Positions 1 through 64,000 of a stretch of 64,000 nt of DNA are shown here, piece after piece. The stretch lies in IMG/VR virus record IMGVR_UViG_3300035698_029839, positions 1 through 64,000 of that record; one strand, 5' to 3'. Numbering within the stretch: the stretch's first letter is position 1; each line of letters opens with the position of its first letter. The notes beneath the pieces are model-generated. The model saw only the letters and a list, made by a program, of their open reading frames with translations. It made no database searches and was not told where the DNA came from. Position numbers and translations under genes: made by a program. Origin of the DNA: a virus.

Positions 1-1
1 A

Positions 2-1336
2 GTTGAAGATTCTCTAGAGTATAGTAATGGGACTTATAACGGAGAGAACACGTCAACTAGAAGTGTAGATGGGATTATTAATAGAGCATTAAATTTTACT
101 GGTACTCCTGATTATATAACTACTAATGATACTTTTTTATCTACTTTTCAAGATAGTTTTAGTATAAATTTATGGGTAAAACCCGATAACGGACACCCAC
201 TTGCAAATCAATTTTTCTGCGGAACTTCAGGTGCAGGTGATGATCTTTTTATCTATTTTAAACCAACAGGAGATCTTATCGTATCTTATACAGCAATAGG
301 AAGTGTAACAGCAACTTTTGCTAATGCATTTATTGATGGACAAGAAACGTGGCATATGATTACTGTTGTTGTAGAAGCTGTAACCGCTGCTACTGCTCGT
401 GTTTTAATTTATTTTGATAGAGTTTTAGAAGCAACTGGTGTAACAGTTCTTTGTAATATGAGTGGTTATGAAAATACAGAAGAATTATATTTTGGAGCTG
501 ATAATAATGGAGGGGTTGCATCATTATTTTATGATGGAGATATAGACAATATTTCTATTCATAATAAAATTCTTTCTCAAGATGAAATAGATTTTTTATA
601 TAACAGCGGAAGCGGAACAGAAGATTTGTCAGAATATTCTAATTCTATTACTTTTGAAGATACGTTAGGTGGTTTTACTGGAAATGGTTATATGATCTCT
701 AAAGAATTTTTTGGAATTTATGATTATTTGACTATTAACTATCCTGTTAAAGCAATAACTCCAGATACATATAATTTATGGATTAGATGTATAAATATTA
801 ATGATGATAGTTTTAAAGCAGAAATACTCATAGATGGTAATATATCTAAAACTATCAGCACTTTTATAGATAATCCTTCTGATGGTTTAGAATGGTCATG
901 GATTAATACTACTATTGTTCTTCCTGATTCAAGAGAACATGTTCTGGGAATAAGAATAAAGGGAAATGGTGTAGCAATTGATAAGATATATATAGAAGCT
1001 GATAGTGATGTTCCTTATACTGAAGGCCCTGAGTATAGTGTTAGTCCATATCTAACTGCTCACATGAGAGTTTATGATTCTTTGCACGGAGAGCCAGGGT
1101 CACCCCTTTTTATTTATGATTATAAAAACAGTATAGCTGAAATTATTCAAGATGATTGGTACAATTTTGATATAAAGGTGATGGATGATACTCATGGGTA
1201 TAATCGGGCAAATGATTTTACTGAAAATTATTATTTGGTTATGTCTGTAACGGGTTCTAATACATCTAATTTTATTATTTGGGAATTGGTTGATAATGAT
1301 GAATATGAAGCACCATCATCAGCAATTAAGTTTTAA
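2..1336 (+). CDS. LamG-domain structural/adhesion protein (5' partial)
   Basis: The reading frame is open from base 2, so the gene starts outside the window; 444 codons are visible. The visible N-terminal part has concanavalin-like (LamG/Laminin_G_3) features: the strand FSINLWVKP, then TWHMITVVV and DIDNISIHNKILSQDEI, the usual end of such domains. The second half is a beta-rich region that may be a carbohydrate-binding module. It lies 11 bases upstream of a giant adhesin-like gene, so a role in the tail fibre or virion surface binding to host glycans is inferred. The exact host target cannot be read from the sequence. Confidence 0.75.
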   Translation, partial: VEDSLEYSNGTYNGENTSTRSVDGIINRALNFTGTPDYITTNDTFLSTFQDSFSINLWVKPDNGHPLANQFFCGTSGAGDDLFIYFKPTGDLIVSYTAIGSVTATFANAFIDGQETWHMITVVVEAVTAATARVLIYFDRVLEATGVTVLCNMSGYENTEELYFGADNNGGVASLFYDGDIDNISIHNKILSQDEIDFLYNSGSGTEDLSEYSNSITFEDTLGGFTGNGYMISKEFFGIYDYLTINYPVKAITPDTYNLWIRCININDDSFKAEILIDGNISKTISTFIDNPSDGLEWSWINTTIVLPDSREHVLGIRIKGNGVAIDKIYIEADSDVPYTEGPEYSVSPYLTAHMRVYDSLHGEPGSPLFIYDYKNSIAEIIQDDWYNFDIKVMDDTHGYNRANDFTENYYLVMSVTGSNTSNFIIWELVDNDEYEAPSSAIKF

Positions 1337-1347
1337 GGAAATGTTTA

Positions 1348-4300
1348 ATGTCTTTTAATTTGTTAGAATATTATAAAGCTCTTAATGGAGAATCAACAGA
1401 GAGTAGCGGGGTATGGCATATTAATTATGAAAAAAGGCATGCTTATAATATTTCTAGTGACTTTGATGCTATAGATGCACATAATAAGAAAATAAACTTA
1501 CCACCATCCGAAATAGAAACTGAATTTATAAATGTATTTTCTGACAAGTTGGGTCAAAAGTTAAAAAATACCAAAATTACTAATAACGGAGATGGAACAG
1601 AAAAAATAGATTTAGAATTAGATGATAGAATTGTAACTATTATTATGGACCAGAGCGGTAGTATGACATGGAATGATCATAATAACTTTCGTCATGATGT
1701 TGTTACTGACCTAGTTAATAAAATAGAGATAAATTATCCTGGAAATATTACATATAATCTTGTTGAATATGGTGCTGATATAATTAATGTTCTATTTTTT
1801 GGTATTATTGAATCTGATATTTTTGATCCTAATGATATTAATAGTCTTAGTAAGATGATTAAAGCAGATGATCAGGCAAATTATGATGGAATGAGGGTTG
1901 TTAAGAATGATGATCATTATCCCACATCTCCTATTGATGGAGAAGTGGTTGACGAAGGGTTTATTAGTAGAATTAAGGAGGCTGGGTTAGGTGAGGGGCA
2001 GATATATTATTATACTATTTACACTTATGATAAAAATTTTAAATTTAGTGAAGGGGTTAGAGTTAAAGTTGCTCCTCAGGAAAGAATAGTACCTAGATCT
2101 ATTTCTAATTTTAGAAGTGTTGTAGATTCTGATGATTTAACAAAAGCTATTCCTTTTATAGGAATGGGCGTTAACAGAGATGATAATACTCTTGGTATAT
2201 GGCACATGGACGAAGGGGAAGGAAAATTCTTATATGATTTTAGCGATACTAATGCTATACTAGAATATAATAAAGAAGATCTCACATGGTATGAAAGTAG
2301 ATTTGTTCCAGAGGGAACTTCTGGATTATTTTTTGATGGAGAAAATGATAAAGTAGAATATATAGATACAGATGGTATTTATGCAATTAATTTCGACACA
2401 AGTAATAAATTTACGTTTATGGGATGGATTTATCCTTATGATATTAGTAGTAAACAAGTTATTTTTGGTAGAAGTAGTTCAGGAGAATTTAATTATTCAA
2501 TAAATATAAGTAGTGCTGGTAATTTGTCTGTAGAATTTACAAGTGAAGAAATAGAGGCAGATGAGTTGGTGTTGGAGCCTTATAAATGGCAACATATTGT
2601 AGTTGTTTATAACGGTGAAAATCCTTCAGGTTCTCAATTAACTTTTTATATAAATAGGCAAAGTCAAAGTAAACATTCGGTGGAAGCAACTCAGGCTTTT
2701 TCAGAAACTCATACTATTTCTATAGGGAATTTAAAACAAACTAATTTACCATATAGAGGCAAATTAACTGAATTTAGTTTTCATAATATTGACAGAGACT
2801 CTTCTTATATTGAGGCTCAATTAGATACTATTTTTATTCTCGATAAAAATGGTAATCAAGTGGGAATAGAAACAGCAGGTCTTAAGGACGATAATGGAGA
2901 TAGACTTACTGTATTTAAATACGATGTTCCTAGAGATTATAATTATGTTGGAGGAAAAGTTATTGTTGTAAGAAATGAAAAACATATTCCTTCATGGGAA
3001 GAGAACGGAGATATAATTTATCAAGAATCAGATCCTGGTTCTGGACAATTTTTTATATCTGATCCAGATGATTTTGTATTAGGAGAAAAATATTATTATA
3101 GGTTATTCACTAAAAATATTTTAGGTAATGTTAGTTTCTTATCTGATTCACCATCTTTGGAGGTAGAAATTCCCAATGCTTCAATTGATGATTATTTTTT
3201 ATCTTTAGATTCTACTATCGATTCTCCAGAATCTCCATCTACTGGGCAATTAATTACTGCTGGTAATGGTAAGGCATATTTAAGATGGAAACAAAATGAT
3301 CCTATTGATAGCAGAATAGCAAGAGTTAAAATATTTTATTCTTCTTCTGATTTTCCTGTGGTCAGTAGCAATGGAAAGTCAAATGGTCAGTTAGTTTTTA
3401 ATGGGTTAACAACAGATTCTAAATTTGTTCACAGAAATATTCCGAATGATAGAAATGCTTATTATACAATAGTGAATGTTGATAAGTATAGCAGATCATC
3501 TAATTATGATTTTAATGGGGTTCAAACAGAAAACTTTTTACATGCTTCAACAGTGCCAGTCTTTTCTGCTAGCGAAAATACATTTCCACTGATTGAGGTC
3601 AAAAACGTTAATTATGAATTAATTGATGAAAATACTATCACTATAGGTTGGGATCAACCACAAAAAAGTGTAGAAGATATAGAAGCATATTTTGATCAAA
3701 CAGTGTACATATATGGTGCTATTTCAGATGAATTTGGAGATGCTGTTTCGGAAGATACCCCTATAAAAATGAGTATTACTTCTGAAATTATAAGGGAAGA
3801 TCAGGCAGATAATGTTTTTGAGGCTATTGGTTCAAAGACTTTTAAAGATATAGATGCTTATAATTTTTTTGTTTCTAAAACTAATGATGGATTTTTTAAG
3901 GGCATCTTAAGAATGACATCTAATAGTACAATAATATCTCAAATTAAAGAAGCAACTTTTCAGATTCAGTTGAAAGCTCTAATTCCTAAGACTGGTGGAT
4001 ATGTTCCTCCTAATAATAATACTTCAGGAGGAGATCCCATATCTGAATACGCTAGTTTAATAGAAGAGCTAACAGATAGTCAAGAACTTGAGCTTTCTCA
4101 GAGTAATAATTTTTATGAGTATTACTCTAAAACGATTCAGGTACATTTTGTAAATCCTTGGGAAGTTGAATTAGTAAGTCGTGATAATCAAAAAGTTCCT
4201 CAAAGATGTTATTGTACAAGAACAGATAAAATAACAGGAAAGATATCTCTTTATGCAGAGACAGCATCTTTTAATGGGATTTATATGAAGGCAACAAATC

Positions 4301-7300
4301 CTTTTGTTGCTAGGGCAAAAATAAAATATAAGGGTCTTCCAGTAGAGTCTGGGAATATACAATTAGCGGTATGGGATGCTGATTTTTCAAATCTTTGTAA
4401 AAATGCTTGTTCTGAATCTCCCGATCCTCCACCACCTTATGAAGGGCCAAAATTACAAATTAGTACAACAGTTTTTCCTCCAGATACTTACTTGTCTGTT
4501 ATCCAGGGGCAAGAAGAAACTTATACTGGTAGTGGAGTGTACACGGATATATCTTATGTTGATATCCCGTTATACGCTCCAGATCTTCCTCAAGCTGTTA
4601 GATTATTTGCAAAGGGAGAAAAGGCAGGATATTCTTCTGTAAAAGATATATATATTCTTTTTCAAAGTATACTTCAAATTGATATAGATGAAGATAGTAA
4701 TAGTGATGGTTTGGTTGTTGATGGGAAAGATATTGCAGAATTTAGAGCTAATGCTTTTATTATTAATCCTGATTATCCCAATTATAATATTCCTGATTCG
4801 CTTGATGCTTCTTTAGTTACATATCCTGAAGATTTAACAGTTGTTGAATGGGAAAGCGGTCAGCGTCAGCAGCTTAAAATTGATGGAGATGTTACAGAAT
4901 TTAGCGGAATTGCACCAATTTACTCTACAGATAATGTTCCCCTAACAAATGGCGTTTGGTCTTATACCCGTAACGGAACTGCAAGGAACGCTTTTATGGG
5001 GCCTGTTTCTAAGGGAGATGAAAAAATATATGAAGATTATGTAATTAAAGCCTCAATTGTATATCAAGGTTTGTCATCATTCGCCAAAACTACTTTCACT
5101 GTAGGCCCTTATAACCCTCAGAAATTTGATAGAACATCGGCTAGATTTCTAATGGAAGTAGATGGAGGATGGAGGGGGGAGCTTCCTAATCAATTGTATG
5201 GAGGTGGAGGTTGGGGGCCAGCTGAAGATTGGTCTTTGTGGACTGATGGTATTAATTATAAAAAAATAAAAATAAGTAGGAATCCAAGAATAGCTATAGA
5301 TGGATCAGGAGTAAACGAATTTTCTTACTCTGATTGTTTTAGGAATTGTGCTACATTAGATGATAATGAAATATTAGAATTGAGTTCTGGGCAGGTGGTG
5401 GAAGTTTCATTAGGTTCAGATGGTCTTAATACCCCAGCCTTAGCTGCTGGAGATTTTGCTCCTCTTGCATCAAAAGAAATAGAGATTTTACATGGAGAAA
5501 TAAACGAAATAGAAGATTCTTATACTGGATTGCATTATTTAGAATTAGGGGAAGGAGGATTTATAGATAAGGGAACTGCTTTTATTGAACTTAATTCAGA
5601 AGACGTGTCTGATGTTACTTATTTTTACATAAGAGTTAATAAAAATATTCCAGGCGCAGGACCAGTTTCTGAAGAGGGTTGTGATTGGCCAGAACCTGTA
5701 ACTATTAATGATTGTCTTTGTCTTGGTGATTCGGATGGGATAACAGAGTGCGATATACCTGCATGGAAACCAACAACATATGTCTCTGGTAAAACTACAG
5801 TATTTTTAAATAATAATCCATTAGTTTTATCTGGCGGTGGAACTATGTTTAATGGAATTCCTCCTTGTCCTATATGTCTAAACGAACCTTTGTATATGGA
5901 GGCTGTGTGGAGAAAAGTTACGAATTATTATTATAGCGAAGAATTTGGAGACCCTTCAAATGATTTCCTTTATCCTATTGAGATATTTACGGATAAAAAT
6001 AATTTTTTGGATGATGATGGAGAAACACTTATTAAACACACTTCTGATGTAGATATAAGAGTTAAAGTTTTTTGGAGGGGGCAAAATATTCCTGATGGAA
6101 CTCCTGTATATGTTTCGGTAGGAGACAATACTGCTTCTTCATTATTTGTTGCTAGTAGGAATGTTTATTATACCCAAACAGATGATGTGGTTAATTATAG
6201 TTATGTGGATGTTCGTATTAATGCTCGTAGATATATAGGAACAACAACAACAGAACAAATAGAAATATTTTCCATTTATGACGAAAATAAAAAAACAGTA
6301 AGACATATTGGAAATAATTTTTCTCTTACTTTAGATAAAAAAGATAAAGAGGTAGAAGGAATACCAGACCTTCCAACAGATCCAAGTCTTGGTATTATTT
6401 TTGAACCACCTCCTATTACGCCATATTCTGCAACAGTGCATAGGTACCATATTCTAACGGATAGCTGGAGTCAAGTATCTAATATGGCAGAAGGTCGTGG
6501 AAATGGATTTTCAGGATCGGTAGGTAATTATATTTATTATATGGGGGGGTTATTAGGTAACAGTCTTAATGTATCTGATAGGAATGAGAGATATGATGTT
6601 ATAAATGATGAGTGGAGTGATGTTGAGGCATTGCCTACCTCTCGTTTCGGGGGCATGTCGGTTACTATCGGAGATGATATATATTTAATAGGAGGTATTT
6701 TTCCTGATGTTAAAAATGGTGGAGAGCTTTCCGTTACGACTCTAGTGGAAGTTTACCATGCGGATGTTGATATGTGGGAGGAGTTAGAGCATATGCCAAT
6801 TGTTAATAATCTTACTGCTTTTGAAGAAGAATTAGGGGTAGCATTTGGAACGATAACTCATACTATTATAGATGGCCAAAATTATATTTATGTTATGAGT
6901 GGGTTTAAGAAGGCAACTATTACTACGAGTCAGTTTAATATACAGGAATATAATCAAAGAATTTTAAGATATCATGTGGAGGGTGATGTGTGGGAGTATT
7001 CTGATGTTTTAAGGAGTAATGAATTGAGCACGTATGAGAGACTTTCTCCTTTATCTATCGTGTTTGATAATAAGATAGTAGTATTTAATGGTGCAATTAT
7101 GGTTAATGATAATTTTATCTATCCATCAGAAGATTTTTATATTAATACTAAAGGTTCTTTTGTAACTCCATCATCTGGAGAGTGGGTAACTATGGGGAGT
7201 GGTTTCATGGGAGATTTTCCAGAGCCTAAATTCCAATCAGCTATGGCTGAATATAATTTAAATCCTTCTGCTGATCATGCAGATTATTATATTTTTGGAG

Positions 7301-7545
7301 GATTTAATGATAACTCTCCGAGTTTAAATATTTTAGAAAAAATTGCTGCTAAGGATGGGGTTTTTAATTATTCGTCTAGTTATACTAATATAGATCCTTC
7401 AATAGATTTAATAGCTATGTCTACTGGCAAACATGGTGCTAGTGCTGAATTTTCTGATGCTAGTGGATCTCCATATATTTATTTAATGGGTGGTTATACG
7501 ATTAATAAGGATGATGATTATGTTGATATTTCATTTGGGATTTAA
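1348..7545 (+). CDS. Giant multidomain adhesin (vWA-like, Fn3-like, LamG, Kelch)
   Basis: This 2065-residue protein is mosaic. Near residues 90-155 is a von Willebrand A-like segment with a MIDAS-type D-x-S-x-S (MDQSGSMTW). An Fn3-like module follows (GQIYYYTIYTYD, about 215). A LamG domain spans about 283-495 (LGIWHMDEGEG, FTFMGWIYPYD, WQHIVVVYNGE). More Ig/Fn3-like modules lie between about 500 and 1650, and Kelch-like repeats run from about 1690 to the end (YIYYMGG, DIYLIGG, YYIFGG and YIYLMGG, each after a W or R signature). A GGAAATG stretch precedes the ATG. No signal peptide is visible. A tail-fibre or baseplate adhesin is inferred from domain content and neighbours. The vWA and Kelch combination is unusual for a phage protein. 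Confidence 0.75.
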   Translation: MSFNLLEYYKALNGESTESSGVWHINYEKRHAYNISSDFDAIDAHNKKINLPPSEIETEFINVFSDKLGQKLKNTKITNNGDGTEKIDLELDDRIVTIIMDQSGSMTWNDHNNFRHDVVTDLVNKIEINYPGNITYNLVEYGADIINVLFFGIIESDIFDPNDINSLSKMIKADDQANYDGMRVVKNDDHYPTSPIDGEVVDEGFISRIKEAGLGEGQIYYYTIYTYDKNFKFSEGVRVKVAPQERIVPRSISNFRSVVDSDDLTKAIPFIGMGVNRDDNTLGIWHMDEGEGKFLYDFSDTNAILEYNKEDLTWYESRFVPEGTSGLFFDGENDKVEYIDTDGIYAINFDTSNKFTFMGWIYPYDISSKQVIFGRSSSGEFNYSINISSAGNLSVEFTSEEIEADELVLEPYKWQHIVVVYNGENPSGSQLTFYINRQSQSKHSVEATQAFSETHTISIGNLKQTNLPYRGKLTEFSFHNIDRDSSYIEAQLDTIFILDKNGNQVGIETAGLKDDNGDRLTVFKYDVPRDYNYVGGKVIVVRNEKHIPSWEENGDIIYQESDPGSGQFFISDPDDFVLGEKYYYRLFTKNILGNVSFLSDSPSLEVEIPNASIDDYFLSLDSTIDSPESPSTGQLITAGNGKAYLRWKQNDPIDSRIARVKIFYSSSDFPVVSSNGKSNGQLVFNGLTTDSKFVHRNIPNDRNAYYTIVNVDKYSRSSNYDFNGVQTENFLHASTVPVFSASENTFPLIEVKNVNYELIDENTITIGWDQPQKSVEDIEAYFDQTVYIYGAISDEFGDAVSEDTPIKMSITSEIIREDQADNVFEAIGSKTFKDIDAYNFFVSKTNDGFFKGILRMTSNSTIISQIKEATFQIQLKALIPKTGGYVPPNNNTSGGDPISEYASLIEELTDSQELELSQSNNFYEYYSKTIQVHFVNPWEVELVSRDNQKVPQRCYCTRTDKITGKISLYAETASFNGIYMKATNPFVARAKIKYKGLPVESGNIQLAVWDADFSNLCKNACSESPDPPPPYEGPKLQISTTVFPPDTYLSVIQGQEETYTGSGVYTDISYVDIPLYAPDLPQAVRLFAKGEKAGYSSVKDIYILFQSILQIDIDEDSNSDGLVVDGKDIAEFRANAFIINPDYPNYNIPDSLDASLVTYPEDLTVVEWESGQRQQLKIDGDVTEFSGIAPIYSTDNVPLTNGVWSYTRNGTARNAFMGPVSKGDEKIYEDYVIKASIVYQGLSSFAKTTFTVGPYNPQKFDRTSARFLMEVDGGWRGELPNQLYGGGGWGPAEDWSLWTDGINYKKIKISRNPRIAIDGSGVNEFSYSDCFRNCATLDDNEILELSSGQVVEVSLGSDGLNTPALAAGDFAPLASKEIEILHGEINEIEDSYTGLHYLELGEGGFIDKGTAFIELNSEDVSDVTYFYIRVNKNIPGAGPVSEEGCDWPEPVTINDCLCLGDSDGITECDIPAWKPTTYVSGKTTVFLNNNPLVLSGGGTMFNGIPPCPICLNEPLYMEAVWRKVTNYYYSEEFGDPSNDFLYPIEIFTDKNNFLDDDGETLIKHTSDVDIRVKVFWRGQNIPDGTPVYVSVGDNTASSLFVASRNVYYTQTDDVVNYSYVDVRINARRYIGTTTTEQIEIFSIYDENKKTVRHIGNNFSLTLDKKDKEVEGIPDLPTDPSLGIIFEPPPITPYSATVHRYHILTDSWSQVSNMAEGRGNGFSGSVGNYIYYMGGLLGNSLNVSDRNERYDVINDEWSDVEALPTSRFGGMSVTIGDDIYLIGGIFPDVKNGGELSVTTLVEVYHADVDMWEELEHMPIVNNLTAFEEELGVAFGTITHTIIDGQNYIYVMSGFKKATITTSQFNIQEYNQRILRYHVEGDVWEYSDVLRSNELSTYERLSPLSIVFDNKIVVFNGAIMVNDNFIYPSEDFYINTKGSFVTPSSGEWVTMGSGFMGDFPEPKFQSAMAEYNLNPSADHADYYIFGGFNDNSPSLNILEKIAAKDGVFNYSSSYTNIDPSIDLIAMSTGKHGASAEFSDASGSPYIYLMGGYTINKDDDYVDISFGI

Positions 7546-7549
7546 ATAA

Positions 7550-10500
7550 ATGGAAACAGTTAATGAATATAAAATGATTATAGAAAAATTAGATGGTAAA
7601 CAATCTATTTCTATACCTGTTGAATTCAGAAAAGACGGAGAGTACATTACAGATTCATTAGATGTTATTGTAAAGGGATTTTTAAAATTTGAAGATAAAA
7701 CAGAATCTTCTGTTAAAAATTTAAATAAATTAGAAAATAAAACAGTTGTTTATCCTGTAGTTTTTTCAAGCGGTACTGTCCGTATTAATAATAGTAAGTG
7801 TGTTATTGTTCTCTTGCCAAGATCGGAAGATTTATTTGAGGAAACGGAGACTATTAAAGATAGATTAGAAGAAAGTATTTCTGACAGTAGTATTATATCG
7901 GAAGAAAATATAAGGTTAGATGAGGAAATTATTAATCCAATAGTTATTAAGATAGAAGCTGGGGAAACAAGAAAACCATATAAAATATCTTTGCAGATAA
8001 CTGTTACTTCCGTCAATGATAATGACTTCTACGCTCAGACAGTTGATAGAGGTACAAATCCTGAAGTTGAGGAATTTTCTGGAGCGAAGTCGTTATTTCA
8101 AAAAGAAACAGCTAGAGTTCCAAGTAATTTAATTATCGATGGGGAGACAGACTTGGAATGGATACCATCGGTTAAATTAATTTTGGGTAATAACGATAGT
8201 TCTCAAGCTTCTGTTTTGAATGAAATAAATACTTTAAAAAATTCTACTCCTCTTGGAACATCAACTATGTTTGATGCCGTTGTTGCTTCTGCTAGAATTC
8301 TATCCGATAATGATGTAAATAATAGTCAAAAAACTATATATTTATTTACTGATAATGAGGCTAATATATCAGTAGCTTCTATACAGAATGCTATTGATGA
8401 AACTAATGATATTGATGGGAGTAAGGAGGTTCCTATATTAATAGGGAATATGGCTGTTTCGGATGACGCAACCCTATCTGTAAAAGCTAATAGGTCAGAT
8501 ACTAAAACTATTAATCAATTATCTTTTGAAACTGGAGGTCAAAGCGTAACTGTGTCAGATGTAAGTTATTTGGATGATATTGTTGGGATATTTTATAGAG
8601 GAGCAGTAGGTTCTATGGGATATGGGACTTACGAATTTATAGAAGATTTTGGAGAAGAAGTTTTAATAAATAGAATTTCTGCTAATTTTGAAATACCATC
8701 TTCTGATTCTAATGCTACATGGTCCATAGAAACAAGTTTAGATGGATATAATTATACAGCAATAGATGTTGTTTATAATAACACAGATAATATTACTTTT
8801 GATAATCTTTTAGTAAGATATATTAGATTTAAAATAATTATGGTTACGGGAATTAGTTCGGTTCCTATAGATGAATATGGTACAACTCCAGATACTCCTT
8901 CTTTAGAATCTATAGAGATAATATTTAATGCTAATAAAGTAGCTTATTTATATTTAAATAAGGAAGAAGTTGATGTTCCTCCATATCAGATAACGTTGGG
9001 GGTAGATGCTAATGAAATTAATGACGATCAGATTAAAGTCGGAGTAGCTAAATCTGATGCTGTTAGTTGGACCGATTATTCAACAGAATCACAACCTGTT
9101 GTTGATCAAAATGGTAAGGTTGTTATTCCAATAAGATTTTCACAAGATGTAGCGAAATTTAAACATGAACCATTAACGAAAATAGATAATTTTGCTACAA
9201 AAACAAAATATGGAAGATGGGATCAAAATGCAAGAGTAATTATATATGATAAAAATAATGCTATAATGTCAACAGATTATTATGAAGTGCACCCTAGAGA
9301 TGGAAGGGTAGTTTTTAATACAGCATTACCTTCTGATTATCAAGATGGTGATTTTAAAATAGGTATTCTTAATATCGGAGAATATAAAGTCGGTTTAAAA
9401 TTAACTAATAAAACAGAAACAGATACACTTGATATTTATGGTATAGGGTACGAATACACAACAGGAAAAGATTTATTACCACCTATTTCTAAAGCTGTTC
9501 CAGAAGTTCAACTAGCTGTTATTTCTAATGAGGCTCCAAGTAGGTTTAGCCTTATTGAGCTTACTTATGTTTATTCTGATGCTAATTTTGATCCCGAAGA
9601 TATGGCAAATAGAGTTATTACATGGTATATAAATGGAAAGCCAATAGCGGTATTAAATAATAAAACACAATGGAATAATATTAATGATCCTAATGATCCA
9701 TTATATTCTACTACGGCATTAATGTATCCTACCACTGCACAACTAGATGGTTTATCTGTATCTGATTGGATCAAGCAACAAACAGTTTCCTTACTAAAAG
9801 CTGGAGATGTAGTCTATGTTGAAATTCAAGTTAGCGATGGAGATCTATTAAGTGATAAGACATTATCTGCTCCTGTTATAATTGTAGAGTCAGTTCCTAT
9901 TTTGACTGGTCTAACTATTAAAGGAAGAGATGAAGGTGGTAATATCATTTCTAGAATTAGTGCATCTACTGATGCTGTTATAGATCCACCTCTTGAAGAA
10001 TCTTTCTTTAGCGATAGCGGAGGTGATAATCAATCAGAAATAATATGGTATGTTAATGATGAAGTATTTAAACGAGGTATTTATGGAGATACTCTTCCCG
10101 AAAATTTATCTCCGATAACAGAGATAAGAGTTAATGACATATCTTCAGGAATTTCGATTGATTATGGTTTGAGAATTAGTAATTCTATTTATGTCCAGGT
10201 GGTTCCTCAAACAGGTAGCACTACAGGAGATTTGATTACAAGTCCTTCTATAATTGTTCAAAATTCCATACCTAAAGTTGTTGCTCTTGAATTTACTACT
10301 AACGTGTTTGTTCCAACAGTTGATATTGAATTGTCTTGGGTTTTTGATGATTTTGAAATTATAGCTTTAAGAGATGTAGATGAAACTTTTCAAGAGGACA
10401 AATCTAATGTCAAATGGTATCGAAAAAATCCAGGAGATAATAATTTTACATTAGTATATAGTTTTAATGATATAGATAATAATTTACAAGAACTTTTCTT

Positions 10501-10678
10501 TGTCGAGGAATATAGAGGATATATTTCTACCAATTTAGCAGGGTTATATAGCGTTGTTAGTAAGGATATATTATTTGCTGGGCAAGAATGGTATTGTACA
10601 ATAACTCCATATGATACAATTGATCAAGGTGATAGTAAATCGAGTTCTACTATCACAATTACATCTGCTACAAATTAA
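7550..10678 (+). CDS. Large structural protein with vWA-like and discoidin-like parts
   Basis: The 1042-residue product starts 4 bases after the adhesin gene and is probably co-transcribed. Around residues 225-330 it resembles the second half of a vWA domain (GTSTMFDAVVASARIL, then TIYLFTDNEA). A segment near 385-430 (WSIETSLDGYNY, LLVRYIRFKI) looks like an F5/8 type C (discoidin) fold. The C-terminal half repeats Ig-like strands with the pattern WYING or WYVND (for example ITWYINGKPIAVL). No transmembrane segment is visible. A virion or tail appendage role is inferred from the neighbours. Its stop overlaps the end of a convergent minus-strand gene by four bases. Confidence 0.65.
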   Translation: METVNEYKMIIEKLDGKQSISIPVEFRKDGEYITDSLDVIVKGFLKFEDKTESSVKNLNKLENKTVVYPVVFSSGTVRINNSKCVIVLLPRSEDLFEETETIKDRLEESISDSSIISEENIRLDEEIINPIVIKIEAGETRKPYKISLQITVTSVNDNDFYAQTVDRGTNPEVEEFSGAKSLFQKETARVPSNLIIDGETDLEWIPSVKLILGNNDSSQASVLNEINTLKNSTPLGTSTMFDAVVASARILSDNDVNNSQKTIYLFTDNEANISVASIQNAIDETNDIDGSKEVPILIGNMAVSDDATLSVKANRSDTKTINQLSFETGGQSVTVSDVSYLDDIVGIFYRGAVGSMGYGTYEFIEDFGEEVLINRISANFEIPSSDSNATWSIETSLDGYNYTAIDVVYNNTDNITFDNLLVRYIRFKIIMVTGISSVPIDEYGTTPDTPSLESIEIIFNANKVAYLYLNKEEVDVPPYQITLGVDANEINDDQIKVGVAKSDAVSWTDYSTESQPVVDQNGKVVIPIRFSQDVAKFKHEPLTKIDNFATKTKYGRWDQNARVIIYDKNNAIMSTDYYEVHPRDGRVVFNTALPSDYQDGDFKIGILNIGEYKVGLKLTNKTETDTLDIYGIGYEYTTGKDLLPPISKAVPEVQLAVISNEAPSRFSLIELTYVYSDANFDPEDMANRVITWYINGKPIAVLNNKTQWNNINDPNDPLYSTTALMYPTTAQLDGLSVSDWIKQQTVSLLKAGDVVYVEIQVSDGDLLSDKTLSAPVIIVESVPILTGLTIKGRDEGGNIISRISASTDAVIDPPLEESFFSDSGGDNQSEIIWYVNDEVFKRGIYGDTLPENLSPITEIRVNDISSGISIDYGLRISNSIYVQVVPQTGSTTGDLITSPSIIVQNSIPKVVALEFTTNVFVPTVDIELSWVFDDFEIIALRDVDETFQEDKSNVKWYRKNPGDNNFTLVYSFNDIDNNLQELFFVEEYRGYISTNLAGLYSVVSKDILFAGQEWYCTITPYDTIDQGDSKSSSTITITSATN

Positions 10679-10827
10679 GAATCATTTTCTTTAATTTTTT
10701 TAGCTACTAATTCACGTAATCCTTCACTTATTGTTTTAAAATTTTTGTCACAAATTTTATTAAATTTGTCAAACATAGATTGTCTCATTGCGAAATTAAC
10801 TAATTTATCTGTTTTTTCTTTTTCCAT
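10675..10827 (-). CDS. Small ribbon-helix-helix-like protein (50 aa)
   Basis: Reading the minus strand from the ATG at 10827 gives 50 residues. The body (LVNFAMRQSMFDKFNKIC followed by FKTISEGLRELV) has the beta-strand plus two-helix layout of MetJ/Arc-type ribbon-helix-helix repressors. It resembles the gene at 63351, where KTISDVIRNYM matches KTISEGLRELV. AAGGA lies 7 bases upstream of the start on the minus strand, and a TTTTAA-N17-TATAAT promoter sits at 10895-10867. It is the only intact minus-strand gene I see apart from tnpB, so a transcriptional regulator acting on the divergent promoters is a reasonable inference. Confidence 0.7.
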   Translation of the reverse strand: MEKEKTDKLVNFAMRQSMFDKFNKICDKNFKTISEGLRELVAKKIKENDS

Positions 10828-10866
10828 TTTATTTTCCTTATAAATGCTTATTTAATATTATCGGGT

Positions 10867-10895
10867 ATTATAAGAATTTTCTTTATATTTTAAAA
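10867..10895 (-). promoter_or_regulatory. Minus-strand promoter, TTTTAA-N17-TATAAT
   Basis: On the minus strand the -35 hexamer TTTTAA (10895-10890) is separated by exactly 17 bases from TATAAT (10872-10867), about 40 bases before the start of the small ribbon-helix-helix gene. It is back to back with a plus-strand promoter of the same class at 10909. Confidence 0.65.
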
Positions 10896-10908
10896 ATAAA
10901 AGAAGGAT

Positions 10909-10937
10909 TTTTAATATAATATGAGAAAGTATATTAT
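10909..10937 (+). promoter_or_regulatory. Plus-strand promoter, TTTTAA-N17-TATTAT
   Basis: TTTTAA at 10909-10914 and TATTAT at 10932-10937 with a 17-base spacer, 33 bases upstream of the ATG at 10971. It shares its -35 and spacing with 15566, 55542 and the divergent minus-strand promoter. The gap 10828-10970 otherwise holds only AT-rich DNA between these two promoters. Confidence 0.6.
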
Positions 10938-10970
10938 AGTTAAGTATATTTTCTTATAAGGAGTATTAAA

Positions 10971-11150
10971 ATGTTAAAAGAAAATGATAAATTATTAGCA
11001 GGGTTATCTCAATTATTTTTAAGTTACAGAGATCCAGATGAGGCTTATTGTAGAATTTTAAAAGAAGTTAAAAATTTGTATAATAAAGCGATTTTTATCG
11101 ATGTAAATAAGATACAAGAATTATCATATGGAGAGAAAGGGAATAAATAA
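10971..11150 (+). CDS. Small hypothetical protein (59 aa)
   Basis: ATG at 10971 follows a perfect AAGGAG at 10958-10963 and reads 59 codons to TAA at 11148-11150. The product is largely helical (LAGLSQLFLSYRDPDEAYCRIL). I do not recognise a family. It is the first gene after the promoter at 10909 and runs directly into the endonuclease gene that starts at 11152, so the two are probably co-transcribed. Confidence 0.65.
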   Translation: MLKENDKLLAGLSQLFLSYRDPDEAYCRILKEVKNLYNKAIFIDVNKIQELSYGEKGNK

Positions 11151-11151
11151 T

Positions 11152-12342
11152 ATGAAAAGATATAAAAAGCCTATTTCTCAAACTCATAAAGAATTAATGA
11201 AAGAATGGGACTATGAGAATAATGATGAGTTAGGATTAGACCCTTGTAAAATAACTAGAGGGAGTCATAAGAAAGCGTTGTGGAGATGTAAAAGGGGACA
11301 TTTTTGGGAAGCCGAGATAGTTAATAGGGTTAATGGTAGAGGGTGCCCCTATTGTTCTAATAAAAAGGTTTGTAAAGAGAACTGTTTAAAAACCAAATTT
11401 CCTGAAATAGTTGAAGAATGGGATTACGAAAAGAATAAACAAATTACTCCTAAAAATATAATTTCTCAAAGTAGTAAAAAAGTATGGTGGAAGTGTAAAA
11501 AGGGACATTCTTGGGAATCTGAGATTGCTGGTAGGGTTAATGGTAGAGGGTGTCCATATTGTTCTAATAATAGAGTTTGTAAAGAAAACTGTTTAAAAAC
11601 TAAATTTCCTAAGATATCTAAAGAATGGGATTTTATTAGAAATGGAGAACTAACTCCAGAAACTGTAACTTATGGAAGTAGTAAGAAGGTATGGTGGATA
11701 TGCTCGAAAAATAAAGATCATAAATGGAAAATTTCAATAGCTCACAGAGCGAATGGAAGAAATTGTCCGTATTGTTCTGGCAAAAAGGTATCTAATGATA
11801 ATTGTTTGCAAACTAAATTTCCTAAGATATCTAAAGAATGGAATTTTTTTAAGAATGGAATTCTAACTCCTAAAAACTTGACGACAGGAAATGATAAGAA
11901 AGTTTGGTGGAAATGTTTAAGAGGTCATGAGTGGCAAGCAGCTATATATAGCAGGACTGCTGGTAATGGTTGTCCTTATTGCTCGCTTGAGGGGAGATCT
12001 GGTAAAAATCATTATTATTACAACCATAATTTAACAGATGAAGAAAGAATAAATAAAAGAAATAATAAAAAAACTCCAGTATGGCGAAAAGAGGTCTATG
12101 AAAGAGATAAATATGCGTGCCAAATTTGTGAAGATAATAGAGGAGGGAATCTTAATGCTCATCATCTTGAAGGATATAATCATAATAAAGAATTAAGATT
12201 TGAAAAAAATAATGGCATAACTCTTTGTAAGAAATGCCATAATGATTTTCATAATATTTATGGAAGAGGAAATAATACTACAAAGCAATTTAATGAGTAT
12301 AAAAAGAGTTGTGAATTGAATTGTGTTGAAGTTATTTATTAA
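11152..12342 (+). CDS. Free-standing HNH homing endonuclease with zinc-ribbon repeats
   Basis: The 396-residue protein has four repeats of a treble-clef/zinc-ribbon unit (DUF4379 type), each with a W-x-C-x2-GH-x-W core and a following G-C-P-Y-C pair, probably DNA-binding. A C-terminal HNH nuclease follows: CQIC, LNAHHLEGYNHNKELRF, then GITLCKKCHNDFHNIYG. I chose the ATG at 11152 (MKRYKKP) rather than 11128 because the latter overlaps the previous gene and 11152 is preceded by AAAGGGA. It sits between two small genes as an independent mobile gene. The target site is not visible here. Confidence 0.85.
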   Translation: MKRYKKPISQTHKELMKEWDYENNDELGLDPCKITRGSHKKALWRCKRGHFWEAEIVNRVNGRGCPYCSNKKVCKENCLKTKFPEIVEEWDYEKNKQITPKNIISQSSKKVWWKCKKGHSWESEIAGRVNGRGCPYCSNNRVCKENCLKTKFPKISKEWDFIRNGELTPETVTYGSSKKVWWICSKNKDHKWKISIAHRANGRNCPYCSGKKVSNDNCLQTKFPKISKEWNFFKNGILTPKNLTTGNDKKVWWKCLRGHEWQAAIYSRTAGNGCPYCSLEGRSGKNHYYYNHNLTDEERINKRNNKKTPVWRKEVYERDKYACQICEDNRGGNLNAHHLEGYNHNKELRFEKNNGITLCKKCHNDFHNIYGRGNNTTKQFNEYKKSCELNCVEVIY

Positions 12343-12392
12343 ATGTCGATATATTATTATGAATAATAAGTTAGTTTAATAGAAAGATAATT

Positions 12393-12692
12393 ATGAACGA
12401 ATTTAAACATGTAATAGAAATTAGTGCAAATAGTAGTGGGGGGTGTTGTAATCTATGTTCAAAACAAATTAGTCTTGGGGATGGTTTTGACATTGATATA
12501 GGAAAGATAATTAATCATTATATTCAAAAGCATAATTATAAATTATTAAACATTATATCATTTACTTTTGATAGTGTTAATGATTGTGGATTCGCTCATG
12601 GAGTTAAAGCTTATGTTGGCAGCGAGAACCCAGGCCCAAAAGAGATTCTTCCAGAAGACATATCTATTACTTTTATCGATGATAATGACTAA
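12393..12692 (+). CDS. Hypothetical protein (99 aa)
   Basis: This 99-residue protein has a Cys cluster near its N-terminus (GGCCNLCSKQI) that could hold a metal, and an acidic C-terminus (ITFIDDND). An AGAAAG stretch precedes the ATG. I recognise no family. It lies between the HNH endonuclease and the first glycosyltransferase. Confidence 0.6.
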   Translation: MNEFKHVIEISANSSGGCCNLCSKQISLGDGFDIDIGKIINHYIQKHNYKLLNIISFTFDSVNDCGFAHGVKAYVGSENPGPKEILPEDISITFIDDND

Positions 12693-12720
12693 TTAAGAAT
12701 CGTTGTGAAGATATATAATT

Positions 12721-13434
12721 ATGGCATATATTATAGATATAATATTATTAACTCATAATAATATAGATAATACAAAACAATGTATAAGTAATCTTTATAG
12801 TTTTACTAATGATTTTGGTTTGATTGTTTTAGATAATAATTCTACAGATGGTACGGTTGATTATTTAAAAAAAATATCAGATCAAAACGACAATGTAACT
12901 TTATCTTTTTCTGATTCTAATTTGGGTATTATAAATGGCAGGAATAGTGCATACACACTATCGAAAGAGACTGATTATGTTTGTTTCATAGATAATGATC
13001 AATTTGTTAGTGATGGATGGTTAGATAGCTATTTGTCTTTTGTAAACAATGATTTTGATATAGTCGGAGCAGAAGGTTGGAAAATGAAAAGAAATTTTTA
13101 TCCATACAAAAAAGTAGGGATTAACGAAACATATAATTATGTTGGTTGTGGAGGTATGGTTTTAAAAAGAGGAGTAATAGAAGATATAGGGCTATTTGAT
13201 AGTAATTTTAATCCGATGTATTTTGAGGACCCAGATTTTTGTTGGAGAGCATATTTAAGCGGATATAAATTGTGTTGGAATACAGATAAAAAAATACATC
13301 ATAAGTTACATAAGTTACTAGGAGAGGGTAAGGAAAAATTGAAGTTTTTCCGCAAAAGTTTAAATGTTTTTCAGAATAAGTGGGGATGGATGAAAAAAGG
13401 AATACCTACATTTTTAAATAATATTGAGAAGTGA
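12721..13434 (+). CDS. Family 2 glycosyltransferase
   Basis: The 237-residue product begins with the GT-A nucleotide-binding strand IIDIILLTHNNIDNTKQCI, followed by the GT2 signature IVLDNNSTDGT. The metal-binding D-x-D equivalent is FIDNDQ near residue 100, and MYFEDPDFCWRAYLSGYKL is the typical acceptor-side ED-D motif of the rhamnosyl/WsaF-like subgroup. It would transfer an activated sugar in the cytoplasm. Two further glycosyltransferases follow within 3 kb, so they probably work on one product, such as a virion glycan, a modified base or the host surface. Confidence 0.85.
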   Translation: MAYIIDIILLTHNNIDNTKQCISNLYSFTNDFGLIVLDNNSTDGTVDYLKKISDQNDNVTLSFSDSNLGIINGRNSAYTLSKETDYVCFIDNDQFVSDGWLDSYLSFVNNDFDIVGAEGWKMKRNFYPYKKVGINETYNYVGCGGMVLKRGVIEDIGLFDSNFNPMYFEDPDFCWRAYLSGYKLCWNTDKKIHHKLHKLLGEGKEKLKFFRKSLNVFQNKWGWMKKGIPTFLNNIEK

Positions 13435-13452
13435 TTGTCTATCTTTTATAAA
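13424..13452 (+). promoter_or_regulatory. AGTGA-class promoter (TTGAGA-N17-TATAAA)
   Basis: TTGAGA 13424-13429, AGTGATTGT at the start of a 17-base spacer, TATAAA 13447-13452. Only 8 bases separate the -10 from the ATG at 13461 and there is no ribosome binding site in between, so the predicted transcript is leaderless. Confidence 0.7.
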
Positions 13453-13460
13453 AGTATAAT

Positions 13461-14579
13461 ATGAAATTAGTTATTCTTTGTAATTTTGGTCCTTATTCTT
13501 CAGTAGGGGGTTCAGAGGCAGTTATCTCGGCTATTGCAGAAAGGCTAATATGTCCGCCATATAATTATGAAATTGATATATATGCTCATAATTATAAGAA
13601 AGATTCTATACATAAAGGTATAAATTTATTTCCATGTCCTAAGGGTGATAATATAGTCCCCATAATAGCTCAAAACGAGCACATAATGGTTTATAGCGAC
13701 TCTCAATGGAACTTTGACTCATTATTAGGGTCTATTGGTAAAACTGCCCAGAAAGCCTCTATTTGCCTTGTAGGGGCATATCATCTTCAATCTCATCCAC
13801 AATCTCTACAATTACTAAAAGAAAATATAAGTAGATTTAATCTTATCACCCATTCCCAAATAACTTGTGATTATAAGTTCTGTATTGACAATGATTTACC
13901 TGTTAAGGTGGTTCCAAATGGAGTAAATTTGTCCGAATTTGAGAAAAGTGAAATAGATTTTAGACAAAAGTACAATATTAAAGAAAAATATATGATTTTG
14001 AATGTGGGAAATTTTTTTTATGGAAAGGGTTTTGAGCTTATTCCCAAAATAGCTCAAAAATTATCAGAGGATTTAGACGATTTTGTTATTGTTCAATGTT
14101 CTAATACTATCAGATATCCTTACGATAAAATATTTTTTGAAAGAACAAAAAAACAAAGTAAGGGATTAAATGTAAGATTTTTAAGGGATCTTCCTAGAGT
14201 AGATATCGTAGCGGCATTCAAAGAATCTGATATGTTCTTATTCCCTAGTAAAAAGGAGATTGCTCCTATTGTTATTCTTGAATGTAGGGCCGCTAAATTA
14301 CCTTATATCTCAATGAAGGTAGGAAATATGATGGAGAATCCAGGTGGAGTTCCAGTCAATTATCAGAAAGTAGATAATAAGGGGTATGTATTAATTGAAG
14401 ATAGTATTATCAGACATTTTTCAGCGGGTATCTTTAATAGTTTAATACCTATGAAAATAAATGGCAAGAAGAATACAAGGGCATTTAAAAATATCCTTAT
14501 TTCTGATGGACAAGAAGATATAGAGTCTATTGATTGGGATCAGATTGTCCCTTTATATGATGAGGTATTTAAAGGGTGA
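13461..14579 (+). CDS. Family 4-like glycosyltransferase
   Basis: The 372-residue protein has the N-terminal GT-B signature (ILCNFGPYSSVGGSEAVISAI), the linker VVPNGVNLSEF and the C-terminal donor domain start YMILNVGNFFYGKGFELIPKIA. The E-x7-E-like region is KEIAPIVILECRAAKLPYIS near residue 275. It is a retaining GT-B enzyme by family knowledge; donor and acceptor are unknown. It follows a family 2 enzyme, and the next gene starts inside its stop codon (GTGA). Confidence 0.85.
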   Translation: MKLVILCNFGPYSSVGGSEAVISAIAERLICPPYNYEIDIYAHNYKKDSIHKGINLFPCPKGDNIVPIIAQNEHIMVYSDSQWNFDSLLGSIGKTAQKASICLVGAYHLQSHPQSLQLLKENISRFNLITHSQITCDYKFCIDNDLPVKVVPNGVNLSEFEKSEIDFRQKYNIKEKYMILNVGNFFYGKGFELIPKIAQKLSEDLDDFVIVQCSNTIRYPYDKIFFERTKKQSKGLNVRFLRDLPRVDIVAAFKESDMFLFPSKKEIAPIVILECRAAKLPYISMKVGNMMENPGGVPVNYQKVDNKGYVLIEDSIIRHFSAGIFNSLIPMKINGKKNTRAFKNILISDGQEDIESIDWDQIVPLYDEVFKG

Positions 14580-14845
14580 GATATAAAGTAGGAGATAAAG
14601 TTAAAATAAAGACTTGGGGTGAAACGAAAAAACTTGTTAATTTTAATTCTTTTATGGAAAAAGAAGTTGAGGAATTGAAAACTAATAGAATATTAACTAT
14701 TAAAGTAGTAAATGAAGGTTGTTATTATGCTATGAAAGAATCACGGTGGTTTTGGAATGATGATATGATTAAATGTTTAGCAAAAGACTTTAAAAAAGAA
14801 ATATACGAACCTATTAATGATAGATTTGAGATATTAGATTTATGA
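14576..14845 (+). CDS. Small SH3/KOW-like protein with C-terminal ILDL tag (89 aa)
   Basis: GTG start overlapping the previous stop. The N-terminus RYKVGDKVKIKTW is an SH3/KOW-like beta-barrel start, and SRWFWNDDMI is a conserved later strand. It is a paralogue of 33322-33642, which has KYKVGDIVKIKTW and ATWVWTDEMI. Both end PI-x-DRFEILDL, the recurring C-terminal tag of this phage. Function unknown. It lies between glycosyltransferase genes. Confidence 0.75.
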   Translation: MRYKVGDKVKIKTWGETKKLVNFNSFMEKEVEELKTNRILTIKVVNEGCYYAMKESRWFWNDDMIKCLAKDFKKEIYEPINDRFEILDL

Positions 14846-15561
14846 GTAATCCATTAGTTAGTGTAATAATGACGGTTTATAACTGTGAAAAGTTTATAGA
14901 GCAATCTTTAGATTCTGTTCTTAATCAAACTTTTAAAGATTTTGAGATTATCATATATAATGATGCTTCTACAGATAGAACGATGGATATGGTGATAGAT
15001 ATTATGAAAGATAATAAAAGTAATGTTCTTATTTCTGGTGGTAAAAATGTAGGTTGTGGAGAGGGAAGGAATAGAGCAATTGGGGAGGCAAGAGGAAAGT
15101 ATCTTGTAATTCAAGATGCTGATGATATAAGTTTGCAATGTCGATTGGAAAAAGAAGTTAATTTTTTAGAAAATAATGATGATATATTTTGTATTGGTGG
15201 ATGGGCCAATAAAACTGATCAAGATGGACATTTCATAGAGTTGATGAGCTATCCTCGTTCTACTCATGAAGAAATTTATAATGATATAATGGTTAAGAAG
15301 AATAACCCTATTATTGATCCATCATGTATGTATAGGAGAGATTTATTTAATAAACTTGGTGGTTATGATGGACGTTGGAGATTAGTCCCTGATTTTAATT
15401 TATGGGTAAGAGCAGCTCAAGAAGGTTTTAAATTTTCAAATTTCCAGGAGGTGTTGGTTTATTATAGGCAACACCCTAATAGTGTGACAAATAAGAGCGA
15501 GATGGCTGTTGTTAGAGAACATTTTAAAATGTGTAAAGAACTTCTTAAATTAAGAAAATAA
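14842..15561 (+). CDS. Family 2 glycosyltransferase
   Basis: A canonical GT2 enzyme of 239 residues: VSVIMTVYNCEKFIEQSLDSV at the N-terminus, then IIIYNDASTDRT, GCGEGRNRAI, and the metal-binding VIQDADDIS. WRLVPDFNLWVRAAQEG supplies the catalytic acidic residue region. The ATG overlaps the stop of the tagged gene before it (ATGA), so translation is coupled. Third glycosyltransferase in the cluster; sugar and acceptor unknown. Confidence 0.88.
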   Translation: MSNPLVSVIMTVYNCEKFIEQSLDSVLNQTFKDFEIIIYNDASTDRTMDMVIDIMKDNKSNVLISGGKNVGCGEGRNRAIGEARGKYLVIQDADDISLQCRLEKEVNFLENNDDIFCIGGWANKTDQDGHFIELMSYPRSTHEEIYNDIMVKKNNPIIDPSCMYRRDLFNKLGGYDGRWRLVPDFNLWVRAAQEGFKFSNFQEVLVYYRQHPNSVTNKSEMAVVREHFKMCKELLKLRK

Positions 15562-15565
15562 AGGT

Positions 15566-15594
15566 TTTTAAACAAGATCTTTGAATAATATAAA
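15566..15594 (+). promoter_or_regulatory. Promoter, TTTTAA-N17-TATAAA
   Basis: TTTTAA 15566-15571 and TATAAA 15589-15594, 17-base spacer, preceded by GG. It shares the string GGTTTTTAAAC with the promoter at 55542. It drives the gene at 15623. Confidence 0.6.
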
Positions 15595-15622
15595 ATGAAA
15601 TACTTTGATATGGAGATGTGTT

Positions 15623-16093
15623 ATGCAAGAGATACCCGAATGGATTATCAAAGTCGTAGAGATAGAAAAATTACAATGTAGAAATTGTAAGTCGCAGTTT
15701 AATTCTGATAATTTGATGTCTATTAGTATTCAAGAGAGTAGTAAGCCTCCTCATAAAGATTATTTATGTATAGGCTTATATTGTAAAAGTTGTAATGAAT
15801 TAATGATTTTTGAGTTAAAAGAGATGACTTTGATCGATTTCGCATTTGATATATTGGAACAGGAAAAAACCGATAAGATAAAGAAAAAATCTGTTAAGGA
15901 AGCTCCATCTTCATTGAATAAATCTAAAGACAAGAAATCGACAAGACGAGCAAAAAATAGAAGTAAAATTACCAGTCAGGAAGTAGAAGAAGTAAAAGAT
16001 TTTTTAAAAGCAAAAAATCTTCTTCATGAAGACTTCTTAATAGCTCTGGGAATGTTACCAGATGAGATTAAAAAATATAATTATAAGAAATAG
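15623..16093 (+). CDS. Hypothetical zinc-ribbon protein (156 aa)
   Basis: I start at the ATG at 15623 because GGAG at 15612-15615 lies at a good distance; an upstream TTG at 15605 is less likely. The N-terminal half has two Cys pairs (LQCRNCKSQF and YCKSCNELMIF), which fit one zinc ribbon. The middle is Lys/Ser-rich and probably disordered, and the C-terminus is helical (VEEVKDFLKAKNLLHEDF). Function unknown. Confidence 0.65.
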   Translation: MQEIPEWIIKVVEIEKLQCRNCKSQFNSDNLMSISIQESSKPPHKDYLCIGLYCKSCNELMIFELKEMTLIDFAFDILEQEKTDKIKKKSVKEAPSSLNKSKDKKSTRRAKNRSKITSQEVEEVKDFLKAKNLLHEDFLIALGMLPDEIKKYNYKK

Positions 16094-16102
16094 AGAGTTA
16101 AT

Positions 16103-17167
16103 ATGAGTAAAATAAGCGATTTTAGAATAGCAGAATCTATTATTAGAAAAATTTGCGATAAGCATAATGTTAATTTTGTAGATATCCAAGTTTCTTTTGA
16201 TGATAATATATCTGGAACTCTTGTTGTGGGGGAAACAAAAAATATAGCTCATACAATGTTTAAGATTGTTGCGGAATATATAAATAATTCGTTAGATATT
16301 GTAGATGTTCAATTTATGCCCAATGAGGAAGATAGGAATAATTTTTTAATTGTTTTAGCTTCTAATTTAAGAACTCTCATGTATGGGGATGATGTTGATG
16401 ATAATTTTGTAGATGAAGCTCACGTTATGAGACTGTATCAATTTCCAAAAGTGTGGATATTGTTGAAAGATATTATTTGTCCTATATATAATAAAGACCT
16501 TATTAATTTTAAAATAATCTGTGACGGTAATCCTGAAATTGATATTGCTAAATATTATAAGAAAGAAGAATTTCCATCAGATGATATTTCAGAAGAATCG
16601 TTTATTTTTGTAAATATAATTAATAATAGAGCGCTTCAAAGTGCTTTTATTTTTATAGAGGCATTAAGGGCTCATGATTTATCTCCTATAGAAGTAATTA
16701 AAAAAATATATGAAACAGATATATATGATAAATATAGAGGGTTACTTGAGATATCCATGGCTGAAGAGGAAATCTCTGATTTTGAATGTGCTGTTATGTC
16801 TAATTTAGGAATTAATTTTTATGCTATGATTTCTAAAAAAACTGCTTGTCTTAATCCTAAATTTGTTAAAAAAGCCCAAAATTCAGTTCCAGGGCTACCT
16901 AATCAATTTTGGCAAATAGGATTGCTGGAAAAGATGTTGGAACCTGCTAGAGGAGATGACTGGACTGTTTATAAAAATTTAGAGCCTTATGTTAAGGAAT
17001 TTTGGGATAAAGTGGAATCGGTAAGACAAAAAAGAATTATAAATGGTCATGATAACGGTGTTCCTTTTAATGTTTTGCTTCGTATAAAACAAAGGCAAAC
17101 CGTGGGTTATGAGACAGATCCTACACAAACTATTCAATCTCTGTTGTCATCGGATAGGGTTTGGTAA
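16103..17167 (+). CDS. Hypothetical protein (354 aa)
   Basis: A soluble 354-residue protein with mixed helix and strand character and no transmembrane segment. It starts 9 bases after the previous gene. I cannot place it in a family; YQFPKVWILLKDIICP and GLPNQFWQIGLLEKMLEPARG look like conserved cores. It precedes the helicase region, so a role in DNA metabolism is possible but not shown. Confidence 0.6.
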   Translation: MSKISDFRIAESIIRKICDKHNVNFVDIQVSFDDNISGTLVVGETKNIAHTMFKIVAEYINNSLDIVDVQFMPNEEDRNNFLIVLASNLRTLMYGDDVDDNFVDEAHVMRLYQFPKVWILLKDIICPIYNKDLINFKIICDGNPEIDIAKYYKKEEFPSDDISEESFIFVNIINNRALQSAFIFIEALRAHDLSPIEVIKKIYETDIYDKYRGLLEISMAEEEISDFECAVMSNLGINFYAMISKKTACLNPKFVKKAQNSVPGLPNQFWQIGLLEKMLEPARGDDWTVYKNLEPYVKEFWDKVESVRQKRIINGHDNGVPFNVLLRIKQRQTVGYETDPTQTIQSLLSSDRVW

Positions 17168-17173
17168 ATGTCC

Positions 17174-17202
17174 TTGAAAAGTGAAAATGATACAATTATC
17201 AT
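17174..17202 (+). promoter_or_regulatory. AGTGA-class promoter (TTGAAA-N17-TATCAT)
   Basis: TTGAAA 17174-17179, AGTGAAAAT at the start of the spacer, TATCAT 17197-17202, then TGTAG. It serves the genes from 17236 on. A 23-codon reading frame over this stretch is most likely accidental. Confidence 0.6.
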
Positions 17203-17235
17203 TGTAGATAATTTATTAATTGATGAGGTAGAAAA

Positions 17236-17556
17236 ATGAATAACGATGAATATGTTTCTTTTTTGAAAGGAGTATTAGTAAAAATAGAGAATGCTCTTAA
17301 TTTAATGGGCAATTTTCCGCCTAAGCACATACTTGCTTATCATAAGATGTTAGGTGTACAGCAGAAAATTGTGGGATTAGACAATTTGCATAGGAATCAA
17401 TTGTTCCCACAAATAATACATATTAGGGGAATAATTAATCATTTAATAAATGGTCATTATAAAAAAGCTCATGAAATAATATTGAAACTAAAAGGACATC
17501 TAATAAACATTTGTTTGGAAATAGAAAATGAAAAAAATAGAGACAAAAAAACATAA
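17236..17556 (+). CDS. Hypothetical helical protein (106 aa)
   Basis: 106 residues, predicted all-helical and basic, with VLVKIENALNLMGNFPPKHILAY at the start and KAHEIILKLKGHLINICLEI at the end. GAGG precedes the ATG. No family recognised. It overlaps the next small gene by 29 bases. Confidence 0.6.
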   Translation: MNNDEYVSFLKGVLVKIENALNLMGNFPPKHILAYHKMLGVQQKIVGLDNLHRNQLFPQIIHIRGIINHLINGHYKKAHEIILKLKGHLINICLEIENEKNRDKKT

Positions 17557-17698
17557 AAGGTTACAAGCCGACTTAATTGAACACCCTCCAGTCGATGAGG
17601 AAGATGATGATAATCTTATAAAAGATAAGAAAAAGAAAAAAATTTATCAATTAAATCAATTCGTCGATGATATTGATATAAATGAAGTTGTTGAATAG
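17528..17698 (+). CDS. Small charged hypothetical protein (56 aa)
   Basis: A 56-codon frame from the ATG at 17528 to TAG at 17696-17698. It has a basic N-terminus, an acidic EEDDD stretch, a KDKKKKK run, and an acidic C-terminal end (DDIDINEVVE). It overlaps the preceding gene and ends just before the AGGAG used by the SF2 helicase. It may be a small regulator or partner of the helicase; function unknown. Confidence 0.5.
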   Translation: MKKIETKKHKRLQADLIEHPPVDEEDDDNLIKDKKKKKIYQLNQFVDDIDINEVVE

Positions 17699-17709
17699 GA
17701 GTAAGGGGC

Positions 17710-19254
17710 TTGAAAAGTAATATATTGATTCTACGTGTTGATCATAATTCAACATATGTAGAAGGTCGAATGAGCAGCGAAATATACGATAAGTTTAAAA
17801 GAGAATTAGGTTATCTTCCAGAAAATGCATTCTGGATGATAAAAAATAATTCAGAAAAAGCTAAACAACATGAGAAGTGGAAAAAAGAATGGGACGGTAA
17901 TATTTCTGCCGTTTGCTGGAATAAGCAATTCTGTCATTGTCATATAAAGAAAAGTGGTTTGCATTTTCGAACAGGTCTTCTATCCAAAGCTGTAGATTTT
18001 TTTAGAGCAAATGATATTTTGTTTAGAAGAATAGATATTAGAAGCAAAACAGAAAAAACAGATAAATATTCTATGTCTTCAGAATTTGAATCTAGGGATT
18101 ATCAACAAGAGATTATTGATAGGGTTATTGGGGATAAACATAGTTCGGGCATAGATAGAGGTATTATTAAGGCAGCAACAGGATCTGGCAAAACTAGTAT
18201 AGCTAGTGGGATTATATCTCGTATGGGAGTTTCTCCTACTATTTTTTATGTCCCAAGTATTGATCTTTTAAGACAAGCAAAAGATGAGTTGGAAAGATTT
18301 ATAAGACAAGATAATCTTGGGATTAAAGTAGGAATGATAGGTGGTGGTCATAAAGATATTAAAGATATTAATGTAATGACTATTCAAACTGCTGTTAGGG
18401 CTTTAGGCGGAGTTTGGGTTAAATTTGATGATGAAGATAATTTAAAAGATGATACTGATATTGATGATATAAAAGAAGATGTTAAAAGTTTAATTAAAGA
18501 TTCTAGGTTAATGATTTGTGATGAAGTGCAGCATTGGGCAGCGGAAACATGTCAAATAATATCAGATGCATCTACTTCTTGTCAATATAAATTTGGAATG
18601 TCAGCTACTCCCTATCGTGACCAGGGAGATGATATTTTAATTGAGGGTTGTTTTGGTAAAACTATTGCAGATATCAGCGCTTCTATTTTAATTAAGAAAA
18701 AACACCTTATTAAACCTACGATTTATTTCATCAAAATTAATAATATGAGAGGATTAAGAAAATCTTCATATGCTAATATCTATAAGCAAGCAATTATAGA
18801 AAATTCTCATAGGAATAATAAAATAGTAGAATTGGCTGAACGTTTTATTAAGAGTGGTAGAAAGATTCTTATTTTAGTGAAGCAAATAAAACATGGGAAG
18901 ATGCTAGAGAATCTTATTCCTGAAAGTATTTTCATGTATGGGGAAACAGGTAAAAAAAAGAGAAAAGCCCATCTTGATAAAATGAGAAAAGGAGAACCTC
19001 AAATTACAATAGCAAGCGTGATTTTTGATGAGGGCATTGATGTTCGTCCATTGGATACTTTAATTTTAGCTGGTGGAGGGAAGTCTCCTACAAGGGCTTT
19101 GCAAAGAATAGGAAGAATATTGAGGCCCTATGAGGGGAAAAAAGGTGCTATTGCTGTTGATTTTATGGATAACTGTAAATATATGCAATCTCATAGTAAA
19201 AAAAGATTAAGTATATATAGGACAGAAGAAGAATTTGAAATTATAGGGGAATAG
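17710..19254 (+). CDS. SF2 DNA helicase (UvsW/XPB-like)
   Basis: 514 residues. Motif Q/I: SRDYQQEIIDRV, then the Walker A AATGSGKTS near 160. Ia: FYVPSIDLLRQAKDEL. DExH-type box: MICDEVQHWAA. Motif III: GMSATPYRDQGDD. Motifs V and VI: ITIASVIFDEGIDVRPLDTLIL and RALQRIGRILRPYEGK. In T4 the UvsW helicase drives branch migration and the switch to recombination-dependent replication; a similar role is inferred. TTG start at 17710, 8 bases after AGGAG. The N-terminal 130 residues are a UvsW-like accessory region. Confidence 0.85.
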   Translation: MKSNILILRVDHNSTYVEGRMSSEIYDKFKRELGYLPENAFWMIKNNSEKAKQHEKWKKEWDGNISAVCWNKQFCHCHIKKSGLHFRTGLLSKAVDFFRANDILFRRIDIRSKTEKTDKYSMSSEFESRDYQQEIIDRVIGDKHSSGIDRGIIKAATGSGKTSIASGIISRMGVSPTIFYVPSIDLLRQAKDELERFIRQDNLGIKVGMIGGGHKDIKDINVMTIQTAVRALGGVWVKFDDEDNLKDDTDIDDIKEDVKSLIKDSRLMICDEVQHWAAETCQIISDASTSCQYKFGMSATPYRDQGDDILIEGCFGKTIADISASILIKKKHLIKPTIYFIKINNMRGLRKSSYANIYKQAIIENSHRNNKIVELAERFIKSGRKILILVKQIKHGKMLENLIPESIFMYGETGKKKRKAHLDKMRKGEPQITIASVIFDEGIDVRPLDTLILAGGGKSPTRALQRIGRILRPYEGKKGAIAVDFMDNCKYMQSHSKKRLSIYRTEEEFEIIGE

Positions 19255-19264
19255 GAAATTGGCA

Positions 19265-20212
19265 ATGATTCAAAAAGATGCTAAAGATATTATCAGAGAG
19301 ATAAAAGCAGATATAGATGGTGTAGATCCTAAGGATATACAGTTTAAAGACTTACGTAAAACGAATAGTAAAAATAAGAAAGTAGAAAAAACTAATGAAA
19401 GTGAAAGTAAAAGTGGTATAATAGATAACAGTGAAGGGTTTTCTCTTACCGATGAGGCTGTAAGGTATTGTGATTACAGAGAAATAGCAAAGAGAGGACG
19501 AGCAAAAGAAAAGAATAGTTTGGAAGAGTGGGGTGCTTTTGACTTTTTTAGATTTGTTCATAAATTGTATATTAATAGATATCAGACTGATTGGGATTTG
19601 AACATGGGAGGAAGCAGTCTTGAAATTAATAGAATTAAAGATTTGTTTATCGATGTATTTGGTTATTGTTGTAACTTGATGATACATGATTATATAGTTT
19701 ATTTTTTTGATCATCATATTGATTATTTTATGCATAAAAATGGTTTTTATTTTAGCCAAATGAGGCAGGACTGGATAATTATTAATTTTAAAGAGTCTTA
19801 TAATTTTAGAGAGAGATTTACCAGCTATATGACTCAGAAAAAGCAGAAAAATAAAAAATATAAATTAACTAAGGATGAAATACAAAAATCATATGATATG
19901 GGGGACTCAACCTTGGTTGGGAACTATGGAGTAGTTATTGCTTTGAATTGGTTGCTCAGAATAAAAAAGATTAATAAAAAAGAAGCTACGAAAGCTGTTG
20001 TTGATGCTTGTAGGGATATGTATAAGAAGCATCTGATAGATATTGTACAAAGTGCCACAGAAATATATTCTCCATATCCTGAAAATCTTGCTTTTAAGAG
20101 TCCTCAACTTATTTTTGATAAAATAGACAAAACTATTCAGTTAAATGTAGAGTTTAGGGAAAATAATAAAATGATGTTTTTGCAAAAAGGAGAAAATAAG
20201 AAAGGTGATTAA
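19265..20212 (+). CDS. Hypothetical protein (315 aa)
   Basis: I chose the ATG at 19265 because AGGA lies 7 bases upstream; a TTG at 19259 is too close to it. The N-terminal 75 residues are charged and probably disordered; the rest is helical with aromatic-rich stretches (WGAFDFFRFVHKLYINRYQ). No family recognised. It overlaps the IF-3 gene (TAATG), so the two are translationally coupled. Confidence 0.6.
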   Translation: MIQKDAKDIIREIKADIDGVDPKDIQFKDLRKTNSKNKKVEKTNESESKSGIIDNSEGFSLTDEAVRYCDYREIAKRGRAKEKNSLEEWGAFDFFRFVHKLYINRYQTDWDLNMGGSSLEINRIKDLFIDVFGYCCNLMIHDYIVYFFDHHIDYFMHKNGFYFSQMRQDWIIINFKESYNFRERFTSYMTQKKQKNKKYKLTKDEIQKSYDMGDSTLVGNYGVVIALNWLLRIKKINKKEATKAVVDACRDMYKKHLIDIVQSATEIYSPYPENLAFKSPQLIFDKIDKTIQLNVEFRENNKMMFLQKGENKKGD

Positions 20213-20721
20213 TGGAAAAAAATTATAATATTAATGGTCAAATCAAAGCGGAAATAGTGAATTTGGTTTTTTCTGATGGTGAGATTAAAGAGGCTATTAA
20301 ATTATCTGAGGCGTTAAAGATTGGAGAAGATGAAGGTTTAGATATCGTGGAGGTATCGGAGAAAAGTAAAAATGGTTTTCCAGTTTGTAAGATGATAGAT
20401 TACGGAAAAATGATGTACCATCAGAGTAAGAAAAGAAAAAATAAAAAACAGATACAACATACTAAAGAAATTAAATATAGTTTAAAAATTGCTCCTCATG
20501 ATCTTGAGGTTAAACACAAGCAGATATTGAAGTTTTTAGCAAAAAAATATATAGTAAAATATATTTTAGAGCTTAGTGGCAGAGAAAAAAATATGGTAAC
20601 TGAAGCTGTTGAAAAAATTAATAATAACCTTGAAGAGTTTAAAGATTTGTCAACATGGAAACCTCCTCAGGTCTCTTCAGGTAAAAGAATATTAATATCC
20701 ACAACTATTGTTCCATTATAG
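20212..20721 (+). CDS. infC: Translation initiation factor IF-3
   Basis: The 169-residue protein matches bacterial IF-3 along its full length (about 180 in hosts). The N-domain has INGQIKAEIVNLVFSDG, SEALKIGEDEGLDIVEVSE and the family signature PVCKMIDYGKMMYHQSKK. The C-domain has TKEIKYSLKIAPHDLEVKHK and VKYILELSGREKNMV, ending in a degenerate form of the usual PPKxEGRxMxMxLxP strand (WKPPQVSSGKRILIST). IF-3 acts on the 30S subunit in start-codon and initiator-tRNA selection. Host infC genes usually start with AUU for autocontrol; this copy starts with ATG and GGTG, so it would escape that control. Confidence 0.92.
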   Translation: MEKNYNINGQIKAEIVNLVFSDGEIKEAIKLSEALKIGEDEGLDIVEVSEKSKNGFPVCKMIDYGKMMYHQSKKRKNKKQIQHTKEIKYSLKIAPHDLEVKHKQILKFLAKKYIVKYILELSGREKNMVTEAVEKINNNLEEFKDLSTWKPPQVSSGKRILISTTIVPL

Positions 20722-20723
20722 TA

Positions 20724-20752
20724 TTGAAAAGTGAAAAATAAATTGTTAATTT
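20724..20752 (+). promoter_or_regulatory. AGTGA-class promoter (TTGAAA-N17-TAATTT)
   Basis: TTGAAA 20724-20729, AGTGAAAAA spacer start, TAATTT 20747-20752, then AGAAG. The AAA ATPase ATG at 20782 follows with AAAGGA. Confidence 0.65.
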
Positions 20753-20781
20753 AGAAGAAATATTTTAAAAGGATCAAAAAG

Positions 20782-22440
20782 ATGAAATCAGTTAGTAAAA
20801 AAGTGAGTGAAGCAACATTGGCAGAAATGTGTACCGATAAGTTTAAGGATGATTTTTTCAATATGTTACGTTGTCGTTATCCTTTATTCTACATTACACA
20901 TAATGAAGAAAAAAGATTAACACAATTTTTAACTCATTTTTGTACAGTAAAAGGGTACGAGTGTTTTCTTTGGGACAGTTATAATGGTTTGGTAAGTTTG
21001 GCTAGTGGAGAAGAAGTAGCTGGTACTACCGAAGAGTTGAAGAATAATCCATTAGCTATTCTTGATCATATTATTAGCGAGGGAAGAGCTTTTGAAAAAC
21101 AGAAATCAAGTGTTCAAGAAAAAAAGGAAAAGGGTGTCAACGGAATTATATATGTCCTTTTAGATTATTTTAATTTTATTACCCCGAACCCAGATATTGA
21201 GAGGCGATTTGTAGCAATATCTAATTTGAATTGTATTGTTAGCACTATTTGTACTGGTCCTTATTACCAAGCTACGGATGTGGTTCAGAACATTCTTCCT
21301 ATGATAGAATTTCCTTATGCCAATAAAAAAGAAATTCGTCATGCTTTATATGACGTAGTTAAAGGTGCTGAGAGAAAGATTCCCGACATAGCAAAGAAAA
21401 CTAAGGTAATGGAAGAAGAACTTATTAATGCTGTCACTGGCTTAACATTAATGGAGGCACAAACTGCTTTTTCAAAATCTCTTGTCTCTTTTCATGATTG
21501 GAACATACCTCTTATTCTCGAAGAGAAAAAACAAATTATAAGTAAGGGTGGTCTATTAGAGTATTTTGATAAGCCTGTTTCTATGGAAGATATTGGTGGG
21601 TTAAAGAATTTAACGAAATGGATAAAAGATAGAAAGACATGTTTCTCACAAGAAGCTGAAGATTATGGGTTAAATAAGCCAAGAGGTTTACTTACTATTG
21701 GTATGCCTGGTTGTGGAAAATCGTTGGTTTGCAAGGCTATTAGTAGCGTTTGGAAGATGCCTCTGTTAAGACTTGATTTCGGAAAACTTTTTGGTAGTCT
21801 TGTCGGAGATTCCGAAAAGAATGCCAGAGAAGCAATTAGGCAAGCCGAGGCTATAGCTCCAGCAATTTTATGGATTGACGAAATTGAAAAAGCAATATCG
21901 GGTAATAGTTCAAGTAGTCAGACGGACGGTGGAACTACTAGTCGTGTGCTGAGCACTTTTCTTACATGGATGCAGGAAAAAACTTCTCCTGTTTTTGTTG
22001 TTGCAACAGCTAATGATCATCAGGCTATTCCTCCTGAGTTTTTAAGGGCAGGTCGTTTTGATGAGATATTTTTCGTGGATTTGCCAAATATAGATGAAAG
22101 AGAAGAAATATGTAATGTGCTTCTTAGACTTAGAAATATCGACTCAAAAAAGATGAACACAATACTAATGGCCGAAAAAAGCGAAGGATACAGTGGCGCT
22201 GAAATTGAAAAGGGTATTGATAATGCCATGTTGGTTGGTTTTAAAGATGGTGCTAGACAAATTGATACTGATGATATTGTATTTGCTCTTGGTCAATTTA
22301 AATCTCTTTTCGATATGAGAAAAGCAGATTTTGAAGAACTTATAGAATGGGCTGAAAATAAATGCAGAATGGCCAATGCGGAATCTAAGAATATTGTCAA
22401 TTTAGGACAGCATAGTTCAGCTAAGGATTTAGATTTATAG
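20782..22440 (+). CDS. Ycf46/SpoVK-like AAA ATPase
   Basis: 552 residues. The N-terminal region (LRCRYPLFYITHNEEKRLTQFL) is typical of Ycf46-type proteins. The AAA module has Walker A GMPGCGKSL near 312, Walker B AILWIDEIEKAI, sensor 1 FVVATANDH, and the arginine-finger region EFLRAGRFDEIFFVDLP. It would be a hexameric remodelling ATPase; the target is unknown. It ends AKDLDL, a weak echo of the ILDL tag seen on other proteins. A transposon-like element begins right after its stop. Confidence 0.85.
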   Translation: MKSVSKKVSEATLAEMCTDKFKDDFFNMLRCRYPLFYITHNEEKRLTQFLTHFCTVKGYECFLWDSYNGLVSLASGEEVAGTTEELKNNPLAILDHIISEGRAFEKQKSSVQEKKEKGVNGIIYVLLDYFNFITPNPDIERRFVAISNLNCIVSTICTGPYYQATDVVQNILPMIEFPYANKKEIRHALYDVVKGAERKIPDIAKKTKVMEEELINAVTGLTLMEAQTAFSKSLVSFHDWNIPLILEEKKQIISKGGLLEYFDKPVSMEDIGGLKNLTKWIKDRKTCFSQEAEDYGLNKPRGLLTIGMPGCGKSLVCKAISSVWKMPLLRLDFGKLFGSLVGDSEKNAREAIRQAEAIAPAILWIDEIEKAISGNSSSSQTDGGTTSRVLSTFLTWMQEKTSPVFVVATANDHQAIPPEFLRAGRFDEIFFVDLPNIDEREEICNVLLRLRNIDSKKMNTILMAEKSEGYSGAEIEKGIDNAMLVGFKDGARQIDTDDIVFALGQFKSLFDMRKADFEELIEWAENKCRMANAESKNIVNLGQHSSAKDLDL

Positions 22441-22451
22441 AATGTCAATTA

Positions 22452-22498
22452 CCTCCACCATAAAGGTGGAGGCTTGTAACTATCGTCAGGATGACGAT
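22452..22498. repeat. Left-end hairpins of the tnpB element
   Basis: Two adjacent inverted repeats, 8-base stem with 5-base loop and 6-base stem with 5-base loop. They sit at the 3' side of tnpB, where the guide (reRNA/omega RNA) of TnpB proteins is normally made. Confidence 0.75.
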
Positions 22499-23608
22499 GC
22501 TACAATGGGCTGATTGACCACAACCCTACTTAGGTAAGATATACTATCTAAGTAATTTTGTTTTATGTTAAATGCAGCATTTAGGTCAGCATTTAGTTGA
22601 TAAGAACATTTAGAACACTTAAATTGAGATTGATTTTTACGATTAGAACGAGAAATATGATTACATTTACTACATTTTTGAGAAGTATAACGAGCAGAAA
22701 CGTGTTCTATTTGAATACCTTTTTCTTCTGCTTTGTACTTCAAGAATTGTTCAAATTGGTAAAAATTCCATTTGTGAAGTTCTCTTCTCTGTTTTTTTCT
22801 CAATCTAACGTTCTGACGGATACCTGTCAATTCTTCAAGAATAATAGTGCTTCCTGGATTTGCAGACTTTACGATTTGTTTAGCAGTGCAATGATTTACA
22901 TCTCTACGATAACTGTTAACCTTTTTAGAAAGTTTTTTAAGGTGTCTTTTTGCAGATTTAGTTCCTTTACTTTGCAACTTGCTTTTAATTCTTTCGTACT
23001 TATCTGTTATTCTTTTAATTTCAGAACCACTAAAAAATTGTTTTTCAGATGTTACTGCTATTTTTTTAATACCACGATCTACTCCTACATAAGTATCTGT
23101 TTTAGGAATATCTGTTTTTTCAGTAGAAACTACAATATTAAGAAAAACTGTATGATTTCTAATCATAAGTTCAACAGAACATTTGTTCCAAGTAACATAT
23201 TGTTTAAAATAGTCTGGGACTTGAATAAAATATTTCTTCCTGCCATTGATAGTAAGAAGAGAAATCTTTTCTTTGTCGAACCAGATAGTAATAGTTTTTA
23301 TCGTACCTGATAGAACACTGTTTAGAAACTGGTTGAGTAGCTTTTTTCTTCTTGATTATTTTAGATCTAACAGATTTAAGGGTTTCAGTTGCTTTCGTTC
23401 TAGCAGAGATAGCAAGTTGAGAAGGAAGATTAAATTGTTCTCTAACAGTTTTATAGGTCTTGTGGTGTAGAGATATAGCATTATAATCACTATCTTGCCA
23501 ACCTTGTTGGCATATAAGATTATATGCTTTTGTATATGCTTGAATAGTTGGTAGTATTTCTGTTTCAGGTATATCTAATTTAAGTTTAATTGTACGAGTT
23601 AACTTCAT
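22486..23608 (-). pseudogene. tnpB: tnpB (RuvC-type RNA-guided nuclease), frameshifted
   Basis: Two minus-strand frames together make one TnpB. The N-terminal part (23608 to about 23300) starts MKLTRTIKLKLDI and includes LPSQLAISARTKATETLKS. The C-terminal part (to 22486) carries the RuvC core: YVGVDRGIKKIAV (Asp), STIILEELTGIR (Glu), the zinc finger CSKCNH/CSKCS, and LNADLNAAFNI (last Asp). The frames join if one A is removed from the A5 run at about 23298-23302, giving the continuous TIWFDKEKISLLTI. All catalytic residues remain. It is either a recent pseudogene, a sequencing error in a homopolymer, or a slippage site. Confidence 0.88.
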
Positions 23609-23695
23609 ATATGTATATTATTGGGTTATATGAGAAAATCCTTTAATTATTTTAAAAAATGTTAATTTTAGAAAAAATAAGTTTTGAGATACTTC

Positions 23696-23760
23696 GTCAG
23701 CCTTCGGCTGACTTAATGTCTCATTCCTCCCCTCCCACAAGGGAAGGGGTTTCCTGAGAC
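23696..23760. repeat. Right-end hairpins of the tnpB element
   Basis: GTCAGCC-TTC-GGCTGAC at 23696-23712 followed by a 43-base imperfect hairpin (23718-23760) with 6-base closing arms GTCTCA/TGAGAC. This is the 5' (left-end) side relative to tnpB. It reaches within 8 bases of the next gene's ATG. Confidence 0.75.
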
Positions 23761-23767
23761 AAAGAAT

Positions 23768-24625
23768 ATGAAGAATATAGAAAAACTTAAAAGACAATAT
23801 ATTGGCAATCTGGCTAAGAAAAATGGGAAGAAGATAGATGATTTAACTGATAGGGAATTACGAACACTTTCTCCTCCTGCGGAATTTTGGGCTTATAAAA
23901 ATCTTGTGATTCCAGATGGTTTCGGTGCATACTCTATCTTTGATTTTAATGGTTATGCCATAAATAAAAAAGATAATAGTATAGCTAATACTCTTTCTTC
24001 AGGAGTATCTCTCATAGCTAAGGATAAGATATGTAGATATTGTTGGGGTCTAACATGGGAAGAAATTTCTCGACAACAAGAGAAAGATAAAAATTCTATG
24101 AGACAATATTTTAGAGATCACCAAATAATGATGAAAAGGTATGAGAATGGTGATAATATTGTTATTTTTGGGCAGTCACAAAGGCCTATAGGTAGAACAA
24201 TGTTGGCTTCTATTGTTATGAAGGAAGCTTTGAGATTAAGAGTGTCTGATAAGATTAAAGATCATAGTTACGACTGGGTTGATTTCTCTAAATTATTTGT
24301 GCTTATTGAAAAAGGTACTAGAAAAGATAATAGAGAAGAAGAAGAGACAATGGAATTAACGAATTATAGTACTTGTGATTGGCTTGTAGTCGATAATATT
24401 CAAAAGAAAGCAAGATCTGATAAACAAACAACTTTAATAAGTGATCTTATAGATCCTTTTTTCTTAAACAGATATGAGAGAAAACAGCCTACCATTTTAG
24501 TATTTAAGTTTGATATAAGAGATAAGCATTTTGATATGGAAAAAACTTTTGGGATTGGAATTGGTAGAATACTCGAAAGTAGAAGGACTTTTAAAATACC
24601 TTTAAGTGAGAATTTATTAAGTTAA
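23768..24625 (+). CDS. DnaC-like helicase loader ATPase
   Basis: 285 residues directly before DnaB. A Cys pair (ICRYCWGLTW) precedes the ATPase part. The Walker A region is degenerate: IVIFGQSQRPIGRTMLAS near 135, where the usual G-x-G-K-T is replaced by P-I-G-R-T. Walker B is CDWLVVDNIQKK, and PFFLNRYERKQPTILVFKFD fits the DnaC/IstB sensor region. Loading DnaB on DNA is inferred from position and shape. The ATG has no good ribosome binding site (GAGACAAAGAAT upstream) because the IS element ends just before it. Confidence 0.7.
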   Translation: MKNIEKLKRQYIGNLAKKNGKKIDDLTDRELRTLSPPAEFWAYKNLVIPDGFGAYSIFDFNGYAINKKDNSIANTLSSGVSLIAKDKICRYCWGLTWEEISRQQEKDKNSMRQYFRDHQIMMKRYENGDNIVIFGQSQRPIGRTMLASIVMKEALRLRVSDKIKDHSYDWVDFSKLFVLIEKGTRKDNREEEETMELTNYSTCDWLVVDNIQKKARSDKQTTLISDLIDPFFLNRYERKQPTILVFKFDIRDKHFDMEKTFGIGIGRILESRRTFKIPLSENLLS

Positions 24626-24626
24626 T

Positions 24627-26240
24627 ATGAACGAAATACTTAGCATACAAGAAGAAAGAGAATTAATATATTTATTGCTTCATCATAAGGACGCAATAGA
24701 TCGTTTTCATAATAGTAGTTTGTCATCAAAATTCTTTAGCGAAGAAAATACGCCTGTTGTTTTAGCTATTTTGGAGACACATGATAAGCATGATGTTTTG
24801 CTGACTAGGAAATCTTTTAAAGAACGATTAAAATTTAATACGGTTCCTAAAGAAAGGATTTCTCAAGAATTGGCGTTTAGTTCTTGTTATTCTGCGTCTG
24901 CTAAGATGGCAGATTTGCCAATGTTGATGCAAAAAATTATTGATAATAATGTTCAGAGTTCTATTATTGTTGCTTTAGAAAAATATAGCAAAAATAATAA
25001 GAAAATTGGCAATATCTCTGCGATCAAAGATTTGGTTAATGATTGCGAGGGCATATTAAAAGGATCGAGAGCATCAGAAGGAAAATCTTATTATGATGAT
25101 ATTAGAGAATTATCTAAAACGAGAGTTCAATATATCGAAGATGTTCGTAGTGGTAAGATTAAAGAAGATCCTCTTATTTTAAGTGGCATAAGAGAAATTG
25201 ATCATACTATGGTTACAGGTTTTGCTAAGGGAACTTTAACTTTGATATGTGCTGATGTCGGCGGTTTTAAAAGTTCAATGATGCTTAATATGGGTTTGAA
25301 TGTATGGAGAAGTGGATTTAATGTCCTATTCGTCCCTCTTGAAATGCATAGGGATCAGATGTGGACAAGAGCTTGTGCGAGAGAAGCTAGGATACGTGCT
25401 GAATTGCTTACAAGAAATATTAAAGATATTACTGATGAGCAAATGCAAAAGATAAGACATATGAATGACGAGTGGAATAAAAATCCTGCTTTATTTTATA
25501 TAATGGAAGAACCTGGAAGTACCAGTGTTTTAAATATACAGAGACAGATAGAAAGAAATATAGAACTTATTAAACCTAAACTTGTAGTTATTGATTATGT
25601 TGCTAATTTAGAAGCTCACAAAAATAGATACGGCAGAAATGATCTCGAGATTGGGGACATGTTGAAAACTATGAGGCAAATGGGTAAAAATTTAGATTTT
25701 GCTGTATTATCAGCGGCCCAATTAGGAAGAGAGGCATTAAAAAGAGTTAGAAGTGCAAGTGCTGACAGAGATAAAACTTCTATCAATTCGGAGGATATTA
25801 GAGGGTCTCACGAATATGCAGCCGATGCTGATAATATTTTTGCACAATTGAAACATATACAACAGCCATCAGAGTTGTTAGATATATTTTGTGTTAAATC
25901 TAGAAATGGTCCAACAGTTTTTGAAAATGATAAAGTTAGAGCTACTCTTAATGTCCATCCTGCATATGGTTTGATTTGTAGCCCCATATATGATCAAGAA
26001 GCATCAGGAGATCCAGAGCAAGTTGAAGAAAATGAAAATGTTGTAGCAGATATTACAGATTTGATGGACAAAATGGAAGATGAAGAAGCTATAGGTGCAA
26101 AGGTTTTCGAAGAATCTAATGATATGTATGATGATTATGGTAGTGAGCATGATGAGGGGTATAATGTTGATGATAACAGCGATATAGAAAAAGCTATAGA
26201 TGATAATGAATTAAGCGATAATTGGCAGGACGATTATTAA
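24627..26240 (+). CDS. dnaB: Replicative DNA helicase (DnaB-like)
   Basis: 537 residues. An N-terminal helical domain (EERELIYLLLHHKDAIDRF) is followed by the RecA-like motor: SGIREIDHTMVTGFAKGTL, Walker A CADVGGFKSS, LFVPLEMHRDQMW, Walker B LVVIDYVANLEA, and the switch AVLSAAQLGREALKR. DIRGSHEYAADADNIFAQL is the family motif H4. A long acidic tail ends NWQDDY, similar to the tails of the SSB and other replication proteins nearby. It unwinds DNA at the fork and would work with the loader before it and the split primase after it. Confidence 0.9.
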   Translation: MNEILSIQEERELIYLLLHHKDAIDRFHNSSLSSKFFSEENTPVVLAILETHDKHDVLLTRKSFKERLKFNTVPKERISQELAFSSCYSASAKMADLPMLMQKIIDNNVQSSIIVALEKYSKNNKKIGNISAIKDLVNDCEGILKGSRASEGKSYYDDIRELSKTRVQYIEDVRSGKIKEDPLILSGIREIDHTMVTGFAKGTLTLICADVGGFKSSMMLNMGLNVWRSGFNVLFVPLEMHRDQMWTRACAREARIRAELLTRNIKDITDEQMQKIRHMNDEWNKNPALFYIMEEPGSTSVLNIQRQIERNIELIKPKLVVIDYVANLEAHKNRYGRNDLEIGDMLKTMRQMGKNLDFAVLSAAQLGREALKRVRSASADRDKTSINSEDIRGSHEYAADADNIFAQLKHIQQPSELLDIFCVKSRNGPTVFENDKVRATLNVHPAYGLICSPIYDQEASGDPEQVEENENVVADITDLMDKMEDEEAIGAKVFEESNDMYDDYGSEHDEGYNVDDNSDIEKAIDDNELSDNWQDDY

Positions 26241-26863
26241 TGAATTATTATATTAATAGGATATTGCAAGAAAAGAGTATTACTTCTTATTTGGAAAGTA
26301 GGGGAATATTTCCTCAGAAGAGGACAGGAGATAAAGATATTTATCATTGTCCTATTCATCAAGGTGATAACGATCCATCTTTTGTTGTTTATCCTGTCGG
26401 AACTAAAGGAAGAGATTATCAGACATATTATTGCTTTGGCTGTCATTCTGGAATAACTTTGATTAATTTAAAAAGTGCTTTAGAAAACATATCTATTAAA
26501 GAGGTTGTTAAATATTTTATTAAAGATATAAAGATAGATACTAGAGATGTGGTTCTGTCGATAATAGAAGATGCTAAAAAACAAAAATTGGGAATTGAAG
26601 AGAATAAGGGGATAGAATTTTTATTACTAATGATTAACTCTTCGTGCCGTAGACATATTATGGAGGATTGCGAAGCGAACGAAGAAGAAATAGATTTTTT
26701 TGAGAATTTTTTTAAAAAAATAGATGATATTGCAAGAGCCAGGAATCTTGAATTATTACAACAAGTTTCTTTTATTCTGGACGAAGGGAAAGATAAAAGG
26801 TCTAAGGATTATAAGAAAAAGAAAGAAGAAATGGAAATATCTTCTTTAACTTGGAAAATTTAA
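26240..26863 (+). CDS. dnaG: Primase zinc-binding (CHC2) subunit, half of DnaG
   Basis: The ATG at 26240 overlaps the dnaB stop (TAATG) and follows GGCAGGA. Residues 37-68 form the DnaG zinc finger: CPIH, then QTYYCFGCHSG, with NDPSFVVYP between, followed by helices (INLKSALENISIKEVVKYF). The 207-residue protein has no RNA polymerase or TOPRIM domain. Those are encoded separately at 41420-42127, 14.5 kb away. The zinc domain recognises template trinucleotides in known primases; the two parts presumably assemble in trans. Confidence 0.85.
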   Translation: MNYYINRILQEKSITSYLESRGIFPQKRTGDKDIYHCPIHQGDNDPSFVVYPVGTKGRDYQTYYCFGCHSGITLINLKSALENISIKEVVKYFIKDIKIDTRDVVLSIIEDAKKQKLGIEENKGIEFLLLMINSSCRRHIMEDCEANEEEIDFFENFFKKIDDIARARNLELLQQVSFILDEGKDKRSKDYKKKKEEMEISSLTWKI

Positions 26864-26877
26864 TAGAGAATAAATTT

Positions 26878-27285
26878 ATGATTAATTTTACAGATATAAC
26901 TATTAATGAAGCGGATGGGGTTTTTGCAGATGTAGAGGAAATAATGTTGGCAGAAGTTCCTTCTGTTAAAAATTGGGTTATAAGAAGTTATGTTACAATT
27001 ATTAGTGATAGCGGAGAAGGGACAATGGAGATACAATGTCATGGAGATGGTAATGTTTACATAATAGATTACGACCCGTCAATAGGAGATTTATTTTATA
27101 ATCCTGATATACAAGAGATTTCTATATGGGCTCAGGAAAAAGGGTGGAAAATACCTCAACCTCATCCTGATTTAATTAAATCGAATAAAGAGTTTTGGAA
27201 ATATTTTTATGATACTCTTGTGATAGACTCTGAATATCTCGATAAGTTATATGGGGGTAGACCACAAATAGATGGGAGTAAATAG
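26878..27285 (+). CDS. Hypothetical protein (135 aa)
   Basis: I use the ATG at 26878, which leaves a short gap after the primase gene; a TTG at 26851 would overlap it. The protein looks like a small alpha/beta fold (WVIRSYVTIISDSGEGTMEI, NVYIIDYDPSIGD). No family recognised. GTG of the next gene follows its stop directly. Confidence 0.55.
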   Translation: MINFTDITINEADGVFADVEEIMLAEVPSVKNWVIRSYVTIISDSGEGTMEIQCHGDGNVYIIDYDPSIGDLFYNPDIQEISIWAQEKGWKIPQPHPDLIKSNKEFWKYFYDTLVIDSEYLDKLYGGRPQIDGSK

Positions 27286-27515
27286 TGAATGCAGAAAAAG
27301 CTATAAAAGAAGGATATAAATGTTTTTGTTTACAATGTAACAAGGCTTATAAAAAAACTCCAAGTTATTGGGAGGAAAAAGCCAGTTGCACTGGAGCAGA
27401 GATAGAAATGTGTAGTTGCGGTTCTGATTTGTTTATGTCTTTTGAGCAGTATGTTAAACAACACGAAAAAGAAGATGGGCCTATAGAGAATCGTCTGGAT
27501 ATTTTGGATTTATGA
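27285..27515 (+). CDS. Zinc-ribbon protein with C-terminal ILDL tag (76 aa)
   Basis: GTG start after GGGAG. Cys residues CFCLQC and MCSCGSD form a small zinc ribbon. The protein ends with GPIENRLDILDL, the phage-wide C-terminal tag preceded by an acidic linker (HEKEDG). The next gene overlaps the stop (ATGA). Function unknown. Confidence 0.7.
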   Translation: MNAEKAIKEGYKCFCLQCNKAYKKTPSYWEEKASCTGAEIEMCSCGSDLFMSFEQYVKQHEKEDGPIENRLDILDL

Positions 27516-27739
27516 AAATTATATGTAATAAATGTGAATACGTCATTGATAGAGACGTACATGTGGAAGGAAAATTAGTAGAAGAATATAAGAATGTATT
27601 TGGGACTACATGTCCTAATTGTAAAAATATTATAAGACCATCTAAGAAACCATTTTTTGATGAAGAAAAAGAAATGAAAATGGGAATTTTTAGAGAAGAA
27701 ATGAGAGAAAAACTTAGAAAAAAGATAAAAGGAGAATAA
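27512..27739 (+). CDS. Small zinc-ribbon protein (75 aa)
   Basis: ICNKCEYVI at the N-terminus and TTCPNCKNII in the middle give a CxxC/CxxC zinc ribbon; the C-terminal third is a charged helix (EEMREKLRKKIKGE). Coupled to the preceding tagged gene by an ATGA overlap. Function unknown. Confidence 0.65.
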   Translation: MKIICNKCEYVIDRDVHVEGKLVEEYKNVFGTTCPNCKNIIRPSKKPFFDEEKEMKMGIFREEMREKLRKKIKGE

Positions 27740-27741
27740 TA

Positions 27742-28314
27742 ATGCCTATAGAAGAAAAACCTCAGTTATTAGAATTTAATTGTACTCTGGAAAGTATGCC
27801 AGACCTTATGTGGAATATTAAATATGATCCTAATAACACAATAGCTCTTCATATCTCAGGGAATGGACAGGAATTTCATTGTCCTGTTGATTTATTTGGA
27901 GATGTGACTGCCTTTCTTCAAAGTAAAAATATTTTAAAATCCCAAGTTTTAGCTAGAACAGCACCCACATCAGGGATAGCTTCAGGAACTTTTGCTGATT
28001 CTTTACTTCCTCCTAAAATAGAAAATCAAGATACTCCTGCTTCTGTAGGTCCTCCTATAGATGCTTTGTCTTCTTTCGATATAACCGAAGATGAACAATC
28101 AGATAAGTCAGAAGATGTTCCTTCTAGTGGCAAGGTAGTAGTGAATGATAAAGTTATAACTTCAGAAACAAAAGTAGAAGTTATTAGTAGACCTGTCATT
28201 CGTTCAAGAGTGAATAAGGAAGATCCAATGAGTGCTGAGAAAGAGGCAGCTAATATTAGAGGGGCTGGTATTTCTAAAAAAATTATTAAGAAAAAACATC
28301 AGGTGTCAGAATAA
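27742..28314 (+). CDS. Hypothetical protein (190 aa)
   Basis: A folded N-terminal part of about 70 residues (LLEFNCTLESMPDLMWNIKY and ALHISGNGQEFHCPVDLFGDV) is followed by a long Ser/Pro/acid-rich linker and a basic C-terminal end (ISKKIIKKKHQ). GGAG precedes the ATG. No family recognised. Confidence 0.6.
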   Translation: MPIEEKPQLLEFNCTLESMPDLMWNIKYDPNNTIALHISGNGQEFHCPVDLFGDVTAFLQSKNILKSQVLARTAPTSGIASGTFADSLLPPKIENQDTPASVGPPIDALSSFDITEDEQSDKSEDVPSSGKVVVNDKVITSETKVEVISRPVIRSRVNKEDPMSAEKEAANIRGAGISKKIIKKKHQVSE

Positions 28315-28529
28315 TGGAGTACAAGTGTCAAACAGTTGATATGCAATGTATGATTGTTGGGGCAAAAGGATTTTTTACTCCTATTTGTGAAAGTTGCACA
28401 ACGTTGGATTGCACTAATCCCATTGAAAAAACTAAAGTGAGTATATTGGGAGTTGTGAAAGAAATAAAAGTTTATAATAGAGGAAATTCTCCAAGACTTG
28501 TAGTACAATGTGAAGGATATATGCCATAA
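28314..28529 (+). CDS. Small Cys-containing hypothetical protein (71 aa)
   Basis: 71 residues with several Cys (YKCQTVDMQC, ICESCTTLDC), possibly metal-binding. It overlaps both neighbours by one base (TAATG). Function unknown. Confidence 0.6.
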   Translation: MEYKCQTVDMQCMIVGAKGFFTPICESCTTLDCTNPIEKTKVSILGVVKEIKVYNRGNSPRLVVQCEGYMP

Positions 28530-29320
28530 TGTTTAGATCTATTAATTTATCAGAAGCTTATTTAAAAGATTATGCTCTTCGTAAAGATGCTAAAAAGCAG
28601 TACGGATCGACTATAAAGAATATTAAAAAAATTAAAGATATAGCTCTTAAAATCATTAAATATCCAGAGCATAAAGAAGCTTATGATTATGTTGATGATT
28701 TATTTCCAAGAGTCAAGGTGAAGGAAGTTTCTGTTTATAAGGTTGCCGCGAAGGATCTGGCAAAAATGGGATATGCTGGAGCAGAAGGTTTTTACGATAG
28801 TATTTCTAAGGCAATAGTTGTTTGCGGGGCTCGTAAACTTACCCAACCAGAAAATAAAAGATATCGCATATTAGCTAAAATTGAAAGAGATGAAGTTATT
28901 GTTCATGAGTTGTGTCATTATTGTTATTTTTTTGAAGGAAAAAGATCAATAAGTAGCGAGATGAGAGAAGAATTCGCTTATGGATGGTCAATTGGATATT
29001 TAAGGCAAAAAGGTTATACTGATGAACAAATAGTGAAATATAATTTTTTACCATATCTGGTAAGTCTTTCATATGATGAAGCTATTAAAAATATATTAGT
29101 ATGGAATAATATAAGTACTTATGAGTATAATAATCATTCTAAATATCAGAGAAAAGAATTTCAAAAAACTTTCTCTGGTAAAGTTTTTGACAGAGCTAAA
29201 GAAATAGCTATGGAAAAAGGGTTCAAATTAATTGATCTTTATTCTAAAAAGATAGAAGAAGGTACGGGTTTATCTGATGAGGAAGAGGATTTAGACCGAT
29301 TTGATTATTTGGATTTGTAA
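28529..29320 (+). CDS. Putative zinc metallopeptidase (HExxH) with C-terminal tag
   Basis: 263 residues. The motif VIVHELCHYCYFF near residue 129 is a canonical HExxH zinc site, and the downstream EMREEFAYGWSIGYL offers the third ligand or helper Glu, as in small phage or bacterial minigluzincins. The substrate is unknown. It ends DRFDYLDL, a variant of the ILDL tag with Tyr for Ile. It starts at the stop of the preceding gene. Confidence 0.7.
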   Translation: MFRSINLSEAYLKDYALRKDAKKQYGSTIKNIKKIKDIALKIIKYPEHKEAYDYVDDLFPRVKVKEVSVYKVAAKDLAKMGYAGAEGFYDSISKAIVVCGARKLTQPENKRYRILAKIERDEVIVHELCHYCYFFEGKRSISSEMREEFAYGWSIGYLRQKGYTDEQIVKYNFLPYLVSLSYDEAIKNILVWNNISTYEYNNHSKYQRKEFQKTFSGKVFDRAKEIAMEKGFKLIDLYSKKIEEGTGLSDEEEDLDRFDYLDL

Positions 29321-29373
29321 TAAGAAATAGACGATAAGAAAGAAGAATTAAATCGTCTGGGCATACTGTATTT

Positions 29374-29883
29374 ATGAGTTATGAAAAAAAAATAAATGAT
29401 TATGTAATTAAATTTAAAGATGAACAAAGTTATTTAGAAGCAAAATTAGAAAATTTAAAATTACACCCAGATATACCTTTTCTTGGTTTTATCCAAAATG
29501 AGATGTATAACAGGGAGAAGTGCGAAGTTGAGAGCATAGAAGAAGTTAATGATGGTACTCAATATATTTCTTCTGTTCAAATATTATCGGGAGGTTCTAT
29601 ATCTGAAAACGGGGATTTTGGCGATATTATCGTCGGCAGCGAGAATCTAACCCTTTCTGGTAGTTTAGATTACACCATCAATAATGGGAATAGTCTTTAT
29701 ATAAGTACTGCTGGGGATAATGGTGCTAACTCTAATTATAATTCTTTTATAGGTTGGTCAGCAACTGATTCTCACAATGGTAATAGTAATGTTCTTATTG
29801 GCGGGTACCCTAGTGATCAATCAGAAGAGTTAAAAGAGCCAGAAGATCCAATAGAGAATAGGTTCGATATTTTAGATTTATAA
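29374..29883 (+). CDS. Hypothetical protein with Gly/Ser/Asn-rich beta region and ILDL tag (169 aa)
   Basis: A helical, charged N-terminus is followed by a repetitive Gly/Ser/Asn-rich stretch (SGGSISENGDFGDIIVGSEN, LTLSGSLDYTINNGNSLYIS) that looks like a beta-solenoid or trimeric-fibre piece. The end is EDPIENRFDILDL. Whether it is structural or regulatory is unclear. A 7-base inverted repeat AGACGAT/ATCGTCT lies just upstream (about 29329-29358). Confidence 0.65.
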   Translation: MSYEKKINDYVIKFKDEQSYLEAKLENLKLHPDIPFLGFIQNEMYNREKCEVESIEEVNDGTQYISSVQILSGGSISENGDFGDIIVGSENLTLSGSLDYTINNGNSLYISTAGDNGANSNYNSFIGWSATDSHNGNSNVLIGGYPSDQSEELKEPEDPIENRFDILDL

Positions 29884-29898
29884 GGTGGTATTGCAAAT

Positions 29899-30186
29899 AT
29901 GATAGGTTTTTTTTGGTACAAACATCCTAAAACAGGGGAAATGATTTCAGATCAGAGAATGAGTGGTTATGAGGAGAAACCACTCATAATCAAAGGGGTA
30001 AAATGCGAATTAGTTCGTGATTATATACCTCCTCGTATTAAACATAAAAAACTAGGGCTCTGTATTATTAATAAAAATAGAGAAGTTTTTGAAGCTGATC
30101 CAGACTATGTAAAAAAATGCAGACCAAAATATGTAAAATTCCAAGATGGCCATAAAGAGAGATACGATCCCACAAAACACTGTTAA
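29899..30186 (+). CDS. Hypothetical protein (95 aa)
   Basis: 95 residues, basic, beginning MIGFFWYKHPKTGEMISDQ and ending RYDPTKHC. AAGGTGG precedes the ATG. No family recognised. It is followed by an AGTGA-class promoter. Confidence 0.55.
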   Translation: MIGFFWYKHPKTGEMISDQRMSGYEEKPLIIKGVKCELVRDYIPPRIKHKKLGLCIINKNREVFEADPDYVKKCRPKYVKFQDGHKERYDPTKHC

Positions 30187-30190
30187 TGTC

Positions 30191-30219
30191 TTGAAAAGTG
30201 AAAGCCGAAAAGACATAAT
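30191..30219 (+). promoter_or_regulatory. AGTGA-class promoter (TTGAAA-N17-CATAAT)
   Basis: TTGAAA 30191-30196, AGTGAAAGC spacer start, CATAAT 30214-30219. The ATG at 30226 begins 7 bases after the -10, at the expected transcript start, with no ribosome binding site between. A leaderless transcript is predicted. Confidence 0.7.
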
Positions 30220-30225
30220 AAGTAT

Positions 30226-30585
30226 ATGAGATTCATACGAAAAGAATTTATAGTCACAACTATATTTAACAAAGAATTAACTGAGAAAGATGAAGTTCTA
30301 ATTGTTTTTAATAATCTGCTAAATGAGAGAATAGAATTCTCTATGATTATGAAAAAATACATGCCTCATCAACAAGATTATTTTAGCATAAGTTTTGAGA
30401 GGGTGAGAGTAAAAAAGATATATGAAAATGATACTGTTGATTTATTAGCTTTCAAAAAAGGAGTTAAAACAAGTATGAAAGCTGTGCCCTTTGATGATGT
30501 TATAGAAATAAATGCGACTACTAAAAAACATAAAATTTTAGATATAAATTCGGACATTGATAGATTCGATATTTTAGATTTGTAA
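30226..30585 (+). CDS. Hypothetical protein with ILDL tag (119 aa)
   Basis: 119 residues of mostly beta character (FIVTTIFNKELTEKDEVLIV, FSISFERVRVKKIYENDTV) ending SDIDRFDILDL. First gene behind the promoter at 30191, probably translated from a leaderless message. Function unknown. Confidence 0.7.
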   Translation: MRFIRKEFIVTTIFNKELTEKDEVLIVFNNLLNERIEFSMIMKKYMPHQQDYFSISFERVRVKKIYENDTVDLLAFKKGVKTSMKAVPFDDVIEINATTKKHKILDINSDIDRFDILDL

Positions 30586-30594
30586 GGAAAGATT

Positions 30595-30981
30595 ATGGAA
30601 CATAAAATGGGATTAAAAATTATAATGGTTAAAAGTGTTGAAGGGACAGAAGATTTTATAAAGGCAGAATCTAGTATTACAGGTCTCTCTGTTGAACAAG
30701 CTATATTAAATTGTTATTCAAAAGGGACAGTTATTACTATTGTTGCATTTAGTTTGAAAAATGCTATTGAAAGAGTGTTGTATCGATTAAACGCTTTATC
30801 AAAAGAAAAAAGAGAATTTTTTCTTTCGCAAATAGCGTGGGCATTAGTAGAGGTAGTAGATATGACGTGTAAGAAGGCTACTCCTATTCCAATAGGTGCT
30901 CCTGTAAAAGATTCAATAAGAGAAGATAAATTATATCGTATAGCAACATATTTAGAGAAAAATGAAAAAGAAAAAGTTTAG
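30595..30981 (+). CDS. Hypothetical protein (128 aa)
   Basis: 128 residues with a compact alpha/beta core (LKIIMVKSVEGTEDFIKAES, helices AIERVLYRLNALSKEKREFF). AAGGAAAG precedes the ATG. No family recognised. Overlaps the next gene by 20 bases. Confidence 0.55.
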   Translation: MEHKMGLKIIMVKSVEGTEDFIKAESSITGLSVEQAILNCYSKGTVITIVAFSLKNAIERVLYRLNALSKEKREFFLSQIAWALVEVVDMTCKKATPIPIGAPVKDSIREDKLYRIATYLEKNEKEKV

Positions 30982-31120
30982 ATGTGATTTTTGTGGTAGG
31001 TTTATATCAATTAAAGATTTAGATGAAGGAAAAGCGTATATAAAAATGGTTACTCCTGATTCTCATTTCACAAAAGAAGAATACGAAACTAGTTGTAAAG
31101 AATGTAATAAGAAGGACTAA
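30962..31120 (+). CDS. Small zinc-ribbon protein (52 aa)
   Basis: Reads 52 codons from the ATG at 30962 to TAA at 31118-31120, two bases before dnaE. FRCDFCGRFI and SCKECNKKD are two Cys pairs separated by about 35 residues. It overlaps the previous gene and is close enough to dnaE to be its co-transcribed partner. Function unknown. Confidence 0.6.
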   Translation: MKKKKFRCDFCGRFISIKDLDEGKAYIKMVTPDSHFTKEEYETSCKECNKKD

Positions 31121-31122
31121 TT

Positions 31123-32532
31123 ATGATTTTTGATAATAAAGATTATGTTCCGCTGCATTGTCATTCCGAATTTAGTCAATTTGATGGTTTGGCAAATATA
31201 AATGATCTAGCAATGCAAGCTAGGAAAATGGGTTTCCCAGCATGTGCTCTCACTGACCATGGTAATATTATGGGTTGGATTAAATGGCTTCAAGCATGTA
31301 GAGCCACAAAAGATAAGAAAGGTAAAGATATTCCTTATGCTCCTATTAAACCTATTCTAGGGTGTGAATTTTATTTATCTCGAAAGATGGATATAGGACA
31401 AAATCAAGAAAAAAGAGATACCGAAGTCATAAAAAAGAATCAACCTGATGGACGCAGGGGAAATAGACATTTAAATCTTTATGCTATGAATTTTGAAGGT
31501 TATAAGAATATATGCAATATGTCTCAAAGGTCTTATACGGAGGGATTTTATTACGATCCTAGAATTGATATCGATATGTTATCAAAGCATTCCAAGGGTG
31601 TTATGTGTGGTTCTGCATGTCTTTCTAGTGTTATTAATGCTAATCTAATGTATGGACGTTACAACCAAGCTAGAGAGACTTGTGGTATTTTAAACGAGAT
31701 CTTTGATGGTAATTTCTTTTTAGAGATGATGTACCATGGGATTAGTGAAGAAAAAGAAATTATTCCTTTAATTTTAAAATTGTCAACAGAATTAAATATT
31801 CCTGTTGTTTGTACCAATGATAGTCATTATATCCATAAGGACCAAGGAGCATCTCAAGAAGTTTTATTATGTATGTCTCAACAAAGATGTTTGAAAGATC
31901 CTAAAAGATTAAAATTCGGTCATATGGAATTTTATTTTAAGAGCGCGGAAGAAATGGCAGTTATGTTTGGACATGTTCCTCATGCTTTAACTAATTCTGT
32001 TGTTCTTGCTGAAAGAATAGATACTAAAGATATAGAGAAAAATCTTTTTGGAGGTATGAGACTACCTAAGTTTGATATACCTAAAAAATATAAAAATCCA
32101 TATGATTATATGTCTATTTTAGCATGGGAAGGAATGGAGAGAATTGGATGGGACAAAAGTAAAGAACATGTAGATACTTTAAAAATGGAATTAGAAGATG
32201 TGAAAGTTGCATATGAAAATAATAATTATGATTTCTCTACATATTTTTTAATAGTTAGAGATTATATATTAGAAGCTAAAAAGATGGGAACTTTTGTTGG
32301 TTGCGGCCGTGGTTCTGGGTATGCTAGTGTATTATTAAGATGTCTTGAAATTACTTATGGGGTAGATCCATTAAAGTACGGTCTTCTATGGGAAAGATTT
32401 TTGGGATTTGACTCCAAAAGGTTTATTAAAGAATCAGATTTCGGATTTGAAGAAGACTTGGTGCAACAAGCAGCAGATAGAGATTTGGAAGGAGATTTAG
32501 AGGAAGATTTAGGAGGCATTGATAGATATTGA
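31123..32532 (+). CDS. dnaE: DNA polymerase III alpha (DnaE), fragment 1: PHP and start of palm
   Basis: 469 residues. The PHP domain is complete (VPLHCHSEFSQFDGLANI, ALTDHGNIMGW, VVCTNDSHYIH). The palm begins normally with FVGCGRGSGYASVLLR and VDPLKYGLLWERFLGFDS, then stops before the catalytic P-D-I-D-x-D-F motif. That motif is in the separate ORF at 33679. The last 35 residues replace the expected sequence with a strongly acidic tail (EEDLVQQAADRDLEGDLEED). No intein motif is visible at this break. Four small genes lie between the two fragments. Confidence 0.9.
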   Translation: MIFDNKDYVPLHCHSEFSQFDGLANINDLAMQARKMGFPACALTDHGNIMGWIKWLQACRATKDKKGKDIPYAPIKPILGCEFYLSRKMDIGQNQEKRDTEVIKKNQPDGRRGNRHLNLYAMNFEGYKNICNMSQRSYTEGFYYDPRIDIDMLSKHSKGVMCGSACLSSVINANLMYGRYNQARETCGILNEIFDGNFFLEMMYHGISEEKEIIPLILKLSTELNIPVVCTNDSHYIHKDQGASQEVLLCMSQQRCLKDPKRLKFGHMEFYFKSAEEMAVMFGHVPHALTNSVVLAERIDTKDIEKNLFGGMRLPKFDIPKKYKNPYDYMSILAWEGMERIGWDKSKEHVDTLKMELEDVKVAYENNNYDFSTYFLIVRDYILEAKKMGTFVGCGRGSGYASVLLRCLEITYGVDPLKYGLLWERFLGFDSKRFIKESDFGFEEDLVQQAADRDLEGDLEEDLGGIDRY

Positions 32533-32756
32533 TAGATACAGATATTAATTGGAATGAACTAACAGAGCAAGAGAGAGAGAAAATACTTCAAAAAATATTA
32601 TCAACAGAAGAAGGTCTAACTGCAATGGCTATGAGTATGGCTCCCTCGCAGAAGGGATATAAGGAAGCACAAGAAATATATATTAAAAAATATGGAAGAA
32701 TAAAAAAAGAAATACTTGTTCCTATAAATGATAGATTTGAAATATTGGATTTATGA
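32529..32756 (+). CDS. Small protein with ILDL tag inside the dnaE break (75 aa)
   Basis: TTG start overlapping the stop of dnaE fragment 1, with AGGAGG upstream. Helical (ELTEQEREKILQKILSTEEG), acidic to basic, ending VPINDRFEILDL. First of four consecutive tagged genes. Function unknown. Confidence 0.65.
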   Translation: MIDTDINWNELTEQEREKILQKILSTEEGLTAMAMSMAPSQKGYKEAQEIYIKKYGRIKKEILVPINDRFEILDL

Positions 32757-32771
32757 AGGAAGAACTTACAA

Positions 32772-33065
32772 ATGGCTTTATCTGATTGGTCTGAAGAAAA
32801 CAAAGAAATAATTAAAAATGCTTTAAAAACGACAGAAGGAAGAGAAGGATTTAAAGAAGCTTTTTATGATACTGTAAATATTTCACTAGAAGATTATTTA
32901 ACGCAAACTTCTGAATCTTTAGGAACAGATGATTTAGAAAAGCATGTGCATAAAATAGTAGAAGATGTATCAGACATATTAGAAATAATTTATGAAAAAG
33001 ATGAAATAAAAGAAACAAAAATAGATAATCCTATAACTACCAGATTGGATATATTAGATTTATGA
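32772..33065 (+). CDS. Small protein with ILDL tag inside the dnaE break (97 aa)
   Basis: Acidic, helical, 97 residues (LSDWSEENKEIIKNALKTTE, LEKHVHKIVEDVSDILEIIY), ending NPITTRLDILDL. GAAGGAAG upstream. Its N-terminal repeat-like helix resembles the previous gene (TTEGREGFKEA against STEEGLTAMA), so they may be distant paralogues. Function unknown. Confidence 0.65.
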   Translation: MALSDWSEENKEIIKNALKTTEGREGFKEAFYDTVNISLEDYLTQTSESLGTDDLEKHVHKIVEDVSDILEIIYEKDEIKETKIDNPITTRLDILDL

Positions 33066-33319
33066 TTAAGGAAGAATTTAAACATGTTAAACTTTTTCCA
33101 ATGCAGGAAAATTTAATTGAAGAGATGGCAAAGGTTCAACCAATTGCAGACGAGTTAGAAGCACTAGGATATATCTATGCTCCGTACATTCCTTTGCAAA
33201 TATCTCTTACTCCTACTCTTAATATTTCTGATTTAATTACTCCCAAAAAATATACTATTAGGAAATATACAGATATTTATTCAGATATTGATAATAGATT
33301 TGAAATATTGGACTTATAA
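33062..33319 (+). CDS. Small protein with ILDL tag inside the dnaE break (85 aa)
   Basis: 85 residues starting in an ATGA overlap with the previous gene. It contains a hydrophobic, Pro-rich middle (GYIYAPYIPLQISLTPTLNI) and ends DIDNRFEILDL. No family recognised. Confidence 0.6.
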   Translation: MIKEEFKHVKLFPMQENLIEEMAKVQPIADELEALGYIYAPYIPLQISLTPTLNISDLITPKKYTIRKYTDIYSDIDNRFEILDL

Positions 33320-33321
33320 TT

Positions 33322-33642
33322 ATGAAATACAAAGTTGGCGACATAGTAAAAATAAAAACATGGGAAGCTATGGGGAGAGAGTTTATTTTTACGACTAGTG
33401 GGAATATATCAATACATAAGACTTCTCAGTATTCAACAGGGATGGAAGATCTTTTAAAAGAGATAGATACTAATAGGGTAGTAACAATATTAAAAGTGAT
33501 AGATAATGTTGTTCCCCCCAGAATACCTCATTACAAGATAGAAGAATTTGATGCTACATGGGTTTGGACAGATGAGATGATAGAGTGTAGTGCAGTGCCA
33601 GCAGTGCCGATACAAGACAGATTTGAGATTTTAGATTTATAG
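33322..33642 (+). CDS. SH3/KOW-like protein with ILDL tag (106 aa)
   Basis: KYKVGDIVKIKTW and ATWVWTDEMIECS make it a paralogue of 14576-14845. Both end PI-x-DRFEILDL. The fold suggests a small beta-barrel that could bind nucleic acid or protein. It is followed by a promoter for dnaE fragment 2. Confidence 0.7.
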   Translation: MKYKVGDIVKIKTWEAMGREFIFTTSGNISIHKTSQYSTGMEDLLKEIDTNRVVTILKVIDNVVPPRIPHYKIEEFDATWVWTDEMIECSAVPAVPIQDRFEILDL

Positions 33643-33643
33643 T

Positions 33644-33672
33644 TTGTAAAGTGAAAGTTATTTTAATATATT
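33644..33672 (+). promoter_or_regulatory. AGTGA-class promoter (TTGTAA-N17-TATATT)
   Basis: TTGTAA 33644-33649, AGTGAAAGT spacer start, TATATT 33667-33672. The ATG of dnaE fragment 2 at 33679 is 7 bases from the -10, with no ribosome binding site between, so a leaderless message is predicted. Confidence 0.68.
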
Positions 33673-33678
33673 TAAGTA

Positions 33679-34722
33679 ATGGCAGAAATCGAAACAAGAA
33701 AAAAAGAGATAATAGAATACGTTACTAAAAAACATTCTAAGAGCGACAAGTTATCTAAAATTATTTCAAAAGTTAAAGAAGAACTTGATGTTTTGGGATC
33801 AACTGATGGCTTAGAAGCAAAGAATAATTTAGAAGTATTTTATAATATATGGAAAAGTCATAAGGGCAAAGTAGGTCATAAGAATGATATAAATAGCTGG
33901 ACTGCTTTCTTTTTAGGCTTAACCAAAGTCAAACCTGATAAGGATTTTCTTCCTACCAGACGCGCTTTTGCAAGAGCTGGATTCCCTGATATTGATACTG
34001 ATTTTGATTATGAGAGCAGGGATAGTGTTTATACTTATATTATTGATAAATATGGTAGGGACAATGTGGGAAATATAGGAACTCATGGTTTGTTAAGATT
34101 TAAATCATGTGTCACTCGAGTTACAAAAGCCTTAGATTTAGCTAATGCTTATCATAAGGGGGACAGTCTTTTTGTTAGTGAGAATGCTGCAAAAGTGACT
34201 GAAATTTTATCACCTTTTCCCAAAAAAGGATTATTAAAAGTTACAGATGAAGATGGAGAAAGTCATCTTATAAAAACTTTTGAAGATGCATATGCGCATT
34301 GCTCTGATTTTAAGCACTATGTAGATAAGTATAAAGATAGTGGTTTTAAAAAATACATGGAACAAATTGAAGGCACTTTTGCTAATTTTGGATGTTTAGC
34401 AAAGGATACTCCTATTCTGACCGATGGAGGATGGAAAAGAATTGACCAGCTTTCTACCAAATTTTCTATAGCTTATATTAATAAGGATGGGGAAATTTCT
34501 TATACTGATAGATATAAAGCATTTAAAACAGGTAGAAAAAAAGTATATAGATTAAAACTTAAGGACGGTAGATTTATAGATGTGACTGATGAGCATCTTA
34601 TTTTTACAGATAAAGGATGTGTTAAATTTGAAGAAATTAGAAAAAATAAAGAAAATTATAAAATTTATGGAATAAAAAAGGATTCTTTGAAGAATGATAG
34701 GATTACTATACCAGCAGTGTGA
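33679..34722 (+). CDS. dnaE: DnaE fragment 2 (palm active site) fused to split-intein N half
   Basis: 347 residues. A basic, helical N-terminal extension (EIETRKKEIIEYVTKKHSK) precedes the palm core with the catalytic PDIDTDF (103-109) and YIIDKYGRDNVGNIGTHG. The DnaE part ends at GTFANFG, residue 238, in the loop before the conserved HAAGVV. From Cys239 the sequence is intein: CLAKDTPILTDGGWKRIDQL, then LKDGRFIDVTDEHLIF (block B, T-x-x-H-like). The remaining polymerase and the intein C half are in the ORF at 35838, so trans-splicing is needed to build the active site. Confidence 0.9.
   Translation: MAEIETRKKEIIEYVTKKHSKSDKLSKIISKVKEELDVLGSTDGLEAKNNLEVFYNIWKSHKGKVGHKNDINSWTAFFLGLTKVKPDKDFLPTRRAFARAGFPDIDTDFDYESRDSVYTYIIDKYGRDNVGNIGTHGLLRFKSCVTRVTKALDLANAYHKGDSLFVSENAAKVTEILSPFPKKGLLKVTDEDGESHLIKTFEDAYAHCSDFKHYVDKYKDSGFKKYMEQIEGTFANFGCLAKDTPILTDGGWKRIDQLSTKFSIAYINKDGEISYTDRYKAFKTGRKKVYRLKLKDGRFIDVTDEHLIFTDKGCVKFEEIRKNKENYKIYGIKKDSLKNDRITIPAV
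34393..34719 (+). other. Split intein, N-terminal half (109 aa)
   Basis: Begins with the nucleophile Cys (FG|CLAKDTPI) and contains blocks A and B (DVTDEHLIF). It stops at TGA 34720-34722 without a C-terminal block. Its partner is at 35838-35978. Confidence 0.9.
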
Positions 34723-34743
34723 TTTCTTACAGGAGGTATAGTA

Positions 34744-35604
34744 ATGAATAAATGTAAAATTTGCGGTAAAGAATTTAATAAAAGAATTTCTTTAGAGAGA
34801 CATATAACTAGTTCTTATGGTAAAGAAAAGAAAAAAAAGCATTGTCCTATTTTAGTTTATAAGTGGAAGTATGAGAAAAATAATAGATTTTCTAAAAAAA
34901 GTTTGATTAAGATGTATATAAAAGATAAAAAATCTACGCCTATGATGAAAGAAGAGTTGCAAATTAATAAAAAAACTCTTTTAGATACTATGCATTTTTA
35001 TAAAATTAAAATGAGAAGTATATCGGAAGCTTCTAAAAACCAGATTGAAAGGGATGGCTTGTGGAATAAAGGGCTTACTAAGAGGGACCATCCATCTATT
35101 ATGTCTTATGCTAAGCAAAGAAAAGGGAGAAATAATCCTTATTATACTGCTCCTAATTTTGAAAAAAGAAAGAAAAGAAATTTGGAGATATTAAAAAAAA
35201 CTTGGAAAAGTTTTAATGGAAAAAGGAATCCTAAATCCACAGAAAGAAGAATGGCTAAGATTTTAGACCAAAATAATATATATTATATTAGAAATTTTTC
35301 ATTAAATTATTATGAAAATGGGAAAACCAAATGGAGATTATTTGATTTTTTTATTGAGGGAAAATTATTAGTAGAAATGAATGGTAATTATTTTCATGCT
35401 AATCCTAAAATATATAAAGCAGATGATGAAATAGTTATAGCTAAAAGCAAGAGAAAAGCGAAAGATATATGGGAATATGATGTTAAAAAAATGAAGCTGG
35501 GCAAAGATAGTGGCTATAAAACATTAGTTTTGTGGGAAGCGGATTTTGTAGAGATGACAGATAAAGAAGCAATAAAAGAAATTAGGAGTTTAATAGATGA
35601 TTAG
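34744..35604 (+). CDS. Vsr-like (EDxHD family) homing endonuclease between split-intein halves
   Basis: 286 residues with a perfect AGGAGGT upstream. The N-terminus has a C2H2-like finger (CKICGKEFNKRISLERHI), and the middle has NUMOD-like helices. The C-terminal nuclease matches the Vsr-fold I-Bth0305I family: Glu in PKSTERRMAKIL, Asp in WRLFDFFIEG, VEMNGNYFHANP with the His, and IWEYDVKKMKLGKDSGYKTLVLWE. Known fractured-gene loci carry exactly this type of nuclease between split-intein genes. It would spread the interrupted dnaE to intact alleles. Confidence 0.85.
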   Translation: MNKCKICGKEFNKRISLERHITSSYGKEKKKKHCPILVYKWKYEKNNRFSKKSLIKMYIKDKKSTPMMKEELQINKKTLLDTMHFYKIKMRSISEASKNQIERDGLWNKGLTKRDHPSIMSYAKQRKGRNNPYYTAPNFEKRKKRNLEILKKTWKSFNGKRNPKSTERRMAKILDQNNIYYIRNFSLNYYENGKTKWRLFDFFIEGKLLVEMNGNYFHANPKIYKADDEIVIAKSKRKAKDIWEYDVKKMKLGKDSGYKTLVLWEADFVEMTDKEAIKEIRSLIDD

Positions 35605-35845
35605 CGAAGAAAATGAATTGCCTGAAAAATTTAAAGAAGTAATGCATCGTGCTTTTAAAGATTGTGACGAATTTTATAATGAAATTAGGGATATTCCTAT
35701 TAGTAAAGTAAAAGATTTAACAAATATAATAAAACTTTTTAAATCAAATATCTCAAATGAAAATGAGCAGAGTTATATTATAGACGGAAAAAGGGTTTTC
35801 AACCTGGCCGATATTAAAGAGGTTCAAAAAAAATATAATGAGTAA
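35597..35845 (+). CDS. Small hypothetical protein between intein halves (82 aa)
   Basis: 82 residues, acidic and helical (LPEKFKEVMHRAFKDCDEF), overlapping the endonuclease stop and the next start by 8 bases each. No family recognised. Its tight packing suggests it belongs to the mobile cassette. Confidence 0.55.
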   Translation: MISEENELPEKFKEVMHRAFKDCDEFYNEIRDIPISKVKDLTNIIKLFKSNISNENEQSYIIDGKRVFNLADIKEVQKKYNE

Positions 35846-35978
35846 TTTAAATTTGTTTAATATAGAATCAATTGAAGAATTAGATTTTGAAGATGTTTAT
35901 GATATTTCAATAGATGAAGATTGTGTTTTTTTTCAAAACGAGCATAATTATATAGCAAATAATATAGTTGTTCATAAT
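35838..35978 (+). other. Split intein, C-terminal half (47 aa)
   Basis: Contains block F (EDVYDISIDEDCVFFQNEHNY) and block G ending VVHN with the usual His-Asn, followed by Ser as the +1 extein residue. ATG at 35838 overlaps the previous gene. Confidence 0.9.
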
Positions 35979-37685
35979 TCTCATGCTGCGGGTGTGGTCG
36001 TATCGGATGTCCCTCTTGATCAAATAGCTCCATTAAGAAATGCTAGGAAGGGAATGCTGGCTACTCAATTTCCTAGTGAAGATTTAGAACTTCTCGGTCT
36101 TATCAAATTTGATGTTCTGGCTATAGCCACTTTATCAGTTATTAAAAAAGCAGTAGAAATGATAAAAGAATATTGGGGGATAGAGATAGATGTAGAAAAT
36201 CTTCCTATGAATGATGAATCTACATTTGAAATTTATCGCAAGGGGAATTTGGGAGGAGTTTTTCAATGCGAAAAACATGGTATGCAAAAAACTATGAGAG
36301 ATATAGGGGTAGATCGTTTCGAAGATGTTATAGCTGGACTAGCACTACATCGTCCAGGCCCTATGGATAGTATTCCTGAGTATTGTGCCAGGAAACACAG
36401 GGAAAAAGATGTTGATTATTTTCATCCCTCAATTGAGCCATATGTAAAGCCTTATTTAGAAAGTACTTACGGTGTCCTTTGCTTCCAAGAACAGGTTATG
36501 CAAATTTGTAATAGTCTTGCTGGTTTCACAATTACTGATGGATATATTATGATAAAAGCGATTGGTAAGAAAAAAGAGCACTTGATGAAAAGATTCGAAG
36601 AACAATTTATTTCTGGTTGTGTAGAAAAAAAAGTTCCCCAACATGTTGCTCAGCAGTATTGGACTAAGTTTATTACTCCATTCTCATCTTATGGGTTTAA
36701 TTTGTGTCTTGATGGAAGCATGAGTGTTAAAAATAAAAAAGATGGAGAAATTTATGAAATTGAAGAATTAGAAAAAGAATTTAAAAAAGGAAATAAATTA
36801 GAAATTGTATTGGATAGTTATAAGGGAGGGCTTATTGTGGAAGATATAGTTGTTGATATATTTTGCACAGGTAAAAAAGATATTTATGAAATAGAATTGG
36901 ACAATGGGTCTATTTTAAAATGCACTTTGGATCATAAGTTTATATGTGATGATGGCAACGAGCATACAGTAAAAAAGATTATGGAAGAAGATTTAAATAT
37001 TTTATATTTTCAAGAAAATATGAAAAAGTGCAAAATAAAATCAGTTAAATATCTAGAGAAAAAAAAAGCATTTAATTTAACCATGAAATCAGGACAGCAT
37101 AATTATGCTCTTTATGATATGAATAACAAATGTAGTGTTATAAGTCGTAATTCTCATAGTGCATGCTATGGTTATAACTCTTATACAACAGCATATTTAA
37201 AAGCTAATTATCCTGATGAATTTATATGTTCTTTATTAGATGTGACGATAAGTGGTTCTCAAGGAGAGAGATATGATAAGGTTGCTGCATTTGAGAGAGA
37301 ATTTAAAAAGAAGATGAATATTAAATTTCTTTCCAGAGATATAAATAAATCAAAAGTATTGTTTACTATTGAGAAAAGAAAAGATCTTTCAGAAGGCGTG
37401 AAAAAAACAGAAATACGCCCTAGTCTTTTATGTAAGGGGCTTTTGAAAAAATCAGCTATGAATATAGAAGAAAATCAACCATATGATGATATGAGAGATT
37501 TTGTTAGAAAAACTAATTCGTCATTAATTGATATAAGGGTAGTGGAGGCTTTGACTACAGGTGGATATTTCGGGAAAAAGTATATGGAAGATCCATCTGT
37601 TATTGTGAAAGATTTTGTGATGATTAGAGAAGATATGAAAAAAACTGCTAAAAAAGGAGTAGAAACTGTCGATTTATTTGCATAA
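35838..37685 (+). CDS. dnaE: Split-intein C half fused to DnaE fragment 3, with a second intein
   Basis: 615 residues. Residues 1-47 are the intein C half, ending NYIANNIVVHN before Ser48. The DnaE body resumes at SHAAGVVVSDVPLDQIAPL and includes the third catalytic Asp (LGLIKFDVLAI) and the fingers (GVFQCEKHGMQKTMRDI, LALHRPGPMDSIPEY). A second intein fills residues 290-438 inside the conserved YGFN-SHSACYGY motif. The C-terminus is short compared with host DnaE and ends VETVDLFA, which resembles the canonical QLDLF-type clamp-binding motif. The polymerase is active only after trans- and cis-splicing. Confidence 0.9.
   Translation: MSNLNLFNIESIEELDFEDVYDISIDEDCVFFQNEHNYIANNIVVHNSHAAGVVVSDVPLDQIAPLRNARKGMLATQFPSEDLELLGLIKFDVLAIATLSVIKKAVEMIKEYWGIEIDVENLPMNDESTFEIYRKGNLGGVFQCEKHGMQKTMRDIGVDRFEDVIAGLALHRPGPMDSIPEYCARKHREKDVDYFHPSIEPYVKPYLESTYGVLCFQEQVMQICNSLAGFTITDGYIMIKAIGKKKEHLMKRFEEQFISGCVEKKVPQHVAQQYWTKFITPFSSYGFNLCLDGSMSVKNKKDGEIYEIEELEKEFKKGNKLEIVLDSYKGGLIVEDIVVDIFCTGKKDIYEIELDNGSILKCTLDHKFICDDGNEHTVKKIMEEDLNILYFQENMKKCKIKSVKYLEKKKAFNLTMKSGQHNYALYDMNNKCSVISRNSHSACYGYNSYTTAYLKANYPDEFICSLLDVTISGSQGERYDKVAAFEREFKKKMNIKFLSRDINKSKVLFTIEKRKDLSEGVKKTEIRPSLLCKGLLKKSAMNIEENQPYDDMRDFVRKTNSSLIDIRVVEALTTGGYFGKKYMEDPSVIVKDFVMIREDMKKTAKKGVETVDLFA
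36705..37151 (+). other. Mini-intein in DnaE (149 aa)
   Basis: Cys1 at 36705 (GFNL|CLDGSMSVKNKK), block B around SILKCTLDHKFICDDG, block F AFNLTMKSGQHNYALYD, and the end VISRN before SHSACYG. No endonuclease domain. The penultimate residue is Arg instead of the usual His. It sits three residues downstream of the site used by the cyanobacterial DnaE split intein. Confidence 0.85.
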
Positions 37686-37689
37686 AAGT

Positions 37690-37718
37690 TTGAAAAGTGA
37701 TTGTTATTACATTAAAAA
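37690..37718 (+). promoter_or_regulatory. AGTGA-class promoter (TTGAAA-N17-TAAAAA)
   Basis: TTGAAA 37690-37695, AGTGATTGT spacer start, weak -10 TAAAAA 37713-37718 followed by GTAG. The ATG at 37729 follows within 10 bases and lacks a ribosome binding site. Confidence 0.65.
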
Positions 37719-37728
37719 GTAGTTGTAT

Positions 37729-37935
37729 ATGAACATAATAAAATGTCCTGAATGTGGAAGTGAAGATTTGTTTGTATATGACATCGATGGGTGTATTAAA
37801 GAGGGTAGAATTATCGAAGAAACGGAGTGCTTGAAATGCAATCACATTTTTACCGTAAAAGCAGAATTATCTAAAATAGAAATAGAGATAGAAAAGGAGA
37901 TAAAAAAATGCCAGAAGAACATAAAACTACTTTAA
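37729..37935 (+). CDS. Small zinc-ribbon protein (68 aa)
   Basis: IIKCPECGSEDLF and ETECLKCNHIF form a CxxC/CxxC zinc ribbon; the C-terminal part is a charged helix. I use the ATG at 37729; a TTG two codons upstream is in frame. No ribosome binding site, so a leaderless start is likely. It overlaps the next gene by 28 bases. Confidence 0.65.
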   Translation: MNIIKCPECGSEDLFVYDIDGCIKEGRIIEETECLKCNHIFTVKAELSKIEIEIEKEIKKCQKNIKLL

Positions 37936-38222
37936 GATTAGAGATAGATAAAACTATCCAGCCAAAACAATATGAGCCGATTAAGATTCAATTATCTATT
38001 GAAGAAAGTCTTTTTTGGAAAGACGAAAAAGACAGAGAAGAGAAAATAAAATTTTGTTCAGAAAAAATTACAAAAGATTTTATTAAAGCCTTTGATCATG
38101 TTGTTGCAGAAATAGGAGAAAAGGATAGATGTATTGCAATAGTAAATGGTTCTGGAAAAGTTACTGATAAAAAAGAACAAGTTGTTTCTTCTTCTCCTGA
38201 AGAAGAATGGGACTTTAGTTAA
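37908..38222 (+). CDS. Hypothetical protein with acidic Trp tail (104 aa)
   Basis: 104 residues with a beta-strand-rich start (KTTLRLEIDKTIQPKQYEPI), a central part and an acidic tail ending EEEWDFS. Tails of this kind also end DnaB and the SSB. GGAG precedes the ATG. It probably belongs to the replication cluster that follows; function unknown. Confidence 0.6.
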   Translation: MPEEHKTTLRLEIDKTIQPKQYEPIKIQLSIEESLFWKDEKDREEKIKFCSEKITKDFIKAFDHVVAEIGEKDRCIAIVNGSGKVTDKKEQVVSSSPEEEWDFS

Positions 38223-38236
38223 AATAGGTGTGAATT

Positions 38237-39457
38237 ATGACAAATGAGAATAGTTTACAAGAATTTGAAGATATGTTCAATCTATCTTCTAAAGATGAGG
38301 AAAATGGTCAAGCAGAAGAATATGGACATAGCATGAATTCTAAAGAACCATTTGAAAAGTTAGTAGAAGATGTAAGAGAGGATATAAAACAAGTTGAAGA
38401 TAAGGGTAGTTCTTTAGAAGTTGAAGATAAGGGTAGTTCTTTAGAAGTTGAAGACAAGGGTATTTCTTTAGAGGTTGAAGATCCTCATGATATTGTTAAG
38501 GATGTTGCGTCAAGAAGTAGTGAAGATGACCAAGATATTGTAAGCCCTGTTGAGGGTGTAGCTAATGTTGAAGAAGAAGATTTTGATTCTCTGCCCGACC
38601 AAGAGATAAAAACAGAAGAGATAAGAGAAATAGTAAAAGACATCAACGATTTTCATAGTGATATAAAAGTTGAAGAAGAAAAAGAGCAAGAAGAAAAAAA
38701 GAAAGAAGAGACAGAGAAAAAAGAGACGGAGAAAAAAGAGACGGAGGATGGGGAAACATCTCCTCTTGATAAGATTACCGTAGAAAGTTTCTCCATACTT
38801 GATGGTGACAAGATTAGATGGTCTTTAAAAAGTCCTTCTACTATGTACGATCCTTTTTATAGGCAAAAGAAAATAGTATTAGATAGTTGTCTTGCTGGGG
38901 GGCAGGTAGAATGCTCTTCGTGGAATGAAGAATTAAGAGATGCTCAAGTTAATGTAATTACTGAAGTTTTTGATCAACAAGTAATTATCAAACAAATGGA
39001 AGAAGTACAGCAGTTTAGAAATAGGGTTAAGTATATTGGTGTTAGAGTTAATAACCAATATTTCTTGTTCGATAGGTTTACACCCTTGTTGAGGGGATAT
39101 CTGGCAAGAATTCAATATTTAAAACCTGTTCTTAAGCAAGATGGTCTTATTTTAGAGCATATGGGCGATGTTGAAATGTATTTTGAAAGGTTGAGGGGTT
39201 TGCATAAATCTGTTGCTGATACAGAAAAGAATTTAGCAGCGGCTTATGAAATGCTTAGTAGAAAAGTAACTATTTGTATGGAACTTCCCCCTGTTGAAAG
39301 ATATAACAAACCAGAAGCTACACCATATCATTCTAAATTTTCAACTTCCAAAGAAATTACACCTTCGGAACTGGACGATTTTGATAATCTTCCTGACCAT
39401 GCTGAGGCAGGCCCATTAGAGAAAAAGAGTGGGGCAATTAGTTGGAACGAAATTTAA
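38237..39457 (+). CDS. Hypothetical acidic protein upstream of SSB (406 aa)
   Basis: Residues 1-185 are a low-complexity, acidic, disordered region with three VEDKG-[SI]-SLE repeats and KKETEKKET runs. The folded part (about 190-370) has EEVQQFRNRVKYIGVRVNNQ and a long helix (GLHKSVADTEKNLAAAYEML). It ends SGAISWNEI, again a tryptophan-acid tail. The position before SSB and RecA suggests a recombination or replication accessory, but I recognise no family. Confidence 0.6.
   Translation: MTNENSLQEFEDMFNLSSKDEENGQAEEYGHSMNSKEPFEKLVEDVREDIKQVEDKGSSLEVEDKGSSLEVEDKGISLEVEDPHDIVKDVASRSSEDDQDIVSPVEGVANVEEEDFDSLPDQEIKTEEIREIVKDINDFHSDIKVEEEKEQEEKKKEETEKKETEKKETEDGETSPLDKITVESFSILDGDKIRWSLKSPSTMYDPFYRQKKIVLDSCLAGGQVECSSWNEELRDAQVNVITEVFDQQVIIKQMEEVQQFRNRVKYIGVRVNNQYFLFDRFTPLLRGYLARIQYLKPVLKQDGLILEHMGDVEMYFERLRGLHKSVADTEKNLAAAYEMLSRKVTICMELPPVERYNKPEATPYHSKFSTSKEITPSELDDFDNLPDHAEAGPLEKKSGAISWNEI
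38393..38473 (+). repeat. Three 27-base tandem repeats
   Basis: Three direct copies of a 27-base unit encoding VEDKGSSLE, VEDKGSSLE and VEDKGISLE inside the disordered acidic region. The first two differ little, pointing to recent slippage. Confidence 0.85.
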
Positions 39458-39471
39458 TTTTAAAAAATAAA

Positions 39472-39490
39472 AATCACTTCAAAAGTGATT
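39472..39490. repeat. Hairpin overlapping the SSB promoter -35
   Basis: AATCACTT-CAA-AAGTGATT, an 8-base perfect inverted repeat with a 3-base loop. The right arm contains the AGTGATT element of the promoter, so it could be an operator for a dimeric regulator. Confidence 0.75.
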
Positions 39491-39506
39491 GTAAAAAGAT
39501 TATAAA
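39478..39506 (+). promoter_or_regulatory. AGTGA-class promoter for SSB/RecA (TTCAAA-N17-TATAAA)
   Basis: TTCAAA 39478-39483, AGTGATTGT spacer start, TATAAA 39501-39506, leader of about 35 bases with AGGAG before the ATG at 39547. The -35 lies in an inverted repeat. Confidence 0.75.
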
Positions 39507-39546
39507 GTATAAAGTAATTTAAATTTTTAGATAGGAGTAAAAAATT

Positions 39547-40245
39547 ATGGCAGAATATGTTCAGTGGGGTTCAGTCCCAAAAAGTGGTAATGGTGGAGAA
39601 AGAGGAGAATTTCTTAAGTTAAAGACAGGTAACACCTATCGTATCCGTCCTGTTTTTGATCCTCTGAAGTTCTATAAGTATTTTCACAAAAATGATAAAA
39701 GGTTGAGAACAGCTATCTGTGCAAAACCAGATATTTGTCCTGTTAGAGATAGGCATCCAGAGCTTAAAAAGCCTTCTATGCGTTACGCGGCTTATGTTAT
39801 TGATCGAGAAGATGGTAAGGTTAAAATTCTTGAAGCACCTCAGTCTGTATTCCGTCCAATCGGAAGTAGTTTTGAAGCTACAGGTAAAAATCCTGGAAGT
39901 GGTGCTGATGGTAGCGATTGGCAGATCAAGGTAACGGGTACAGGGTTGAATACTACTTATGATGTAGCATTTGCAGGTAATACTCCTCTTACTCAAGAAG
40001 AAAGAGCTTCTATAAAAGAGGCATTAGACGGAGATATGAAGAGACTTGAGAAAATTTACAAAAACGATACTTCAGAAGAGATCGAAGAAAAGCTGTTTGG
40101 AGATCCTGATAAGGCATCTAGCACTTCATCTAATGATGTTAGTTTTGGTAATTCACCTATTGAGCCTGTTGCCGCTGTTGAGCCTGTTGCCGCTGTTGAG
40201 AAACCAACAGAAAGTTCTGATAGCGATTGGGAAAATAACTTTTAA
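39547..40245 (+). CDS. Single-stranded DNA-binding protein (gp32-like)
   Basis: 232 residues. The core fits phage gp32-type OB folds: EFLKLKTGNTYRIRPVFDPL, a Cys/His group around TAICAKPDICPVRDRHPEL that may bind zinc, and QIKVTGTGLNTTYDVAFAG. An acidic Val/Ala-rich linker with two EPVAAV repeats leads to the tip SDSDWENNF, like the acidic aromatic tails by which SSBs recruit partners. It would coat single-stranded DNA at the fork. It lies 14 bases before recA. Confidence 0.8.
   Translation: MAEYVQWGSVPKSGNGGERGEFLKLKTGNTYRIRPVFDPLKFYKYFHKNDKRLRTAICAKPDICPVRDRHPELKKPSMRYAAYVIDREDGKVKILEAPQSVFRPIGSSFEATGKNPGSGADGSDWQIKVTGTGLNTTYDVAFAGNTPLTQEERASIKEALDGDMKRLEKIYKNDTSEEIEEKLFGDPDKASSTSSNDVSFGNSPIEPVAAVEPVAAVEKPTESSDSDWENNF
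40162..40197 (+). repeat. Two 18-base tandem repeats in the SSB linker
   Basis: Two exact copies of an 18-base unit encoding EPVAAV, in the flexible linker before the acidic tail. Confidence 0.85.
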
Positions 40246-40259
40246 GAGGGGGTGTTATT

Positions 40260-41420
40260 ATGGCAAAAGGTAAAAGTAACAAAGGGAATAGTGATGATAT
40301 ATTTAAGGGACTAGGTGGTTTTTGCCGTTTGGGGGCCAGGGAATCAAGCCCTGGCAACATCCCCACTGGTCACTTTAATTTAGATTTTATTATTCAGTAC
40401 GGAATGCATCCATCAAAAGTTGACTTAAATAAGGTCGAAGGATATGATCCTGCAAAAACTATAGGAATACCATTAGGGAAATTGGTTGAAATTTTTGGTG
40501 AAGAGGGTAGTGGTAAATCTTCTTTAGCTTATCGTGTTGCAGGATATGCTCAAAAATTAGGACATGAAGTTGTTTGGATTGATGTGGAGCACTCGTTTCA
40601 AGAAAATTTAGCTTATATAAACGGCTGCGACATTGACCAGCTTCATCTTGCTAATATGGTTAATGCAGAAAATCCAGAAGAGGATATTTATGCAGAGGAT
40701 GTAATTGATGCTATGATAGAACTTATGAAACAGGGTGCTGGAGTTATAATTTTAGATTCTGTTGCTAATTTGATTCCTAAGGCACTTTTTGAAGCTTCTA
40801 CAGAAAAAGAATTTATGGGACTGCTTTCAAGATTGTTGAGTAAATCTTTAGGTAAGTTAGTTTCTTATGCTGAGAAATATGGAACGTTGCTTATTTTTAT
40901 TAACCAGTTGAGAGAAAAAATAGGACAAACTTGGGGAGACCCAAGGACAAGTCCAGGAGGTCATTCATTACATCACAATGCATCTCTTCGTCTTAGGATG
41001 GATAAAAGGAATAGCAAGGATGCTGATATTTATGTCCCTGATCCTGAGACAGGTGAAGATATGTTAATAGGTAGGCACTCTAAAGTTTCTCTTGTTAAAA
41101 ATAGATTTGCTAAACCTTATAGAGAGTCTTTGGATGTACCTATTTATTATGAGGCATATTTTCCCGAAATAGATGAAGTAGTTTTTGATACTGGAAGACA
41201 AATAAAACTTATTTCAGTTAGAAAAGGAATTTTTAATTGGGACGGGTTAAAGATCGAAGGCAGAAAAGATTTTATTAAGCATATTAAAAAAGAAAATCTT
41301 ACAGATAAGCTGATTGATGCTATAAAATTAAAGGCATTAGAGAATGATATTATTCTTCCTCCAGAAATTATTTTGTATGGGATGGAAGAAGACAGTGCAG
41401 GTTCTCCTGCGGTGAAATAA
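40260..41420 (+). CDS. recA: RecA/UvsX-type recombinase
   Basis: 386 residues with GGTG upstream. Walker A is EIFGEEGSGKSS, Walker B is GVIILDSVANLIPKA, and loop L2 and its flanks are INQLREKIGQTWGDPRTSPG followed by GGHSLHHNASLRLRM. The N-terminal region carries TGHFNLDFII, the RecA stretch before the core. It catalyses strand exchange on SSB-coated DNA. It sits between SSB and the primase TOPRIM gene, whose ATG overlaps its stop. Confidence 0.92.
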   Translation: MAKGKSNKGNSDDIFKGLGGFCRLGARESSPGNIPTGHFNLDFIIQYGMHPSKVDLNKVEGYDPAKTIGIPLGKLVEIFGEEGSGKSSLAYRVAGYAQKLGHEVVWIDVEHSFQENLAYINGCDIDQLHLANMVNAENPEEDIYAEDVIDAMIELMKQGAGVIILDSVANLIPKALFEASTEKEFMGLLSRLLSKSLGKLVSYAEKYGTLLIFINQLREKIGQTWGDPRTSPGGHSLHHNASLRLRMDKRNSKDADIYVPDPETGEDMLIGRHSKVSLVKNRFAKPYRESLDVPIYYEAYFPEIDEVVFDTGRQIKLISVRKGIFNWDGLKIEGRKDFIKHIKKENLTDKLIDAIKLKALENDIILPPEIILYGMEEDSAGSPAVK

Positions 41421-42127
41421 TGAATAAATGGGTAAATGGTTTCCCCGAAACTGAAAGATACAAAATTGTTGAAGCAGCTAAGATAACTCTTTCAAAACCA
41501 GAAGGAAAAATTGCTCTTGATTATTTGCTCAATGAGCGAAAATTTTCTCCTGAAATCATTGATAAATTCGATATGGGTTATTGCCCTCTGGACGTAGATC
41601 ATGAAGTAAGAGGCAGAATTATTACTCCTATCTATAGTAGTTATGGAGAGTTAATAGCCATATCAACTCGTCATTTAGATAAGAATCATTCACAAAGATT
41701 TTTACATGAATCTTTTGATAAGGGTTCTTATCTTTATGGCTTGTATTATGCAAAAGAGAATATCCAGAGAATTAATAAAGTTATTATCGTAGAGGGGGAG
41801 TGTGATGTGGCATGTTCTCATACTTTCGGATTTAATATGACTGTTGGGCTGTGTGGTAGCGCTTTCACTCTTTTTCAAATAGCTTTGTTATCTAAATATT
41901 GTACAGATTATTATCTTTTATTTGATGGGGACGAAGCTGGAAGAAAATCTATAGCAAGAGCGATGAAAGATTATGAGAAATATAATTTAGTTTCTTATGG
42001 GTTAAGATTTATTCCTGTTTATCTTCCTAAAGATTGTGATCCTGATGAATTCATAATTGATGGAGGTAAGAAGAATATGAGAAACAAATTAATAACGTCT
42101 AAAGAAGATTGTGGATTTAATATTTAA
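41420..42127 (+). CDS. dnaG: Primase catalytic (TOPRIM) subunit, second half of DnaG
   Basis: 235 residues. It begins with the DnaG RNA-polymerase N-terminal region (ALDYLLNERKFSPEIIDKFD, then GRIITPIYSSYGELIAISTR) and contains the TOPRIM motifs: IIVEGECDVAC (catalytic Glu) and YYLLFDGDEAGRKSI (D-x-D). There is no CHC2 zinc finger and no C-terminal helicase-binding domain. The zinc finger is the separate gene at 26240. ATG overlaps the recA stop (TAATG). Confidence 0.88.
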   Translation: MNKWVNGFPETERYKIVEAAKITLSKPEGKIALDYLLNERKFSPEIIDKFDMGYCPLDVDHEVRGRIITPIYSSYGELIAISTRHLDKNHSQRFLHESFDKGSYLYGLYYAKENIQRINKVIIVEGECDVACSHTFGFNMTVGLCGSAFTLFQIALLSKYCTDYYLLFDGDEAGRKSIARAMKDYEKYNLVSYGLRFIPVYLPKDCDPDEFIIDGGKKNMRNKLITSKEDCGFNI

Positions 42128-42138
42128 AGGTAAATAAT

Positions 42139-43146
42139 ATGGCAGATAAAACATATACTCCTCAAGAAGTAACATCAGTAATGAATCTAATTGATACTTA
42201 TATTAGATGGAATACAGTTACTAATAGATCAGAAAGAAAATATGATAATTATCATCCTTCTGAATTTGGTAAATGTCTTAGGATGCAACAGTATAAGCAT
42301 TATGCGTGGAAAGGTTTAATTGATGTAAAATATCCAGATCCTGATAGTCAAAAACATAGACTATTTCACAAAGGTCATAATATGCATGATCGTTGGTCTA
42401 AATATTTTGATGATATAGGAGATGTTTTACTTGGGAGATGGAAGTGTAAAAATGCTCTTTGTTATATGTTTGATAATAATGGCCAAATTAAGAAAAATTA
42501 TTCTTTAGAAAAAATATATAAAGATAAGAAAACGAGAATTGCTGAAGGTAAAAATGGTCCAATTTTCCGTCCTAAAAAATGTGTTTGTGGTTGTACCGAT
42601 TTCCAATATTTAGAAACACAAGTATTAGAACCAGAGTTACATATAAAAGGTAATGCTGATATAGTTCTTAATTGCGAGCTTCTTGAAGAAGAAAGATTTA
42701 AAGGCGTTAGAATTTCTTATAATCAGAAATTTTTACCTCTTAAAAATAGTAAAGTTGTTATTGATATGAAAACATGTGGTTCTAATGCGTGGAAAAATCA
42801 AATCATGTCTAAAGGGCCACATAAGGACTATCTTATTCAACTTACAATTTATGCTCATATATTAGGTTGCGATTATGGGATTGTGGCTTATGAGAATAAA
42901 GATAATTCCAAAATGGCATGGTTCCAAGTTCCAAGGAATGATATTTGGTGGGAAATTATTCAAAGTCAAGCTAGAGCAATGATTGAAATGTCAAAAGAGA
43001 GAAAGCTCCCTCCTCCAAAATATGCTTCAAAGAGTAATTATTCTTGCAAATACTGTGATTTCAAAGAACTTTGTTATAAATCGAAGATATGGGATAGTCC
43101 TACGTTAGAAAGTAAAAGAAGAGAATTTTATAAATCATTATTATAA
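42139..43146 (+). CDS. Cas4/RecB-like PD-(D/E)XK exonuclease with iron-sulphur Cys
   Basis: 335 residues. Nuclease motifs: HIKGNADIVLNCE (first Asp), KVVIDMKTCG (D-x-K), and YLIQLTIYAHILG (Q-x3-Y). The Cys set fits a Cas4/AddB-type 4Fe-4S cluster: FGKCLRMQQ at the N-terminus and YSCKYCDFKELCYK at the C-terminus. A second pair (KCVCGCTDFQ) may bind zinc. Likely 5'-3' end resection for RecA-dependent recombination, encoded just downstream of recA and primase. Confidence 0.82.
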   Translation: MADKTYTPQEVTSVMNLIDTYIRWNTVTNRSERKYDNYHPSEFGKCLRMQQYKHYAWKGLIDVKYPDPDSQKHRLFHKGHNMHDRWSKYFDDIGDVLLGRWKCKNALCYMFDNNGQIKKNYSLEKIYKDKKTRIAEGKNGPIFRPKKCVCGCTDFQYLETQVLEPELHIKGNADIVLNCELLEEERFKGVRISYNQKFLPLKNSKVVIDMKTCGSNAWKNQIMSKGPHKDYLIQLTIYAHILGCDYGIVAYENKDNSKMAWFQVPRNDIWWEIIQSQARAMIEMSKERKLPPPKYASKSNYSCKYCDFKELCYKSKIWDSPTLESKRREFYKSLL

Positions 43147-43148
43147 AG

Positions 43149-43177
43149 TTTTTTAGGTGAAAATACGATTATATAGT
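43149..43177 (+). promoter_or_regulatory. AGTGA-class promoter (TTTTTT-N17-TATAGT)
   Basis: TTTTTT 43149-43154, AGGTGAAAA spacer start, TATAGT 43172-43177 then AGTAG. AAGGAG and the SpoVS ATG follow 33 bases on. Confidence 0.6.
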
Positions 43178-43215
43178 AGTAGTTAAATTTTTATTTTTAT
43201 AAGGAGAATGTTGTC

Positions 43216-43545
43216 ATGATAGAAGGCGCTAATGAAAAGAGCAATACAGTTGATGAGACTTTACTTTTAGTGAGTGGAAGTAAGGGAAGTAAGGATAAAG
43301 ACAAAGATTATGTTAAAAAACTTTCCAATGCTATTTCGCAAGTATATTCGAAACACTCAACAGCTAAGTTGAGATGTGTTGGTGCTGCCTCCCTTAATAA
43401 TGCTATTAAATCTTTTATTATAGCTAGGGGAGAAGCAAAGAAGAATGGAGATAATTTATTGATAAGTCCTAGTTTTACAACTGTCAGTTTTCAAGGTGAA
43501 GAGAAGACTGGTATTGTGCTAGATGTTGTATCTAATAAAGAATAA
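43216..43545 (+). CDS. spoVS: SpoVS family protein
   Basis: 109 residues. The core matches stage V sporulation protein S: LRCVGAASLNNAIKSFIIAR, NLLISPSFTTVSFQGEEKT, GIVLDVV. The N-terminal strand LLLVSG is also typical. SpoVS has an Alba-like fold and is thought to bind nucleic acid; in Bacillus it affects sporulation and septation. In a phage it may modulate host chromatin or development. It has its own promoter and AAGGAG. Confidence 0.88.
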   Translation: MIEGANEKSNTVDETLLLVSGSKGSKDKDKDYVKKLSNAISQVYSKHSTAKLRCVGAASLNNAIKSFIIARGEAKKNGDNLLISPSFTTVSFQGEEKTGIVLDVVSNKE

Positions 43546-43586
43546 TCTTTATTTTAAGTAGAAAAATTTATTTATGAGGTGTTAAA

Positions 43587-44261
43587 ATGTCAGAATACGA
43601 GAATGTTTTTAGACGTAAAGAATTACACGACATGTATACATCAGGAGAGACAAAACCTCTCGATGATTTATACTTGTTAGAAGATGTGGCTTTAACTATT
43701 AAGGAGCTTGATAAGAAAAAAGATTTCTATAAGGATTATAAAAAGAAAAAATCTCAAGATATTAGTGATGCTATTCAGGTCATTGATAATAAGATAAAAT
43801 TTTATAAATATATTATGGTGTCAACTCTTGATAGTAATAATGAGAAAAGCGTTAAATTTCCAGGATCTTGTACCGTTTCTTCAAGGAATCAAAAATCTAA
43901 ATGGGTAGTTAATGATGAAGAAGAATTTATAGCCATATTACAAGAGGCTAAAAAAGCAGGAGAAGAAGTGGACGATGTTCTTGAAGAAGTTATTCAGTAC
44001 AATGTAAGAAAAAGAGAAGCTAGTAAGTTATTGGAAATATGGGAACAAAGTGGGAAATTAGCGGGTTTTCTCAAGAAAGCTAAAAAGGGTTCTGATGATG
44101 TGGTTGTTAAAGAACCATCGAAAAAAACAGTTTCTATTAAGTTTTTAGATATTGAAGAAGGCGAGGACGATAGCTCAGAAGTTGTTCCCGTTCCTATTAA
44201 GAATAACAAGGACAATGCAGTTGTTTCTTCTAGTCCTGATGATTATGATAGTCTAGAATAG
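43587..44261 (+). CDS. Hypothetical coiled-coil protein (Gam/Gp157-like layout)
   Basis: 224 residues: a long helical segment (LTIKELDKKKDFYKDYKKKK, IQVIDNKIKFYKYIMVSTL) followed by strands (SVKFPGSCTVSSRNQKSKW) and an acidic tail. This order resembles phage Gam/Gp157-type proteins that protect DNA ends, but the match is only by layout. GAGG precedes the ATG. Located in the recombination cluster. Confidence 0.55.
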   Translation: MSEYENVFRRKELHDMYTSGETKPLDDLYLLEDVALTIKELDKKKDFYKDYKKKKSQDISDAIQVIDNKIKFYKYIMVSTLDSNNEKSVKFPGSCTVSSRNQKSKWVVNDEEEFIAILQEAKKAGEEVDDVLEEVIQYNVRKREASKLLEIWEQSGKLAGFLKKAKKGSDDVVVKEPSKKTVSIKFLDIEEGEDDSSEVVPVPIKNNKDNAVVSSSPDDYDSLE

Positions 44262-44263
44262 AT

Positions 44264-46153
44264 ATGAAAGATTTTGAATTTTATAAAACAATTCGTTTTT
44301 CAAGTAATAAAGAAAAGATAGTAAAAGCATTTTCTAAATTACATAATCTATATCATACTATTCCTGATACAAAAGGGTGTTTGGATAACATCAACATAAA
44401 AGGAGCAGGCTGCAAAGCTTGGTGTTGTCGTATCCAAACACCCCAGTTTTTATATTCGGAATTTCTTTTAATTTGGAATTTTGTATCTAAAAATTGGGAT
44501 GATAATGACGTTTGTGATTTATTTGAAAAATGTATGTTAAATGCTGTTAATCCCGTCCCTTCCAAGGGGTGCGTATTTTTTGATGAAGATCTTTGTATGT
44601 GCAGAGTTCATAAAATAAGACCATATAATTGTTTTTTGCCAGAAACATGGGTTTATACAAAAAATGGTCCAAGAAAAATAAAAAGCATACTTACGGGAGA
44701 TGAAGTTTACGGAAAAGATGGAAAACTTTACAAAGTTAAAACAACAGCATCTTCATATCATAATGGGTTAGTATATAATGTGAAATATCAGGGAAATAAA
44801 ATAGATTCGTGGTGCACTGGAGATCATAAATGGTACGTAGATAGCAGAAAGGACAAAAGAAAGAAAGTTAATTTATTATGGGAAAGGGCAGAAAACCTCG
44901 TTAGTAAAAAATGTAAAAATTATGGGAATTATTTATCTATTCCTTATATCTACGAAGATAATGATAATTTAAATGAAATAATAGTAAATGATTTTATAAA
45001 AGCAAAAGAAGAGGGAGGGCGTTTAAAACCATTTACTGGAGGAGAAAACGGGGATGGAGATTTTACAAAATCATTGCCATTTAAAATAAAAATAGATGAA
45101 GAGTTTTTATTTATGATAGGGATATACTTGGCAGAAGGGAGCAGCTCAATTATGTCCGCTTCTTTTTCTATGAACATAAATGAAAAACATCATTTGTTAA
45201 GGATCGAAAAATATATAAATAGTTTAGGTATTTTGTGCTCTTGGCCAAAAATAAATCATAGTAAAAAGCTTATTGTTTTAAGAGTTGGATCTTGTTTATT
45301 TGCTCGTTTAATGACGGAAATAGGAGGAAAACTAGCTAATAAAAAAAAGATTAATAAAAAACTTTTTGGAAAATTTTCTTTTTTACAATTGAAAAAAATA
45401 TATGAAGCATGGAATATGGGGGATGGGAAAAAGAAAATGCCTGAAGGAGAGGCTTCTACTGTTACTGTATCTGAACTTCTGGCATTGCAAATGAATTTTA
45501 TATTAATAGCTAATAATATATTTTCAAGAATTTATAAATATAAAAGAAAAGACAGAGGATTTTGTAGTTATGATGTGCATGTTTTTCCATCTTGCAACGG
45601 ACAAAAAGTAAAAAAAGGACAAGGAACAAAGATAATACAAGCAAATGATAAATTTATAATACCATTGGATGATGTAAAAACTAAATATTATAAAGGACCA
45701 GTAATTGATATTCAAGTTGAAAATGCGGAAAGTTTTATTACTTCTTCAGGTATAGTTCATAATTGTCGAATTTATGGCATAACTCCTGCTGAAGAATTCG
45801 AACCAAGATATTTGCGTTTAAAAGAAGAATATAAAACTATTTTAGGGGCGGTTATTAAGCCACAATGTTCTTTAGTATCTACTATTGATGATATAGGATT
45901 AACAGTAGAAGATACTGATAAGTGGTGGGCCAAACTTGTTAAAATTGAGCAATCTATTGGTATCCCTAAAGATATGGTTACAGATGCTATAGGAGGAAGT
46001 TATAGAACTCCTCATGATCATATTCTGCTTTATAATATGCCAGAAAATGTTCTTAATGCTTTGTCTGGGATAAAAAAATATACAGATGAATTTGAAAAGA
46101 AAAAAAGAATTAGGGAATTAATACAGGTGATTAAAAATGTCTTCAAAAGTTAG
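44264..46153 (+). CDS. YkgJ-type metal-cluster protein interrupted by a LAGLIDADG intein
   Basis: 629 residues, of which 123-500 are intein. The extein is a YkgJ/Fe-S-cluster-binding family protein: KGAGCKAWCCRIQTPQF, CVFFDEDLCMCRVHKIRPYN and, after the intein, CRIYGITPAEEFEP. The host residue after the intein is itself one of the conserved Cys, so the cluster forms only after splicing. The biochemical role of YkgJ proteins is poorly known. It overlaps the next gene by 17 bases. Confidence 0.82.
   Translation: MKDFEFYKTIRFSSNKEKIVKAFSKLHNLYHTIPDTKGCLDNINIKGAGCKAWCCRIQTPQFLYSEFLLIWNFVSKNWDDNDVCDLFEKCMLNAVNPVPSKGCVFFDEDLCMCRVHKIRPYNCFLPETWVYTKNGPRKIKSILTGDEVYGKDGKLYKVKTTASSYHNGLVYNVKYQGNKIDSWCTGDHKWYVDSRKDKRKKVNLLWERAENLVSKKCKNYGNYLSIPYIYEDNDNLNEIIVNDFIKAKEEGGRLKPFTGGENGDGDFTKSLPFKIKIDEEFLFMIGIYLAEGSSSIMSASFSMNINEKHHLLRIEKYINSLGILCSWPKINHSKKLIVLRVGSCLFARLMTEIGGKLANKKKINKKLFGKFSFLQLKKIYEAWNMGDGKKKMPEGEASTVTVSELLALQMNFILIANNIFSRIYKYKRKDRGFCSYDVHVFPSCNGQKVKKGQGTKIIQANDKFIIPLDDVKTKYYKGPVIDIQVENAESFITSSGIVHNCRIYGITPAEEFEPRYLRLKEEYKTILGAVIKPQCSLVSTIDDIGLTVEDTDKWWAKLVKIEQSIGIPKDMVTDAIGGSYRTPHDHILLYNMPENVLNALSGIKKYTDEFEKKKRIRELIQVIKNVFKS
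44630..45763 (+). other. Full-length intein with LAGLIDADG endonuclease (378 aa)
   Basis: Starts CFLPETWVYTKNGPRKIKSI (block A) and ends ESFITSSGIVHN before Cys. The endonuclease blocks are FLFMIGIYLAEGSSS and KKIYEAWNMGDGKKK, with acidic residues in both. Block F is YYKGPVIDIQVENAESF. The site is the conserved R-P-x-x-C of the YkgJ family. Confidence 0.88.
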
Positions 46154-46502
46154 AGCTAGAATATTAAGTATGACATATGATAAAGAAAACAATCTTTTTC
46201 AATTGTCATTACGTGATCTGGACAGAAATAAGCATATTAATATAGCTATTAAGGGAACAGATTGGGGTGTTGTACCAAATTTTCCAGATGAAGTTATAGA
46301 TCAATTTTGTAAAGAAATGACGGGTAAGGAAAAAAATCTTAATATAGAAACAGAAAAATCTTCCTTGAGGGATGCTAAGAAAGATGATAAGGGGATTGTA
46401 TCTCAGGAAGAAATTAACCGAGTCAATGATAATTTAGAGAAATACCCTATAGATGAAGTTATGAATATTTTACATACAGATTTAGAAAAAGATGAAAATT
46501 AG
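46137..46502 (+). CDS. Hypothetical protein (121 aa)
   Basis: 121 residues. It begins with strands VRARILSMTYDKENNLFQLS and has an acidic C-terminal half. Overlaps both neighbours. No family recognised. Confidence 0.55.
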   Translation: MSSKVRARILSMTYDKENNLFQLSLRDLDRNKHINIAIKGTDWGVVPNFPDEVIDQFCKEMTGKEKNLNIETEKSSLRDAKKDDKGIVSQEEINRVNDNLEKYPIDEVMNILHTDLEKDEN

Positions 46503-46761
46503 ATTTTTCGGTAGCTCCGAATGCCTAGATTGTTTAGAGATTTTTGTTATATTAGAAAAATTTCAGGTTGATTATAATTATATAGATGGCCACGATATAG
46601 ATAATGATGAAGCTTATAATATGTGTGAAGAACAAGATGTAGATGAACTTCCTCACTTACAATTCTTAGATAATGAAAATAATATTATCATAGAGCATGT
46701 CGGGCCAATGATAGAAGAAGAATTTATGATATATCTTAAAGATTATTTTCCTAATTATTGA
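46492..46761 (+). CDS. Glutaredoxin/thioredoxin-like protein (89 aa)
   Basis: A small thioredoxin fold: strand IRFFGSSECLDCLEIF with a CxxC active site at residues 11-14, and the cis-Pro loop ELPHLQFLDN. 89 residues is normal for glutaredoxins. It could reduce phage or host ribonucleotide reductase or keep Cys-rich phage proteins reduced. ATG lies inside the previous gene. Confidence 0.75.
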   Translation: MKIRFFGSSECLDCLEIFVILEKFQVDYNYIDGHDIDNDEAYNMCEEQDVDELPHLQFLDNENNIIIEHVGPMIEEEFMIYLKDYFPNY

Positions 46762-46786
46762 AAAGTGATTGTATTCGTATTAGTAT
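46758..46786 (+). promoter_or_regulatory. AGTGA-class promoter (TTGAAA-N17-TAGTAT)
   Basis: TTGAAA 46758-46763, AGTGATTGT spacer start, TAGTAT 46781-46786 then AGTAG. A short leader with GAGGAAAG leads to the helicase ATG at 46821. Confidence 0.7.
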
Positions 46787-46820
46787 AGTAGAATAATTTT
46801 AATTTGAGGAAAGACGTTGT

Positions 46821-49805
46821 ATGGCTTTAGTTTTAAATAGATATCAAAAAGAAGCAGTATTTCATAAAGATGGTCCTTGTTTGGTCACTTCTTGTCCAGG
46901 TTCTGGCAAAACTTTTACTCTTGTAGAAAGAATTGTTTGTTTAATAAAACATGGTGGAGTAAAACCTAAAAATATTTTGTGCCTAACATTTACGAACAAG
47001 GCGGCAAACGAAATGAAAGAGAGGGTTTGTAAAAGGCTCAATATAGATAAATTAGATTTTTTTGTAGGTACTTTTCATTCTCTTTGTGCAAAAATGCTTA
47101 GGAAAATAGGTCCTTCTCAAGGGTTAAAAGTTAATTTTAGTATTATAGATGACAGAGATCAAATTGATTTAATTATGCAAATAGCAAGGAAGCTTGAAAT
47201 AAAAATAGAAAAAGGCGATGCTTTTAAAATAGCTAATCGTCTTAATTTCTATAGGGATCAAATGGAAGATTTTGGATGGGTAGAGGATAATTTAAATTCG
47301 GAACCGTTCATCGATATAGCAAAAGAATATTTAAAACATTGTGATAAGAACGGTCTTTTAGATTTTAGTGCTCTTATATATAAAAATATTAAAACGATAG
47401 AGTCTGATGATGATTTGAAAAGAAAAATTCAAAATACTTTTAAATACATTATGGTTGACGAGACACAAGATACAAATAAATCTCAATTTTATTTAGTTAA
47501 TCTCTTGGGAGGAAGATGGAAAAATATAATGTTGATAGGAGATATTGATCAGTGTGTTATAGAAGGAGAAAGAGTTTTAACTAATGATGGATGGAAAAAA
47601 ATAGAAGATATAAAGAAAAAAGAGGAAGTTATATCTGCCTCTGGTGGTGGTAAGGTTTCTTCGGATAAAGTTCTTAATAAGTATAAGAAAAAAGTTTCTA
47701 ATCGTCCTATTGTTAGATTAAAGACTAAATCTGGATTTCATATGACTATGACAAAAGAGCATATGATTTTTGCAGACTATGTTAAATCATCTTCTAAAAA
47801 GATAATAGTATATTTAATGTATGATAGAGAATTTGGTTATCGTGTAGGAGTTACTAATACAAAACGCAAACATGGGAAAAATGGAGAAGGACTTGGAGCT
47901 AGGTTACAGCAGGAAAGAGCGGAATATTTATGGATTTTAAAATCTGTTGATAGTATTGATGATGCAAAATACTGGGAGCATTATTTTTCTGTTAAATATG
48001 GTATTCCTACATGGTGTTTCTATAGCAATAAAAAACAAAGAAATTTAGATTATTCAGATGAAAGTATTAAAAAACTTTTTTCTTCTATCAACACGGTTAA
48101 TAATGCAAAGAAATTAATGGAGGATTTATGGTTGTTTGAAGAACGACCACATTATGTCCCAAAATGCATGTGTAAAAATAAGCGTAGGAATTTTACTATC
48201 AATATGTGTGCTGATTCTCGTTCAGGTACTTTGCATAGATATATGATATCTGGTTCTGATGAAAAAGATGGGGAAATGCTTAAAGAGGCAGGGCTGAATG
48301 TGAGAAGTAACGGAAAGGGAAGAAGGGGATGGAGAGTAGATTCTGCTTTGAAATCTATAAATAAAATTTATAATATTTTAAAACTAACTAAAGAGACATT
48401 AGGATATGTTAACATTATAGAAAAAGCTCGTTTTTGTGAAGAAACTCTTTCTTTAATACCTGCTTCTCATTTGAAAGAAGGTATGGCAGTTTATGTTGGT
48501 GATGAAAATGGTGTTTCTATCGATTATGTTGAGTCTATAGAATTTGATTATTATGATGGTAACGTTTATGATATTGATGTTGATAATTATCATAATTTTA
48601 TAACCAATGGGATTGTAAGCCATAACTCGATCTACGGTTGGAGAGGAGCAAGATATCAGAATATCCAGGATTTTATAAATAATTATTCTGATTGCAAAGT
48701 TATTTCTCTTTCTAAAAATTACAGATCTACACCCCAAATTGTTGAGGTGGCAAGGAAATTAATTAAATTAAATACAAGTCATATGGGTACTGCTTTTGAG
48801 ACTGATAATAAAGATGGGGATAAAGTTAAATGTTATTCTTTTAGAGATCAATACGCAGAAGCCAATTGGGTTGGAAATACAGCTAAGAAAATTATGGGAG
48901 AAGGGGGTTGGGACCCTTCTGATATAGCTGTTCTTTATAGAGCTAATAAAATGTCAGAACCTATTGAACAGGCATTGGTTAATAATGCTATACCTTATGA
49001 AGTTATAGGAGCATGGAATTTTTATGATCGTAAAGAGGTAAGAGATTGTCTTGCTATGTTAAAGTTATTAGCTAATCCTAGGGACGGAATTGCTTTTGGT
49101 AGAATTTGTTCTTTTGTAGATGGTATGGGATCTATTACTATAGGCAAAATAGAGAATATAGCTCAAGATAAGAATATAAGTATTCCTCAAGCCTGTAAAA
49201 TAATGGGAGATAAAGCAAATAGTATCAATATTTCTAAGGGTTGTGAAAAACTTCATAGTATTTATAGTAGTAAATGGGATCATACAAATCCTGCTGGTTG
49301 TTTGTCTAAATTGATTAATAATTTTAATTATGAAAGACATTTATTAAAAAAGTTTAATGATACTGCTAGCGAGAGAAAAGATAATGTTTCTCAAATAGTG
49401 TCTTCTGCTGGAGAATGTAATGGAGAAACAAATGGAGTGAGTAAATATCTTCAGCAAGTTTCTCTTATTACGAATGCGGACAAAGATAATAAAGATGATA
49501 AGATGTCACTGATGAGTCTTCATGCATCCAAGGGATTAGAGTTTCCTATTGTATTTATGATAGGTGTGGAAAGTGATTTATTGCCTCATAAGAACGCTAT
49601 GTCTGAAGATCCATATGCTGGGCTTGAAGAGGAGAGAAGATTGTGCTATGTGGGTATGACAAGAGCTAAGAAGGCTTTGCTTTTAAGTTGGTGTCAAAGA
49701 AGACGAAGATTTGGTAAGCATGGAGATGTCTCTTTTAATAAGTGTAAGCCAAGTAGGTTTTTATATGAGTCGGGAATATTAAAGAAAGGTCAATATGAAT
49801 ATTGA
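46821..49805 (+). CDS. UvrD/PcrA-type SF1 helicase with intein
   Basis: 994 residues, of which 245-602 are intein. Helicase motifs: NRYQKEAVF (Q), TSCPGSGKTFTL (I), LCLTFTNKAANEMKER (Ia), YIMVDETQDTN (II), IGDIDQ-intein-SIYGWRGARYQ (III), SLSKNYRSTPQIV (IV), MSLHASKGLEFPIVFMIGVE (V) and EERRLCYVGMTRAKKALLLS (VI). It unwinds 3'-5' in repair or replication restart. The intein breaks motif III, so the helicase is inactive before splicing. It overlaps the next gene by 11 bases. Confidence 0.92.
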   Translation: MALVLNRYQKEAVFHKDGPCLVTSCPGSGKTFTLVERIVCLIKHGGVKPKNILCLTFTNKAANEMKERVCKRLNIDKLDFFVGTFHSLCAKMLRKIGPSQGLKVNFSIIDDRDQIDLIMQIARKLEIKIEKGDAFKIANRLNFYRDQMEDFGWVEDNLNSEPFIDIAKEYLKHCDKNGLLDFSALIYKNIKTIESDDDLKRKIQNTFKYIMVDETQDTNKSQFYLVNLLGGRWKNIMLIGDIDQCVIEGERVLTNDGWKKIEDIKKKEEVISASGGGKVSSDKVLNKYKKKVSNRPIVRLKTKSGFHMTMTKEHMIFADYVKSSSKKIIVYLMYDREFGYRVGVTNTKRKHGKNGEGLGARLQQERAEYLWILKSVDSIDDAKYWEHYFSVKYGIPTWCFYSNKKQRNLDYSDESIKKLFSSINTVNNAKKLMEDLWLFEERPHYVPKCMCKNKRRNFTINMCADSRSGTLHRYMISGSDEKDGEMLKEAGLNVRSNGKGRRGWRVDSALKSINKIYNILKLTKETLGYVNIIEKARFCEETLSLIPASHLKEGMAVYVGDENGVSIDYVESIEFDYYDGNVYDIDVDNYHNFITNGIVSHNSIYGWRGARYQNIQDFINNYSDCKVISLSKNYRSTPQIVEVARKLIKLNTSHMGTAFETDNKDGDKVKCYSFRDQYAEANWVGNTAKKIMGEGGWDPSDIAVLYRANKMSEPIEQALVNNAIPYEVIGAWNFYDRKEVRDCLAMLKLLANPRDGIAFGRICSFVDGMGSITIGKIENIAQDKNISIPQACKIMGDKANSINISKGCEKLHSIYSSKWDHTNPAGCLSKLINNFNYERHLLKKFNDTASERKDNVSQIVSSAGECNGETNGVSKYLQQVSLITNADKDNKDDKMSLMSLHASKGLEFPIVFMIGVESDLLPHKNAMSEDPYAGLEEERRLCYVGMTRAKKALLLSWCQRRRRFGKHGDVSFNKCKPSRFLYESGILKKGQYEY
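47553..48626 (+). other. Intein in UvrD motif III with GIY-YIG-like module (358 aa)
   Basis: Cys1 at 47553 (CVIEGERVLTNDGWKKIEDI) and the end YHNFITNGIVSHN before Ser. Block B is GFHMTMTKEHMIF. The insert includes IIVYLMYDREFGYRVGVTNT, then GLGARLQQERAEYLW, then DDAKYWEHYFSVKYGIPTW, which has the order of GIY-YIG nucleases. A later part (MCADSRSGTLHRYMISGS) may be a LAGLIDADG remnant. Confidence 0.82.
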
Positions 49806-50310
49806 GATAGAAAGAAAATTTTTAGTAGAAGATCCTACTTTTTTGATAAGTAGTCCTCATTATTGTTACATAATCTATCAATACTATATTGATGAAGGTA
49901 CTAGAATAAGAATAAAAGATTATGGAAATAAATATAAAGAAGCTTTTATTACCATGAAATCAAAAAAGGAAAAATTTGATAGGTATGAACAAGAATTTGA
50001 GATAAATGTTGATGTTGCAGAGCATTATTGTGAGCATTTAAAAGATAAAAATATAGGACTTGGTTTTATTAAAAAAACAAGACATGTTTTATATGATATA
50101 GACAGTGTTAAAGAGTGTAAGAAGTGGGAAATAGATGTTTTTCATGGGGATAATGAAGGTTTGATTTTAGCAGAGATAGAGCTTCCATGGGAAGATGCAG
50201 GATTTGATAAGTTGAAGGGTTGGGGAGAAGAAGTAACTAATGATAAGAGATATTATAATGCTTATTTAGCAGAACATCCTTATAAGGAATGGAAAGATGA
50301 TAGGGGATAA
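49795..50310 (+). CDS. CYTH-domain protein (triphosphate-binding)
   Basis: 171 residues. Begins NIEIERKFLVED, the E-x-E-x-K signature of CYTH proteins, followed by QYYIDEGTRIRIKDYG, TMKSKKEKFDRYEQEFEI and KWEIDVFHGDNEGLILAEIEL. CYTH enzymes hydrolyse inorganic or organic triphosphates through a metal-filled tunnel. The phage role is unknown: nucleotide or polyphosphate control, or signal-nucleotide removal. ATG is inside the helicase gene. Confidence 0.85.
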   Translation: MNIEIERKFLVEDPTFLISSPHYCYIIYQYYIDEGTRIRIKDYGNKYKEAFITMKSKKEKFDRYEQEFEINVDVAEHYCEHLKDKNIGLGFIKKTRHVLYDIDSVKECKKWEIDVFHGDNEGLILAEIELPWEDAGFDKLKGWGEEVTNDKRYYNAYLAEHPYKEWKDDRG

Positions 50311-50503
50311 ACATAAGCCTCAATCTACGTTTGGTAGATGGATAGAAGCATTTTGGGACGGAGCAAGAAGTAAAACTAAAAAGGGGAAAACAAGAATTCC
50401 TTCTTTAGTCGATGATAAGAAGTATACTAGAAGATGGAGACGTAGAAAAGAAAAAATAGATTTAAAGGACGAAATAAGTGGACAGACAAGAAATAGAAAA
50501 TAA
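50297..50503 (+). CDS. Small basic hypothetical protein (68 aa)
   Basis: 68 residues, very basic (KTKKGKTRIPSLVDDKKYTR and RWRRRKEK), with AAGGAATGG upstream. It overlaps both the CYTH gene and the acyl carrier protein gene. It could bind nucleic acid; no family recognised. Confidence 0.55.
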   Translation: MIGDKHKPQSTFGRWIEAFWDGARSKTKKGKTRIPSLVDDKKYTRRWRRRKEKIDLKDEISGQTRNRK

Positions 50504-50735
50504 AGTTATACATATAATTTCTAATCATCTATCAATAGAATTACAAAAAGAAGATTTAAATTCTAATTTTATTGTGGATTTAGGTGCGGACAGTTTGGAC
50601 TTGATTGGAGTTGTAATGTTGGTAGAAGAAGAATTTAATTTGTCTCCTATTCCTGATAAAGAAGCAGAAAATATTTTAACTACAAAATTATTAATAAATT
50701 ATATTTATACAAAATTGAATAATGAGTCTAGCTAA
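50478..50735 (+). CDS. acpP: Acyl carrier protein
   Basis: 85 residues. Helix I ENKVIHIISNHLSIE, then NSNFIVDLGADSLDLIGVVM with the Ser of the D-S-L motif that receives 4'-phosphopantetheine, then LVEEEFNLSPIPDKEAENIL. This is the canonical ACP fold and length. It has a GTG start. It would need a host phosphopantetheinyl transferase. Why a phage carries ACP is open: lipid or surface modification, or an adaptor role. Confidence 0.88.
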   Translation: MDRQEIENKVIHIISNHLSIELQKEDLNSNFIVDLGADSLDLIGVVMLVEEEFNLSPIPDKEAENILTTKLLINYIYTKLNNESS

Positions 50736-51123
50736 ATATATTCCATTAAGAGATGCCATACTGAAATATGGTGGCAAAGATATGCCAGTTATAGCCATAA
50801 AGAAGTTTTGTGTAGATATAGATAGACTAACATCTTCTTATGAGGTGTGGTTAGATGTTAATGATGCTTCTGGGATAGTAGAGGCATCTGATAATGTTGT
50901 AGTTAATGCTATTAGTTTAGTTCCTACAGATATGGACGAACCTGCATTTTTCGTTATTGATGGAATATCTGTTTCTTGTTCTATAAAACACTATGTTTAT
51001 CATTCTATTAAACATGCTTATTTAGTTAGGGTAGAGTTTCTTTTAAGTAGAGATGATGTTAAACCATATATGATCGAGGAAGATAATAAAGATCAAAATC
51101 GTTTTGATATTTTGGACTTATGA
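50722..51123 (+). CDS. Hypothetical protein with ILDL tag (133 aa)
   Basis: 133 residues, beta-rich (YEVWLDVNDASGIVEASDNV, HAYLVRVEFLLSRDDV), ending DQNRFDILDL. It overlaps the ACP gene and starts a run of four tagged or near-tagged genes. Function unknown. Confidence 0.65.
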   Translation: MSLAKYIPLRDAILKYGGKDMPVIAIKKFCVDIDRLTSSYEVWLDVNDASGIVEASDNVVVNAISLVPTDMDEPAFFVIDGISVSCSIKHYVYHSIKHAYLVRVEFLLSRDDVKPYMIEEDNKDQNRFDILDL

Positions 51124-51452
51124 GCGATAAAGTTAAACAAATTACTATTGATGACTCAGTAACAGATAAGGAGTCTATCTATAAAATATTAGCACAATGT
51201 GCACATGATGAAGGAATCTCAATTTTTAAAGTAGCAGATAGTTCTATCGATAATATCCAAAAAATGGATAAAGACTGTCGAAGATATCGACAAAGAATTA
51301 GCGAACTCGCTGGAAAAGAAAGCAAATATAGAAAAGAAGTATTAGAACTAGAGAGAAAAAAGATAAAACTTGAGAAAGGACTTAAAGAGTTAGAAAAAGA
51401 AATAAATTTTCGAGTTATGAATGATAGTCGTTCTAATTGGTTGGATTTATAA
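51120..51452 (+). CDS. Coiled-coil protein with divergent tag (110 aa)
   Basis: 110 residues; the second half is a coiled coil (YRQRISELAGKESKYRKEVL). It ends DSRSNWLDL, which keeps the final L-D-L of the tag but has N-W where others have R-F-x-I. ATGA overlap with the previous gene. Function unknown. Confidence 0.65.
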   Translation: MSDKVKQITIDDSVTDKESIYKILAQCAHDEGISIFKVADSSIDNIQKMDKDCRRYRQRISELAGKESKYRKEVLELERKKIKLEKGLKELEKEINFRVMNDSRSNWLDL

Positions 51453-51922
51453 TGGACTTATTACAAGTAATAATACCACAACCTCCAGATTTTCGTATCT
51501 TGTTGGAAGATAATGAAGAAATAAGAATTATAAGATATGAACAAATAAATATGAATTTTTGTGATAGGGTAGTATACAAAGATGGTAAAAAGAAAACAGT
51601 TCAATCTCCACTTATTACTTATTTAGTCGAATTAGATAATCAATCAAAAGAGCAATTAAAGAAATTATTTTCAGATTCTTTTGAATCTAATGATAGCACG
51701 ATACAAACAAGATCTGCTAGAATCAAAGTGGGTAGAGATGGATATGTATATAATGTAGAAGTATCAGCTAGACCAGATATGAATGATTTTGTTTATTCTT
51801 CCAAAATATTTCAAGAAAGAGTTAAAATATGTTTAAGGCTAGAAGAGACGAGTATATCTTTATTTGATAGAGCGAATGAGGCTTATGAAAAATATGAACG
51901 TTTTGAGATTTTGGATTTATAA
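51452..51922 (+). CDS. Hypothetical protein with ILDL tag (156 aa)
   Basis: I start at ATG 51452, which overlaps the previous stop (TAATG). Beta-strand-rich (FRILLEDNEEIRIIRYEQIN, ARIKVGRDGYVYNVEVSARP) and ends EKYERFEILDL. No family recognised. Confidence 0.65.
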   Translation: MDLLQVIIPQPPDFRILLEDNEEIRIIRYEQINMNFCDRVVYKDGKKKTVQSPLITYLVELDNQSKEQLKKLFSDSFESNDSTIQTRSARIKVGRDGYVYNVEVSARPDMNDFVYSSKIFQERVKICLRLEETSISLFDRANEAYEKYERFEILDL

Positions 51923-52374
51923 TGGCTGTGATTGGTCCTATGATGTTTGGTGGTAAGTTTTCTATTTATAGCAATGGCGCTGAGGTTCTAAAAAATTTAG
52001 AAATAGTGGGATGGCGGGTTGAAGATAGAATTTCATCATACGATCATCCTCTATATACTTTTACAGCATCGTGCGGTCATGATAGCGTTCATTATTTTAA
52101 CGTATTGGTTAGGGAAGGGGTTGTTCGTTCTGATGGGGTTTCAATAATAAATTATGAAGGATTAGAGTATCCAGTGTATATAGATTCTTATGAGATGATT
52201 CAACACAATGCTGAGGTTACAAGCATGTCTGGTCATCATGGTTATATTCCAGGTAGTATGGAAGTTATTATTTGTGGCCATATTGATAGTAGAGATATAG
52301 GTGAGGTCGATACTATTATAGAAAAGAAAAAAGAAGTAGCGATAAAAGATCGCTTTGAGATTTTAGATTTATAA
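51922..52374 (+). CDS. Hypothetical protein with ILDL tag (150 aa)
   Basis: 150 residues with an alpha/beta core (KFSIYSNGAEVLKNLEIVGW, HPLYTFTASCGHDSVHYFNV) and a linker ending VAIKDRFEILDL. TAATG overlap with the previous gene. Function unknown. Confidence 0.65.
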   Translation: MAVIGPMMFGGKFSIYSNGAEVLKNLEIVGWRVEDRISSYDHPLYTFTASCGHDSVHYFNVLVREGVVRSDGVSIINYEGLEYPVYIDSYEMIQHNAEVTSMSGHHGYIPGSMEVIICGHIDSRDIGEVDTIIEKKKEVAIKDRFEILDL

Positions 52375-52387
52375 AGGAAAAATTATT

Positions 52388-52636
52388 ATGATTAAAAAAA
52401 TGTTTAATAAGATGTTAGATAAGGCAAAAGAAATGCCTAAGGGATCGGCTGAGGGTGCTATAGTAGGGCTTATATTGGCGTTTATATTAGTGGTATTTCT
52501 TTTGGTTTGGTTCTTCTGTGCTTGCCACGGTTGGTTAGTTCTTGCATTCCCAACTTTTGTAGCTTTCCCAAAATGGGCTTTTGTGTTGTTAATGTTTATT
52601 CTGGCTGGTGGTAGTAGCGGTAATAAAAGTTCTTAA
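52388..52636 (+). CDS. Small membrane protein (82 aa)
   Basis: An amphipathic basic N-terminus (MIKKMFNKMLDKAKEMPKGS) is followed by two hydrophobic segments, about 25-45 (VGLILAFILVVFLLVWFFCA) and 50-73 (LVLAFPTFVAFPKWAFVLLM). AAGGAAAA upstream. Size and topology are compatible with a holin or superinfection-exclusion protein, but there is no lysis gene next to it. Function unknown. Confidence 0.7.
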   Translation: MIKKMFNKMLDKAKEMPKGSAEGAIVGLILAFILVVFLLVWFFCACHGWLVLAFPTFVAFPKWAFVLLMFILAGGSSGNKSS

Positions 52637-52644
52637 GGGGATTC

Positions 52645-52710
52645 ATGAATAATACTTATGCGGAATTGATAGATAAGCATAAAGGGGAAGTTGCTTTTAT
52701 ATTTAGGTGA
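52645..52710 (+). pseudogene. Remnant of a GT42/MptE-like gene start (21 codons)
   Basis: ATG at 52645 after AAGGGG gives NNTYAELIDKHKGEVAFIF and then stops at TGA. This is alignable with the first 20 residues of the genes at 53705 (NTYLSLQDKHVGKSCIILG) and 57172 (ELKELQDKHKDEIIFVVG). It is the stub of a third paralogue, cut off just before a promoter and an HNH endonuclease gene. Confidence 0.65.
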
Positions 52711-52727
52711 AGGATAAATCTTAATTT
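52699..52727 (+). promoter_or_regulatory. AGTGA-class promoter (ATATTT-N17-TAATTT)
   Basis: ATATTT 52699-52704, AGGTGAAGG spacer start, TAATTT 52722-52727 then TGTAG. Its start overlaps the gene stub. It drives the HNH endonuclease. Confidence 0.5.
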
Positions 52728-52777
52728 TGTAGAATTAATATAATATTAATTATTTAATGATACAAAAGGAGATTATT

Positions 52778-53698
52778 ATGTTAATAAAAATATGTGATAT
52801 ATGTAAAAAAGAATTTAAGAACAGGAATAAGAACCAGCGATTTTGTTCCAGAGCGTGTTATGGTAAAAGCAAATGTAAAAATACTACTAGAAATTGTTTA
52901 TTTTGTAAGAAGGAGTTTAATGTTGGTTATGTCGGTCATAATCAGAAATTTTGTTCTAATAAATGTTTTGGTTTATCTATAAGAACAAAAAAAATAATAA
53001 ATTGTTTGGAATGTGGTAAAGAATTTAAGCAGAAAGATTCAAAACAAAAATTTTGTTCTAAGATTTGTTCCCAGAAAAATCGTTGTAAGAATGTTTATAA
53101 AGATTGTAAATATTGTAATAAAGAATTTAAAATATTAAATAAAAATCAGAGATATTGTAGCCGCCAGTGTGCAAATTTAAGTTTACATCAAAAGGTGACT
53201 AGTAAGAAATGCGAATTTTGCAGCAAAATTTTTACTAGTAATATACATTTTAGAAAATACTGCGATGATGAATGTGCGAAAGCTGCACATAAAGAAAAAA
53301 GTAAAAAGATAATAAAAAAATGTGAAGAATGCGGTGATACATATATCACCGCACATAAAAATCAAAAATTTTGTTCTTTACAATGTGTTGGAAAAAGAAA
53401 TTCTAAATTAAAATTATTAGTGCCCACTAAGAATGGTAAGAAAAAAATAACCTATAATAAAAAAAGAAGTTATTTATCTAGGCATAATGCAGAAAAAAAG
53501 ATTAACAGAAAACTTAAAAAAGGAGAAGTTGTTCATCATGTAGATTGCGATCCTAGAAACGATGTTCCAGATAATTTATATATTTTTAAAAATAATGGAG
53601 AACATGTAATTTGTCATGGTGAAATTTATGGTTTGGTTAAGTGTTTACTAGAAGATGATATTATAAAATTTGTGGATGGTAGATATGAAAGGATTTAG
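52778..53698 (+). CDS. Free-standing HNH endonuclease with Cys-rich finger repeats
   Basis: 306 residues starting at ATG 52778, 8 bases after AAGGAG (an ATG at 52757 overlaps the Shine-Dalgarno). About seven repeats of a C-x2-C-x-K-x-F-x(5)-N-Q-K-F-C-S-x2-C finger (for example CLECGKEFKQKDSKQKFC) lead to a C-terminal HNH domain: KLKKGEVVHHVDCDPRNDVP, DNLYIF, EHVICHGEIYG. A mobile endonuclease. The sialyltransferase-like gene follows 6 bases later, and a stub of a similar gene precedes it. Confidence 0.82.
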   Translation: MLIKICDICKKEFKNRNKNQRFCSRACYGKSKCKNTTRNCLFCKKEFNVGYVGHNQKFCSNKCFGLSIRTKKIINCLECGKEFKQKDSKQKFCSKICSQKNRCKNVYKDCKYCNKEFKILNKNQRYCSRQCANLSLHQKVTSKKCEFCSKIFTSNIHFRKYCDDECAKAAHKEKSKKIIKKCEECGDTYITAHKNQKFCSLQCVGKRNSKLKLLVPTKNGKKKITYNKKRSYLSRHNAEKKINRKLKKGEVVHHVDCDPRNDVPDNLYIFKNNGEHVICHGEIYGLVKCLLEDDIIKFVDGRYERI

Positions 53699-53704
53699 GA
53701 AGCA

Positions 53705-54412
53705 ATGAATACATATTTAAGTCTTCAAGATAAGCATGTGGGAAAATCGTGCATAATTCTAGGGGCTGGGCCTTCTTTATATGATTTCTGTCTGTCTTAT
53801 CATTTTAGAGAGATATTAGATCACGTTATAGTCTCTATCAATTCAGCATTCATGCCTTTAGCAGGGTTTGATCTGAATCCAGAAAAACATTATTGGATTT
53901 CTAATGACACATTATGTCGCAGATGGAGTTACTGGAAAGATATTGAGGAATCTAAATGCACAAAGGTAGTTCGTGATAGTTGGTTAAAATATAAAGAACA
54001 AATGACTAATACTTTGTTTTTCTCTCCACGTCCTACCCCAGAAGATGTGGTTAATCCTAAAGATACTGGATTGTGTTATTGCTCCTCTGCTCCTACTGCT
54101 ATTGACTTAGCCATTCAAATGGGTTGTAAAAAAATTATTCTTTTTGGCATAGATCATAATGATAGTAGTGGTAGGCATCATTTCTGGCAGTTGTTATACG
54201 ATAGAGAGAATAGACCAACGGCTAATGCTAATATTTATGATTCTTGGCGAAAACAAAAAAAAGTTTTTGAGTTTAATAATAAGTCTTATAAAGCTCTGAA
54301 AAAATTTGCTAATATGAAAAAAGTAGAGATATATAATTGTAGTAATATGACTGAAGTTGATACTTTTGAAAGAATTTCAATAGAATATGCTTTTAAGATA
54401 ATAGGAAAATAG
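53705..54412 (+). CDS. Sialyltransferase-like (GT42/MptE-like, DUF115) protein
   Basis: 235 residues. The N-terminal motif SCIILGAGPSLYDF matches the nucleotide-binding G-x-G-P-S-L of the GT42 (CstII)/DUF115-MptE fold. IVSINSAFMPL and KHYWISND follow, then CYCSSAPTAIDLAIQMGCKK and IILFGIDHNDSSGRHHF, the second conserved block with the G-I-D motif. It may transfer a sialic or related acid from a CMP-sugar. A CMP-sialate-synthetase-like gene is 5 kb downstream. A second homologue is at 57172. Confidence 0.7.
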   Translation: MNTYLSLQDKHVGKSCIILGAGPSLYDFCLSYHFREILDHVIVSINSAFMPLAGFDLNPEKHYWISNDTLCRRWSYWKDIEESKCTKVVRDSWLKYKEQMTNTLFFSPRPTPEDVVNPKDTGLCYCSSAPTAIDLAIQMGCKKIILFGIDHNDSSGRHHFWQLLYDRENRPTANANIYDSWRKQKKVFEFNNKSYKALKKFANMKKVEIYNCSNMTEVDTFERISIEYAFKIIGK

Positions 54413-54415
54413 ATA

Positions 54416-54613
54416 ATGACTAATGCATTGATAGAAAAAATATTGATAAAAAAAGTTAGAGAATTAGAAGGAAGAATTGAGAGATTAGAAAATGGCAAAA
54501 AACCTTATGATGATCCTTATAAAAAATCTAATCCTTACGATTTATCAGAAGTGGCAGGTATAATAAAAAATCATAAAGAAGAAAAAAATGAAATTTTATC
54601 ACGGAACAACTAA
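54416..54613 (+). CDS. Small coiled-coil hypothetical protein (65 aa)
   Basis: 65 residues, coiled-coil start (EKILIKKVRELEGRIERLEN) and an acidic tail. It overlaps the next gene by 26 bases. No family recognised. Confidence 0.55.
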   Translation: MTNALIEKILIKKVRELEGRIERLENGKKPYDDPYKKSNPYDLSEVAGIIKNHKEEKNEILSRNN

Positions 54614-54947
54614 AAAAAATTGGAAGAAGATCCAAAAAGAAGGAGTTCTCTGGGGATATAGAGATGGTATTGAAGGTCCGACTCTGGATTATAGATACAC
54701 TTATCTAACTCCTGATCTTGAAGTAGCAGAAGAACAGGGTAGTAAGGAAGTTATTTTAGAGGTTGAATATGATCCCATAGGAGTAGGGAATAAGGTTAAT
54801 GGGAAAACTATAGATAATTATGCTTTTGGACCTGAACCAGGGCAAATAGTTAAGCCAGGAGATCATTGCTGGCAATTCTCTGTGTTTGTCCCTATTGATT
54901 TAAAATATGTGAAAATTTTTAAGGAGAAAAGAAGAAATGAAAAATAA
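54588..54947 (+). CDS. ADP-ribosyltransferase-like protein (119 aa)
   Basis: 119 residues. KFYHGTTKKNWKKIQKEGVL matches the first motif (Y-H-G-T, NAD-binding His) of the H-Y-E class of ADP-ribosyltransferases and Tpt1-like enzymes. YTYLTPDLEVAEEQGSKEVI gives the second (Y/T-L-T) block, and VEYDPIG the third. It is small but in range for phage or toxin ARTs. It could modify a host protein or nucleic acid. I am confident of the fold class but not of the substrate. Confidence 0.65.
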   Translation: MKFYHGTTKKNWKKIQKEGVLWGYRDGIEGPTLDYRYTYLTPDLEVAEEQGSKEVILEVEYDPIGVGNKVNGKTIDNYAFGPEPGQIVKPGDHCWQFSVFVPIDLKYVKIFKEKRRNEK

Positions 54948-55533
54948 AAAGAAAAAAAATATTTTAGAAAATGTTGAAATGTTGTCACAACCATTATTAA
55001 CAGAAGAAGGATTTGTTAATGAGGCGTGTATGAATGAATTAAATACTTTTATTTCAAAGATGCCTAAAAGTTATGATAGATTAAATAGAAATGATGAATG
55101 GACAATTAAAAAATGGACTTTTAAAAAAGATATAACAAGAGGATTGGCAAAATATGCAATTTCTCAATCTCCATATGTTTGTCCTGATAATTTAGAAGGA
55201 GTAATTAAATATTTAGATGCTTGTCTTGAGAAAGAAGTGGAATGGGAAGAATCTGGAATGGCAGAGCTTAGTTTGTGTGATATAAATAAATTATTACATA
55301 ATATATTATATGAGCAGGGATTTTCTTTTTTTGATGAATGGAATAAAGCTAAAAAGGGAAATGTAGAAGTGCAATTTTGTTCTAGATATTCAAAAGTTGA
55401 AGATCCTGATTATGAATTTATAGATTTAGATGCTCTTTTGCATAATGTTTGTCTTGATATAAGAATGGAAAGAAGGGCTTCGGATAAGTTCGATGAAGAA
55501 TTCCAAAAAGAGGAAATAAAAAATAAAAAATAA
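54937..55533 (+). CDS. Hypothetical protein (198 aa)
   Basis: 198 residues, helical and charged, with KMPKSYDRLNRNDEWTIKKW and YEFIDLDALLHNVCLDI. Lys-rich N- and C-termini. Overlaps the previous gene by 11 bases. No family recognised. Confidence 0.55.
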   Translation: MKNKKKKNILENVEMLSQPLLTEEGFVNEACMNELNTFISKMPKSYDRLNRNDEWTIKKWTFKKDITRGLAKYAISQSPYVCPDNLEGVIKYLDACLEKEVEWEESGMAELSLCDINKLLHNILYEQGFSFFDEWNKAKKGNVEVQFCSRYSKVEDPDYEFIDLDALLHNVCLDIRMERRASDKFDEEFQKEEIKNKK

Positions 55534-55541
55534 AAGAGGGT

Positions 55542-55570
55542 TTTTAAACGATTGTGTGTAATTATATAAT
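55542..55570 (+). promoter_or_regulatory. Promoter, TTTTAA-N17-TATAAT
   Basis: TTTTAA 55542-55547 and a perfect TATAAT 55565-55570 with a 17-base spacer, about 48 bases before the RHH-like gene's ATG at 55618. It shares GGTTTTTAAAC with the promoter at 15566. Confidence 0.65.
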
Positions 55571-55617
55571 TAGTTAATAATTTAATTGCCTAATTTTATA
55601 ATAATAGGAGAGAGATA

Positions 55618-55938
55618 ATGGCAAAGAGAAAGAAAAAAGAAAGCATAGCAGAGCTTAGAAAAAGAGTTTCTAATGATGAGATTATGGACACTTCTGCTGG
55701 AGAAATGGTGTTAGATATAACTGCTAAAGATCCAGATGTTCAATCTGATGGTCTTATGACTACAGAGGCAAAGCTTCATCCTTCTGATTGTATTACTTTT
55801 TATATGAGAGTAAGGAAAGATCTGTTAGATCATATAAAACAATTGGCAAGAGAAAGATCTTATAATGAGCAGAAGGACATTACACATCAGATGTTGATTA
55901 TAGATGCTTTAGAAAAAGCATATCCAATGGAGAAATAA
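55618..55938 (+). CDS. Ribbon-helix-helix-like DNA-binding protein (106 aa)
   Basis: 106 residues. A basic, disordered N-terminus precedes TFYMRVRKDLLDHIKQLARE and DITHQMLIIDALEKA, a strand-helix-helix layout like ParG/CopG. GGAGAGA lies upstream. It probably regulates its own promoter (TTTTAA class) or others of that class. Confidence 0.62.
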   Translation: MAKRKKKESIAELRKRVSNDEIMDTSAGEMVLDITAKDPDVQSDGLMTTEAKLHPSDCITFYMRVRKDLLDHIKQLARERSYNEQKDITHQMLIIDALEKAYPMEK

Positions 55939-55939
55939 A

Positions 55940-57181
55940 GTGGTGGGAAGAAAGTTAACAACAAAATTCACAACAAAAGAATTTATAGATAAGGCTATTT
56001 TGACCCATGGAGATAAGTATGATTATAGTGAAGTAGATTATAAAAATCAACTAACGAAAGTTAAAATATTTTGTAAAAAACATAAAATATATTTTCATCA
56101 AATCCCAAAAATACATTTTACTGGAAGTGGATGCAGAGAATGTGGTAAAGAAAAGGTAGGAGAAATAGTCGGGGACAGAAGTAGATTGACAAAGGAGCAA
56201 ATTATAGAAAGGGGTATAGAGGTTCACGGCAATAGATATGATTACTCTGAAGTTGAATATATAAATTACAACACTAATATTAAAATATTTTGTAAAAAAT
56301 GTAGGAAATATTTCTTACAAACTCCTCTTCATCATATTCTTGCGAAAAAACAATGTCCATTATGCTCTCCCCAAAAAAAGTTTTATTATTCATTCCCTAA
56401 AAAACAGAAATCATTAAAAATTACTGGAAGGGATACATTTATTAGAGAAGCAAAAAATATTCATGGGAATAAATATGAATATTTCGATGTTGATTTTAAA
56501 GGCATGAAAATAAAAATTAAGATATTTTGTAAAAAGCATAAAAAATATTTCTTCCAAAGTCCATATAATCATTTAAAAGGATCTGGATGTCGTCAGTGTG
56601 GGACAGAAAGAATGGTTGCAAAAAGGTCTTTTAGTAAAGAAGATTTTATAAAAAGAGCAAAATATATTCATGAAGATAGATATGATTATTCTAAAGTTAA
56701 ATATATTAATATGAAAATTAAAGTAAAAATTAAATGTTTAAAGCATGGAATATATTTTTATCAGCGTCCAAATGGGCATTTGGTGGGGCAGGGGTGTCCA
56801 TTTTGTCTTAAAAAATATGAGGGTAAAGCATATGATATAATAAAAAATATATTTAATGATTGGGATGTTCAACGTCATAAAAAGATTTGGCATTCATATA
56901 GGAATTATAATCATAAAAGATTTTGTGATTTTTGGTTGGAAAAAGATGATATTAAAATTATGGTTGAGTATGATGGAAAACAGCATTATATGCCAGTAAG
57001 ATTTAACGGTATGGCTGTTGGAAAAGCAAAAATAAGATTTAAAGAGCAACAGAAAATAGATAAATTAGATACTGATTTTTGTAAAGAAAATAATATTATT
57101 CTTCATAGAATAAAATATAATGAGGATGAGAAAAAATCAATTGTTGGACTAAGGAGTAAAGTCGATAATTTATGGAATTAA
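55940..57181 (+). CDS. Free-standing homing endonuclease (DUF723 repeats + PD-(D/E)XK)
   Basis: 413 residues, GTG start. Four DUF723-type repeats, each K-A-x-x-x-H-G-D-K-Y-D-Y-S-x-V-x-Y followed by V-K-I-x-C-x-x-H and GSGCREC-like Cys pairs. The C-terminal nuclease has KRFCDFWLEKDDIKIMVEYD (Asp, Glu), DGKQHYMPVRF, QQKIDKLDTDFCKENNIIL and HRIKY, like Vsr/REase-type homing nucleases. Its last 10 bases overlap the next gene, so it was inserted into a gene junction. Confidence 0.82.
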   Translation: MVGRKLTTKFTTKEFIDKAILTHGDKYDYSEVDYKNQLTKVKIFCKKHKIYFHQIPKIHFTGSGCRECGKEKVGEIVGDRSRLTKEQIIERGIEVHGNRYDYSEVEYINYNTNIKIFCKKCRKYFLQTPLHHILAKKQCPLCSPQKKFYYSFPKKQKSLKITGRDTFIREAKNIHGNKYEYFDVDFKGMKIKIKIFCKKHKKYFFQSPYNHLKGSGCRQCGTERMVAKRSFSKEDFIKRAKYIHEDRYDYSKVKYINMKIKVKIKCLKHGIYFYQRPNGHLVGQGCPFCLKKYEGKAYDIIKNIFNDWDVQRHKKIWHSYRNYNHKRFCDFWLEKDDIKIMVEYDGKQHYMPVRFNGMAVGKAKIRFKEQQKIDKLDTDFCKENNIILHRIKYNEDEKKSIVGLRSKVDNLWN

Positions 57182-57891
57182 AAGAATTACAAGACAAGCA
57201 TAAAGACGAGATAATTTTTGTTGTTGGTAGTGGTCCTTCGATGAAAGATATCGAGGCTGATATATTAAAAGGTTATACTGTTATAGCGGTTAATGGAGGA
57301 ATTGCTAAAGTTACATTTGCTCAATATGTGATCAGCGATGACAGAGATATCATGAGCTGGAGTTATTTTAATATAGTTAGAAAATCTAATTGTATTTGTT
57401 TATTTTATGAGGATAAATTTAAAAATCATATAGATAACTCGTTAAAAGAAAGAACTATTTTTTATAAACATAAGAGCTGGTTTTCACCTCCTTCTACTTA
57501 TAATTTGCCAGATGGACTTGTTTTAACTAAAGATGTTGAAAAACCCATAGTAGGTAGCAGGACAAGTTTTTCTAGCGGAGTCCATCTGGCATACTGTATG
57601 GGGGCAAAAGTTATTGTTTTGTTAGGTAATGATTGCAGACTAAAAAATGGTAAGAGATATTTTTTTCAATATCCTGGCGAGCAAAAACAATATCGCGTAA
57701 AAGGTAGAAAATTTACTCATCAAACTCAGAACAGGGGTTTTAATAAAGATTCTTTTGTGGAGTATTGGAATTGCTTTGCAGAAGCGAATAAAGATAATGA
57801 AATTAATATTATAGATGCTTCCGATAGTTGCTTAGATTGTTTTCCTAAGATGAGCATAAGAGAAGTATTAGATAATTACAAAGGAGAATGA
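57172..57891 (+). CDS. Sialyltransferase-like (GT42/MptE-like) protein
   Basis: 239 residues. IIFVVGSGPSMKDIEADIL is the GT42-type nucleotide-binding start, VIAVNGGIAKVTFAQYVISD follows, and SRTSFSSGVHLAYCMGAKVI and VLLGNDCRLKNGKRYFF match the CstII block S-G-x-x-L-A-x-x-x-G. FTHQTQNRGFNKDSF may hold the catalytic His. Paralogue of 53705 and of the stub at 52645. A CMP-sugar donor is inferred from the NeuA-like gene nearby. Confidence 0.7.
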   Translation: MELKELQDKHKDEIIFVVGSGPSMKDIEADILKGYTVIAVNGGIAKVTFAQYVISDDRDIMSWSYFNIVRKSNCICLFYEDKFKNHIDNSLKERTIFYKHKSWFSPPSTYNLPDGLVLTKDVEKPIVGSRTSFSSGVHLAYCMGAKVIVLLGNDCRLKNGKRYFFQYPGEQKQYRVKGRKFTHQTQNRGFNKDSFVEYWNCFAEANKDNEINIIDASDSCLDCFPKMSIREVLDNYKGE

Positions 57892-57892
57892 A

Positions 57893-58534
57893 ATGATAAC
57901 AAGATCAAAAGAAAAACCAATTGTATTTAAAGATGGTGTAAAAGTAGACATGTCGATCGCGAGTGATCAGTGGGTAGATGATGGTATTATAAAAGAAGAA
58001 ATGGAATATATATCTAAAATGACAGAAGGACTTTCTACGGGAACTATGGCCAATGATAAGGAGTATGTTGATTTAAAGAATAGGGTTGTAGCAGAAATGA
58101 TTAATGAAAAAGTTTCTTCTCTTAAAAAGAAGTTATCAGTATCTGCCAAGAAGAAAAATGATATTTATGATCATGCAAGAAAATCTCAAGAAGAGGCATT
58201 GAGAAAAACTCAAGATTATACTAGGCAAATAGCCGAAAAGCCTAATCAGGCTATTTACCTTGATGAATTAACGGGAGAATATAAAATAAATTATGGTATC
58301 ACACCAGTTTCTCTAGTTGATGGTAGTTTGTATTCGAAAAGATGGCATAGCATAAATATCGAAAATATGAAGAAATATATTTCAAGGAGAGAAGAAGATA
58401 ATGAAAAGATTCTAAAAGAAATAAAAGTTAAAATGGATGCCCAGAAGAAGGATAATAAAAAACCTCTTAAAAAACCTCTTAAAAAGACGATGAAAAAGAA
58501 AGTAGTTAAGAAAATAGTTAAGGAGAAAAAATAA
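57893..58534 (+). CDS. Hypothetical coiled-coil, Lys-rich protein (213 aa)
   Basis: 213 residues after AAAGGAG. Central coiled coil (SSLKKKLSVSAKKKNDIYDH), a region KWHSI/YKINYG-like, and a Lys-rich C-terminus with repeated K-K-P-L-K. It could bind DNA or the capsid interior. No family recognised. Confidence 0.55.
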   Translation: MITRSKEKPIVFKDGVKVDMSIASDQWVDDGIIKEEMEYISKMTEGLSTGTMANDKEYVDLKNRVVAEMINEKVSSLKKKLSVSAKKKNDIYDHARKSQEEALRKTQDYTRQIAEKPNQAIYLDELTGEYKINYGITPVSLVDGSLYSKRWHSINIENMKKYISRREEDNEKILKEIKVKMDAQKKDNKKPLKKPLKKTMKKKVVKKIVKEKK

Positions 58535-58785
58535 TGTTATTGAGTGAAATTTTTAATGAAAAATATGAATTTGAAGAAGTATCGGTTGAGGAAGAAGGAG
58601 TTGAGGAAGAAGGAATGGCATATAAAATAGTTAATAATGGAAAAATGATTATGAATAAACTTTCGTTAGGTGAGGCAATTCTTTTTGCTCAAAAATTAGG
58701 AAGGAACGTTTGTGCTGATTATAAAAGATATCATGAAGAACAATTAAATTTTGAAAAAGGGAATTTTAAAAAGAATGATAAATAA
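58534..58785 (+). CDS. Hypothetical protein (83 aa)
   Basis: 83 residues; an EEVSVEEEGVEEEG stretch early and IVNNGKMIMNKLSLGEAILF later. Coupled to neighbours by short overlaps. Function unknown. Confidence 0.55.
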   Translation: MLLSEIFNEKYEFEEVSVEEEGVEEEGMAYKIVNNGKMIMNKLSLGEAILFAQKLGRNVCADYKRYHEEQLNFEKGNFKKNDK

Positions 58786-59521
58786 TAAAAAAATATTATG
58801 TGTAGTAACTGCCAGAGCTGGGTCAAAGGGAATAAAAAATAAAAATTATAGAGATTTATTTGGAAAACCTTTGTTTATGTGGTCTATGCTGGCAGCTCTT
58901 AATTCTAAATATATTGATACTATTGTTCTTTCTTCTAATTGTGAAGAGTGTGAAAAAATACATATTAATTGGGTTAAAGATTTAGAGGTTGAGCAGCAAG
59001 ATAGGATTTATTTTATAGATCGTCCTGACAAATATGCTACAGATACGTCTAAAAATGAAGAGGCTCTTATACATAGCTTAAGCGGTCTCGACACTCTCTA
59101 TGGCTTAAAGCATAATATCGTCATAAACCTCCAACCTACCAGCCCATGTCGATTAGGAGGGATTCTGGACGGTTGTATAGAGAAATATGGAGAAGGATAT
59201 GATAGTTTATTAACTGCTACAAAAGATACCCCTTTTATATGGCAGAAAATAGATGGGAAGTGGGAATATACAGTAGATAAAAATGATTGTTGTGATAGGA
59301 AGATGAGACAAGAATTTGAAGAACATGAATTTCTGTATCATGATTGTGGGTCGGTATATATGACAGATTCTAAAATTTTACTTGACAAAGAATGTAGAAT
59401 AGGTTATAATCCTTGTATCTTTGAGATTGAGGGCGTGAATAGTGTACAAATAGATAAAGAAGATGATTTTTTACTTATTGAAAAAATGATAGAAGCACAA
59501 GGTTTAAAGAGTTTAATATAA
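58775..59521 (+). CDS. neuA: CMP-sialate synthetase-like cytidylyltransferase (NeuA/PseF family)
   Basis: 248 residues from the ATG at 58775 (AAAGGGA upstream). ILCVVTARAGSKGIKNKNYR is the CMP-NeuAc/KDO synthetase signature. It continues LFGKPLFMWSMLAA, IVLSSNCEE, IDRPDKYATDTSKNEEALIH, INLQPTSPCRLGGIL and HDCGSVYMTDSK, and ends with VNSVQIDKEDDFLLIEKMI. It activates a nonulosonic acid as CMP-sugar. With two GT42-like proteins nearby it suggests a sialylation pathway. A stretch around 59080-59170 is richer in G and C than its surroundings. Confidence 0.85.
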   Translation: MINNKKILCVVTARAGSKGIKNKNYRDLFGKPLFMWSMLAALNSKYIDTIVLSSNCEECEKIHINWVKDLEVEQQDRIYFIDRPDKYATDTSKNEEALIHSLSGLDTLYGLKHNIVINLQPTSPCRLGGILDGCIEKYGEGYDSLLTATKDTPFIWQKIDGKWEYTVDKNDCCDRKMRQEFEEHEFLYHDCGSVYMTDSKILLDKECRIGYNPCIFEIEGVNSVQIDKEDDFLLIEKMIEAQGLKSLI

Positions 59522-59769
59522 TGGATAAAACAAAAGAAGAAAAATTTAGAGAAAAAATAGAAAAAATATATGAAGATATTAAAAAGAAATGTGAAAGATC
59601 TGGGAAAATTTGTAGGGATGAGGCTGAAAAAATAGCAGATGCTTTGCATTCGGAAGGTGAAGAAAATATCAAGCAAAGAAATAAGAATTATATTCAGTAT
59701 AGATATTGGGGATCAAGACAGCAAATTCTGGCAGAAATAAAAGAAGAAATAGAAAGAGCATTGGAATGA
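59521..59769 (+). CDS. Small hypothetical protein (82 aa)
   Basis: 82 residues, strongly charged and helical (KTKEEKFREKIEKIYEDIKK), with the middle part CERSGKICRDEAEKIADAL. Overlaps both neighbours. Function unknown. Confidence 0.6.
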   Translation: MDKTKEEKFREKIEKIYEDIKKKCERSGKICRDEAEKIADALHSEGEENIKQRNKNYIQYRYWGSRQQILAEIKEEIERALE

Positions 59770-60014
59770 AACTATATTATATTATAAATAAAATAACGAG
59801 ATGGCATAAATGTAGAACAGGAGGAATGTTAAATCGTTTGCAACATTTTGTTTATAATAAAAGAATAAAAAAATGTCCTAAATGCGCAAAGGAATATAAT
59901 AAGATAACACTCTTAATGGTATGTCCTTTATGCGGATATGTTTCTTGTAATTCTAGGACATGCATGGTACAAATTGGCAACGGAAGTAGAATATGTCCTA
60001 ATTGCTATATGTAG
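59766..60014 (+). CDS. Zinc-ribbon protein (82 aa)
   Basis: I start at ATG 59766, in an ATGA overlap with the previous stop. KKCPKCAKEY, MVCPLCGYVSC and ICPNCYM give three Cys pairs, like double zinc ribbons. Function unknown. Confidence 0.65.
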   Translation: MKLYYIINKITRWHKCRTGGMLNRLQHFVYNKRIKKCPKCAKEYNKITLLMVCPLCGYVSCNSRTCMVQIGNGSRICPNCYM

Positions 60015-60031
60015 GTGAGGAGTTTGATATA

Positions 60032-60379
60032 ATGGATTTATTTAAAAGTAGTGTGAATAATGAATTAATTAATTTGGATGATTTAGATACCTATCCTGAG
60101 GAATGGAAAAATCTGAACATCCATGAATTATTTTCAAAGTGTATGAATGAGGCAGGAGTTTCTATATTTTATATGGACTTTTTACATAAAGATGTTGATT
60201 GGGGTTCTCAAAGAAAACGAGTAGAAGTTTTATGTGCAGAGTTATCTACCATATGGAATTATGTTCGAAAGTTTGATACAGATAGAAAAGGTAGTATATC
60301 ATTTAATGAAGATGAATATCGTTTATCTCTTATGAAATGGTTGTTTCGTTTTCAGGACGAAACAGAAAATCAGTGTTAG
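60032..60379 (+). CDS. Hypothetical protein (115 aa)
   Basis: ATG at 60032, 9 bases after AGGTGAGGAG; a TTG at 60002 is in frame but overlaps the previous gene. Helical, aromatic (FYMDFLHKDVDWGSQRKRVE). No family recognised. Confidence 0.6.
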   Translation: MDLFKSSVNNELINLDDLDTYPEEWKNLNIHELFSKCMNEAGVSIFYMDFLHKDVDWGSQRKRVEVLCAELSTIWNYVRKFDTDRKGSISFNEDEYRLSLMKWLFRFQDETENQC

Positions 60380-60396
60380 ATATTTAATATAGGAAT

Positions 60397-60618
60397 ATGA
60401 TGGACAAAATAAAATTTACATGTTTTAATTGTAACGCAAAATTAGAAATAGATGGAGAATATGGAGGAAGAAGAGGTAGGTGTCCTAAGTGTAAGGCTAA
60501 AAATACAATTCCTTCTTCTGAAGATACTTTAGATGATAGTATAATAATTTTGCTTAACGACATGGAAAAGCACGAAGAAGAAAATGAAAAAGATAATTTA
60601 ATACTTAAGGATATGTAA
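60397..60618 (+). CDS. Zinc-ribbon protein (73 aa)
   Basis: FTCFNCNAKLEIDGEYGGRR and GRCPKCKAKNTIP form a classic zinc ribbon of the kind seen at the N-terminus of many bacterial regulators, followed by an acidic helix. Coupled to the next gene (TAATG). Function unknown. Confidence 0.65.
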   Translation: MMDKIKFTCFNCNAKLEIDGEYGGRRGRCPKCKAKNTIPSSEDTLDDSIIILLNDMEKHEEENEKDNLILKDM

Positions 60619-61400
60619 TGAAATTAACATTTTTAGGTGTGTCTAGTGCTTTGAGTGATGGATTTAATTCTAATATGTTGTTAGATATTGAAGATAAAAC
60701 ATTACTTATTGATTGTGGTATGGATATTAAACATTCTTTAAAAGCCGCCAATAGAAAAGTAGAAGAAATAGATGCTGTTTATATATCTCATTTACATGGG
60801 GACCATATGGCAGGTTTAGAGTGGTTGGCTTTTTATAATTATTTTATAACTAAAAAGAAAATAGATTTATATGTTTGTAAGGAAATTGTTGATGAATTAT
60901 GGAGCATGCTGGCTCCATCTTTATCAAGGCAGAAGGATTCACCATTTTTATCTTTGGAAGATTATTTTTGTGTTTTTAAAATAGACAAATTTAAATCTTT
61001 TATTTTTGGAGATGAAAATTTTTATGTTAATGAGCTAGAACATGTTAGGAATGTAGAGTTTGGGAGCCACAATAGTTATGGAATAGTGTGTTATAGAGAG
61101 CATAATAGAGAGCATAGAAAATGGCAGGAAAATATATTTTATATTTCAACAGATACAGTTGAAAGTAATAGTTTTGATGCTGAATATATTTTTCATGATT
61201 GCGATGTTATGAATTTAAATGGAGTTCATGCTAATTATGATGATTTGAAAAATCATAATAAAGATAGAATAAGAAAAAATATGTGGCTTTATCATTATAC
61301 TGATCTTTCTAAATATGATGGCAAATATGGAGTAATGCCAGATGCTGTTGCAGATGGTTTTGCGGGGTTTGTTAAAGAGGGGCAGATATTTGAGATATGA
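60618..61400 (+). CDS. Metallo-beta-lactamase-fold hydrolase (RNase Z/Apyc1-like)
   Basis: 260 residues. LTFLGVSSALSDGFNSNMLL starts the fold, LLIDCGMDIKHSL follows, and AVYISHLHGDHMAGLEWLA is the H-x-H-x-D-H zinc site. Further metal ligands are YISTDTVES, IFHDCDV and, near the end, YHYTD. Length and layout match single-domain RNase Z-like phosphodiesterases, including phage anti-Pycsar enzymes (Apyc1) that destroy cyclic nucleotide signals. The assignment to that activity is inference. The next gene overlaps its stop. Confidence 0.8.
   Translation: MKLTFLGVSSALSDGFNSNMLLDIEDKTLLIDCGMDIKHSLKAANRKVEEIDAVYISHLHGDHMAGLEWLAFYNYFITKKKIDLYVCKEIVDELWSMLAPSLSRQKDSPFLSLEDYFCVFKIDKFKSFIFGDENFYVNELEHVRNVEFGSHNSYGIVCYREHNREHRKWQENIFYISTDTVESNSFDAEYIFHDCDVMNLNGVHANYDDLKNHNKDRIRKNMWLYHYTDLSKYDGKYGVMPDAVADGFAGFVKEGQIFEI
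61371..61400 (+). repeat. 30-base direct repeat, copy 1
   Basis: Covers the last codons of the metallo-beta-lactamase gene. It matches 62149-62178 at 27 of 30 positions and flanks the YkgJ-like gene. Confidence 0.85.
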
Positions 61401-62149
61401 AAAATAGAAAAAAGATAATTGGAAGTAGAAATAGGAAAAAAAGAAGAGATAAAATTAAAAGAGATATAGTTGAAAAAAATATATTTTTAAAAATTAAAGA
61501 ATACAGACAGTTTAAAAGATTAAAAGAAGAAATTTTAAAAGATAAAGAGTGCTCAAAGTGTGGGTTGTGTTGTAAAAGTTATAGAATAAGACTTACACAG
61601 GAAGATTTAGATAATGAACCTCAATTAATAGAAAATAGTATTTTATTAACAGAAGACATCATAAAAAAATATAAACTAAGTTGTAAGAAAAAGCACATAA
61701 GAGTTATAAAGACTGTTAGTGAGGAAAATAAGAGATGTATTTTTTATGATGAAAATATAGGATGTAAAATACATTTAACAAAACCCGCTGAATGTGTAGA
61801 ATATGTCCCATCTTTGTCTCACTGCAAAAGCACTGAACTAAAAGATTGTTTTAACTTAGCTTCTTATTATAATATGCAGCAGAAAATTTTTATAAAAAGT
61901 GTAAAAAATTGCAGCGCAGAAGAAAAAATAGAGAGGACAAGGAAACTTTTAGAAGCTCTTATTATACCTTTTATAGCAAAGTTTTATAAAAAAGGGGATA
62001 ATATTCAAGCGGAACCAGAGAATGAAAAATTGATACCTTCTTTTATAAAAAGGTGTTTAGATCTAGATGATAGTTATAAGTTTATAAAAGATTTACCCAT
62101 GGTAAAGAGTCATAATGATAAAATTAATACAGATGGTTTTGAGGATTAG
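61397..62149 (+). CDS. YkgJ-type metal-cluster protein (250 aa)
   Basis: 250 residues. After a very basic N-terminus, CSKCGLCCKSYRIRLTQEDL and RCIFYDENIGCKIHLTKPAE-C form the YkgJ/FliB-like Cys set. It is a distant relative of the intein-bearing protein at 44264. It lies exactly between two near-identical 30-base repeats, so it was probably inserted between the genes now at 60618 and 62175. Confidence 0.8.
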   Translation: MKNRKKIIGSRNRKKRRDKIKRDIVEKNIFLKIKEYRQFKRLKEEILKDKECSKCGLCCKSYRIRLTQEDLDNEPQLIENSILLTEDIIKKYKLSCKKKHIRVIKTVSEENKRCIFYDENIGCKIHLTKPAECVEYVPSLSHCKSTELKDCFNLASYYNMQQKIFIKSVKNCSAEEKIERTRKLLEALIIPFIAKFYKKGDNIQAEPENEKLIPSFIKRCLDLDDSYKFIKDLPMVKSHNDKINTDGFED

Positions 62150-62178
62150 TTAAAGGGGGGCAGATATTTAAAATATGA
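62149..62178 (+). repeat. 30-base direct repeat, copy 2
   Basis: Matches 61371-61400 at 27 of 30 positions. It now provides the G-rich ribosome binding site and ATG of the gene at 62175. Confidence 0.85.
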
Positions 62179-62723
62179 GTAAAAAAGGGCCAGTAATAAA
62201 AAATACTAATAAGAGTCACAATCGTCATGGGAGTAATTGTAACGATAATAGTAGAGTTATAGTTGGCAAATCCCCTGGTGATCATATTCCTTATAGTTGG
62301 TCTGTTCAAAAGTCTGTAGAGCATTATATAACTAAATATGAGTTGAAATGTTCTCTTTTACAGTTTCCTAGTAGAGCACCGTGGCAGAAGCTTCTTTCTG
62401 ATAACAAAGTATCTAATGAGTTTTTAGATGTTTTTGCTAATAGGGTAATTTGGAGTGCGGTTTGTAGGTATCAAAAATTATCTGAAAAGATTATGGACAA
62501 ACATGCTAATCTATTAGATTGGCCAATAGTTTCTTCTTGCCAGAAAATGTCTAAAAGATTTATTTTTAGGCATAAAAAAGAATTAGATATGGATATTGTT
62601 AGTAATAGATTTTTGATTACTCAAGAGGATTTAGACCAGTGTGAGAAAGAAGAAAAAGAAAGAGTCGCATTTATGGAAGGCGGCGAGGAGATAGAAGATC
62701 GTTTTGATATTTTGGATATGTAG
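62175..62723 (+). CDS. Hypothetical protein with ILDM-type tag (182 aa)
   Basis: 182 residues with a helical body (NEFLDVFANRVIWSAVCRYQ, LSEKIMDKHANLLDWPIVSS) that looks like degenerate leucine- or ankyrin-like repeats of phage proteins. Ends EIEDRFDILDM, the tag with a final Met. Its start is within a 30-base repeat shared with the upstream hydrolase gene. Function unknown. Confidence 0.65.
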   Translation: MSKKGPVIKNTNKSHNRHGSNCNDNSRVIVGKSPGDHIPYSWSVQKSVEHYITKYELKCSLLQFPSRAPWQKLLSDNKVSNEFLDVFANRVIWSAVCRYQKLSEKIMDKHANLLDWPIVSSCQKMSKRFIFRHKKELDMDIVSNRFLITQEDLDQCEKEEKERVAFMEGGEEIEDRFDILDM

Positions 62724-62740
62724 AAAGGTAAGAAAACAAT

Positions 62741-62968
62741 ATGAAAGAAGAAATGGTTAAATGCCCTATATGTCAAAGAAAAACTAATTCGTCTTTTGTG
62801 TGTAATGATTGTTTGAAAGTTACTGAATCTTTTCATAAATGGATGGAATCTCTTAAAAAAGATAGAAAAAAGATGACAGATCAGGGAAGGATGGTTGCTT
62901 TAAAGTCAATACTTACGAGAGTTGGAGAGGTAGGACAAAAAACATTGAGAGAATGGGGCACAAAGTAA
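62741..62968 (+). CDS. Zinc-ribbon protein (75 aa)
   Basis: VKCPICQRK and VCNDCLK make a CxxC/CxxC ribbon, followed by a basic helix (RKKMTDQGRMVALKSILTRV). AAAGGTAAG upstream. Function unknown. Confidence 0.6.
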   Translation: MKEEMVKCPICQRKTNSSFVCNDCLKVTESFHKWMESLKKDRKKMTDQGRMVALKSILTRVGEVGQKTLREWGTK

Positions 62969-63009
62969 TATTTATAGATAGATAAAATGGTTAAGGAGGG
63001 TTTGGAATA

Positions 63010-63282
63010 ATGGCAGGAACTGGTCATTTTCAGTCTAATATAGGAGATGATGGAGTAAAAAGATGGAAGTATATTGGTCCTCCTATTGAGATAGTAGAGA
63101 TTCCGTTTGTGGGGGGAGTATTTAATGAGCATACTTATCGAGTAGGGAGATGTTTTTTAACTGATGATTATATTCTAAGATTAGATTTTTCTAATGATGG
63201 ATATATATACATATATGGATATGATAAAATTATGGACGCTATGATATATATAGAGAAAGAAAGGATAAACAATGAAGACTAA
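63010..63282 (+). CDS. Hypothetical protein (90 aa)
   Basis: 90 residues, beta-rich (VEIPFVGGVFNEHTYRVGRC, LRLDFSNDGYIYIYGYDKIM). AAGGAGG precedes the ATG. No family recognised. Confidence 0.6.
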   Translation: MAGTGHFQSNIGDDGVKRWKYIGPPIEIVEIPFVGGVFNEHTYRVGRCFLTDDYILRLDFSNDGYIYIYGYDKIMDAMIYIEKERINNED

Positions 63283-63316
63283 AAGTTATTATGAAACTTT
63301 AAAAGAAAATAAATAA
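63272..63316 (+). CDS. Possible micro-ORF (14 aa)
   Basis: ATG with AAAGGATAAAC upstream reads KTKSYYETLKENK to TAA. The good ribosome binding site is the only support; it may be chance. Confidence 0.25.
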   Translation: MKTKSYYETLKENK

Positions 63317-63325
63317 AGGATTTTG

Positions 63326-63340
63326 TTCTGTAATACAGAA
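63326..63340. promoter_or_regulatory. Palindromic operator candidate
   Basis: TTCTGT-AAT-ACAGAA, a perfect 6-base inverted repeat, lies between a TTTTGT box (63321) and the TATATAAT sequence touching the ATG of the ribbon-helix-helix gene. This is the expected position for autorepression. Confidence 0.65.
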
Positions 63341-63350
63341 ATAATATATA

Positions 63351-63533
63351 ATGAAAAAGAATAAAGAAAAAATGACAGAGGAAATTAGAGTTATGGTTCA
63401 ACCTTCATTATATAAGTCTTTTAAAAAAACCTGTAAGGATGATTATAAAACCATATCAGATGTAATTAGAAATTATATGGTTCAATATTCCAAACAGGAG
63501 AAAAACAATGGGAAGAGTAAAAGATATAAGTAA
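63351..63533 (+). CDS. Ribbon-helix-helix protein (60 aa)
   Basis: 60 residues. EEIRVMVQPSLYKSFKKTC and KTISDVIRNYMVQYSK give the strand and two helices of CopG/Arc-type repressors. Similar to the minus-strand protein at 10675. There is no ribosome binding site and a TATAAT-like box overlaps the ATG, so the message may be leaderless. A palindromic operator candidate lies just upstream. Confidence 0.72.
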   Translation: MKKNKEKMTEEIRVMVQPSLYKSFKKTCKDDYKTISDVIRNYMVQYSKQEKNNGKSKRYK

Positions 63534-63690
63534 TACGAGAGTTAATAAATTATATGTTACAGATAAAAAAGAAATTAGATTTAGTTCTAATAGTAAAAAT
63601 AAAAAAATAGAGTTTCTAGTCAAAGAAGCACTTATTGGTTATGCAGGTGTGATTGTGGAAAGGAATTATGGGTTAGGTCGGATGTGTTAG
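63508..63690 (+). CDS. Small hypothetical protein (60 aa)
   Basis: 60 residues with a beta start (NKLYVTDKKEIRFSSNSKNK). Overlaps the RHH gene. AGGAG precedes the ATG. Function unknown. Confidence 0.55.
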   Translation: MGRVKDISNTRVNKLYVTDKKEIRFSSNSKNKKIEFLVKEALIGYAGVIVERNYGLGRMC

Positions 63691-64000
63691 CAAAAAGAAA
63701 AAGTTGTGGTTGTGATAAACGTGCTGGAGAACTTGGAGATGGAGTAATGGGGGCTGTTTATGCTAGTTATAAAGGAAATGCCAAAAGAAGAAGTATTGAG
63801 TTTGATATATCTAAAGAATTTTTTAAAGAGATAACTAGTAAACTTTGTTATTATTGTGGCTCTCTTCCAAGTAATTATAGGTGTATAAAAAATTATTATG
63901 GAGATTTTAAATATAATGGTATTGATAGAATAGATAATAATATTGGTTATGAAAAAAGTAATTGTGTTCCGTGTTGTAAAAAATGCAATAGAGCGAAGGA
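63684..64000 (+). CDS. HNH endonuclease (3' partial)
   Basis: The frame opens at GTG 63684 (LAKRKSCGCDKRAGELGDGV) and is still open at the window end. It shows the pattern of free-standing phage HNH nucleases: AVYASYKGNAKRRSIEFDIS, then LCYYCGSLPSNY, YNGIDRIDNNIGYEKSNCVP and CCKKCNRAK. An ATG at 63747 is a possible shorter start. It is cut by the window edge. Confidence 0.75.
   Translation, partial: MLAKRKSCGCDKRAGELGDGVMGAVYASYKGNAKRRSIEFDISKEFFKEITSKLCYYCGSLPSNYRCIKNYYGDFKYNGIDRIDNNIGYEKSNCVPCCKKCNRAK

What the first reader, a model, noticed from the sequence alone, without database searches (positions are those of the whole stretch)
33679..37685. Split intein in dnaE with a Vsr-like endonuclease gene between the halves
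IntN (109 aa, Cys1) ends fragment 2; IntC (47 aa, VVHN then Ser) starts fragment 3. A gene with a perfect AGGAGGT encodes an EDxHD Vsr-like endonuclease in between. This is the fractured-gene arrangement described from marine metagenomes and linked to I-Bth0305I-type nucleases. The site, just before S-H-A-A-G-V-V, differs from the cyanobacterial DnaE site. The catalytic Asps are split between the two chains, so replication depends on trans-splicing.
Basis: partly seen in the sequence, partly recalled or inferred. Interest (0 to 1): 0.85.

Follow-up and report, generated by a model that had tools for sequence, protein, structure and literature searches.

The report
Split-intein-fractured DnaE polymerase of jumbo phage
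A giant phage's DNA-copying enzyme is encoded in pieces, two of them carrying the halves of a self-splicing protein with a DNA-cutting 'homing' gene wedged between them, and related phages show the same spot empty, with an unbroken intein, and with a broken intein that has lost the cutter.

Summary
Window 33679-37685 encodes a DnaE palm piece ending in a 109-aa IntN, a 286-aa Vsr/I-Bth0305I-type endonuclease, an 82-aa ORF, and a 47-aa IntC fused to the rest of DnaE. The junction is seamless in the sister phage's intact gene (L004). Taq DnaE D463/D465 map to one chain and D618 to the other.

I found the same element at the same site in two other viral genomes (L012, L018). L029 has the split but no endonuclease, L014 a contiguous intein with no endonuclease, and L004, L005 and L006 an empty site. 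Window versus L012, IntN and the endonuclease have dN/dS about 0.10, so both are under purifying selection. Best explanation: a fractured gene of the kind cited to Dassa 2009, in which trans-splicing rebuilds fragments 2 and 3 and the endonuclease drives homing. The dnaE host gene and site look new, but the kind is known (Aeromonas gp43, phage MIJ3 PolB, NrdA, TerL). Dependence of replication on splicing is inference. The set of states at one site makes the origin of split inteins testable.

The parts
31123..32532 (+). dnaE fragment 1: PHP domain and start of palm; separate gene, no intein
   Evidence: PF02811 E=1e-40, PF07733 positions 3-98; same separate ORF ending GG[VI]DRY in L004, L005, L006, L012, L018
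33679..34392 (+). dnaE fragment 2 N-extein: palm with first two catalytic Asp (PDIDTDF)
   Evidence: PF07733; aligns to Taq DnaE 424-511 including D463 and D465
34393..34722 (+). IntN, 109 aa, Cys1, block B TDEH; stop at 34720-34722
   Evidence: TIGR01445 E=6.5e-8 above cut-off; 85% / 70% / 57% / 53% identical to IntN of L012, L029, L014, L018
34731..34737 (+). AGGAGGT ribosome-binding site of the endonuclease gene
   Evidence: sequence
34744..35604 (+). free-standing Vsr-like (EDxHD-type) homing endonuclease, 286 aa, with N-terminal C2H2-like zinc finger
   Evidence: 80% and 52% identical to the gene at the same place in L012 and L018; zf-C2H2 E=5e-4, below Pfam cut-off
35215..35601 (+). catalytic domain of the endonuclease
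   Evidence: AF2 pLDDT 92.6; Foldseek best PDB hit 3r3p I-Bth0305I, also 1cw0/1vsr Vsr; profile hits 3hrl E=4e-4, 3r3p E=0.036
35597..35845 (+). passenger ORF, 82 aa, overlaps both neighbours; no family; replaced by an unrelated 86-aa ORF in L012 and absent in L018
35838..35978 (+). IntC, 47 aa, blocks F and G (...VVHN)
   Evidence: sequence; aligns with IntC of L012, L018 and the contiguous intein of L014; IntN+IntC together match DnaB and DnaX mini-inteins over most or all of their length
35979..36704 (+). dnaE fragment 3 C-extein part 1: third catalytic Asp (GLIKFD) and fingers
   Evidence: PF17657 E=6e-50; aligns to Taq DnaE 574-814 including D618
   Evidence: TIGR01445; best PDB match Npu DnaE intein 2keq E=2e-10; site empty in L004
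37152..37685 (+). dnaE fragment 3 C-extein part 2, HHH motif, C-terminus TVDLFA, stop
   Evidence: PF14579 E=3e-8

Best explanation
This is a mobile split intein of the 'fractured gene' type inside a jumbo-phage dnaE. The two halves of an ordinary mini-intein are translated as the tail of fragment 2 and the head of fragment 3. They associate and trans-splice (Cys1 to Ser+1), joining the palm to the rest of the polymerase and reuniting the catalytic aspartates. The gene between them encodes a Vsr/I-Bth0305I-like endonuclease that cuts intein-free dnaE alleles of co-infecting phages near G^[CS]HAAG, so that repair copies IntN, endonuclease and IntC together. Shown here: anatomy, seamless junction, empty, contiguous, split and endonuclease-less alleles at one site, nuclease fold, purifying selection. 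Inferred: splicing, cleavage, homing, and dependence of replication on splicing.
For: Intein motifs and family scores. Seamless reconstitution: the joined exteins align without gap to the uninterrupted L004 ORF, 82% over 657 residues. The same element sits at the same codon in L012 and L018, IntN and IntC ORFs without an endonuclease in L029, a contiguous intein in L014, empty sites in L004-L006. IntN and endonuclease dN/dS 0.10-0.11 between window and L012; their dS (0.83-1.06) is below that of the surrounding dnaE pieces (2.1 to saturated). Nuclease fold. Same architecture annotated in Aeromonas phage Aes508 gp43, with a VSR-domain gene between N- and C-intein; endonuclease relatives between split TerL and NrdA halves.
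Against: No splicing or cleavage data. IntC alone is below the TIGR01443 cut-off. No co-conversion signature in the flanks: window-L012 identity falls abruptly at the intein boundary, so recent homing is not demonstrated, and with saturated extein dS the lower element dS is weak evidence of transfer. The window's IntC gene has no clear Shine-Dalgarno of its own, so its expression probably relies on translational coupling.
Confidence: 0.9

Rival explanations
1. The intein halves are relics. The two DnaE chains work as a non-covalent complex, as genes-in-pieces enzymes do, and no splicing occurs.
For: Fragment 1 and fragment 2 are already separate chains with no intein, and this break is conserved in relatives. 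A paper in the library describes phage Aeh1 NrdA as encoded by two genes yet still functional without splicing (PMC3653736).
Against: IntN dN/dS 0.10 between window and L012. Cys1, TDEH, the terminal HN and a Cys/Ser at +1 are kept in all five intein-bearing genomes. In L029, which has no endonuclease, both halves are still intact and the IntC gene has a strong SD.
Confidence: 0.07
2. The split is an assembly artefact or a recent pseudogene.
For: Single metagenomic record without reads.
Against: Same split point in L012, L018 and L029 from different metagenomes; all ORFs open, overlapping or closely spaced; low dN/dS.
Confidence: 0.01
3. The endonuclease is not a homing enzyme but a free-standing Vsr-type repair or host-DNA nuclease that happens to sit there.
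For: The fold also resembles Vsr repair nuclease. The endonuclease can be absent while the split intein persists (L029).
Against: Relatives of this nuclease sit between intein halves of other genes: TerL, NrdA, gp43. The nearest fold is the homing enzyme I-Bth0305I. It has an N-terminal zinc finger and long linker, as elongated phage homing enzymes do.
Confidence: 0.06

Closest known systems
Fractured genes with split inteins and Vsr-like homing endonucleases (cited as Dassa et al. 2009 in PMC3653736, PMC6892783; that paper itself was not available here)
   Same: Split intein halves on two host-gene fragments with a free-standing endonuclease gene between; same nuclease class (the latter from general knowledge of that paper)
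   Different: Host gene is a phage family-C polymerase (dnaE), palm site; here with a passenger ORF, and with empty, contiguous and endonuclease-less alleles at the same site
Aeromonas phage Aes508 gp43 (JN377894)
   Same: Replicative polymerase broken twice: once without an intein, once by a split intein with a VSR-domain gene between
   Different: Family B polymerase, not DnaE; about 30% identity, only over the nuclease domain
Pseudomonas phage MIJ3 PolB split intein (PMC6892783)
   Same: Split intein plus endonuclease gene in a jumbo-phage polymerase
   Different: PolB; the endonuclease is reported as HNH
Cyanobacterial split DnaE intein (Npu/Ssp)
   Same: Split intein in dnaE; the window's second, contiguous intein is related to it (2keq E=2e-10) and lies 4 residues downstream of its site
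   Different: The split intein of the finding sits about 240 residues upstream; halves adjacent, not at distant loci; different intein subfamily (closest solved: DnaB and DnaX mini-inteins)
I-Bth0305I (EDxHD homing endonuclease)
   Same: Catalytic-domain fold (Foldseek probability 1.00, TM 0.52/0.66)
   Different: I-Bth0305I is listed among group I intron homing endonucleases (PMC3943268) and its PDB entry is named mobile intron protein; about 20% identity; here N-terminal zinc finger and split-intein context

Membership tests
Split intein (trans-splicing) | IntN with block A nucleophile and block B TxxH on one polypeptide | tested here: met
   C1, TDEH; TIGR01445 above cut-off
Split intein (trans-splicing) | IntC with blocks F and G ending in HN, followed by Cys/Ser/Thr +1, on a second polypeptide | tested here: met
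   VVHN^S; aligns with the contiguous L014 intein; TIGR01443 itself below cut-off
Split intein (trans-splicing) | Halves splice in trans | not testable with these tools
   needs a biochemical assay
Fractured gene (split intein plus free-standing endonuclease) | Host gene continuous across the break once the intein is removed | tested here: met
   Gapless alignment of joined exteins to the L004 ORF
Fractured gene (split intein plus free-standing endonuclease) | Endonuclease ORF with its own start between the halves | tested here: met
   34744-35604 with AGGAGGT
EDxHD / I-Bth0305I homing endonucleases | Vsr-like catalytic fold | tested here: met
   AF2 pLDDT 92.6; best PDB hit 3r3p
EDxHD / I-Bth0305I homing endonucleases | Conserved catalytic residues | tested here: inconclusive
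   DF, VE..G, H and W..D positions conserved in most of 9 relatives; the helix Glu is not uniformly alignable; no residue-by-residue check on the structure
EDxHD / I-Bth0305I homing endonucleases | Site-specific cleavage of the intein-free allele | not testable with these tools
   needs a cleavage assay
Cyanobacterial DnaE split-intein site | Insertion before CFNKSHS of DnaE | tested here: not met
   Split intein lies between positions equal to Taq DnaE 573/574; the second intein lies near but not at the cyanobacterial site

The most novel reading that the evidence does not exclude
Phage dnaE genes are a place where split inteins are born. At site a the states empty, contiguous, split with endonuclease and split without endonuclease all coexist. 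At site b a relative of the cyanobacterial DnaE intein exists contiguous (window), fractured by a LAGLIDADG gene (L030), and another intein carries an overprinted Vsr-like gene (L014). The cyanobacterial split DnaE intein could descend from such a phage fractured gene that lost its endonuclease.
Probability: 0.2. Interest if true: 0.8.

Novelty: new member of a known kind. Interest (0 to 1): 0.55.

Why it matters
It puts the fractured-gene arrangement into the palm of a family-C replicative polymerase, between the catalytic aspartates, where the free chains should be inactive unless they associate. With its relatives it offers natural examples of empty site, contiguous intein, split with endonuclease and split without endonuclease at one codon of one gene. 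That makes the origin and retention of split inteins open to direct reconstruction and test. It also gives four natural IntN/IntC pairs of a little-explored subfamily for protein engineering.

Tried and rejected
Group I/II intron or other structured RNA between the fragments: no Rfam match at E<=1 in 30000-40000. Assembly error: rejected by independent loci. Fragment 1/fragment 2 break as another split intein: rejected, no intein motifs, and the break is conserved as a plain break in relatives (L030 has the two fused). Co-conversion tract next to the insertion: looked for, not seen. Full-length endonuclease model: pLDDT 45, discarded; only the catalytic domain with 8 sequences modelled well. 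Family of the 82-aa passenger ORF: none found in Pfam, PHROGs or the fetched loci. Close relatives of the intein in cellular genomes: none in one scan of genome contigs; in 50,697 phage records only terminase inteins at 28-39%. Polarity contiguous to split versus split to contiguous: not resolvable, intein divergences are star-like.

Full report
Observation. Fragment 2 (33679-34722) carries 238 residues of DnaE palm followed by 109 residues of IntN. The endonuclease ORF is 34744-35604 with AGGAGGT at 34731-34737. Fragment 3 (35838-37685) starts with 47 residues of IntC ending VVHN, then S. TIGR01445 hits IntN at E=6.5e-8, above its cut-off. IntN and IntC placed together match the DnaB and DnaX mini-inteins. 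PHROG 405 ends at position 553 in fragment 2 and resumes at 553 in fragment 3.

Catalytic residues. Against Taq DnaE, fragment 2 carries PDIDTDF (D463, D465) and fragment 3 carries GLIKFD (D618) (the catalytic role of these residues is from general knowledge of Taq DnaE). The insertion falls between Taq residues 573 and 574.

Allelic states at this site. L004 (84% identical sister, 350-kb contig) has fragments 2 and 3 as one 657-aa ORF, reading ...GTFANFG-CHAAG..., and lacks both inteins. The joined window exteins align to it without a gap, 82% identity. L005 and L006 are also uninterrupted here. Among 64 sequences examined (the window, the anchor loci and those of the 80 retrieved dnaE loci in which the motif was recognised, some contigs fetched twice), only the intein-bearing loci named here are interrupted. 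L012 has the full arrangement: IntN, endonuclease 80% identical, an unrelated 86-aa passenger ORF, IntC. L018 has IntN, endonuclease 52% identical, IntC, no passenger. L029 has IntN and IntC ORFs with 28 nt between them and no endonuclease; its IntC gene has a GGAGG ribosome-binding site. L014 has the same intein unbroken, without endonuclease. So empty, contiguous, split with endonuclease, and split without endonuclease all occur at one codon. Their order in time could not be resolved.

Selection and transfer. Between window and L012, dN/dS is 0.10 for IntN and 0.11 for the endonuclease. dS is 0.83 and 1.06 for these, 1.15 for IntC, and 2.1 to saturated for the flanking dnaE pieces. This fits an element whose copies separated later than the host genes, but extein dS is saturated and there is no conserved tract next to the junction, so recent homing is not proven.

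Endonuclease. The first 24 residues resemble a C2H2 finger (below Pfam cut-off). The catalytic domain, modelled from an alignment of eight sequences, reached pLDDT 92.6. Its best PDB match is the I-Bth0305I catalytic domain (probability 1.00, E=9e-4), with Vsr also at probability about 1.00. A profile search independently gave 3hrl (4e-4), 3r3p (0.036) and Vsr (0.21). Relatives of this domain lie between split-intein halves of a terminase (L022) and ribonucleotide reductases (L024, L025), and beside an intein-bearing RecA-like gene (L023). In Aeromonas phage Aes508 a VSR-domain gene lies between the intein halves of gp43.

What is known. Papers in the library attribute the fractured-gene arrangement to Dassa et al. 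2009 (cited in PMC3653736 and PMC6892783; that paper was not held). PMC6892783 reports a split intein with an HNH endonuclease in PolB of phage MIJ3. Searches for such an element in phage dnaE found no paper, and no close relative of this IntN in 50,697 phage records or in the cellular genome collection. I therefore call it a new member of a known kind: new host gene and site, known arrangement.

How it most likely works. All genes are on one strand and overlap or nearly so. The endonuclease has a strong SD and the window's IntC gene does not, so fragment 3 is probably made by translational coupling. IntN and IntC associate, splice and join the palm to the fingers; fragment 1 joins non-covalently. 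The second intein splices in cis. The endonuclease spreads the unit to intein-free dnaE alleles. Splicing, cleavage and homing are inference from family membership. Dependence of replication on splicing is plausible because the catalytic aspartates lie on different chains, but non-covalent assembly is not excluded.

Second site. The window's contiguous second intein is closest to the Npu DnaE intein among solved structures (2keq, E=2e-10) and lies four residues downstream of the cyanobacterial site. In L030 the same intein is fractured by a LAGLIDADG gene (PF14528 E=6e-11). In L014 the intein at this site stays open in frame across a 321-codon Vsr-like gene read in another frame; 0 of 5000 codon-order shuffles stay open. 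This looks like a possible step between contiguous and fractured inteins, and it keeps open the idea that the cyanobacterial split intein came from such a phage gene.

Noticed in passing
window stops at 14845, 27515, 29320, 29883, 30585, 32756, 33065, 33319, 33642, 51123, 51922, 52374, 62723 and 13 more in the 297,710-b record G000: 26 small, mostly unrelated proteins end exactly in a tail like [DNS]R[FL][DE]ILDL; 0.16 expected by chance. Codons vary synonymously, so selection acts on the peptide. Related phages carry variants (RFEILDI in L004; RFDLMDF, RFELMDL in L012/L029). Possibly a docking tag, e.g. for a sliding clamp; function unknown. Four of these genes fill the gap between dnaE fragments 1 and 2.
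   Followed up: partly
window 36705-37151; L030 6092-7246: Second dnaE intein related to Npu DnaE: contiguous in the window, fractured by a LAGLIDADG_3 gene in L030.
   Followed up: partly
L031 6031-6996 (= L014, reverse strand): Vsr-like endonuclease gene overprinted in another frame inside an open intein frame of dnaE; 0 of 5000 codon shuffles keep that frame open.
   Followed up: partly
window 31123-32532 and 33679-34722: DnaE palm is split without an intein; both pieces match an overlapping part of PF07733 (positions 3-98 and 68-160), suggesting a partial duplication at the break. L030 has the unsplit form.
   Followed up: partly
window 44630-44830, 47553-47771; G000 127267-127509: Three further intein N-terminal matches in the same genome (the first below cut-off), within long open frames.
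   Followed up: no
L018 253-2415; L012 7114-9735: Further apparent inteins in dnaE of relatives: in the PHP part of L018, and in the fingers of L012 (before CYQEQ), each long enough to hold an endonuclease domain.
   Followed up: no
L022 4700-9258: Terminase gene apparently fractured twice by split inteins, with a Vsr-like gene in the first break and an HNH-looking gene in the second.
   Followed up: no
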